From IMG/VR virus record IMGVR_UViG_3300025674_000181, positions 1 to 33,948 of that record: a stretch of DNA of 33,948 nucleotides; one strand, given 5' to 3'. Positions within the stretch are counted from its first letter, which is position 1. Each line of letters starts with the position of its first letter. The notes below the pieces were generated by a model that had not been told where the DNA came from, did no database searches, and worked only from the letters and a program-made list of their open reading frames with translations. This document shows, piece by piece, positions 1 to 33,948 of the stretch. A program made the translations under genes and the position numbers. This DNA comes from a virus.

Positions 1-190
1 AATAATATAGATTATAGAACTCCATAATTCTATCTCTACGCTCTCCCGCAAAGCTAAAAACAGAATGACTATCTTCAGTTTTTGTTTGGCCAAATCTCAC
101 ATCGTGAGCTGAACTTTTTACAAAATGGCCCAGCTCAGCTATATCTGCTATTGCACCGTAATTATTCCAATATATTTGGTCAAATGGCAT
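1..190 (-). CDS. Partial hypothetical protein, runs off the left edge
   Basis: An open frame starts with ATG at 190-188 and stays open for 63 codons to the window edge, so the 3' end is missing. The protein begins MPFDQIYWNNYGAIADIAEL and continues with a mixed, soluble-looking sequence containing HDVRFGQTKTEDSHSVFSFAGERRDRIMEF. No signal peptide or membrane segment is visible. A GAGG run in the end of the preceding small gene lies about 15-20 bases upstream and could serve ribosome binding, though the spacing is long. It follows the 56-residue gene by only 9 bases on the same strand, so it is probably co-transcribed with the end of the tail module. I do not recognise the family. Confidence 0.6.
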   Translation of the reverse strand, partial: MPFDQIYWNNYGAIADIAELGHFVKSSAHDVRFGQTKTEDSHSVFSFAGERRDRIMEFYNLYY

Positions 191-199
191 ATCTTGAAT

Positions 200-370
200 T
201 TATCCCTCAACCTCTTTTTCTTTACTATCTTTTGACTTTTTTTCTATCTCAGATCGAAGATCTAGTTCCTTTTCGAGAATTTCTATATTTTTTTCTATAT
301 TTTCTTTTTCTTTATTTAGTTCGTACAAAAAAGCTTTAATATTTACAACATCTAATTCCTTAATATTCAT
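200..370 (-). CDS. Small 56-residue charged helical protein
   Basis: ATG at 370-368 opens a 56-codon frame ending in TAA at 202-200. The protein starts MNIKELDVVNIKAFLYELNK and is then dominated by Glu, Lys, Asn and Ile with a heptad-like pattern (ENIEKNIEILEKELDLRSEIEKK), so a coiled coil is likely. It lies 53 bases downstream of the J-like gene stop and 9 bases upstream of the partial gene at the window edge, all on the same strand. No clear Shine-Dalgarno sequence is present; the upstream 50 bases are almost pure A and T. The position just after the receptor-binding protein would suit a small tail-fibre accessory or lysis-region protein, but function is not recognisable. Confidence 0.5.
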   Translation of the reverse strand: MNIKELDVVNIKAFLYELNKEKENIEKNIEILEKELDLRSEIEKKSKDSKEKEVEG

Positions 371-423
371 AATACATTATATTATGTTTTTTTTATTTAT
401 TCTTAAAGTAATTTTATTAAAAA

Positions 424-3400
424 TTACCAAGATGCATCTGCAGTGTTTTTCGTATAACTGCCCTGTCTATATAAATCTATCCTGAATCTTATGCTGGTAT
501 TACTTCCCACGGATGTTGGTTTAGCAACTAGATATGAATCTTTGTTTGCTCCTGGTTCTATTTTATTTGTATTACTCAAGGTTGTATAATAACCAGCTTT
601 TGTAGCCGTGAAGTTTCCATATTTATTTTCAGGCCCCAATATACTTGGCACAGCTGCTTGAGGATCGTTTTTAGTAAACCTAACAGTGGCATTGTCCACA
701 TCAGTCTCTAGATATATACCTGAAACAAAGTATCCTATAGGACTATTTGATATTATTGTATATAAATCATTTAAAACGGGTAATCTAATATCTCCATGTA
801 TGCAAGTAATAACTTGATTTGCTATACCCCAAGCACTTTTTGGGTCTGTTCTAAAATTAGATATCCATCCACCCATGTGTTCTCCCTGAAGAAGGAATCC
901 TTTACCATATGTATTAGGGTCTGGCGGATCGTAATTTGAGGGATGTCTGGTAGTTTCATATATTGCATTATCTTTAGAGCTGCTCGCTAAACCAGTTACT
1001 GTTAAATATTGATTTTCACCTGCCCATCCAAAAAGTTTTCCAGCTTCATTTACCACAGAAAAATGCCCTTCTGAATTTATATACCAACCAACCCTATATG
1101 GATTTGTAATTGCATCATGTGTTCCAGCAGCTACAGTTTGTAAGTTGTTGCTAGTTCTTGGTACATCATAGTCAGGGTGAGATGTTGACAACCAGTCTGG
1201 ATCCATGATCAAACTGCCCACTCTTCCATATCTTCCAGTGATTGTTCCTTTTACAAATGCATTTTGAGCCCACATAGAGCCTTGTTTGTCTACATAAAAT
1301 GGATCCGTGTTTTTAGGAGCTCTATTTCTATTACTATATCCATAAGATCCTATGCTGATTTCTCCATCATCCCAAACTTTTAACCAAGGTTCGCTTGATG
1401 TTCCTTTACCTATCATCATTTTGACCCCACTAATGTTTCCTCCTCTAACTACAAGATCGCTTAGTATTGTTTCTCCATCAGCGCCCAAATAAAAACTCTT
1501 TGTAGTACCATCCCAAACGCTTTGATAGTTTATAGAACGCATTGCGCTGCTGTTTATAAGTATACCATTTGTATCTTTAGTTACTGATGTAACATTTCCA
1601 TATGGGTCTCTATTTACCCGAGACCCAAATCTTATACCATCTCCAACATCTACATTGCCAGATATGCCAACATCACCTATGATGTAAGCATCCTTAGTTT
1701 TAAGAGTTCCTTTCCGAGATACAAAAAATGGGTGATTCTTGCTTGGAGCTGTTGCAGCTGTACTTAAAGATCCATTTGTAGTCCATTTGGCTCCTGCATA
1801 ATCTCCTAAACTTATATCTCCATTGGAAAATGCTTTAAACCATGGGTTGTCTCTGGAACCTCTTCCAATCAATAGATTTGCGCCACTTATCCAGCCTCCA
1901 GTTACGGCTAAATTATGTAAAATTGCTTTACCATTTTGTGTTAACTGGAACCCTTTGTCGGATCCATGCTGAAAATTAGTAGACTGCAATCCAAATCTAT
2001 TGATTAAAATTCCATCTTCATCTGTAGCACTAATTACTCTTCCGAATCTGTCTCTAGTAACATGGCTACCAAATCTCATTCCATCTCCAACATCTACTCT
2101 ACCAGAAATATTCAAATCTCCTCTAAATTCAGCATCTTGAGCAAATAAATTTCCTTCTCTGGAAACATAGAATGGGTTATTGTGATAAACTAAGCTTCTT
2201 CCTATAGATATATCACCTTTACTTGTTACCCTAAAAAATGCATTATCGTAACATCCATTTCCTATAATTAATCCCATGGACCCGCTAAGTAAACCCGAAC
2301 GAATGTCAATACTTTTAAAGTATGCTGTTCCATCACCTACAATCTTCCAACCTCGAGCATCTTCTGTTGGGTCACAAGGATTAAAATCATCATCAAAATT
2401 ATAACTTTGAATTACACTACTGTAACTATTGTAAGTGTCTCCTAGAACAATTGTTTGTCCAACTTCTAGTGCATCTGCTTTTGCAGTTCCTAAAATTTTT
2501 GCATCTGCAGCGAATAAAGACCCGTCTTTAGTGACTTTAAATTTAGCATCATGTATTCTCCAGTAATCTCTAACGGCTGGTACATTATTTGAATCCCAAT
2601 CTCTTGATCCTGTGGTAGTAACTCCACTTAATCCGTATGCATTTCCAAATAAATTATAAAAATCAAAACCGTTGTATTCTAAACCAGGAAGTTCAAGTTT
2701 CAATATACCATTACTTTGGTTAAATGATTCTACTTGAGCTATCTCCCAGCCATAATAAAGAGGACCTCTTTTCCAGTTTGTTTCTAGATATACTCCTGGC
2801 CTTATAGCCGCTTTTTCTATGGCAGTTAAATGATCAGTTTCAATTTGTACAAATACAGAAGAATATTGATCATCGTAATCGTATCCCTCATATTTTTCCC
2901 CAAAAACACCACTAACACCAAGCTCTCCCTTAAAGAACCCAGAGATTTCTTTTGTTTGGTTTCCGATTGTTAAGTTTCCTTCTGAGTCAACATTAAAAGC
3001 CGAAGTTCTACTTGCTCCAATTTCAATAGTTCCAGCAGTTAAATTTCCTCTAATCTCTAAAGTGTTTGGGTCTATATCTATGGCATGAAAACCATCTGGG
3101 TCTTTTGAGAATGTAGGTTTTGTAAAATCTGAATCAGAATATTCTTTATGACCAGTCCAGAATAATCCGTACCCTCCTGGAGAAGGGTCACCTATTCTGA
3201 ACATTTTATGGTCTAAGTATACACCCTTTCCTATTGAATATGCATATTGTGGAGTTTCTACAGCTCTTGTAAATACATTATCACTCAAAACTCTTCCGCT
3301 TGGGTGTGATAATATAAAATCTGCTGCAGTTATTCTATCAGTTAAAATTCTGCTTGCATATATATTAGATATGTAATCTGCACTAATAGCTCCTCCAGTT

Positions 3401-6400
3401 ACATATCCTTGAGTGTGAGGAGTTTGTCCGAATGCTAAATTAGCTTCGTTTGAAAATATAGTTTTAGCTTTATTGACTGGATAGTAATTATGGACATCCC
3501 TAGATATTCCAGACACAAACTGCTTACTCAAATTTTCTGACTTATCTATAGTTCTTAGAAAATAAAAATAATATATACTTTCTCCATTAATACCTGTTTC
3601 TACATCATTATCAATATATGATGTCGATGCTGAAAGTTTGTATGTATATAATTCTGGATTATTAAAGAAATAACCGCTAATATGAGACATCTTCCAGCAG
3701 TTAGTGTTTGGGTTTGCTAAAGTAGGCTCAACAGAATCTTCTTTTACTATACCTGTCGGTATTCCTGTCTTATAAACCAATATACTATCAGTATCTTTTG
3801 ATATGCCTTGATCCCAATCCCATTCCAAGAATATTTGCTTTGGTCCTGAAATTATATTAAAGTTATTTGGAATTTTTGGGAGAGTTGAATCTTTTGGAGT
3901 TTTTATTGGATTATCGTAAGACAAAGTCCACTGGCTTTGCTTTCCGTCATGCTCATTGATTCTTGCTCTTAAATAATATGTTTGATTAGCTTCTAAATTA
4001 CTAAAGATTCCGCTTCCAATATTCCTGCCAGGATATCTTACCTTTAAATCATCATCATCGTCACTATATTGTACAGGAATTTCTTGTGTTCCTATTAATG
4101 GGTTAAAGCTTGGTCTTTTTGATAGTTGTATAGTATAAGATAAATGTTGCCTATTGAGCGGATCATCATTTATTAAATAATTTATAAATGCATAAGATGT
4201 TCCATCACCCCCATCGTCATTAATTATTCCAGTAGTGCATCTTACTTCGTCTCTAAATAAAGCTTCTGTTCTTCCTACATCCACTAATCTTCTTTCGCTT
4301 ATCTTTCCTTTATTGTTCGATGTGTCTTCAGCTTGAAGCCAAAAATAAAATTTCTTACCCGCATTTGCAGAAAAATCTTTTAATGGAATTATATCCGAAA
4401 TTGCTATCGTCGATTGATGAATAGCAACCTTTTTTTGGTCTGAAAAAGAGTATTCATCTTCTGAAACTGTAGCTATATCAGTTCCAGTATATAAATGTAT
4501 ATGCTCTAAATCATGGTCACCTGGATTTTCCCAGCTTAAAAATATATTATTTCCATTTTTTTGAGAAGAAATCCAAGTTGGTGTACCAGGTGGGATGTTA
4601 TCTGGAGCAGCATATATATAGTCCTCATATCCAGGTTTTATATCATAATATTTATTTGTCAGTATTGTATCATCAGCCCAATTTGATTGAAAAATATCAA
4701 AAACAGATTTGACTCTTACTTCATAATAACTATCTCCTTTAGCTTCAAAAATATAATGCCCCGAACCTTCTCCAAGAACCCCAGGGTTATGAAAGGCTTT
4801 AGTTGAATCTCTTTGACCCAATAAAGTCATCTCCTCAACATTCTGATACTCCGTGAAATAATATCTAAAAGAATCGTCGTTTTGTTCCTGTCCTGAATAA
4901 AATACATGTATTACAGACCTGCCATCTGATGTTATTTCTCCACTGGTATGAACTACTGGACCATCTAAATTAACATATTCAAATGATGTATCCACATACA
5001 TTCCTGTATTATTAGAGCTATCTACGGCCAATGCATGAAAATACCATTTTGTGTTTTCGTATGATTCTGAACCAGGTTTATTAAATTTATCTATTGCAAA
5101 AGAGGGTGCATCATCAGGAAGAACTGAAGCAAAGGGACTCGAGTAATCTATTGGGAGATCCTCTATTTTTGTGGTTGACTGTTCTTCTTCTACTGTAAAA
5201 TCAAAATTTTCTTTACCAATTCCAGTATAGAGTAAAACTTTTACTACATCATTTTCTTTAGGTTCATCCCAAGAGAATCTAAAATTCGACCACTCTTTAC
5301 TGACCCTGAATCTTTCTAATTTTCCTGGAGGTTTGGAATCTCTTGGTACATAAACATGATCTGATACAACATCATAAATTTCATTGCTTAAAATTGTATC
5401 AGTAGCCCAATCAGTTTCATTTTTACTTAAAACTATTCTAGTTTTTACATCGTAAAATGTATTTCCATTTGCCTCAAATACAAAATGCCCTGATCCTCCA
5501 TAAGTATCGCTATCATTATAAGCAGCTTTGTCCTTCCCTTGGAAGGTCTTAATATCGAAAGAATTAATATCTTTATATTCGGTAAGATAGTATTGAAAAG
5601 TACTATCATCTTGAGCTACTCCAGAGTAAAAAACATGAACTAATCCTTGACCTGCTTCATTTACTGTTCCACTAGTGTGTAGAACAGGAGGAGACATGTC
5701 CACCGTTTTAAATTCTGCATCTGTATAAACTCCTGTATTATCAGAAGTATCTACTGGAAGAATGTGAAATGGATATGTAGTTGCAGCATTTTTGTACTGT
5801 ATTACATCGTCAAATCTAGATATAGGAAATACTGGTCTATCGTCTTTATTTACCGAAGCAATTAATCCATTTTTATTTTTTGCAATTTCGATGATTTTAT
5901 TTTGATCTACAGTAACTTCTCCAAAATTATCTTTACCTACTCCAGTATAAAGTAGGACTCTATTACAATCCGCCTCTGGAGGAGGATCCCAGGAAAATTC
6001 AAAGTCAGAAAACTGTTTTCTAATTTCAAAGTTTTTAATTTTTAGTGGAGCAAAATTATCTTTACCTATTTTTGCAGTAGAAGTTGCCACTAAGGATTCT
6101 CTGTTTTCTGATGTGAAAGCCGATAATTTTCCGAAATATTCTGTGTTGGCTGTTACTTCTCTTATTTCAAGATGACCAGATGCACCAGCTTCATATTGTG
6201 CTGGTGCAGTTTTTATATCTTCCTGAAAAATATTTATTGAGTGATTGGACACTCCAAAGGTTTCATCATTAATTTTTAGAAAATATTTTTTAAAACTTTT
6301 GTCGTTGTGAAATTGTCCTGAGTAAAATGCATGAAGTATTGGAGACTGCCTATATGTATCAGTTCCTTTACCTTCTTCTCTTATTTCTCCAGAAAGATAT

Positions 6401-9400
6401 AAGTCTGGAGCTACAGCCACATCAAATAAACTAATTAAATTACTATTTCTTGGATCACTAAAATTTCCTGCTACATCAAATGCTCTTATATGGAACATAG
6501 CATTCGTTCCTATACCTAAAGGATTTCCATTTAAATCAGCAAAAGACCCTCTACTTGTATCTGCTTCATAAACGGTATGGGATGCATATTTACCTACAAC
6601 TTCTGTAAAGGAAGATCCTATTTTAGGTAATCTGTATTCGTTGTAACCCCCAGCCCCTTCTTCTCCTAAATTTGTATTTTCAAATTCTGGAACTTCTCCT
6701 CCTACCCATCCAGTATATAATCTAAATCCTATTAAATCTAACTCTCTATCTGGAGATTCATTTTCCCATCTAAAGCTTAAGTTATTCGGAAATAATGGGT
6801 TTAGAGATACATTAAAGTGGTCGGGTGGGTCGGGAGGTATTAAGTCAGGCTCTCCCCTGAAAAACATTACTTTTTCCTCTGATCTTCCAAAATCGTTAGC
6901 CTCAGACCATCTCAATTCGTAATAACCGTTTGAATCAGGGAGTTCAAATTCTCCAGATACCGCACCAGTTACTCTAGCTTCATATGCATCTGCATCAAAT
7001 ATTGCACAACCATCTATTGCTAAATCATCAAATTCAGATTCATATCTCGGGTGAGCAACTTCAAGAAATGGAGTAAATTTAGAATCTTTATAGTTTGGCA
7101 GACTAACTGTTAAATTATTACTTCCTCCAACTCTAGCTTTGTCTCGATCTGCACCCAAACTAAGATCCCATAAAATCTTATTTGATCCACATTTTTGTTT
7201 GAGACCAGGAACCTTCCATTCATTATTTTGTAATAAATTTGTATCATTGTTACCCATTTTTGTCACCACGAGACTTCTGTAGTACTCTTCAGTGATTCTT
7301 TGCACTCGCATGAAGTAATTTCCAAAATTTGTTACATCTGGATTATAGTAATCTTCATTCTCCTCTAAATTATGTATGAAGTAATTTGCTCTCGATCTAG
7401 TAACCCCTTCTGAATTTACATATCCAGTCGCAGCAATTATAACTTCAATAGTATTTTTTTCTGGAGCTCCTAAGTTTTGTACTTGAGTATTATCGTCGGG
7501 ATCGTCATCAAATTGAGGTAAAGGTCCACCTCCAGCTGATGGTCTATTTGCTGGAGTCGGGTCGTATGGAACTGTCCTGGCTGTATATATTGTTGATAAA
7601 GAGTCAGTTTGGCTAAATTTTTCCCTATTATATTCCATTGCAATCATAGAATATGTTCCATCCTGATTTTCTGTTTTACCTAACAATTGATATTCTTTAG
7701 AATCAAAAGCTTCTGTAGACCCATCAGCTTCTTCTCCATGCAATATATACAAGGCTCCTTCCTTTAGTTTAGTTGATACTGATTTTCTTTCATCTCCTCT
7801 AGGCATTCCAGCTAAAACATTTGTAGCAAGAAAATAATCATTGAATGTTTTGTATCCAGCTGAAGAACTTATAAAGCTTATTTCTTTTGGAATTCTTTGA
7901 ATTAAATCTTCGTTTTGATGAGTTAATATTTTAGTTCCAGATGTAGTTACTTCAAAATAATTGTTTAAATTTGTATTTGCAGATGTTTCTGAGTTTATTG
8001 GAATTATTTCAGCATCTCTTTGCCCTCCATCGGACGCACCTTGATGCTGTCCGTTTCTATGTATAAATTCAATATAATGTTCAGATTCATTTAGATTAAC
8101 ATCTTCATCAGGGATTAAAAAGCTTATGCTTGTGTATTTTTTTGTTAAATCTAATTTTTGATCTATAAAAACATAATTTTTACTAGGGGTAGGATTATCA
8201 TCGACCACTTCTAATACTCTCCCCCCTACTTTAAATCCATTTCTTAACTCATCATATATTGTAAAAATGTGCCCTGGTTCTATATGTTCTGCTTGACTGT
8301 CTGTTGTAAAACTTACAGTTTCTTCCTCGAGTACTGAAGTTAATAAAATCCACCTAGCAGTCCTTAATGCTTGATCTCGAGAAGTACAGCCGACAGCCGT
8401 TACTTCTTTTAGATTCCAGCCGTATCTTGTGATGCCTTCGGGATCTTCTACGTATTCGTATTTAGTTAAAAATGAATCTTCTTTATCCTTGTAAGCTACT
8501 TTTACAGCTGTAAATTTTGACTGCCTTGGAGCTCCTGCATAACTAAAATTTCCTTCTAATACAGAATCATTGCTGAATTTAAATATTGAATTTTTAAGAG
8601 CATTCATGGAGATAAAAATCTCCAAATTATTGAAATATGCTATACCTCTAAAAATCGAACAAATCTCATTTACAGTTTTGTATGCATCTGCTGGATTTTG
8701 AAGCAAAAGGTTGCAACTAAATCTCCGCTCTTTTTTAAATGAGTTGTCAACTGGTATTGATGTTGGAACTAGTTCGTCGCAATATTTGGCAATTTTAAAT
8801 AATTCCCATTTGTCTAAATTAACATCTCTTATGTATTCTCCTAAACCATAAATATCATTGGTCAATATATCGTACAAAATCCAAGCTGGATTATCGGTCC
8901 ATTCTAATTCTTCTTTAAATGTCCCATCCCAAACTCCTTCGTGTCTTTCTTCGCTTGTATGCGAACTACCCTTTGACCCATAACTACTTGTATATGCCCT
9001 TAAATTTGTTGGCCCTTTTTCATTCTCCAATTTTTCAACATAATTACTGGGAACCTTTACCCTTTTTAGTTTCATGTCAAAAGACCTAGTTGGAGCATTT
9101 CCAAAGTTCTCTGCATTAACTAATGATGCAATCATAGCAGAGCCTGGGTAATTAAAGTTCCTGTCTACTATTTCTGTAACTGAGTCAAGTGTTACTGAAA
9201 ATTTACTTTTAAAATTGTATGACTGAGCTGTTACATTTCTTATGTAAATCTGTCTTGGTCTAGGTCCAGAGAGATCTTTCGGGTCAATTAATTTCAACCA
9301 AATATCTTCTTTGTATTGAGATAAAGATAAGCCTTGAATATCAACAAGAACATTGTAGTCGTTTAACCCATCAGGTATAATTTCTTCGATCACGCCATCA

Positions 9401-10068
9401 TCTAGGCTTCGATGTGTAATGCCAGTTATGTCTCCCCATATCATAACTTTACCTTTATTGGGCTGTTGCTCTCCAGCTTTATCTATGGTGTAACATTGAT
9501 CTACATTTAATGTAACCCCAAGCCAGTCAACATCTTCATCCATTACTGAGTGTGTTGTTTGACTAGTTATTCTTTTTCCCTGGCCATCGTCATTCTCTTC
9601 TAGTTCAACTTGATTTCCTAACGGAACATTTTTTCCTATAGTTTGAGATGCATAAGAAAAATCTTCTAACCAATAAAAGTTGTCATCTTCAGTTTCTCCA
9701 CTTTCTCCCTGGTTGACATAAAAAGGAGTTTGATCTAGCTCTCCTCTTTTCCATGCTACTGATATATTTCTAAAATTATAAATTCCAGCTTGAGAGGTGT
9801 CTGATGTTGTTAATTGTACGGGTGTATCGTTTAGATAAATCCCCTTTAATATTCCAGCCCCCTGAACTAAACCTCCAGTTGCATCACAAAACCCTTCAAT
9901 TGGGCCTTCAGATACAACATCCAGCATTTTCATAAATGCTGTGGATTGTAGTTTTTCTTTATCTTCTTTAGATACAGCTAGAAATTTTCCACCAAAACCG
10001 TCTCCAGTTATTGTTCTTCTGAACAATCTGGGTGTAGTATTAGAAGCGTAACATACTAGGTTATACAT
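424..10068 (-). CDS. J: Giant gpJ-like central tail tip / host-specificity protein (3214 aa)
   Basis: This is the tail-tip hub and fibre that contacts the host surface, as lambda gpJ does. The N-terminal ~900 residues carry the gpJ pattern: an early segment AFMKMLDVVSEGPIEGF followed by GIYLNDTPVQ, and later the WILYDILTNDIYGLGEYI and NPADAYKTVNEICSIFRG blocks typical of J baseplate-hub domains. Residues ~1075-2150 hold five fibronectin-III-like units spaced about 240-260 residues. The C-terminal third has tandem fibre repeats with ISGxVDVGDGxRFGS and a distal domain rich in Gly, Thr and Asn. Lambda gpJ is about 1130 residues, so this one is nearly three times longer. It starts 7 bases after the I-like gene stop, in the same order as lambda (I then J). 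Receptor specificity probably lies in the last ~250 residues; that is inference. Confidence 0.93.
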   Translation of the reverse strand: MYNLVCYASNTTPRLFRRTITGDGFGGKFLAVSKEDKEKLQSTAFMKMLDVVSEGPIEGFCDATGGLVQGAGILKGIYLNDTPVQLTTSDTSQAGIYNFRNISVAWKRGELDQTPFYVNQGESGETEDDNFYWLEDFSYASQTIGKNVPLGNQVELEENDDGQGKRITSQTTHSVMDEDVDWLGVTLNVDQCYTIDKAGEQQPNKGKVMIWGDITGITHRSLDDGVIEEIIPDGLNDYNVLVDIQGLSLSQYKEDIWLKLIDPKDLSGPRPRQIYIRNVTAQSYNFKSKFSVTLDSVTEIVDRNFNYPGSAMIASLVNAENFGNAPTRSFDMKLKRVKVPSNYVEKLENEKGPTNLRAYTSSYGSKGSSHTSEERHEGVWDGTFKEELEWTDNPAWILYDILTNDIYGLGEYIRDVNLDKWELFKIAKYCDELVPTSIPVDNSFKKERRFSCNLLLQNPADAYKTVNEICSIFRGIAYFNNLEIFISMNALKNSIFKFSNDSVLEGNFSYAGAPRQSKFTAVKVAYKDKEDSFLTKYEYVEDPEGITRYGWNLKEVTAVGCTSRDQALRTARWILLTSVLEEETVSFTTDSQAEHIEPGHIFTIYDELRNGFKVGGRVLEVVDDNPTPSKNYVFIDQKLDLTKKYTSISFLIPDEDVNLNESEHYIEFIHRNGQHQGASDGGQRDAEIIPINSETSANTNLNNYFEVTTSGTKILTHQNEDLIQRIPKEISFISSSAGYKTFNDYFLATNVLAGMPRGDERKSVSTKLKEGALYILHGEEADGSTEAFDSKEYQLLGKTENQDGTYSMIAMEYNREKFSQTDSLSTIYTARTVPYDPTPANRPSAGGGPLPQFDDDPDDNTQVQNLGAPEKNTIEVIIAATGYVNSEGVTRSRANYFIHNLEENEDYYNPDVTNFGNYFMRVQRITEEYYRSLVVTKMGNNDTNLLQNNEWKVPGLKQKCGSNKILWDLSLGADRDKARVGGSNNLTVSLPNYKDSKFTPFLEVAHPRYESEFDDLAIDGCAIFDADAYEARVTGAVSGEFELPDSNGYYELRWSEANDFGRSEEKVMFFRGEPDLIPPDPPDHFNVSLNPLFPNNLSFRWENESPDRELDLIGFRLYTGWVGGEVPEFENTNLGEEGAGGYNEYRLPKIGSSFTEVVGKYASHTVYEADTSRGSFADLNGNPLGIGTNAMFHIRAFDVAGNFSDPRNSNLISLFDVAVAPDLYLSGEIREEGKGTDTYRQSPILHAFYSGQFHNDKSFKKYFLKINDETFGVSNHSINIFQEDIKTAPAQYEAGASGHLEIREVTANTEYFGKLSAFTSENRESLVATSTAKIGKDNFAPLKIKNFEIRKQFSDFEFSWDPPPEADCNRVLLYTGVGKDNFGEVTVDQNKIIEIAKNKNGLIASVNKDDRPVFPISRFDDVIQYKNAATTYPFHILPVDTSDNTGVYTDAEFKTVDMSPPVLHTSGTVNEAGQGLVHVFYSGVAQDDSTFQYYLTEYKDINSFDIKTFQGKDKAAYNDSDTYGGSGHFVFEANGNTFYDVKTRIVLSKNETDWATDTILSNEIYDVVSDHVYVPRDSKPPGKLERFRVSKEWSNFRFSWDEPKENDVVKVLLYTGIGKENFDFTVEEEQSTTKIEDLPIDYSSPFASVLPDDAPSFAIDKFNKPGSESYENTKWYFHALAVDSSNNTGMYVDTSFEYVNLDGPVVHTSGEITSDGRSVIHVFYSGQEQNDDSFRYYFTEYQNVEEMTLLGQRDSTKAFHNPGVLGEGSGHYIFEAKGDSYYEVRVKSVFDIFQSNWADDTILTNKYYDIKPGYEDYIYAAPDNIPPGTPTWISSQKNGNNIFLSWENPGDHDLEHIHLYTGTDIATVSEDEYSFSDQKKVAIHQSTIAISDIIPLKDFSANAGKKFYFWLQAEDTSNNKGKISERRLVDVGRTEALFRDEVRCTTGIINDDGGDGTSYAFINYLINDDPLNRQHLSYTIQLSKRPSFNPLIGTQEIPVQYSDDDDDLKVRYPGRNIGSGIFSNLEANQTYYLRARINEHDGKQSQWTLSYDNPIKTPKDSTLPKIPNNFNIISGPKQIFLEWDWDQGISKDTDSILVYKTGIPTGIVKEDSVEPTLANPNTNCWKMSHISGYFFNNPELYTYKLSASTSYIDNDVETGINGESIYYFYFLRTIDKSENLSKQFVSGISRDVHNYYPVNKAKTIFSNEANLAFGQTPHTQGYVTGGAISADYISNIYASRILTDRITAADFILSHPSGRVLSDNVFTRAVETPQYAYSIGKGVYLDHKMFRIGDPSPGGYGLFWTGHKEYSDSDFTKPTFSKDPDGFHAIDIDPNTLEIRGNLTAGTIEIGASRTSAFNVDSEGNLTIGNQTKEISGFFKGELGVSGVFGEKYEGYDYDDQYSSVFVQIETDHLTAIEKAAIRPGVYLETNWKRGPLYYGWEIAQVESFNQSNGILKLELPGLEYNGFDFYNLFGNAYGLSGVTTTGSRDWDSNNVPAVRDYWRIHDAKFKVTKDGSLFAADAKILGTAKADALEVGQTIVLGDTYNSYSSVIQSYNFDDDFNPCDPTEDARGWKIVGDGTAYFKSIDIRSGLLSGSMGLIIGNGCYDNAFFRVTSKGDISIGRSLVYHNNPFYVSREGNLFAQDAEFRGDLNISGRVDVGDGMRFGSHVTRDRFGRVISATDEDGILINRFGLQSTNFQHGSDKGFQLTQNGKAILHNLAVTGGWISGANLLIGRGSRDNPWFKAFSNGDISLGDYAGAKWTTNGSLSTAATAPSKNHPFFVSRKGTLKTKDAYIIGDVGISGNVDVGDGIRFGSRVNRDPYGNVTSVTKDTNGILINSSAMRSINYQSVWDGTTKSFYLGADGETILSDLVVRGGNISGVKMMIGKGTSSEPWLKVWDDGEISIGSYGYSNRNRAPKNTDPFYVDKQGSMWAQNAFVKGTITGRYGRVGSLIMDPDWLSTSHPDYDVPRTSNNLQTVAAGTHDAITNPYRVGWYINSEGHFSVVNEAGKLFGWAGENQYLTVTGLASSSKDNAIYETTRHPSNYDPPDPNTYGKGFLLQGEHMGGWISNFRTDPKSAWGIANQVITCIHGDIRLPVLNDLYTIISNSPIGYFVSGIYLETDVDNATVRFTKNDPQAAVPSILGPENKYGNFTATKAGYYTTLSNTNKIEPGANKDSYLVAKPTSVGSNTSIRFRIDLYRQGSYTKNTADASW
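1190..2300 (-). repeat. C-terminal fibre repeats in J (three copies, 130-150 residues each)
   Basis: A repeated set appears three times around residues 2600, 2733 and 2885: a pair [LM][LIM]IG[NRK]G followed within ten residues by [FL][FK][RKA]V or KA, then GDISIG, GDISLG or GEISIG, then NPFYVS, HPFFVS or DPFYVD. Two copies of ISG[RN]VDVGDG[MI]RFGS sit between them (near residues 2661 and 2810). The repeats look like trimeric beta-structured tail-fibre shaft segments. The copies are diverged enough at DNA level that they are old. Confidence 0.75.
3790..6840 (-). repeat. Protein-level super-repeat in J: FNIII-like unit plus a second beta module, about 245 residues per unit
   Basis: Five FNIII-like starts are visible near residues 1078, 1338, 1578, 1826 and 2062 (for example PPGKLERFRVSKEWSNFRFSW followed by LLYTG). 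Between them lies a second module, seen as LHAFYSGQFHNDKSFKKYF, VHVFYSGVAQDDSTFQYYL, IHVFYSGQEQNDDSFRYYF and a diverged FINYLINDDPLNRQHLSYT. Copies 2 and 3 are the closest pair (LLYTGVGKDNF and LLYTGIGKENF). FNIII domains are common in tailed-phage tip proteins and likely act as spacers or weak surface binders. Confidence 0.8.
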
Positions 10069-10075
10069 AATTTAC

Positions 10076-10774
10076 TTAACTTTCAGTATACTGATCAACA
10101 ATGACCGCTCCTTCCAGAGATCCATCTGGCTTCTTTATTGTTGCATTTAAGTAATCAAATGCATTTAATCTGCAATTCATTACGGATGATGATATTACAG
10201 TGCTACCAACTCTTAATCTTCCATAACCAACTGGGACTCTAGCTCCTTGTGTTATATTATTTATGGGTCTGGAAAAAGTAAATGATGATGTGCTTTTCAT
10301 CTTAGGAGCACTATCTTCCATTTCTGGTGGATCAGGCTCCTTCACTAGTTTATCCATTAATCCTTGCATTAATACAGCCCCACCTATTTCGAATAATAAA
10401 TTTCCACCCCAGCTTAATAGTCCTCCCCAAAATCCACCTATGCTTGATCCTAAAGCACCCGCACCCCAGCCTCCAAACATTCCCAAAAGTCCACCAAGTA
10501 TCATTCCTATTCCACCCTGTGGGACCATAAAAAAGTGAATATTTTCGGCTTCTTTATTCACTTGAATTTTTAATTCATCTTGACTTCTTAATGGTTTCTT
10601 ATCAACGAAAACCATATATTTAGTTTGCTCTTGACTCTTTTTTAGTAAATACCCAAGGAATCCTTCTTTGTTCGCATCAATAGCTTTAATAGCTTCAAGC
10701 GGACTACTTATATCAAGTTTCCATTCTTTGCCAAATTTCTGACCCAATTTACCATGTAAAAAAACATTTACCAT
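10076..10774 (-). CDS. I: Tail tip assembly protein I-like
   Basis: A 232-residue homologue of the lambda gpI type. The N-terminus (MVNVFLHGKLGQKFGKEW, then SPLEAIKAI and FLGYLLKK) matches the ubiquitin-like beta-grasp domain of this family. Residues ~88-140 form a Gly-rich hydrophobic stretch (GGIGMILGGLLGMFGGWGAG onward), a family hallmark, perhaps membrane-active or buried in the tip. The C-terminal part, with NITQGARVPVGYGRLRVGSTVISS, matches the conserved end. It lies between the JAB-domain gene and J, the lambda K-I-J order. It starts 16 bases after the upstream stop. Confidence 0.9.
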   Translation of the reverse strand: MVNVFLHGKLGQKFGKEWKLDISSPLEAIKAIDANKEGFLGYLLKKSQEQTKYMVFVDKKPLRSQDELKIQVNKEAENIHFFMVPQGGIGMILGGLLGMFGGWGAGALGSSIGGFWGGLLSWGGNLLFEIGGAVLMQGLMDKLVKEPDPPEMEDSAPKMKSTSSFTFSRPINNITQGARVPVGYGRLRVGSTVISSSVMNCRLNAFDYLNATIKKPDGSLEGAVIVDQYTES

Positions 10775-10790
10775 AACAACCTTAAACCTA

Positions 10791-11174
10791 TTATAATATA
10801 CACAACTTAACCTTGCTTTCTGTTAGTAATTTCAGATTCTTATACATTCTAAGCTTTTGTGGATAATGTATTTTATATTTTTTTGTTACTGTACTATATA
10901 TGTATAAAGGCATAAGCATTTCTTCTGAATATTTTATATCATAATCGGAAGGGGATTCATCACCTAAAACGTGAGAATGATAACACATTAATATTTTGTA
11001 TTTTTTAAATGCATTTACATAATCAAATGGATCAATTTTGAAATATCTAGCCTTATCTTCCGCTTTATTTTCACATTGTTTAACAAAAAATTTTTTTTGT
11101 TTATATAGCAAAAATCCACAACTTTCTTCCTGTGGGAGATTTTCGCATATTTCTGCTATTTGTTTATGAATCAT
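10791..11174 (-). CDS. K: Tail assembly protein K-like, JAB/JAMM metallopeptidase domain only
   Basis: With the start placed at ATG 11174 the protein has 127 residues. It carries a full JAMM zinc-peptidase signature: E17 in EESCGFLL, then H66-S-H68, seven residues, S76, two residues, D79. Lambda gpK joins this Mov34/JAB domain to a C-terminal NlpC/P60 cell-wall hydrolase; here only 48 residues follow the JAMM motif, so the NlpC/P60 half is absent. A longer frame could begin at 11225 inside the L-like gene, but the homology begins at MIHKQIAEICENLPQEES, and ATG 11174 lies one base after the upstream TAA, which fits translational coupling. JAB proteins in this position are thought to act in tail-tip maturation. 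Confidence 0.87.
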   Translation of the reverse strand: MIHKQIAEICENLPQEESCGFLLYKQKKFFVKQCENKAEDKARYFKIDPFDYVNAFKKYKILMCYHSHVLGDESPSDYDIKYSEEMLMPLYIYSTVTKKYKIHYPQKLRMYKNLKLLTESKVKLCIL

Positions 11175-11175
11175 A

Positions 11176-12090
11176 TTAAAACAATCTACTACCTGGAAAG
11201 CCTCCGTATGGTAAGAAGTCCGCATCTGGAAATCTTAATTTACATCCAGATATTTTTTTATTACAAGCATCCCTAGCCCAATACTCAGTATTTATTGATG
11301 GCTTGTTTTTTGAGCTAGATGTGTGAGCAACTATACAATAGTATACTACATTTCTTGGGCTACTTTCTATACCCTGATCGTCCACTTGAATAGTTACAAC
11401 ATCTTTTAATTTATAATCTACCCCAGCTTCCCAAAGCCCCTTGTTTGTGATTCCATCTATAACAAATCCTACATTATTAGAATCAGATATTGGCCCTCCA
11501 TTATAGCCGCATCCTTTACCTCTATATTTCCACCAGCAATAATTATTTAATATAACTCTTCTTGGAACTGAAACATTTTCAAAATCAAGAGCATTTGATA
11601 ATTCAAATTCTACAAAAAATTTATTTTCTGTAAGTTTTTGGTTAATTATCCACTTGTCTGGTCTCAATGTAGCATTTGGATCAGGATCTATACCCATAGA
11701 TTTCCAGTGATCTATGTCTGCATCATAGTTTAAAAAATTTTCTTTATCTAAAAATCTTACAAAAGTTTTAGTTCTAGTTATTTCGGCTTTAACCAAGTCG
11801 TCCTTGTCTTTTATATATCTTGATAATATGCCTTGAAAATTAATTAATTTAATTGTAGGTCTAGATAAGCCTCCGTCTGATCTTGTGCTAAGGTCAGAGA
11901 CCTCAAAAGGTAGATAAAAGTATTCCTTGTTATTGAACTTAAGGCTATCTGTTACATTAATTACCCCACCATGAAACCTGATTACATCTTCACTATTTCC
12001 AATTCTTGAAATTTCCCATAGATCAATCATTGAAGTTTGGTTGTTTGAAAAAATTTCTTGATTTATATGTTCTCCTTTATAAAATGCCAT
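11176..12090 (-). CDS. L: Minor tail protein L-like, probable Fe-S cluster protein
   Basis: A 304-residue tail-tip protein. The C-terminal part has the L-family cysteine arrangement: C185 in NNYCWWKYRGKGC, C194 in GKGCGYNGG, then C276 and C283 in ACNKKISGCKLRF, followed by the typical ending LPYGGFPG. Lambda gpL binds an iron-sulfur cluster through such cysteines, so the same is inferred here. The N-terminal half (VIRFHGGVINVTDSLKFNNKEYFYLPFEV) fits the beta-rich first domain. It sits between the M-like and K-like genes, matching lambda order. Confidence 0.9.
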   Translation of the reverse strand: MAFYKGEHINQEIFSNNQTSMIDLWEISRIGNSEDVIRFHGGVINVTDSLKFNNKEYFYLPFEVSDLSTRSDGGLSRPTIKLINFQGILSRYIKDKDDLVKAEITRTKTFVRFLDKENFLNYDADIDHWKSMGIDPDPNATLRPDKWIINQKLTENKFFVEFELSNALDFENVSVPRRVILNNYCWWKYRGKGCGYNGGPISDSNNVGFVIDGITNKGLWEAGVDYKLKDVVTIQVDDQGIESSPRNVVYYCIVAHTSSSKNKPSINTEYWARDACNKKISGCKLRFPDADFLPYGGFPGSRLF

Positions 12091-12113
12091 AACAATATTT
12101 TACTATATTTTTT

Positions 12114-13079
12114 TTAAATATTAAAATTTTTTTTAATTTTCTCTTCTTTTAAGTTCAACTGCAAAGTGTTTGTATCTTTGTATACATAGTCGTGTTTAAT
12201 TGATGTGCATGTAAATTTTGATGTTCTTAACTCTGGTTTAATTGTGTTAAATGTAAATGTCTCAATCCCTTGTCTACCAATAATTAAGCATAAAATTTTA
12301 TATGCATCTAGATCTGTCATTTTTTCATAAGTAATACTTATTTCGTCTGTTCTACTAAATGTACCATCTTTACTATACTCTGACCTAGAGTTACCCAACG
12401 AGTAATCTTTTGTGTGAAAAGTTGAATTACTATTAACACTATATGAGGGCAATATATCTAAATGTTTTTTATAAAAATACTCTTGAAAAATATTTTTTCT
12501 CTTTTCTGACATTGAATTAGCAAACAATAAATATTTTAAGGTTAGCATCGAAAAGTCTTGATTATAGAAATTAGCTGTTATTGAATTTAAATCTCTGTAA
12601 CTTTCTGTTAAAGAAAATTGAAAGCATTTAAATTCTTGAACGAAATAAGGATCTAATGAAATTAAAGACTTAAATTTTTCATCATCATTAAGCTCGCTGT
12701 ATTCATGTTTTTGCATTACAAAAACATCATTTTCATTTTCCTCTAGAAATTTTATAATTTCGTTTGCATCTTTATCGCTCCTGTCGTTAAAATTTACATC
12801 AAAAGACATTGCTACTCTATTTAGAAGAGCTGGTTTAGAGCTTACATATTTGTTTCCGTATTCAATTTCGTTATTTTCGAATTGCACAGTAACTGATGAT
12901 CCGTATGATGGAACAAAATTAAATGGTTTATAGTATTTAAATTCTTTTAATTCAGAATCAATCTTTGAATTAGCGATAAAATCTGCATAAGATGTATAGT
13001 TTGAATTATCTTGACTTCTGAAAAATTTCTTTTGGGTTTCAAAATTTCCCCAAACATGTCTTGGATCAAAAACATTCAT
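12114..13079 (-). CDS. Minor tail protein M-like, apparently with a duplicated domain
   Basis: A 321-residue protein placed directly before L, the slot of lambda M. The N-terminal half has SVTVQFENNEIEYGNKYVSS, then NRVAMSFDVNFNDRSDKDANEIIKFLEE; the C-terminal half has DEISITYEKMTDLDAYKILCLII, then GIETFTFNTIKPELRTSKFTC and YKDTNTLQLNLKEE. Both halves follow the M-family scheme of a beta strand, an Asp-rich turn, a helix ending in FLE or LII, then a beta section ending in a Leu-rich strand. Lambda gpM is only about 110 residues. Start ATG overlaps the upstream TGA by four bases (ATGA), so expression is coupled. Assignment rests on position and pattern, not strong identity. Confidence 0.68.
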   Translation of the reverse strand: MNVFDPRHVWGNFETQKKFFRSQDNSNYTSYADFIANSKIDSELKEFKYYKPFNFVPSYGSSVTVQFENNEIEYGNKYVSSKPALLNRVAMSFDVNFNDRSDKDANEIIKFLEENENDVFVMQKHEYSELNDDEKFKSLISLDPYFVQEFKCFQFSLTESYRDLNSITANFYNQDFSMLTLKYLLFANSMSEKRKNIFQEYFYKKHLDILPSYSVNSNSTFHTKDYSLGNSRSEYSKDGTFSRTDEISITYEKMTDLDAYKILCLIIGRQGIETFTFNTIKPELRTSKFTCTSIKHDYVYKDTNTLQLNLKEEKIKKNFNI

Positions 13080-13876
13080 CTCAAGCTTTCGTATATTCCT
13101 ATAGTTCCAGCTAACACTCCTTCAGCGCTTACACTTAAAGATTGGCTTGTTATTATTCCATTACAAGTTACATCTTGACCTCTTGCCGCTTTGTCTATAT
13201 TTTTCGGGGAAAGTTTTACGGTCGCAAAGTCTTTACCAGAAAAACTTATGATTGACCCAATATTTTCTCCAGCTATGCTCATTTTCCTTTCAACTTTACT
13301 TAAGGCTACAGACCTTGGATACCTGTCTCCTATAATATATTTAGGAACTCTTTGACAAGATACAGAATAATCAATTGAACTAGGAAAATCTAATCCTATA
13401 TTTTCTTTATTAAAATTAATTAATTCTGAATATGCTCCATTTGCAAATTTTTCGTAAAACTCATCTCTTCCTATGCTTGGGTCCGCTACTCCTTCCGCAC
13501 CATTTGACCGTTGATCATAACCGCTATAGATTGTGAAAGTTGCCTTGTATTTTACAACTTCAAATGGTTTCATAGAAACTGAATAACTTGTTAACCCAGC
13601 TCCAGAAAACTCAATTCCACAAAATTTTCCATCAGCATATTTTTGTCCAGTAAATTGTTCAATATGATCTTTTCCAGCATCTACTATATAGTATTCTAAA
13701 TCTAATGTTGCAGTTTCTACAGAAGATGCTGAGTAATGTTGTCCATATCTAAAGTCGCCACCATATGCTCTATTAGCCTCTATATTTGCATTGATTGATA
13801 TTGCTGCACTCTGAGCTAATACTTTTTTGCCGCCTATCTCTACTTCGCATTCTTGATATTCTATATACCTGGACAT
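13076..13876 (-). CDS. Tail tube-fold paralogue 2 (266 aa), distal tail protein candidate
   Basis: Not part of the standard lambda set. Internal motifs parallel those of the tube protein: residues ~22-64 (QSAAISINANIEANRAYGGD to ETATLDLEYYI), ~94-117 (LTSYSVSMKPFEVVKYKATFTIY), ~168-202 (SVSCQRVPKYIIGDRYPRSVALSKVERKMSI) and ~242-265 (ITSQSLSVSAEGVLAGTIGIYESL). The first and third segments resemble each other and so do the second and fourth, suggesting two tandem tube-like domains. It begins 2 bases after the previous gene, with GGGAG about 7 bases upstream. Likely a ring at the distal end of the tube between the tape measure and tip complex; this is inferred from motif pattern and position. 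Confidence 0.62.
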   Translation of the reverse strand: MSRYIEYQECEVEIGGKKVLAQSAAISINANIEANRAYGGDFRYGQHYSASSVETATLDLEYYIVDAGKDHIEQFTGQKYADGKFCGIEFSGAGLTSYSVSMKPFEVVKYKATFTIYSGYDQRSNGAEGVADPSIGRDEFYEKFANGAYSELINFNKENIGLDFPSSIDYSVSCQRVPKYIIGDRYPRSVALSKVERKMSIAGENIGSIISFSGKDFATVKLSPKNIDKAARGQDVTCNGIITSQSLSVSAEGVLAGTIGIYESLR

Positions 13877-13878
13877 AT

Positions 13879-14832
13879 TTAACTCCCATCTGGAAACCCA
13901 TAATAATTAATTATCGGTTTATCAATAGTAAGACATTCGTAAGAAAGCTTTGCTTTAGTATTATTTTGAGAATCAACACTCACATTTTCTGAAACTAAAT
14001 AAGAGTTCGGGAATTCAAATGTACAATACTTATCAGGATCGCATTTGTCCCTCATTTTAACACTCAAATTTTTAACATGAATTCCTGTTTTAATATAATC
14101 GTGTAATGATCTAGTTTGATAATCTATTATGTCAATATCTACATTAAAATTTTGTTTTACAGGTTTTATGGGAATTATATCACAAGGATTTAGAGATCCT
14201 ATTTTATAATAAGGTTGATGTGCTGTAATTATTGTTAAAGTAAAACTTGAAACATGATTTGATTCCCTTCCATCGCAAACTAATGATATTCCGCTGCTGA
14301 ATGGTATGAAATCTACTGTTGTAGCTGGTTCCTTTGGCGGGTTTTCTGTTGGAATCTTTGCTGTTTTTCCCATATCTCCATAAATCGCCATATTCACACT
14401 TGTTTCTGGTAGAGAATCAACGGTAAAGGAGCATGTATAAGATTCTATAATTCCGCTATCAAATTTTATTATAGGATTTTGTTCGTCACCAAAATCAGCA
14501 GGCTCGTAAGTGTAATCATCGATCAAATCGTCATAGACTGGGTTTAAATCAAAAGGTAAAAATTCTAAACTTCCGTATATATAATCTTTTGATCCTATAT
14601 AATCAGTAATATTTTTATCACAAGTTAACATTTTTTTACTAAATGATATATTGCCTTTACCAAACCCATTTTGAATTTTAGATATTCCACCTCTGTTTCC
14701 TATAGCTGCAGAGTTTTCCATAGGTATAGTATATGAAGCATCAATAGATTGCAACCCAGATATAACATCACCAAATATAGTAAATCTTTTATCTGTAGAA
14801 TCTAAATAATATTTGCTTGGCTTTAATTTCAT
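13879..14832 (-). CDS. Tail tube-fold paralogue 1 (317 aa), distal tail protein candidate
   Basis: Starts one base after the tape measure stop, so coupled translation is likely. Four segments repeat the tube-protein scheme: residues ~30-68 (SIDASYTIPMENSAAIGNRG to GNISFSKKML), ~127-152 (IIESYTCSFTVDSLPETSVNMAIYGD), ~193-234 (SSFTLTIITAHQPYYKIGSLNP to NFNVDIDI) and ~275-303 (SYLVSENVSVDSQNNTKAKLSYECL). The second is close to ITDYSFEASVGSLPTTSTTVELYN in the tube protein. Two tandem beta-sandwich domains are inferred. Its place after the tape measure suggests a distal tail ring rather than the main tube, which is encoded separately at 25628-27409. Confidence 0.62.
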   Translation of the reverse strand: MKLKPSKYYLDSTDKRFTIFGDVISGLQSIDASYTIPMENSAAIGNRGGISKIQNGFGKGNISFSKKMLTCDKNITDYIGSKDYIYGSLEFLPFDLNPVYDDLIDDYTYEPADFGDEQNPIIKFDSGIIESYTCSFTVDSLPETSVNMAIYGDMGKTAKIPTENPPKEPATTVDFIPFSSGISLVCDGRESNHVSSFTLTIITAHQPYYKIGSLNPCDIIPIKPVKQNFNVDIDIIDYQTRSLHDYIKTGIHVKNLSVKMRDKCDPDKYCTFEFPNSYLVSENVSVDSQNNTKAKLSYECLTIDKPIINYYGFPDGS

Positions 14833-14833
14833 T

Positions 14834-17800
14834 CTATCTCAATGTTCCACCAATTCTTTTTTCTCTAGCAATAACCTCCATTACCGCATTCTTTACTCTT
14901 GATGCAAATTCTGGAGTTGCTAAAGGATTATTTGATGAGTTTTCTGTTTTCGATCCAGAATCATTTACATTTATACTAATGTTAACGTCACCGTGGCTAA
15001 CTGTAGATGCTCCCGTGTTCGAATTGGCTTGTGCTGTAGGAGAAAAAGTTCCACTATTTATTTTGTCCATAGCTCCTGTGCCATAACTCTGCACAGCTTC
15101 TTTGCTCATCACATACTCACCACCTGTAAGTATTGAAGGGACGTTTCCTCCTGTATTAAAATTTATTCTATAATCGTCCTGACTTCCAGTGATTTTATGT
15201 TGGATGTTTTGTTGTCTTAAATATTTAGACTGTTGTGCAGCGGTCCACCCCTCTTTCTTGAAAGCCATTATATCTGACCTAATTCCTTTTCTCTCAATTG
15301 GATCTATTTGATAGCCTGTTCTGCCCCTATCAAAAGTGTAACTTTGATTTGAATCAAGTTGCCTATTTAGAGCTTTCGCTTGGTTCTTGTCATTTAGTTT
15401 CGACATGAATCCAGTTCCATTCAACCAATCCATTCCTTTGCTGATAGCAAAGCCTCCTAGAGCGGTTAAGGCTAATCTTTTCCAGACATTACGTTCTTGT
15501 TTCTTTTTATATTTTTTAACTTTTTCTCTATACTCTTCTTGCCTTCTTGTTTCTAGATCCTGTTGAAATTGGTTTTCTTGTTCCCTGAAAAATTCTTGTA
15601 TTTGCCTGTCATTACTGATAGCTTTAGCAGATAGGGATCGACTTATTCCTATTTCAGGTCTAGTTTCCTTGTATCTAGTTACAGAACCATAATCATTTTT
15701 GTCTTGATAACTCTCTCTTTTGGCAGCTTTTGGCCCTGCAATATTTAAATTAACACCTCCACCTTCATTGAACCCTTGGACCATTCCACTGTTAACACGA
15801 TTCATGAAGTTTACACCATACTTATCAACAGAGCTTTTCTTTATTACATATTCACCTCCAGTCAGCATCGCTGGTACATCATCTCTTACTCCACTTCCTC
15901 CAGTAACCACACCTCCAACATTAAACTTCTTTTCTCCCCCTGTTCCAAATAGACCTCCAGTTATATTTCCAATAGCTCCCGTTATTCTACTTGCTGCGCT
16001 CTGTAAAAATGCTTGCTGAACCATATTAAGAAGCTGTATTCCTACTCCCTTCATGGCATCACTAAAACTTTCTGCTCCACTAATTGCAGTTTGCATTGCA
16101 TCAGCCAGTCCATCTTTTAGGACCATTGGCATGTCTTGGCCAAGTCTTGCATAAATACCTTCAGCCTGCTGCTCTACGCCAGCAAAACCAACTTCTAAAC
16201 CCAAACTAAATTGCTGTGTAAATTCCTTTGCGAACCCTTTGTCTCTTGGAGTAGTTCTTTCCATTTGCAAAATTAAGTTCTGGTTTGTTTCATTAAGTTT
16301 TGCCAGTTCTGTTTGTAGTCTTTTTATTTCTTCAACATCTCTAGTCTCAGCACTTTCTTCGTCATGCAAATCGCTCTTCAGTTGGCTCATTAACTCAAGA
16401 TTTTTTGAGTAATTATCCATCATTCCAGGATCCCCCTTGTATTGCACTTGCTCTGACTGAAGTTTAGCTTCAGCTCTTTCTAAGCGAGTGGCAAAAGGGT
16501 TCATATCTAACATCTGAGATTGAATATCTGCCTGTCTATCATCTGTTGCAATTTGAAGAGCTGAAGAGGCTGCTGCAGCACGAACATCATATCGATCCAT
16601 ATTGGCTTGCCTGCTAGCGCTCTCTTGAGAAAGATCAGTAAATTTTAATGTTTTTGTAAAGTCTGTAACTCTCGCCTGAGCTTCAAGTTCTTGGAACTTC
16701 TTTTGCATATTTTCAGTTATAGCATTTTGTCCAAGTATATATTTCTCTAAAGAAATCTTTCTTTGTTCAGCTATCTCTGCAAATAATTCATCATTACCCT
16801 TGGCTTTTTCAAGTGCCTCCGAATAAAAATTCATTATTTCATCAACACTCCTTGCATTAGCTATAGCTAGGGAAACATCGCCAGATTGTTTTGTAAACTC
16901 TGTAGTCTTTACATCCTTGTTTGGATCAAGTTTCGACTTTGCTTGATCTTGCTGTGTAATGCTTGGTCCTTTTCCAGGCTCTTCGCCAGAACTAGTAGTT
17001 CTTTTTTGATTTGTAAGGATTTGCATTTCTTTCCTGATGTTTTCCTTTTCTTTTGTTACTTGTGCAAGCTTTGCCTTCTGAGCATCATTGGCTGATTTTG
17101 CCTTTGCAACTAATGCTTCTTGCTGTCTAATTCTTTCATCCAGACCAGCCTTCATATTTTCTTGAGTCTGCTTAGATTCTCTAGTTATCTCGTAAAATTT
17201 TGTTCCCCTATTCGACCCGCTTGTATATTGCATAATTTTATGCCCGCCCTTCTTGGCTGTGTTTACGTCTCTGTTAAACTTGAGATGTTTTCTTTCTGTA
17301 ACACTAGGGTTAGCAACAGGACCGAGGCCAGAAAGCCCACTTAATTCAGCATTAATTTTTTCAAATCTTTTTTGTTCTTCGTCAGCCATATCGCTCGTTA
17401 CTTTTTTAGCTCTTGTATAATCTAATGAGCCCCTATGCTTTCTTAATTTATTTAATCTCTCTACCTGTAAACTAACATTGTTTTCTGAGTTTTTAAGAGC
17501 CTTTTCTTCAGTTTTTTGTTCAACTATATGTTTTGATAATAATGTTCTTTTTGCATCGAGTTCTGGGCTATTTAAAGTAACCGCGCTTCCAGGATTTTGC
17601 CTTCCCACAGGGGATGCTGCAGGAACCCTTGGAGCAGTTTCTCTGCTCACTTCCGATGAAGTTTCTTTTCCACTACCAAGAGTTTTTTCTATAACTTCTC
17701 CGAGATTATTTAAAGAATTAATTAAATCTCTTTCTGATGCAAGTCTCAATGCCTCCTCCCTGACATTTTCTATAACTTCCGCTTGTCTAAATTTTAATTC

Positions 17801-20800
17801 TTCATCAAACTGGTCTTTTCTTAGTTTTTGCTGTCTGGATGCCTCTTGTTCGTCGTTTTTATAACCTCTAAATATTTCATTAGACTTGAATTGAAGTCTT
17901 GATGTAGTTACATCTTTATCTCCCGATGCCCTAGTCATTGCAACACCTCTATCTAAAGCGGCATTGTTTAGTTTTAAATTATTAACTTGTAGTTCTTGAT
18001 TTATTTTCTCAGTGATTGCGTTCTGTCTTAATGATAATTGCAAACTTTTTCTTTCCGCAAGTATTTGAGCTTCTAATATTTTTCCTTGAGTTTGTCTTTG
18101 TATTATAAGGTCTTTTATTACTTTTACTTCTTCTTCTTGAAGCTCTCTACCTCCAATCTCTAAATCATTTACTATAGTTTCTGCAAAAGACATCCCCTTA
18201 TCTTGAATTCCTTTTATTATCTGTTCTCTTTCTGTAGCATTAAAGTTAAGGTTTTTTTCATTAGCTTTAATTCCTTGTATCAACGATATATCACTTTCTT
18301 GCTGAAAGTTGATTCTTCTAAACCCTGCTTCTTTTTCGAATAAAGTTTCTTTTTTATCTGCCATATAATCCGAAGACTTTCTTCCTCCCATAAACTGAGC
18401 TGTATAATCTGCTACGGATCTTTCATAATTTAGTTCTGATTGTTGAGCTATTTTCTTTACCTCTAAATCTACAGTAAGTTTTGTTATCGCATCCTTAAAT
18501 GTTTTATTTAAATTAAAAATTTGACTAGCCATGGTTTCTGCATTAGTAGTCATTTCTTTAAACATTTTTAAAGATTCCGTGGCTTCATTGGCTATGTCTA
18601 GCATAGATATTTCGCCTTCTCTGAAGGCGGCAATCATTGCATCAACCACATTTTGGTCCATCACTCCTGTGGTTGCTAATTTTTGAAGCTCCTTTAATTC
18701 GTCCACACCCATAGTCGTGGCATCCTTAAGTTGATCTGAAGCCATCATTGTTTCAATTTCTCTACCAAGAGTTGTTCCAATAATTCCACCAACTGCTGTT
18801 GATAATCCCATTATCATTGCTCCTGGAATGGCTCCCACTCCTGTAGCCATCATGCCCATCCCCACTTTGGCTCCTATTCCGCCAATGGCAGCCCCAACAC
18901 CACCACCTATCATTGTGCCTCCACTGGTAAAACCTTGAGCTCTATTAGCTTTTTTTCTTAAAGCATTTAATTCACCAATGTCCATAAAATCAGACTTGGT
19001 TTTCATTTGAGCTACAGTAGCTTTAATTCCAGTAAGGGCATCTTCCACTTTATCCATTGTGGTTTCGCCAGACTGAACACGTTGCATCATCATTGAACCT
19101 AGAGCTACTCCAGATGCAGAAGCATCATTATTTCTAATTCCCATTGCGAAATTTTGTTGAGATGTAGCTATGGCCATTCTGTCTGCTAGTTGCTGTTCAA
19201 CCTTGCTCATGGCATTTTGATCTCCCATCGCATTGACGGTCTGTTTTAAAATTTGTTTATCGTTAATAGATGCAAGTGTTTGATTGATTTGAGCATCCAA
19301 TCTATTCAAATCCATTTGATTTCCACCACTAAATGCTTCAGCTCTTGCGTTTTGTAAATTTTGCAAACCACTTAAGGCAGATATGTTTTGACCTATCAAT
19401 GAAATTTCTTTTTCTTTTAATCTAACTTGCTCTTCGATAGATAAAGTTTGCTTTTTCATTGATTGTATAAATCCAGCCGCAGCTCCAACTAAAGCTCCAG
19501 TGGGCCCAAATATTGCACCCATACCAGCTCCCATGAGCACATTTGAGGCCGTATCCCTACCTCTATCCTGAACCTGAAACTGTCCGTTTTTCATGACAGC
19601 TCTATCTTCTCTGGATCTTGGGTTTTGAATCATGCCAGAAAGCATTGGAAGAATAAAAGAAAGCCCTAATCCTACATTACCTCCAAATCCTGTCATACCT
19701 GACTTCATGAATCCTTTAGCTCCTTGACGAATACCACCAAACATTCTGCCTGCACTATTAGCAGCTGCCGCCCTGAATCCAGCACCTCGCACATTCGAGC
19801 CAGCTAAACCAGAAGAAAACGATCCTCCTACAACTGAGCCTCCTGCTATTTTTGATTGAGCTGCCGCAACTCTTGCGGTTTGAGCGGTTTGCTGAGATGT
19901 TGCCTTTGCTTGCTCTCTTGTTGCTTGAACAACTCCTTGGAGCGCAGCGACATTCGCTGGACTTGATCCTATTTTTGTAGCTTGTTTCATTAAACTAGCA
20001 AATGCTGTTGAGGCACTTTTGCCTTGATTGGATTCAAATTTTTTAGTCATCTTTTCAAGACCTCGAAGAAAGACTCCTCCACCTTTACTGCCTTCAGTCA
20101 TTCTCCCAAAGTCTCCAGTCATTAATCCAGCTCTAGCTAAATATTTATTGGAAGAAGCCACTCCCTGATCTCTTAAGAACCCCTGAAATGAGCCTCTTCC
20201 TTCTTTGCTTTTCATTAAAGCAGCCATTATAGCATTAGCTTCTTGCTTATCCTGAAATTTAACATTTTGTTTTTTCAGAAATTCTTGCCCATAAAATCTT
20301 TCCATTGATTTTTTATTAAAACCATCTTGGCTAGAGAATTTCTCTATTCTTTTGTTCGTCAAGTTTTCTGATCTTATGCTAGACCGTACCGCTTTTGCAG
20401 TTGCTGCAGGCATGTTTCTGTCTGCCATAAATTTTTGATCCAACTGCCTGTCTAAATCTTTTAGTACTTTTAAAGTTTCTGTATCTCCACTAGCACGTGC
20501 CACAGACATTTGTTGAACTAAAGTTTTTTCAAATCCATCTTGACTACTTTGTAAATTCTTTACAAGTTCTCCTATTGGACCACCTTGCCCTGCTAGCGCA
20601 GCAGCTCCATCTGCCCTGATAGCTTGTCTTGCAAAATTCTGTCTATCTAGACTTTCGCCTCCAAGAGTTCCAAGCCTCATAGATTCTCTGATGTTAAATT
20701 CTTTAATGCTTCTTGCTGAACCCGCGTAAGACTTACTGTATTGATCTAGGAATTTCCTGCCTTCTTCGGTAGAGGCTGTGAATTTATCTATCGCTCTGGT

Positions 20801-23800
20801 TGACTCCATAAATGATCTTTGTATTTGATTTAAACCCTCTTTCCTGACTTCATTTTTTGCAGTCTGTATGAAATCTAATAATTCTCCACCAGAAACTTGC
20901 TTAGCGAAGTTTGGAACTTCCCCTGTTTTTTGGTTTGGATTTAATTTTCCTCCATGTAATTTTCTTGCTTTCTCTAAAGAGCCGCCTTCTTGTTCTTGAT
21001 TAACAACAGCTAGGCCTGGATTTTTCCCACTCTTAAGTTGTGGAGCTGAAACGACTTTGGGAGTGAATCCCATAGATTTCTCTCGCTCTATTGCTTCTGA
21101 TACAGCTCCAGAGAATTCGGGTTTGTCTTGTAATACACTTTCAGCTTTATCAGAAAATAATTTTGCAAAATTAGGAATCTTTCCTCGATTTGCCATTATT
21201 CTTCCTGCATATTCAGGATTACTGAATTGCATGTATGGCCTAGTTACATCTGGTTTTCCTAAAGCTTCTGATTGAGCTCTTAAATCTTTTTTTATTTCAG
21301 CTTGAGCTGATTCACTCAATCCCCTGAAGCTTTTGCTATTCAGAAATTGTCTTATATCTTCATAATTTCTCTCGCTCAGTTTTATACTATTTTCTTTTGT
21401 GCTCCAGAAGTTTTTGCCTCCCGCCCTACTATGAAACATTCCACTGTCTTGCTTGAAAGATTTTACTGCTTGAGAGAGAGTTTTCATTCTCCCGAATGCA
21501 AAGTTTGGAACTCCCCTTCTTCTGCCCAATGCTGTTCCAAACATTCTTTTGTATCTTGCCTTTCTTTCTTCTAATACATCTTCTACAATTTTATTTTTAC
21601 CAAATACTTCTGTCATGTATTTTGATTGACCGCTGGCTATTGAAGAAAGAGCGTTTTTGGGGCTCATAGCCCCTCCTTCTCGTGCGGGATCCAAGAGACT
21701 TTCAAATTCAGCAAAAATATTTTTAGGCATTATGTTTGTTCTAGCCATTTTTGATAATTGCCTCACATCATAATTCAGGAAACTTCTTCCAACAGATGGA
21801 ATCATTGATTTTTGATTTGTTGAAGTTTGATCCGCCATTCTTTGATCAAAAGCTATTCTATTTGTTAAGTCTTGACCCCTGAATCTTCCGCTAAATTCTC
21901 CAAAGTAACCTGGGCCAGTTAAGCCCATCCTCTCTCGAGAAGTTTTCCATTGCTGGGCGAATTGACCACCATGCATAGAACGAAGTATTGATTTAGAACT
22001 CCTGTTCTGTTCGTATGCCAATCTAGCCATGGTTTCTTTGGGCTTCTCTCCAATATTCGAGTATTTTTTCTCAAGATCTGTGGTTACTTCACTACCCACA
22101 ATGGATTGCCTGTTTTTGCTCTTCTTGACTGCTGTAAATTGTTTTTTAATTTCAGAGGTTACAAGTTCATTATCGCTGATTATATCTTTGAAGAATGTAT
22201 TTAAAATACCCGTTTTTTCACCCCCCTTTGTTCCAGCTGCATCTCTAAATTGAATAAATTGACCAGGCACAGTCCCCTGTATTCTGTCTGTTTTTCCAGT
22301 TAAGTACGCGAAAAATTCTCTTGGAGTTGCGCTTCTCAAGTCGTGAGCTATATTTGCTGCTGCATTAGGAAGGCCTTTCCTTACATTAATTTTACCAGAA
22401 GATCCTTTACTGCTGTAATAATCAAAATCAGCAGCAATTCCTGGGTCTTGCAGAATCGCATTTTTAACAGCCGTAAGCCCCTTATTATCTAAAAACTTTA
22501 AAGCATTTATAGCTTGACTGGGTCTACCCTCATACTCAATTAATCTATCTACACTTTTAATATATTTACTGTTTGCGGCCATCGCTTCTTCTGTACCAAT
22601 TCCTCTTTTGGTCTTTGCGTTTAATCCGCTTTCCACTGACCCCTCTAGCTTTTCTCTTCTACCAAGAGACATTATCTGAGGAGTATTTTTACTACTGTAT
22701 AATTGATCTATATAATCTTGTCCATATGGAGTTTGGGGTAAAGCAAAATTCGGGACATATCCTCTGTTTGAAAGTTTATATGTCCAATCGTCCGCTCCCC
22801 ACATTCCCTCTGGCTCAAGAGTATCTTTACTAAATTTTGAATTTTTATTTTTTAGTACATTAAAGCTTCCTTGCTTTGCGATACTATCTATTACTCTCAT
22901 TGCAGATAGAGAAGTAGACATATCTCCATAAAGCCCACTATAACCTCTTTTTCTTGCAAAAGACGCCATGTATTCATATAGCTTTCTTCCGTAACCCTTT
23001 CCGCGTAAAGTTTTATCTGCTTCTCCAGTGAAAACAACTTGCAGAGCCTTCTTGCCAGGTTTCATTGGATCATCAATTTCAACAGCTTGAGACTGAACAA
23101 ATTGTTTGTCTCCAACAAAAGATGAAAACTGAACTTGTTTTGGGGGACCAAACTCTCCTTGATCTCCTCCAAAAGTTTGTTTTTTAACTTGAAATCCAGC
23201 AAAATTTGGTATATGTCCTTGTGCTGCAATTGATGGATCAACTTTATACTTCTTTCCTTGAGAAACTACACTGCTTACATTTGATAAAATTAATCTTCTA
23301 TATGCGTCTGCACCTTCACCCTCAGATCCCACCCAGAGAGCTCGAGTTCCAGTAGCTTTATCCATTTCTCCATAACTAACATAATTACCTGGAGCGGGAG
23401 CTCCTTTTTTGTATTTATTGACCCCCCATCTGGCTTTTTGATATGTCATCATCTGGCCTTTCTTTGTGGTATAATCTATAGATTTAAAAAGACCACTGGT
23501 GAGAATATTATCTAGTGCTGATAAGCCTATTTTGCCGTCAAAAGATCTCTGTTCATTGACCGTACTTGCAAGTTTAGCTGCATTTGGATTTTTATTTGCC
23601 GAAGCTATTTTTCCTGCATTGATTTTTAGTGCATAATTAGGAATTGAACCTTGGTGCATATATGGATCAAATCCGTGAGCTTTTGCAAAATCTTTTTTGT
23701 ATTTTTTTCCAGCATCACTTTTTTGTGGTGGCATGATAGCTGGCTGGGATGATCCAACGAATTTTTTTACAGTTTCTGCTGTGTTGTAAACTACCCTACC

Positions 23801-25531
23801 CTCTCCAGGCATATTCATTGATTTGACGGCTCCTGGCTTGTAACCCCCTTCTAATGCACCCTTTTTTTCAGCTTCTTTTTCTTTATTGGATACATAATTA
23901 GGAACATGCCCCTCACTTTTCGTTTTCCTCAAATTAGCTCCAAACCCAGCCCTCGCTAATCCTGGTGATACTGCCGCTGCTGCAGCGGCAATTTTCGCCT
24001 GTTCTCTTGATTGAGCTTGAAGTATGGATAAAATAGTTCTTTCTTGAGCTGCTCTATTTCCCTCTTGTGATAGTATTCTTTTTTGAATTGCACTATTCTC
24101 ACCAAGAACTGCTACAATAGACTTTTGAATTTGACGTTGTTTTTCAGCTGCGGAAACTACACCAAGCAATTCTTTAACACTTCCTCCTAAGAACTTTACA
24201 GTTTTTAGAAAAAGTTTACTTAAAACAGCAAATGCAACAACTAAACCTGGTCCAGATAATACTTTGCCGAAACCTCGAACGAGACCTTGCGCAAGGTCTG
24301 AGCCCATACTTTCACCTTCTTCTTTACCCAAGAAATCACTAATTCCAGATATTTGATCTCTAATGAAAGTTAAGTAATCTCTTATGCTATCTGAAAAAGC
24401 TAAATTACCTATTACTTCAGACAATTCTTGTATACTTGTTGCGGTTTGAGCTGTTAATGCAGATAAAGATCTATTTAAAATTTCATTTTTCTTGTAGGCT
24501 TCATCTGTTGCTGTACTGGCTATTTTTGTAGCTCTTGCTAAAATACTATTTTGACTCGACAAATCCTTGATGGCTGCCTTTAGAATGTTGATTTGAAAAA
24601 CTCCACCTACTTGTTCGGCTACTGCAGCTTTTGTAGTATCAGCCAATCTTTCATATGTACTAGATAAATTTTCCAAAACTCTAATTGCTGGCAATGTGTT
24701 TCCTTCAACATCCCTGACTGCTATGCCTAATTCTTCTAATCTATTTAGCGTACTAGATCTTTGAACTCTGGTAAAGATTGTCTTAAAACTATTACCAATG
24801 ACTTTACCGCCTCTAGCCGTGGTTTGTTGAGCTGCCGTTACTGCACCTAATAGTTCGTCAAAGCTTACGCCAGCATCTTGAGCTACAGCACCTGCTCTAG
24901 ACACCGCATCTATCAAGTCTTCAGTGCTAACCGCAAACTGAACATCTACAGCAGCCATTTTACTTAATATTTTGGTTGAATCAAGACCCGCTTTGTTGAA
25001 AGTATTTAATGCTGCCGTCAAACCGTTAACCGCAGCTGCAGCATCTAGCCCTGTTAGTCTTGTTAATATAAGAGCATCATTTGTTCTTTTTAAAGTCTCT
25101 TCCATTGTGAGACCTTGTCGAGCGAGTTCAGTTGCCGCAGTAGCTACCGTATTAAAACTCTGAGCAGTATTTTTTGCTACTTTAAATAAGTTGCTACTGA
25201 ATTCATCTAGCTGCTTGTTCGTCAAGCCCATGACCACATTAATTTCAGTCATTTTTCTCTCTACTTCAATTGTGGTCTGAACTAGGGAAGCAAAAGCTTT
25301 CTGAACCCCCTGAATAATTCCTACTGATGCTCCAAATGCAATAACACGAGCATTAGAAGCTTCTAGTGATTTATTAAATTCACTAACTGAACCAGTAATT
25401 TTACCTAATGGTCTAGTAAAATTTTTGTCATTAATTGCAATGTTAAGACCGCCACGAGTGTTAACATTTTTAATGGCTTTACGAATAGACTCCTCGAGTC
25501 CAGTCTGAACTGTTGGTATTTTAATCGGCAT
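14834..25531 (-). CDS. H: Giant tail tape measure protein (3565 aa) with embedded modules
   Basis: This protein sets tail length and probably passes into the host envelope during DNA entry. Residues ~60-420 match the phage tape measure core (TEINVVMGLTNKQLDEFSSNL, ATELARQGLTMEETLKR, GLDAAAAVNGLTAALNTFNKAG, ARGGKVIGNSFKTIFTRVQR). A hydrophobic stretch follows near 430-450. Residues ~540-1545 hold seven G-x-[VI]-P-N-[FY]-[AV] motifs separating modules, one GNAT-like. Gly-rich hydrophobic segments lie near 1940-2010 and 2190-2260, followed by long Gln/Glu/Lys-rich coiled-coil regions. Two VPxxLTGGEYV motifs near residues 3215-3235 and 3465-3480 are typical of tape measure C-termini. At about 0.15 nm per residue the length implies a tail up to ~500 nm, less if the insert is globular. 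AAGGA at 25541-25545 supports the start. Confidence 0.95.
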   Translation of the reverse strand: MPIKIPTVQTGLEESIRKAIKNVNTRGGLNIAINDKNFTRPLGKITGSVSEFNKSLEASNARVIAFGASVGIIQGVQKAFASLVQTTIEVERKMTEINVVMGLTNKQLDEFSSNLFKVAKNTAQSFNTVATAATELARQGLTMEETLKRTNDALILTRLTGLDAAAAVNGLTAALNTFNKAGLDSTKILSKMAAVDVQFAVSTEDLIDAVSRAGAVAQDAGVSFDELLGAVTAAQQTTARGGKVIGNSFKTIFTRVQRSSTLNRLEELGIAVRDVEGNTLPAIRVLENLSSTYERLADTTKAAVAEQVGGVFQINILKAAIKDLSSQNSILARATKIASTATDEAYKKNEILNRSLSALTAQTATSIQELSEVIGNLAFSDSIRDYLTFIRDQISGISDFLGKEEGESMGSDLAQGLVRGFGKVLSGPGLVVAFAVLSKLFLKTVKFLGGSVKELLGVVSAAEKQRQIQKSIVAVLGENSAIQKRILSQEGNRAAQERTILSILQAQSREQAKIAAAAAAVSPGLARAGFGANLRKTKSEGHVPNYVSNKEKEAEKKGALEGGYKPGAVKSMNMPGEGRVVYNTAETVKKFVGSSQPAIMPPQKSDAGKKYKKDFAKAHGFDPYMHQGSIPNYALKINAGKIASANKNPNAAKLASTVNEQRSFDGKIGLSALDNILTSGLFKSIDYTTKKGQMMTYQKARWGVNKYKKGAPAPGNYVSYGEMDKATGTRALWVGSEGEGADAYRRLILSNVSSVVSQGKKYKVDPSIAAQGHIPNFAGFQVKKQTFGGDQGEFGPPKQVQFSSFVGDKQFVQSQAVEIDDPMKPGKKALQVVFTGEADKTLRGKGYGRKLYEYMASFARKRGYSGLYGDMSTSLSAMRVIDSIAKQGSFNVLKNKNSKFSKDTLEPEGMWGADDWTYKLSNRGYVPNFALPQTPYGQDYIDQLYSSKNTPQIMSLGRREKLEGSVESGLNAKTKRGIGTEEAMAANSKYIKSVDRLIEYEGRPSQAINALKFLDNKGLTAVKNAILQDPGIAADFDYYSSKGSSGKINVRKGLPNAAANIAHDLRSATPREFFAYLTGKTDRIQGTVPGQFIQFRDAAGTKGGEKTGILNTFFKDIISDNELVTSEIKKQFTAVKKSKNRQSIVGSEVTTDLEKKYSNIGEKPKETMARLAYEQNRSSKSILRSMHGGQFAQQWKTSRERMGLTGPGYFGEFSGRFRGQDLTNRIAFDQRMADQTSTNQKSMIPSVGRSFLNYDVRQLSKMARTNIMPKNIFAEFESLLDPAREGGAMSPKNALSSIASGQSKYMTEVFGKNKIVEDVLEERKARYKRMFGTALGRRRGVPNFAFGRMKTLSQAVKSFKQDSGMFHSRAGGKNFWSTKENSIKLSERNYEDIRQFLNSKSFRGLSESAQAEIKKDLRAQSEALGKPDVTRPYMQFSNPEYAGRIMANRGKIPNFAKLFSDKAESVLQDKPEFSGAVSEAIEREKSMGFTPKVVSAPQLKSGKNPGLAVVNQEQEGGSLEKARKLHGGKLNPNQKTGEVPNFAKQVSGGELLDFIQTAKNEVRKEGLNQIQRSFMESTRAIDKFTASTEEGRKFLDQYSKSYAGSARSIKEFNIRESMRLGTLGGESLDRQNFARQAIRADGAAALAGQGGPIGELVKNLQSSQDGFEKTLVQQMSVARASGDTETLKVLKDLDRQLDQKFMADRNMPAATAKAVRSSIRSENLTNKRIEKFSSQDGFNKKSMERFYGQEFLKKQNVKFQDKQEANAIMAALMKSKEGRGSFQGFLRDQGVASSNKYLARAGLMTGDFGRMTEGSKGGGVFLRGLEKMTKKFESNQGKSASTAFASLMKQATKIGSSPANVAALQGVVQATREQAKATSQQTAQTARVAAAQSKIAGGSVVGGSFSSGLAGSNVRGAGFRAAAANSAGRMFGGIRQGAKGFMKSGMTGFGGNVGLGLSFILPMLSGMIQNPRSREDRAVMKNGQFQVQDRGRDTASNVLMGAGMGAIFGPTGALVGAAAGFIQSMKKQTLSIEEQVRLKEKEISLIGQNISALSGLQNLQNARAEAFSGGNQMDLNRLDAQINQTLASINDKQILKQTVNAMGDQNAMSKVEQQLADRMAIATSQQNFAMGIRNNDASASGVALGSMMMQRVQSGETTMDKVEDALTGIKATVAQMKTKSDFMDIGELNALRKKANRAQGFTSGGTMIGGGVGAAIGGIGAKVGMGMMATGVGAIPGAMIMGLSTAVGGIIGTTLGREIETMMASDQLKDATTMGVDELKELQKLATTGVMDQNVVDAMIAAFREGEISMLDIANEATESLKMFKEMTTNAETMASQIFNLNKTFKDAITKLTVDLEVKKIAQQSELNYERSVADYTAQFMGGRKSSDYMADKKETLFEKEAGFRRINFQQESDISLIQGIKANEKNLNFNATEREQIIKGIQDKGMSFAETIVNDLEIGGRELQEEEVKVIKDLIIQRQTQGKILEAQILAERKSLQLSLRQNAITEKINQELQVNNLKLNNAALDRGVAMTRASGDKDVTTSRLQFKSNEIFRGYKNDEQEASRQQKLRKDQFDEELKFRQAEVIENVREEALRLASERDLINSLNNLGEVIEKTLGSGKETSSEVSRETAPRVPAASPVGRQNPGSAVTLNSPELDAKRTLLSKHIVEQKTEEKALKNSENNVSLQVERLNKLRKHRGSLDYTRAKKVTSDMADEEQKRFEKINAELSGLSGLGPVANPSVTERKHLKFNRDVNTAKKGGHKIMQYTSGSNRGTKFYEITRESKQTQENMKAGLDERIRQQEALVAKAKSANDAQKAKLAQVTKEKENIRKEMQILTNQKRTTSSGEEPGKGPSITQQDQAKSKLDPNKDVKTTEFTKQSGDVSLAIANARSVDEIMNFYSEALEKAKGNDELFAEIAEQRKISLEKYILGQNAITENMQKKFQELEAQARVTDFTKTLKFTDLSQESASRQANMDRYDVRAAAASSALQIATDDRQADIQSQMLDMNPFATRLERAEAKLQSEQVQYKGDPGMMDNYSKNLELMSQLKSDLHDEESAETRDVEEIKRLQTELAKLNETNQNLILQMERTTPRDKGFAKEFTQQFSLGLEVGFAGVEQQAEGIYARLGQDMPMVLKDGLADAMQTAISGAESFSDAMKGVGIQLLNMVQQAFLQSAASRITGAIGNITGGLFGTGGEKKFNVGGVVTGGSGVRDDVPAMLTGGEYVIKKSSVDKYGVNFMNRVNSGMVQGFNEGGGVNLNIAGPKAAKRESYQDKNDYGSVTRYKETRPEIGISRSLSAKAISNDRQIQEFFREQENQFQQDLETRRQEEYREKVKKYKKKQERNVWKRLALTALGGFAISKGMDWLNGTGFMSKLNDKNQAKALNRQLDSNQSYTFDRGRTGYQIDPIERKGIRSDIMAFKKEGWTAAQQSKYLRQQNIQHKITGSQDDYRINFNTGGNVPSILTGGEYVMSKEAVQSYGTGAMDKINSGTFSPTAQANSNTGASTVSHGDVNISINVNDSGSKTENSSNNPLATPEFASRVKNAVMEVIAREKRIGGTLR
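20903..23911 (-). repeat. Seven dispersed G-x-[VI]-P-N-[FY]-[AV] motifs in the tape measure insert
   Basis: Copies end at residues 547 (GHVPNYV), 634 (GSIPNYA), 778 (GHIPNFA), 930 (GYVPNFA), 1345 (RGVPNFA), 1456 (GKIPNFA) and 1543 (GEVPNFA). Spacing varies from 87 to 415 residues, so the motif punctuates different modules rather than marking a tandem repeat. Stretches between copies have distinct composition; for example, the segment before copy 2 contains QPAIMPPQKS and HGFDPY, and the one before copy 7 contains AVSEAIEREKSMGFTPKVV and NPGLAVVNQEQEG. Possible roles are a structural clasp, a docking site on the tube or chaperone, or a processing site. Confidence 0.85.
22817..23179 (-). other. 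GNAT N-acetyltransferase-like module inside the tape measure
   Basis: Residues ~785-905 lie between PNFA motifs 3 and 4. They carry the GNAT acetyl-CoA binding signature R-x-x-G-x-G at R843, G846 and G848 (LRGKGYGRKLYEYMASFARK), preceded by a beta strand (ALQVVFTGEAD) and followed by a strand and helix (GYSGLYGDMSTSLSAMRVIDSIAKQGSF) in the positions expected for GNAT motifs A and B. The size matches a compact GNAT fold. Activity and substrate are unknown. Confidence 0.72.
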
Positions 25532-25545
25532 TTTCCTTATTCCTT

Positions 25546-25562
25546 AATAAATATATACACTC
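25546..25562 (-). promoter_or_regulatory. Candidate late promoter for the tape measure unit
   Basis: On the minus strand this reads GAGTGTATATATTTATT, 15-31 bases upstream of the tape measure ATG and directly after the hairpin terminator of the tube gene. The same core occurs at 29017-29032 and 32076-32093. A promoter is expected here because the terminator would otherwise isolate the tape measure and tail-tip genes. No classical -35 box is evident. Confidence 0.5.
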
Positions 25563-25571
25563 AAAACAACA

Positions 25572-25596
25572 AAAAACCCCCTATTCGGGGGTTTTT
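25572..25596 (-). terminator. Intrinsic terminator after the tail tube gene (bidirectional shape)
   Basis: A perfect 10-bp stem, AAAAACCCCC pairing with GGGGGTTTTT around a five-base loop (TATTC), lies 31 bases beyond the tube stop codon. The A and T runs flank the GC stem on both sides, so it can terminate on either strand. It separates the abundant tube protein from the tape measure gene. Confidence 0.9.
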
Positions 25597-25627
25597 AGTT
25601 TGATGTTTTTCTCTTTGGAAAACTCGA

Positions 25628-27409
25628 TCAACGACCAGGTATTTGATAATGTTGAGGAATGATACTGCGATTAGCACCAGATATAAATACTCCATGCAAC
25701 TTATCGTCTGGACCACCAATTTGTGCAGTGAATGAAAGATCGATACTTTTGTTACTTCCAATATCAGAACTGATCGACTCACTTTCGATTCTAGCTCCTC
25801 GAAAATCAATAATTAAACTATCGAATTTATTGTTTACATCACAAGCTTGATTTGCTTTAACTTTGATTTGAATATCATGCTCATCACAATCATCAATCAA
25901 GTTAGCAAGATTTCCAGTGCCTACTTCTGAAAGAAGGGCTGATATACTCAATGTTGCGACAACTGGGGTATCGACCACACGTGCAAAAGAGAACCTTGAA
26001 CCAAGTCTATCAATTGGGCTCCTAGAAAGAGGCATTGATAAGTTAAAGCTTTGAATATGGAAAGATCCATCACCAGAAACATCAGGAATCAATGCTAGCT
26101 TTTGTGGTAATGATAATGTAATATCACCAGGTCGAAGAGCTGAGATTGAAGTTTCTCCAAATTCTCCTGTAGAGGGTGAAGCTCCACCGTCGTCTCCCCG
26201 ATATTCTTTCGGATGAGCCAAAGTATAATGAATTCCTTTTAGTGCAGTTCCTTCTTCTAGATTTACAGATGGTACACTTTGTCCACTGCTTCCTACGATA
26301 GATACAGCATTATAAAGCTCAACAGTTGTGGAAGTTGTAGGTAACGAACCAACAGAGGCTTCAAAACTATAGTCGGTAATGTATCCATTACCCAAACCAA
26401 GAACTGTTCTAGAAGTTTCATCGGGCCAATTGTTTTGCTCGTGAAATGCATCGGTTTGCTCGGGAGTGGTTAAGATAAAGAAATTCTTACCAGCATCTTC
26501 CTGACGAATATGGTGAGTCGAAGCATTATAATCTATGGATGACATATTTAATCCGACATCATCACTTCCTTGCAGCTGAAATCCAAGATTTCTCTCGTTG
26601 AATCCGTCTGTTGGAAGATAAGAAAAATCTAAATTAACCGTGGGTGGCTCAAGAGCGATAGCGTCGATACGAGCAAGTTGCCCGAAAGTATTAATGTCTG
26701 TACGGTTAATCGTAAAACTATAATTAGCACTTTGTACACGATGCAATTGTTGAACTAAGTTCTCGTAACTGCCGTGAAATGGCTGAATGCAAACACCCAG
26801 AGGTGCATTATTTTTATTTAAAAGTTTAGTGGCAGTCCTATCGTCATAATATCCACTCAGAGCCGCATCAAATTTGTCTTTAGTGGAGTAAACTGCTAAA
26901 CATCCACTTAGTTGCGCTCCTCTCGTGGTAACATCAATAGTTGGTTCAAATAACACTCGATTTATATTATCTGTCGTGACACTATTTAGATTAGGAATAT
27001 TCTTATAAAGTGTTCCTGCCTCAGCATGGGCATTTCTAGCTTCCACAGCTTTCCCACTAAGAACTGCCAGATCTCTAATTGCATAATTCTTGCCTTTATC
27101 AACGCCTTGCGCAGCAGTCTTCAATTCTGACTCTGAAGGAGCCTCTCCATTAGTAATATAGGGGTCTTGATTTAAACCAATTGGATTAACCAAACTCATA
27201 TAACCAACTTTGTTGCCTGGATAAGTTCCTCCATTAAAGCTTGCTGTTGGGCTCGGTTGACTTCTGACTTGTGAGGTTGCTGACGCATCTCCAGTTGCCC
27301 CAAGTCCAGTGAGAAGTGCGCTACATGTAAAGTGAGCTCCGCTAGCATTAGGGCTTACAAATAGAGCTTCACTTTGATAAATTACTCGATTGCGATGATT
27401 TTTTGACAT
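25628..27409 (-). CDS. Major tail tube protein, two-domain (593 aa)
   Basis: Forms the tail tube around the tape measure. Two related domain halves can be traced: residues ~220-258 (SANYSFTINRTDINTFGQLA then PPTVNLDFSYL) with ~345-373 (ITDYSFEASVGSLPTTSTTVELYN), and ~449-491 (IQSFNLSMPLSRSPIDRLGS then PVVATLSISALL) with ~532-570 (ARIESESISSDIGSNKSIDL then SFTAQIGG). A tube protein with two fused domains is known in phage T5 (pb6), where three copies give a pseudo-hexameric ring; the same is inferred here. The gene is followed by a strong terminator and looks less AT-rich than its neighbours, as expected for a very abundant protein. No Shine-Dalgarno sequence is clear before the ATG. Confidence 0.82.
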   Translation of the reverse strand: MSKNHRNRVIYQSEALFVSPNASGAHFTCSALLTGLGATGDASATSQVRSQPSPTASFNGGTYPGNKVGYMSLVNPIGLNQDPYITNGEAPSESELKTAAQGVDKGKNYAIRDLAVLSGKAVEARNAHAEAGTLYKNIPNLNSVTTDNINRVLFEPTIDVTTRGAQLSGCLAVYSTKDKFDAALSGYYDDRTATKLLNKNNAPLGVCIQPFHGSYENLVQQLHRVQSANYSFTINRTDINTFGQLARIDAIALEPPTVNLDFSYLPTDGFNERNLGFQLQGSDDVGLNMSSIDYNASTHHIRQEDAGKNFFILTTPEQTDAFHEQNNWPDETSRTVLGLGNGYITDYSFEASVGSLPTTSTTVELYNAVSIVGSSGQSVPSVNLEEGTALKGIHYTLAHPKEYRGDDGGASPSTGEFGETSISALRPGDITLSLPQKLALIPDVSGDGSFHIQSFNLSMPLSRSPIDRLGSRFSFARVVDTPVVATLSISALLSEVGTGNLANLIDDCDEHDIQIKVKANQACDVNNKFDSLIIDFRGARIESESISSDIGSNKSIDLSFTAQIGGPDDKLHGVFISGANRSIIPQHYQIPGR

Positions 27410-27425
27410 GATATTTGAAAGTTTA

Positions 27426-27472
27426 AATTAATGTGGAATTACAATAAATTACAGCTAAACATAATTAATGTG
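27426..27472 (-). repeat. Pair of 10-bp direct repeats upstream of the tail tube gene
   Basis: The sequence CACATTAATT (minus strand) occurs at 27463-27472 and again at 27426-27435, 37 bases apart, with TT[TC] before each copy. Both lie in the 87-base gap between the tube gene and the preceding neck gene, the only sizeable gap upstream of the tube. This could be an operator or part of a promoter giving extra tube expression. The candidate late-promoter core seen elsewhere is absent here. Confidence 0.45.
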
Positions 27473-27496
27473 AAATTTTTTATTTTTTTTATAAAA

Positions 27497-28357
27497 TTAA
27501 TTTAACCTAGGAAACCTTGGCTTAGATACCTCAAAATCTATAAATCCTACATAGAGCGAAGGTGATATAGCTTGCCTTATATTCTCGCTAATTTTTGAAG
27601 TTACAACTCTTTCTACATTAAAAACATTGTTTTTATTAGGTGTTATGGTATCAATATAGGAATATTTATCATTCTTTAAATCTCCATACTCATTAATTGG
27701 ATGATCTGGGAAATCAACAAATGCTATTGATCTATTCATAGTATCAGCAAACAACGATAACATTCCATCTAGTTGATATAAATTTTCTGCGAAAACTACA
27801 GATTTAAAGTTCATTTTCGTTTTATCTTCTCCCCCAAATGCAAAAGGTTCGTTTTCAATATATTCATTGTTTATAAATACTGCTGGGGTAACCATGTCAT
27901 ATGGCTCTATCCCGCTTTCTGGAACAAAAAATCTACTATTGTTTGTGAATTTGGATTCTACAATTAAACTTTCTTCGGTTTCATTTGTATTGTATACATT
28001 AAATTCTTTTATGGAAAAGCTTCCGCTGATTTTAATATTTTGGTTGGCGGCATTTCCAGTCATTACTATTCCACCATTTTGAAAATCAAAAAAATAACCC
28101 AGATCTTCGTCTTTTTTATCTAAAACTGCACCATCTCCAGATACATAAGTTGGAACCTTGGCTCCACCAACACCATCTTCAGTTACCCATTGTTTGTAAG
28201 GACTGCTATATCTATAGAATCCATCAGGTAATCTTTCATCTTCTACATAATACAATCTTCCTGTAATATTTTGATAAGCCTCTCCGTACTTTAGCATGTG
28301 GTGCTCGAACCACAATGTAAAGCTGGTTGTAGCCTGATGTCCGAAATTTACTTTCAT
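27497..28357 (-). CDS. Conserved neck / tail-completion structural protein (286 aa)
   Basis: A beta-rich protein with the segments FTLWFEHHMLKYGEAYQNITG, GFYRYSSPYKQWV, DFQNGGIVMTGNA and IKISGSFSIKEFNVYN, and a conserved-looking end SLYVGFIDFEVSKPRFPRLN. It resembles conserved proteins of uncharacterised marine tailed phages that I recall only by pattern. Its place between the gp10-like protein and the tail tube fits a tail terminator or head-tail joining protein. It overlaps the upstream gene by four bases (ATGA), indicating coupled translation and possibly partnership. No enzymatic motif is visible. Confidence 0.55.
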   Translation of the reverse strand: MKVNFGHQATTSFTLWFEHHMLKYGEAYQNITGRLYYVEDERLPDGFYRYSSPYKQWVTEDGVGGAKVPTYVSGDGAVLDKKDEDLGYFFDFQNGGIVMTGNAANQNIKISGSFSIKEFNVYNTNETEESLIVESKFTNNSRFFVPESGIEPYDMVTPAVFINNEYIENEPFAFGGEDKTKMNFKSVVFAENLYQLDGMLSLFADTMNRSIAFVDFPDHPINEYGDLKNDKYSYIDTITPNKNNVFNVERVVTSKISENIRQAISPSLYVGFIDFEVSKPRFPRLN

Positions 28358-29007
28358 TTTAAATTCTTGGCCCTCAACCTTTCTATTGATTTTGTAAAGT
28401 TTCCGAGTATTGAAGACATGTAAGAAGTTCTAGTATATCTAGATCTTTGCATTGAAATAGCTCCACCAGTTGAGCCTCCGCCCATAGCTTTCTCTGATGT
28501 TTTTCCGCCTTTTAGCTGTATTGCTGGGCCAGATCTTGAAGCTCCGAAATCCTTGCCTTCTCTGTATAAATAAAAACCTAGTCCAGATAAACCTGTCTCT
28601 ATGCCGTCCATCCAACTTCGACCTGATGCCCAAGGAATTGGAGTTAATGCAAACAACTCTTCTTTCGTAGGTTCATTTGTTAAGAAATTCCAAACCCCAT
28701 TTTTATATTTTAATCTAGTAATATTAGTTTGATTTAGTTTTGCTCTAACTTCTTTAAGCGGATCATCACCATCCTGAAACCCTATAAAGCTAAACAAATT
28801 TCCATATCCACCTAAAGTTCCACTACTATTACTAGCATTCTCTCCAGCATCAATTTCTATTGTTACTGGATGATTCTCAAATTCATCTATCATCCTTTGT
28901 TTAATAGCCTCAAATTCTCTCTCAACCATTTCTTTAACCTTAATTCCGATATTTTTATCTAGTTGATTATTTATTGCTTTTGTTACATCTATAGGTAGTT
29001 TTGCCAT
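28354..29007 (-). CDS. Neck/tail-completion protein, HK97 gp10-like candidate (217 aa)
   Basis: Starts with a long amphipathic helix (VKEMVEREFEAIKQRMIDEF), then HPVTIEIDAG, SGTLGGYGNLFSFIGF and a section with PIPWASGRSWMDGIETGLSG, ending in basic residues (SIERLRAKNLK). Helix-then-beta architecture and genome position fit small neck or tail-completion proteins such as HK97 gp10, but identity is weak. It is the first gene after the divergent promoter region and carries a candidate promoter motif 10 bases upstream, leaving only a very short leader. It overlaps the next gene by four bases. Confidence 0.5.
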   Translation of the reverse strand: MAKLPIDVTKAINNQLDKNIGIKVKEMVEREFEAIKQRMIDEFENHPVTIEIDAGENASNSSGTLGGYGNLFSFIGFQDGDDPLKEVRAKLNQTNITRLKYKNGVWNFLTNEPTKEELFALTPIPWASGRSWMDGIETGLSGLGFYLYREGKDFGASRSGPAIQLKGGKTSEKAMGGGSTGGAISMQRSRYTRTSYMSSILGNFTKSIERLRAKNLK

Positions 29008-29016
29008 ATTTTATAT

Positions 29017-29032
29017 AAAATATATACACTTA
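29017..29032 (-). promoter_or_regulatory. Candidate late promoter for the neck-tube unit
   Basis: On the minus strand the site reads TAAGTGTATATATTTT, 10-25 bases before the ATG of the 217-residue neck gene and inside the 73-base divergent spacer. It shares AGTGTATATAT with the site before the tape measure. The minus-strand genes downstream need their own promoter here because the preceding DNA (29081-31141) is transcribed in the opposite direction. Confidence 0.5.
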
Positions 29033-29080
29033 ATTTAGAAATTTTAATATAACAATCATATTATATATTGCTTAAAGAGC

Positions 29081-29374
29081 ATGGATAGCAAGGAAATTTT
29101 ACAGGAAAGGTATGAAAGGCACACAAAAAGTCTTTTTAAATCTTTTTTGTGCCTAATTGAAGACCTTCAATCAGATCATCAAATACATTTCTCTAAGCTT
29201 AAAAAAAATCTTCCCAGTGAATATCATTCATTAATTGAACAAGCTAATTATCTAGATGAAGATAAAATGAAATATCTAAGAAAAAAAATTTTAGATTTCG
29301 GGAATGACTCTTTAAGAAATCAAAATGAAGATTTAGAAAAATTTACTGTAATTTTTAATTTTAAACAAATATAA
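29081..29374 (+). CDS. Hypothetical helical protein, first gene of the reversed island
   Basis: A 97-residue, largely helical, charged protein (KEILQERYERHTKSLFKSFL, then LSSEYH-like NLPSEYHSLIEQANYLDEDK) with no membrane segment. It opens a three-gene plus-strand island inside a minus-strand structural region. The start lies 73 bases from the divergent neck gene. TTAAAGAGC precedes the ATG, but GAG is only one base away, too close for a standard Shine-Dalgarno. The stop lies 6 bases before the next gene. I do not recognise the family; it could be a small regulator or chaperone. Confidence 0.65.
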   Translation: MDSKEILQERYERHTKSLFKSFLCLIEDLQSDHQIHFSKLKKNLPSEYHSLIEQANYLDEDKMKYLRKKILDFGNDSLRNQNEDLEKFTVIFNFKQI

Positions 29375-29380
29375 TAATGT

Positions 29381-30142
29381 ATGAAAGAAATATATAGCTT
29401 TTCAATTGATGTAGAACGCGAGGTACAAGAAGATGTAACCAAGAAGCGTAAAAACAAAGAAACTGGTAAGATGGAAGAGTATACGGTTACTGAAACCGTA
29501 AAGAAAGAGGTTCCTATTAAAATTATATTAAAAGATCCGAATAGAAGGCAACTTGAAGAAGCTGACATTGAGTACAGCATTGAAATGAGTAAATGCATTA
29601 AAAGGGGAATCCTTACAAAAGCTATGTTGGCAAAAAAATATAGTGATTCTGGAGGATTACTTTCTGAAGAAGATGCTACAACCTTAACTAAACGCTATGC
29701 CCAACTTGGAGAGTTGCAAAACAAATATTCCAGAACATCCTCGAAACCCAAAAAAACTCCAGCAGAAGAGAAAAGAATGGGGGAGCTTTTGGGTGAAATG
29801 GCTGAAGTTAGAAGAGAAATTGTTGATATGGAAACTAGCTATTCTTCTTTATTCAACCATACTGCAGATAGTAAAGCTCAAAATAAAGTTCTTCTATGGT
29901 ATATGGTTCATTTATCTCATTATCAAGAAAATGAGTCTGACGAAATTAAACCATTTTTTAATGCTGAAGATAGCGAAGGTAAAATAGATCAATATTATGA
30001 AATGGATGAAAATGGTAACGAGCTTTTTGATTTAGCTAAAGATAAAATCGCAACCGTACTTAGTTTTTGGTACTACAGTGCAAATGCAACGAAGGAAGAT
30101 TTTGATAGTTTGAGTGAAGATTTTGACGCGGGTACTGTATGA
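29381..30142 (+). CDS. Conserved phage protein, tail-assembly chaperone candidate A (253 aa)
   Basis: The N-terminus forms a charged beta hairpin (IYSFSIDVEREVQEDV, then VTETVKKEVPIKIILKDPNR), followed by helices with LEEADIEYSIEMSKCIKRGI and TKAMLAKKYSDSGG, a middle coiled section, and NHTADSKAQNKVLLWYMVHL. The end is acidic. This layout resembles tail-assembly chaperones that bind the tape measure, and the usual chaperone slot between tube and tape measure is empty in this genome; both points are indirect. The gene is second in the reversed island and is followed 9 bases later by a 329-residue partner in the same frame, separated by TGA at 30140-30142 and another TGA at 30149-30151. Confidence 0.5.
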   Translation: MKEIYSFSIDVEREVQEDVTKKRKNKETGKMEEYTVTETVKKEVPIKIILKDPNRRQLEEADIEYSIEMSKCIKRGILTKAMLAKKYSDSGGLLSEEDATTLTKRYAQLGELQNKYSRTSSKPKKTPAEEKRMGELLGEMAEVRREIVDMETSYSSLFNHTADSKAQNKVLLWYMVHLSHYQENESDEIKPFFNAEDSEGKIDQYYEMDENGNELFDLAKDKIATVLSFWYYSANATKEDFDSLSEDFDAGTV

Positions 30143-30151
30143 TCTTCATGA

Positions 30152-31141
30152 ATGGAAAACGGTAAATATAAAAAAGCTTTTCGAGACATATCTTTTGGGT
30201 GCTCTAAATTTCCATACGAAAATGATTATGTTTATATAAAGCATTTACACCCAAGTGTTTATATAGATATTGAAGAAGAAGAAGATCGAATAAAGAATAA
30301 AGCTTTAAAAAGAGGAATACCTAGCGAAGAAACTGCCTACAAGAGGTGTATCGAGGATGGATCTTGGACAAAAGAGGATGAAGATTTCATCGGTTCTCAA
30401 CAATCTTTTGTGGATAACTTAAGAAAATCTAGCTCCTCGATTTTACTAAAAAGTGCTCAAAAAAAACATCAAGAAATGATTGATGAAGAATCTCGAAAGT
30501 TGAATGAAAAATTAGCTTTAAAGAATGATTTGATGGGAGCCACTGCAGAAAAATATGCTAAACAGCAAATTAATGATTTCTATATTAGATTAACTTTTTA
30601 TAAAGATAAAGATTGTTTAAATGCTTTATATTCTCAAGAAGAATATGACGAATTGACATACTCAGATTTATCTAAGTTAATATTAATTAATAATGATTTT
30701 AAGTCGTTGATAGGAGAAGACACTATACAGCATATGGTTCTTCAGGATTTCTTTTTTCCTTATATGTTTTTAGCTGAAAAGCCCTTTGATCTATTTGGAA
30801 AATCAATGTGTGAGTTAACTAATTATCAAGTTTCTGTTGTTTTGTATTCTAGGATATTTAAAAACATATTTGATAATAATGAAAACATCCCAGAAGAAAT
30901 CAAGAAAGACCCAGAAGCACTCATGCAATATTCAAACACTTCAAAAAATAAAGAACACTTAGATAGGCATTTGTCCATGGATGGGGCTACAACCGTCTTT
31001 GGAGCTAATAAAGATGACTATAAGCACCTTGGAGTAGATACTGGCGAAGTAAAGGGGTCTACGAGTCTCACAGAGGCTGCAAAGAAAAAAGGAGGAACCT
31101 TAAATATGCAAGATCTAATGAAACTAAGCGGAATAGATTAA
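30152..31141 (+). CDS. Conserved phage protein, tail-assembly chaperone candidate B (329 aa)
   Basis: A mostly helical soluble protein beginning ENGKYKKAFRDISFGCSKFP and YVYIKHLHPSVYIDIEEEED, then a segment with WTKEDEDFIGSQQSFVDNLR, a coiled region (KKHQEMIDEESRKLNEKLAL), TAEKYAKQQINDFYIRLTFY and a Ser/Lys-rich tail. Pairing with candidate A and the lack of any other chaperone gene suggest an assembly factor rather than a virion part, but this is inference. Its TAA stop (31139-31141) overlaps the stop of the convergent adaptor gene, with no terminator between, so the two transcripts must read through into each other's antisense. Confidence 0.5.
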   Translation: MENGKYKKAFRDISFGCSKFPYENDYVYIKHLHPSVYIDIEEEEDRIKNKALKRGIPSEETAYKRCIEDGSWTKEDEDFIGSQQSFVDNLRKSSSSILLKSAQKKHQEMIDEESRKLNEKLALKNDLMGATAEKYAKQQINDFYIRLTFYKDKDCLNALYSQEEYDELTYSDLSKLILINNDFKSLIGEDTIQHMVLQDFFFPYMFLAEKPFDLFGKSMCELTNYQVSVVLYSRIFKNIFDNNENIPEEIKKDPEALMQYSNTSKNKEHLDRHLSMDGATTVFGANKDDYKHLGVDTGEVKGSTSLTEAAKKKGGTLNMQDLMKLSGID

Positions 31142-31665
31142 TCTACTCCGTAAACTTGCCTTGGACCACCGTTTGTTGAATTATATTTATACAATAACTC
31201 TTTTATATTAAAATCTGCATCAGCAGAAAATTGAGCATATTGTTTTGAAGCTGTAACCTTAGTTGCAGGATTAGCCAGCATTGCCTGTCTTCTTATAACA
31301 CTATCACCGTCTCTTAACTCTGTCCAATCAGATGTTATAACAGTTGAGCTACCTGAAGAAGTTGAATCTGTAGTGCTTGAATTCGAGCTATCCATAGCCC
31401 CTATCAATATTTTTCTACCAAGCTTCTTATAATAATCTTTTAAAAATATTTGTCGATATATAGCTTGTTCTTCATCACCCATTTTAGGATACTCTCCGCT
31501 GTAAGAAGTGTGAATTAAAACATTTAGCTCTCCCATATTGTGCTGAAGCCAACCAGAAATATAATCTGGGCTGGCCAAAGAAGAATCTTGATCAAAGTCG
31601 TACTTGTATATGCCAGAAGCCAGATTCCCTATTTCATTAACAGAGGAATCGAAATCGTAACTCAT
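31138..31665 (-). CDS. Head-tail adaptor (connector) candidate (175 aa)
   Basis: Helical protein with DYISGWLQHNMGELNVLIHT, MGDEEQAIYRQIFLKDYYKK and LRDGDSVIRRQAMLANPATK, separated by a Ser/Thr-rich linker of about 20 residues (SNSSTTDSTSSGSSTV). Helical bundles of this size one or two genes after the major capsid protein are commonly head-tail adaptors of the HK97 gp6 type. The start ATG overlaps the upstream gene stop by four bases (ATGA). The stop codon overlaps that of the plus-strand 329-residue gene, an odd convergent arrangement. Confidence 0.6.
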   Translation of the reverse strand: MSYDFDSSVNEIGNLASGIYKYDFDQDSSLASPDYISGWLQHNMGELNVLIHTSYSGEYPKMGDEEQAIYRQIFLKDYYKKLGRKILIGAMDSSNSSTTDSTSSGSSTVITSDWTELRDGDSVIRRQAMLANPATKVTASKQYAQFSADADFNIKELLYKYNSTNGGPRQVYGVD

Positions 31666-32054
31666 CTAGAATTTAATATATTTCGAACTTTTTCAGCTAT
31701 AGCTTCTTCTGCTACAGGAGATTCTGTGGTTGATGTATACCTTGCCCCACCTTCTTTAGTTCCGTATTTAGTTTTAAATTCTTTTCGAATTTTGTTTTTA
31801 AGACTGGTTTTATTTCCAGACGGAAAAACACTAGCTTTTACAGCAAGTTCTTGAACTTGCCTAAGGTTCATTCCTTCAAGCATTTCTTCCAGAGTATCAA
31901 TTGAATTTGTTCCAAAAGGATTTTTCTTTTTTACTAAAATTTCTTCTATACTTTTTGATTTTTCATGGCTTTCATCGTGGATTGCTCCATCAATATATTC
32001 CATATCTAAGTTACCTTTTTTATTTTTTGATGATGTTGATTTTTTTCTTGGCAT
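31662..32054 (-). CDS. Small SAP/HeH-like domain protein in the capsid cluster (130 aa)
   Basis: The basic N-terminus (MPRKKSTSSKNKKGN) is followed by an acidic stretch and then, at residues ~50-95, a helix-extended-helix pattern: TLEEMLEGMNLRQVQELAVK, VFPSGNKTSLKNKIRKEFKT. This matches the SAP/LEM-like scheme of two helices joined by a short loop with a Gly and a Leu-Lys-rich second helix, often nucleic-acid binding. It lies between the major capsid terminator and the adaptor gene. It could bind packaged DNA or act in head completion. The start follows a candidate late promoter by 21 bases; no Shine-Dalgarno sequence is visible. Confidence 0.6.
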   Translation of the reverse strand: MPRKKSTSSKNKKGNLDMEYIDGAIHDESHEKSKSIEEILVKKKNPFGTNSIDTLEEMLEGMNLRQVQELAVKASVFPSGNKTSLKNKIRKEFKTKYGTKEGGARYTSTTESPVAEEAIAEKVRNILNSR

Positions 32055-32075
32055 GGCAAATTTTTAGGTTAATAT

Positions 32076-32093
32076 AATATGTATGTACACTTA
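32076..32093 (-). promoter_or_regulatory. Candidate late promoter downstream of the capsid terminator
   Basis: On the minus strand this reads TAAGTGTACATACATATT, ending 21 bases before the ATG of the SAP-like gene and starting 18 bases after the hairpin terminator. It shares AGTGTAYATA with the sites at 29017-29032 and 25546-25562. Confidence 0.5.
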
Positions 32094-32110
32094 TAATAGT
32101 CTCTAGATAC

Positions 32111-32140
32111 AAAAAAATCCACCGAAAGGTGGATTTTTTT
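32111..32140 (-). terminator. Intrinsic terminator after the major capsid gene (bidirectional shape)
   Basis: A perfect 13-bp stem, AAAAAAATCCACC with GGTGGATTTTTTT, closed by a GAAA tetraloop, begins 21 bases after the capsid stop codon. A and T runs flank both sides, so it works in either direction. It ends the decoration-capsid transcript. Confidence 0.92.
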
Positions 32141-32161
32141 GAAAAGAAGATGTTTTTTGAA

Positions 32162-33238
32162 TTAAACTCCCATAGAGAGAATAGCTCCGTCATTAATAAC
32201 GGTGCGACCTTCTTCAAGCTCGGCATAGTATCCGATCTTCTTTTGTCTGGTGACATATTGATCGTCAGCAGATACGGTGAGGGAAGTTCCAGATTCAGCA
32301 TCAACTGCAACTGCACGAAGCATAGCTTCACGAGTTCTGTCAAGACCGATAACAATGTCTTTACGATCATGTCCACCAATAAGAGTGTTAGCGACTTTTT
32401 GATACTTTTGACCTTCGCCAAGCTCATAGATTTCCATGAGGGATACTCCGTAGAACTCGGGCATTCCAGCTTGAGAGAAAAGAGCTTCACGCATAGAATC
32501 GGTAGCTGCAACAGTTCCTGCGCCAGCACCAGGGGTCACGCTGTTAGGACCTTTAGTATTCACTGGGTTGTAAGCAATCTCACGAAGATTTTGGATAACT
32601 TCTGGAGAAACGACCAAGTCGGTAAGACCACGTGAACGCTCAGGAGTTCCGCCATTCCATGCTGGATTGTTACGTTTTGCCTTGGTCAACATTCTATTAA
32701 AGTCGTCAAGGGTAAGAGTATCGGCTTTGTTTGATTGGACGTAAAGCTTGCTGGCATTGTCTGCGATAGTACCGAACAACAAACCAGCAGATGCATTCTC
32801 TTGTTGAATCAAGATTTCTTGAGCCAAGCGAGTCATGGTTTTACTTACCACATCAACTCGTGAACGAGCAGCATAGCGTTTATCAAAATCAACAGCACTT
32901 TCCAAACGGTAAGTGGAGATTTTCATTTCGCTATGTGTGGGAGTCACATGACTGGAGGGCAATCCGCCAGGAGCATTGGTGGTGTATACCTTGATGTACT
33001 CGTCGTCGGTAACATCATAGTATAGATCCAATGGAATGCTGGGGTTGTCGTCAGCTGCAAAGCTAAATGGGCTAAACAGGTTACTAATTGTTGGAACTGT
33101 GTCGATAACTTCAGCCAAAACTGGGCCAATAAAGGCTGCCAGTGCTTGTTGAGCTTCGTAAGCTACATCTCTGTCACGAGAGGCCATAGCTTTCACTAGT
33201 TCTAGTTGCTCTTCGGTTCTTTTAAGTGTAATATTCAT
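32162..33238 (-). CDS. Major capsid protein, HK97 fold (358 aa)
   Basis: Builds the icosahedral head. The sequence has the layout of short HK97-fold capsid proteins without a long scaffold arm: an N-terminal helix (RTEEQLELVKAMASRDRDVA), ALAAFIGPVLAEVIDTVPTI, a loop with NPSIPLDLYYDVTDDEYI, the long spine-helix region YRLESAVDFDKRYAARSRVD to MTRLAQEILIQQ, and a P-domain end with DRTREAMLRAVAVDA. AAAGG at 33249-33253, 10 bases before the ATG, supports the start. The base use is visibly less AT-rich than the flanking neck genes, as in highly expressed genes. No protease or scaffold gene is in the window; they may lie to the right. Confidence 0.9.
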   Translation of the reverse strand: MNITLKRTEEQLELVKAMASRDRDVAYEAQQALAAFIGPVLAEVIDTVPTISNLFSPFSFAADDNPSIPLDLYYDVTDDEYIKVYTTNAPGGLPSSHVTPTHSEMKISTYRLESAVDFDKRYAARSRVDVVSKTMTRLAQEILIQQENASAGLLFGTIADNASKLYVQSNKADTLTLDDFNRMLTKAKRNNPAWNGGTPERSRGLTDLVVSPEVIQNLREIAYNPVNTKGPNSVTPGAGAGTVAATDSMREALFSQAGMPEFYGVSLMEIYELGEGQKYQKVANTLIGGHDRKDIVIGLDRTREAMLRAVAVDAESGTSLTVSADDQYVTRQKKIGYYAELEEGRTVINDGAILSMGV

Positions 33239-33268
33239 TGTCTTTTAACCTTTATTGTTTAAATTAAA

Positions 33269-33904
33269 TTAGAGTTCGATCTTACAAACAGCGTAGCGTC
33301 CTTCAAGAGGATCTGCATTTGTTTGTGCTTCTCTAGCTCCAGTTGTTAATACTTTACCAATCTTAGTGGCATTAGTAGCGGTCTTGGAAACCTTACCACC
33401 TGCAGCAACATAAAGACCTTCACCAGGTGCAGGAATGTCACTGTCTCCACCTGCAAATGCCTTTGTACTCAAGGTGATGATACCCTTGGTAAGAACAGGA
33501 ACTGTTTGGCCAGAAAGTACTGCTTGAAGTTCGTCCTTCTTTACGGGATTAAAGAGAAGCTTCTCTCCGTTCTCATCAACATTAAGTGTTTGATAAAGAG
33601 TGAACCCAAGAGGAGTATCACCAACTGCAGAAGTTGCTTCAACTTTAAGCGGGTTGGTTGGATAAGGATTGCGTCCAACTGGAGAACTGTAACTTGCGAA
33701 CATGTCGGTGCTCTCAGTGGTATAATCATTAACGTCTCCGTCATGTTTTCCAGCTTTTACTTTTACAAGTACTCCGTCTGCGTTAATCCCGTCAGTAGCG
33801 GGAACTTGTGATATGAAAGTTTTGATGCTGCTAACGTCTACAGAGAACAAGTTAACGACATCATTTTCGTCATATTGTCTAAATGGTAATAGTCTATGTG
33901 CCAT
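33269..33904 (-). CDS. Putative capsid decoration / head-stabilising protein (211 aa)
   Basis: Lies 30 bases upstream of the capsid gene on the same strand. The protein is beta-rich, with ADGVLVKVKAGKHDGDVNDY, PLGFTLYQTLNVDENGEKLL and a C-terminal half with VPVLTKGIITLSTKAFAGG, EGLYVAAGGKVSKTAT, KIGKVLT and EGRYAVCKIEL. The last part resembles the small beta domain of capsid decoration or bacteriophage head proteins that list a barrel of short strands with Gly turns. Tailed phages often encode such a protein directly before the major capsid protein. No upstream promoter is visible in the 44 bases remaining at the window edge, and no Shine-Dalgarno sequence is clear. Confidence 0.68.
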   Translation of the reverse strand: MAHRLLPFRQYDENDVVNLFSVDVSSIKTFISQVPATDGINADGVLVKVKAGKHDGDVNDYTTESTDMFASYSSPVGRNPYPTNPLKVEATSAVGDTPLGFTLYQTLNVDENGEKLLFNPVKKDELQAVLSGQTVPVLTKGIITLSTKAFAGGDSDIPAPGEGLYVAAGGKVSKTATNATKIGKVLTTGAREAQTNADPLEGRYAVCKIEL

Positions 33905-33948
33905 GGTTATTAATATTTAATTGTTATAGATTCTTTGTTCAGAGCTTG

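Follow-up and report, generated by a model that had tools for sequence, protein, structure and literature searches.

Tape measure proteins are usually viewed as rulers and channels. Some of them also contain enzyme domains, such as the tape measure of Bacillus phage Stills, whose annotation includes LysM and lysozyme domains, and YomI of SPbeta, which some records name a transglycosylase. The tape measure motif of TM4 is said, after work by Piuri and Hatfull in 2006, to belong to this set of tape measures with embedded cell-wall enzymes. The enzymes named in the available parts of such accounts act on peptidoglycan, and these parts report no exchangeable string of domains.

Other long or mosaic proteins are also close to the one addressed here. 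The polyvalent proteins (Iyer et al. 2017, PMC5512222) are long multi-domain polypeptides predicted to be injected with the DNA, and include RimI-like GNATs among their domains. According to the available sections of that paper, in which the terms 'tape measure' and 'linker' appear 0 times, they are packaged in the head and have no shared joint motif. Sle1, an effector of a Streptomyces contractile system (PMC13277306), is a tape-measure-like carrier of a variable, swappable functional domain; in the accessible part of its description, this domain is C-terminal, the system is a bacterial contractile one and no punctuated string is mentioned. More generally, fragments of phage proteins are continually shuffled (PMC10684548), but this survey, in its available part, could not confirm genuine recent mosaicism in tape measures.

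The tape measure described here is encoded by a stretch of 33,948 nucleotides, the whole of which was analysed and is hereafter called the window (IMG/VR virus record IMGVR_UViG_3300025674_000181). Like Stills and YomI, it has a predicted enzyme domain inside a tape measure; like the polyvalent proteins, it is a long polypeptide of several modules with a predicted RimI-like GNAT fold; like Sle1, it is a carrier of swappable domains. Unlike what those accounts mention, its domains form a string punctuated by a PNFA-type motif, of which no description was found in the open-licence PMC literature among the matches listed. Furthermore, in contrast to what could be confirmed in the mosaicism survey, recent exchange is mapped here at the nucleotide level. 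The core of enzyme-bearing known tape measures is related to that of the window protein (about 23-31% identity among the matches listed), but the PNF motif is absent from SPbeta YomI, Stills, fJoAci04, Lumi and LC76P1.

The tape measure gene and its motifs

The 10.7 kb tape measure gene adjoins distal tail genes, followed by those of minor tail protein L and a J-like protein. Its product, in which PF10145 (PhageMin_Tail) scores 92.4 bits for a curated cut-off of 33.2, consists of a core, six motif-bounded modules and a C-terminal part of about 2000 aa. The hydrophobic segment at the core's end is the sole stretch of the protein with a Kyte-Doolittle 19-residue mean above 1.6.

424..10068, minus strand: central tail fibre J-like protein, 3214 aa (phrog_31, 2.6e-121); context, long non-contractile tail
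11176..12090, minus strand: minor tail protein L (PF05100, 9.8e-41); context
14834..25531, minus strand: tape measure protein gene, 3565 aa (PF10145, 4.5e-26; PHROG tail length tape measure protein, 1.4e-53)
23894..25531, minus strand: conserved N-terminal core, residues 1-546 (~545 aa), 75-82% identical to 8 near relatives
24188..24262, minus strand: hydrophobic segment at the core's end, residues 424-448, possibly membrane-spanning (Kyte-Doolittle)
14837..20905, minus strand: C-terminal part, 2023 aa, treated as the ruler; near-constant length in 9 near tape measures

The sequence-only reading had announced seven motifs of the form G-x-[VI]-P-N-[FY]-[AV], ending at residues 547, 634, 778, 930, 1345, 1456 and 1543. 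All seven are found there; six follow this pattern, whereas the one ending at 1345 (G-V-P-N-F-A) lacks the x. Shuffling the same protein 5000 times yields a mean of 0.001 motif and a maximum of 1, and PN[FYWH] occurs 0 times elsewhere in the 3565 residues.

23891..23911, minus strand: motif 1, GHVPNYV, residues 541-547 (pattern match)
23630..23650, minus strand: motif 2, GSIPNYA, residues 628-634 (pattern match; pLDDT <50)
23198..23218, minus strand: motif 3, GHIPNFA, residues 772-778 (pattern match; in a linker, pLDDT <50)
22742..22762, minus strand: motif 4, GYVPNFA, residues 924-930 (pattern match; pLDDT <50)
21497..21514, minus strand: motif 5, GVPNFA, residues 1340-1345 (pattern match without the x)
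21164..21184, minus strand: motif 6, GKIPNFA, residues 1450-1456 (pattern match)
20903..20923, minus strand: motif 7, GEVPNFA, residues 1537-1543 (pattern match)

Gain, loss and exchange of modules

The motifs delimit the following modules.

23633..23893, minus strand: module B, first anchor, 87 aa; directly after the core in 13/13 near tape measures
23201..23632, minus strand: module C, 144 aa, no family assigned; predicted folded domain whose place in the string differs among relatives
22745..23200, minus strand: module E, 152 aa, GNAT acetyltransferase fold (predicted model, residues 779-929)
22988..23005, minus strand: RGKGYG, acetyl-CoA binding signature within module E, residues 843-848 (sequence match)
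21500..22744, minus strand: module D, 415 aa, no family assigned; relatives have segments of 250-502 aa with loose similarity to it (18-33% identity)
21167..21499, minus strand: module J, 111 aa; in 3/13 near tape measures including that of the window
20906..21166, minus strand: module F, last anchor, 87 aa; final module in the 9/9 near tape measures that reach it

A homology between the two anchor modules was considered and rejected (hhalign probability 9%, with an alignment confined to the motif-bearing end). In the one stretch of the window protein modelled with AlphaFold, domain boundaries fall at motifs, which sit in low-confidence linkers between the module C domain and the GNAT domain, low pLDDT being also found outside motifs in the predicted models.

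Comparison of 13 near tape measures indicates that the core and the first anchor are common to all, as are the last anchor and the ruler where the sequence is uncut, and that the modules and their order differ. The order is B-C-E-D-J-F in the window, B-E-D-C-J-F in L004 and B-D-C-E-F in L005, and I-C is present twice in L022. Among relatives, motif-bounded modules show gain, loss, duplication and changes of order. This varying order agrees with the earlier proposal of modules sharing a punctuation motif, rather than with one conserved fold devoid of swapping.

Homology between tape measures stops preferentially at the motifs. Indeed, a homology end is at most 10 aa away from a motif end in 515 of 768 cases (mean 97.6 and maximum 122 in 500 shuffles); when the motifs are masked, this holds for 586 of 788 (shuffled mean 138.1, maximum 176). 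Several recent module transfers, with sharp breaks at motifs at the DNA level, are observed. A module is 92.9% identical between L250 and L256, versus 64.0% for the core, and another is 98.0% identical between L216 and L230, versus 84.7%; the GNAT module of L005 and L013 reaches 94.7%, versus 78.3%. Between L216 and L230, DNA identity jumps from 0.13-0.33 upstream of the bin holding the motif to 0.93-1.00 just inside the module. Module order, homology breaks and DNA breakpoints thus all support the idea, raised from the sequence, that the motif marks a recombination-tolerant joint.

A search for stand-alone relatives of the modules among 10,373 non-motif ORFs (60-700 aa) of the studied loci gave a sole match, L181, which is a truncated tape measure, and tblastn with three module queries found 0 matches in INPHARED phages.

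The cassette spans 680 to 1525 aa (SD 277) in 9 near tape measures, and the C-terminal part 2023 to 2187 aa (SD 53). Across the wider clade (30 complete tape measures), both lengths rise together (Spearman 0.59) and are therefore not independent everywhere.

Enzyme folds within the cassette

At least one segment had been thought to look like an enzyme, and residues 779-929 do adopt a GNAT fold in the predicted model. This GNAT-fold module, which occupies one inter-motif interval, aligns with RimI (2cnm_A; VIA-align Z 10.6, rmsd 2.9, 121 aligned, model positions 154-304). N-acetyltransferases take Foldseek ranks 1-3 and rows 1-4 of its structure matches, among which an AHL synthase and isocitrate lyase 2 (M. 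tuberculosis) are also listed. Its RGKGYG fits R/Q-x-x-G-x-G/A, the acetyl-CoA loop of GNAT enzymes, and the R, G, G, Y and G are invariant in an alignment of 8 sequences including that of the window. As the Pfam GNAT scores (13.6 bits in the window protein, 19.0 in L005) are below the cut-off of 20.7, module E is filed as a GNAT fold and not as a Pfam-confirmed member. PDB sequence profiles run with modules C, E and H and with an anchor/family-1/anchor stretch returned weak GNAT matches for E and nothing else.

Enzyme domains exceed the cut-off in cassettes of relatives: SNase (1.9e-8), GNAT (4.9e-7), HIGH_NTase1_ass (1.5e-7) and GNAT (2.1e-4). L156 is a relative with an SNase module. Pfam domains above the curated cut-off occur in 4 of the 43 cassettes or part-cassettes scanned, so that the word 'effectors' fits a minority of modules; 20 single modules gave 0. 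One enzyme fold is recognised in the window protein, and one enzyme type above cut-off per relative cassette.

Conservation of the motif

The core model is matched in 59 of 61 motif-bearing ORFs (at least 300 aa, 5' end intact). Conversely, at least two motifs were found with the strict pattern in 79 of the 80 best of 574 core relatives (80/80 with a loose pattern), a proportion valid for that clade of uncultured phages only since these are the best matches to a query made from motif-bearing proteins. Within this set, related tape measures thus carry the motif. No motif was found by the strict pattern in L257 (core 54%), nor in the 462-aa ORF of L184 (core 47%), and 0 of 9 distantly related tape measures have it. 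MAG contigs suggest Neomarinimicrobiota, Halobacteriovorax, Flavobacteriales and Verrucomicrobiales as possible hosts of this clade, subject to binning errors.

The joint linkers follow the consensus A[AS]xG[FYLH][IV]PN[FY]A. With contexts chosen by bare PN in 62 distinct tape measures recognised by their core, the combination of G at -3, I/V at -1 and F/Y at +2 is present in 305 of 419 distinct cassette contexts versus 0 of 96 in the remainder of these proteins. All 51 matches to the pattern in 20 contigs (2.24 Mb in total, matches in 18) lie in the tape measure. Within one tape measure, the copies resemble each other at -2 and -1 beyond all 1000 permutations, and more weakly at +2 (reached by 37 of 1000); this agreement could come from shared ancestry or from composition. 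Codon agreement between copies equals the codon-usage expectation for N, G and A, and exceeds it for P (0.475 vs 0.370), I (0.538 vs 0.429) and V (0.548 vs 0.351). Since codon choice at N, G and A is no more constrained than codon usage predicts, it is the protein motif that is conserved, not a DNA repeat.

A probable chassis for exchangeable cargo

The account that we consider probable is that of a chassis with a cargo cassette, in which the core is followed by two constant anchors bracketing variable modules, and then by the C-terminal part, taken as the ruler. The variable modules would fold independently, with the short motif linkers as joints, and would ride in the tail as cargo delivered with the genome. 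The GNAT, SNase and similar enzymes would then act on host targets; as a GNAT needs acetyl-CoA, it would need to reach the cytoplasm. Injection of the modules is plausible, and the whole suggests a second role for the tail ruler, that of a string delivering host-takeover tools. Less surely, the motif might be read in trans by one partner, either a protease freeing the modules or an assembly factor binding the linkers, so that a module ending in the motif could be used in many slots; the agreement of motif copies within a tape measure would fit a single partner. The broader version, a clade-wide programmable effector polyprotein able to carry any tagged protein, whose PNFA tags would be read by a dedicated activity freeing the modules during genome entry, is speculative and rather unlikely.

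How the motif itself works can be explained in several ways. It is quite possible, though short of probable, that it is a protease site, the tape measure being a polyprotein whose joints are cut behind the aromatic residue, before or during ejection, and the modules acting separately. The tape measures of lambda and T5 undergo cleavage. The position of the motif in predicted low-confidence linkers and its lineage-matched variants within a protein would suit such a site, as would the small residue that often follows F/Y (A 64%, S 9% in 671 contexts chosen by a pattern requiring G or S, V/I/L/M, PN and F/Y, which makes their logo partly circular; A 47%, S 11% after any cassette PN). However, cuts at every joint would part the core from the ruler, no further gene with the pattern occurs in the 20 contigs, and an HK97-type prohead protease, the only type sought, was found in 0 of these 20 possibly incomplete contigs.

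A docking site, tentative and somewhat doubtful, would be bound between modules by an assembly factor, whether tail chaperone or tube lumen, keeping a long cargo soluble and threadable. The hydrophobic and aromatic nature of the motif, the tight constraint around PN, the identical motif at joints whatever the modules, its restriction to the tape measure and the agreement of variants within a protein would all be expected of such a site, but the nine distant tape measures do without it and the irregular spacing (decile cut-points of segment length from 71 to 293 aa) gives no fixed register with the tube lattice.

An unlikely reading is that of a mere rigid turn or hinge tolerating insertions, with modules as inactive structural spacers of the tail interior. 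Most modules have no known family match and the joints lie between folded domains in the predicted model, as this reading would have it; yet a hinge would hardly need the residues kept constant around cassette PN, GNAT, SNase or NTase-associated domains make up some of the modules, and cassette length changes among near relatives whose C-terminal part stays about as long. Finally, a DNA-level recombination site or repeat steering the shuffling, to which the breaks at the motif and the P, I and V codons could point, is very improbable given the N, G and A codons, the identity of only 57% found at the L250/L256 and L216/L230 junctions in the 30-nt bin that contains the motif, and two tandem repeats of the window that do not cover the motifs.

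Module exchange can be seen here down to the nucleotide level, and a single protein tag marks the joints. Should delivery take place as in the chassis-and-cargo account, scores of environmental phages, and probably hundreds by extrapolation from the 574 core relatives, would encode early proteins for host takeover or anti-defence that lack annotation but sit where they can be recognised. The tag could then also help to load phage tails with cargo of choice, and the delivery of enzymes to the cytoplasm by tape measures becomes a question that mutants can address.

Other candidate enzymes among the modules

Inspection by eye of relatives' modules gives leads without Pfam support above cut-off: HAD-like DWDGT, P-loop GPAGTGKT and HEASH. 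Module family 1, the commonest non-anchor family in relatives, has no fold match (model mean pLDDT 57.9, best Z 3.5). A conservation pattern E..D..K is seen in it by eye, and a guess from these conserved residues would make it a PD-(D/E)XK nuclease.

The tape measure gene and its repeated motif

The best PHROG match of a 3565-aa protein encoded by the window is the tail length tape measure protein, and residues 118-310 match the Pfam family PhageMin_Tail (4.5e-26). Downstream of this gene lie those for minor tail protein L and for a J-like protein of 3214 aa, so that gene content points to a long, non-contractile phage tail. The window is an IMG/VR virus record, and its tape measure gene is nearly identical to the counterpart on an 80,288-base contig.

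Features of the window
14834-25531, minus strand: tape measure gene (3565-aa protein)
24188-24262: residues 424-448 of the tape measure protein, lying after the PhageMin_Tail domain and before the first motif; sole stretch of this protein with a Kyte-Doolittle mean >1.6; may span a membrane
25628-27409, 27497-28357 and 28354-29007: genes upstream of the tape measure gene; nothing matched in Pfam or PHROG at E 0.01
33269-33904: weakly similar to phage cement proteins (7.4e-4, below cut-off)

The sequence-only reading had described seven copies of the motif G-x-[VI]-P-N-[FY]-[AV] in this protein. All seven positions were confirmed and six copies follow the pattern, the copy ending at residue 1345 (GVPNFA) being devoid of x. 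Shuffled versions of the protein hold on average 0.001 motifs (maximum 1, 5000 shuffles) versus seven observed, and no PN[FYWH] was found in the protein beyond the seven motifs. In 20 contigs (2.24 Mb in total), the form G-x-[IV]-P-N-[FY]-A gives 51 matches in 18 contigs, 51/51 within the contig's only tape measure gene; a reversed-pattern control gives none.

Module content and order in near relatives

Scanning viral contigs with residues 1-1600 gave 23 matched stretches corresponding to 14 distinct loci. A second scan, using an alignment of the core (residues 1-546), added L021, L022, L023 and L026; L029, also found, was left out, and the remaining matches were contigs already in the set. 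The module comparison covered the tape measure of the window and 12 others, 13 in all, after exclusion of near duplicates (L007, L011, L014, L015), of the near-identical L002 and of L012, for which the longer copy L013 was used. Contig ends cut L008, L021, L022 and L023, and L009 lacks the first 35 residues.

All 13 share the core and, after splitting at the motif, a first anchor whose length is 87 aa, or 93 in L023. The last anchor (84-88 aa) and the C-terminal part are present in the nine of nine tape measures that reach them. Between the anchors, modules vary in order, content and copy number.

Module order in near tape measures (B and F, first and last anchors; D and J, 415 and 111 aa in the window; E, predicted GNAT fold; H, I, K, L, M, N and S occur only in relatives)
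Window: B-C-E-D-J-F
L003: B-H-K-L-D-C-M-N-F
L004: B-E-D-C-J-F
L005: B-D-C-E-F
L006: B-H-K-D-C-E-F
L010: B-S-C-D-F
L013: B-I-D-C-E-F
L022: B-H-I-C-D-E-L-K-I-C
L026: B-H-C-D-E-M-F

Module D forms the most loosely related family, its members being 18-33% identical to the window copy, and may combine different N-terminal parts. The reordering is independent of it, since modules C (38-65% identity) and E (50-73%) are well conserved and stand in opposite order, C then E in the window and E ahead of C in L004. The I-C pair occurs twice in L022 (L022:12284-13054 and L022:15833-16615); the I copies look nearly identical and the C copies differ.

Homology breaks and recent exchanges

To avoid circularity, boundaries were examined on unsplit cassettes, i.e. 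the module strings between core and C-terminal part, of 13 proteins (window, L003, L004, L005, L006, L008, L009, L010, L013, L022, L026, L178 and L200). Of the internal homology ends, 515/768 are no more than 10 aa away from the end of a motif; when motif positions were shuffled 500 times, the mean was 97.6 and the maximum 122. Masking the motif residues and applying one-sided limits that were slightly wider gave 586/788 for the near clade (mean 138.1, maximum 176). In a set of 175 cassettes that includes near duplicates, 11,791 of 21,410 ends are near a motif (mean 2,877.8, maximum 3,055).

Nine listed pairs of non-anchor modules are at least 78% identical and exceed core identity by at least 8 points, three of them being a single exchange seen in L215, L216 and L217. 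The DNA around the joints was compared without gaps for six pairs. L250 and L256 have in common a 127-aa module (92.9% identity, core 64.0%), and their DNA identity rises from 0.17-0.30 outside the 30-nt bin with the upstream motif to 0.90-0.97 immediately inside; the downstream edge is not a break because the next module is also common to both. Likewise, a 100-aa module of L216 and L230 (98.0%, core 84.7%) shows 0.13-0.33 upstream and 0.93-1.00 inside, and in both proteins the next module is the last anchor. L006/L022 (89.1% versus 73.8% for the core) and L006/L026 (81.6% versus 73.0%) break at the 3' motif, with 0.63-0.97 inside and 0.13-0.50 outside, an indel spoiling the inner 5' bins. The GNAT module of L005 and L013 (94.7%, core 78.3%) was transferred without a sharp edge, since the same module lies upstream in both and an indel accounts for the low values downstream. 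No sharp DNA edge was found at the L076/L144 joints.

Nature of the modules

An AlphaFold2 model of residues 626-945 (16 alignment rows, mean pLDDT 70.9) contains two folded regions, module C (about 38-143, model numbering) and module E (153-298). The latter is predicted to have a GNAT fold: it resembles RimI with Z 10.6 over model residues 154-304, the segment bounded by motifs 3 and 4, Foldseek agrees and an RGKGYG loop is present, the Pfam GNAT score alone being below cut-off. Motifs 2, 3 and 4 fall in stretches with pLDDT below 50, and so do the first residues of module C (model 18-22, 25-36). A second model, covering L266 between the end of the core and the beginning of the ruler (40 rows), reaches a pLDDT of 57.9; 165/473 residues are below 50, motifs among them, which says little, and a fold search gave no match.

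Pfam domains exceed the curated cut-off in 4/43 cassettes or part-cassettes of relatives: SNase (L156), GNAT (L118, L103) and HIGH_NTase1_ass (L105). HATPase (L082) and GNAT (L121, L047) fall just below. By comparison of coordinates, all seven matches each lie inside one inter-motif segment. A module of L008 (L008:16205-16765) gives a near-threshold PGDYG match (3e-5, 24.7 versus 27 bits). Across 147 proteins, 475 internal segments were counted (398 non-redundant), which sequence linkage groups into 37 multi-member and 49 single families, some short segments possibly being linked by the motif alone.

Conservation and possible roles of the tag

Around PN in 62 distinct tape measures found by their core, G at -3, I/V at -1 and F/Y at +2 occur together in 305/419 distinct cassette contexts versus 0/96 elsewhere in these proteins, the cassette end being set at the last strict motif. 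In a set of 671 unique contexts, for which the selecting pattern already required G or S, V/I/L/M, PN and F/Y, the free positions favour A/S at -5 (77%), F/Y/L/H at -2 (92%) and, at +3, A (64%).

Two or more internal copies, 125 in total, are present in 35/66 deduplicated tape measures. Copies from the same protein agree at -2 and -1 beyond all 1000 permutations and less clearly at +2 (37/1000), which fits a common reader of the tag; ancestry could also explain it. At each joint the tag is perhaps a cleavage site or, with slightly less confidence, a site bound by a partner, both readings being tentative. It is unlikely to be a hinge only. A DNA recombination site is very improbable: codon agreement between copies is somewhat above expectation for P (0.475 versus 0.370), I (0.538 versus 0.429) and V (0.548 versus 0.351), but the motif is conserved mainly as protein and not as a DNA repeat, because N (0.633 versus 0.646), G (0.334 versus 0.325) and A (0.339 versus 0.339) agree about as codon usage predicts.

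A putative cargo string

Cassette length ranges from 680 to 1525 aa (SD 277) in nine near tape measures, versus 2023-2187 aa (SD 53) for their C-terminal part, and in 30 complete tape measures of the wider clade both lengths increase together (Spearman 0.59). Extra modules are therefore not offset by a shorter C-terminal part, which would act as the ruler, with the cassette as a passenger. GNAT enzymes require acetyl-CoA, so that the cytoplasm would be the natural site of their action. The simplest account is that the cassette would be a cargo string delivered together with the genome. Tape measures are known to exit the tail and to be active at the inner membrane (PMC13190303, PMC13277306), and injected multidomain proteins are likewise a known idea (PMC5512222). 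The carrier belongs to a known family and the fold of module E is a known one. Among the matches listed in the open-licence PMC literature searched, no tape measure was found whose modules exchange at a conserved protein tag.

Spread of the architecture

A motif-only DNA scan gave 31 stretches, 24 with an ORF holding at least two motifs. A further one gave at least 120, some motif-scan contigs repeating near relatives of the window; among its 116 new loci, 98 have an ORF that is 800 aa or longer, 100 at least two motifs, 83 at least three, and 5 no such ORF. Motif-bearing ORFs of at least 300 aa number 134. Where the 5' end is intact, 59/61 start with the core, the other two having a single motif each; in 5'-cut ORFs the core is still visible in 30/73.

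Conversely, a scan by core similarity alone found at least 574 relatives among the matches listed (600 stretches). In the best 80 of these, about 62 being distinct and some repeating near relatives of the window, the strict pattern G(x)[VIL]PN[FY] occurs at least twice in 79/80 and at least three times in 77/80 (62/63 and 60/63 for those with a complete 3' end), and a looser pattern at least twice in 80/80. As these 80 are the nearest to a query built from motif-bearing proteins, this prevalence holds for this clade. L257 (core 54%) has zero strict motifs and two doubtful ones by the looser pattern.

The motif is absent from the five distant named phages examined (SPbeta, fJoAci04, Lumi, Stills and LC76P1). 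In INPHARED, three tape measure queries gave core matches only, coverage reaching 80% in no record, and nothing matched three module queries. Among 12 relatives on genome contigs, two are cut short, four distant ones (24-27% identity) lack the motif, and so does L184 (core 47%, 462-aa ORF), without motif in any plus frame of its 6252-base contig, which may be a split gene, an error or a true exception. The five that carry motifs come from Neomarinimicrobiota, Halobacteriovorax (two), Flavobacteriales and Verrucomicrobiales MAGs. The core of L178, on a Candidatus Neomarinimicrobiota MAG contig, is 80% identical to that of the window, and this contig is a lead on the host.
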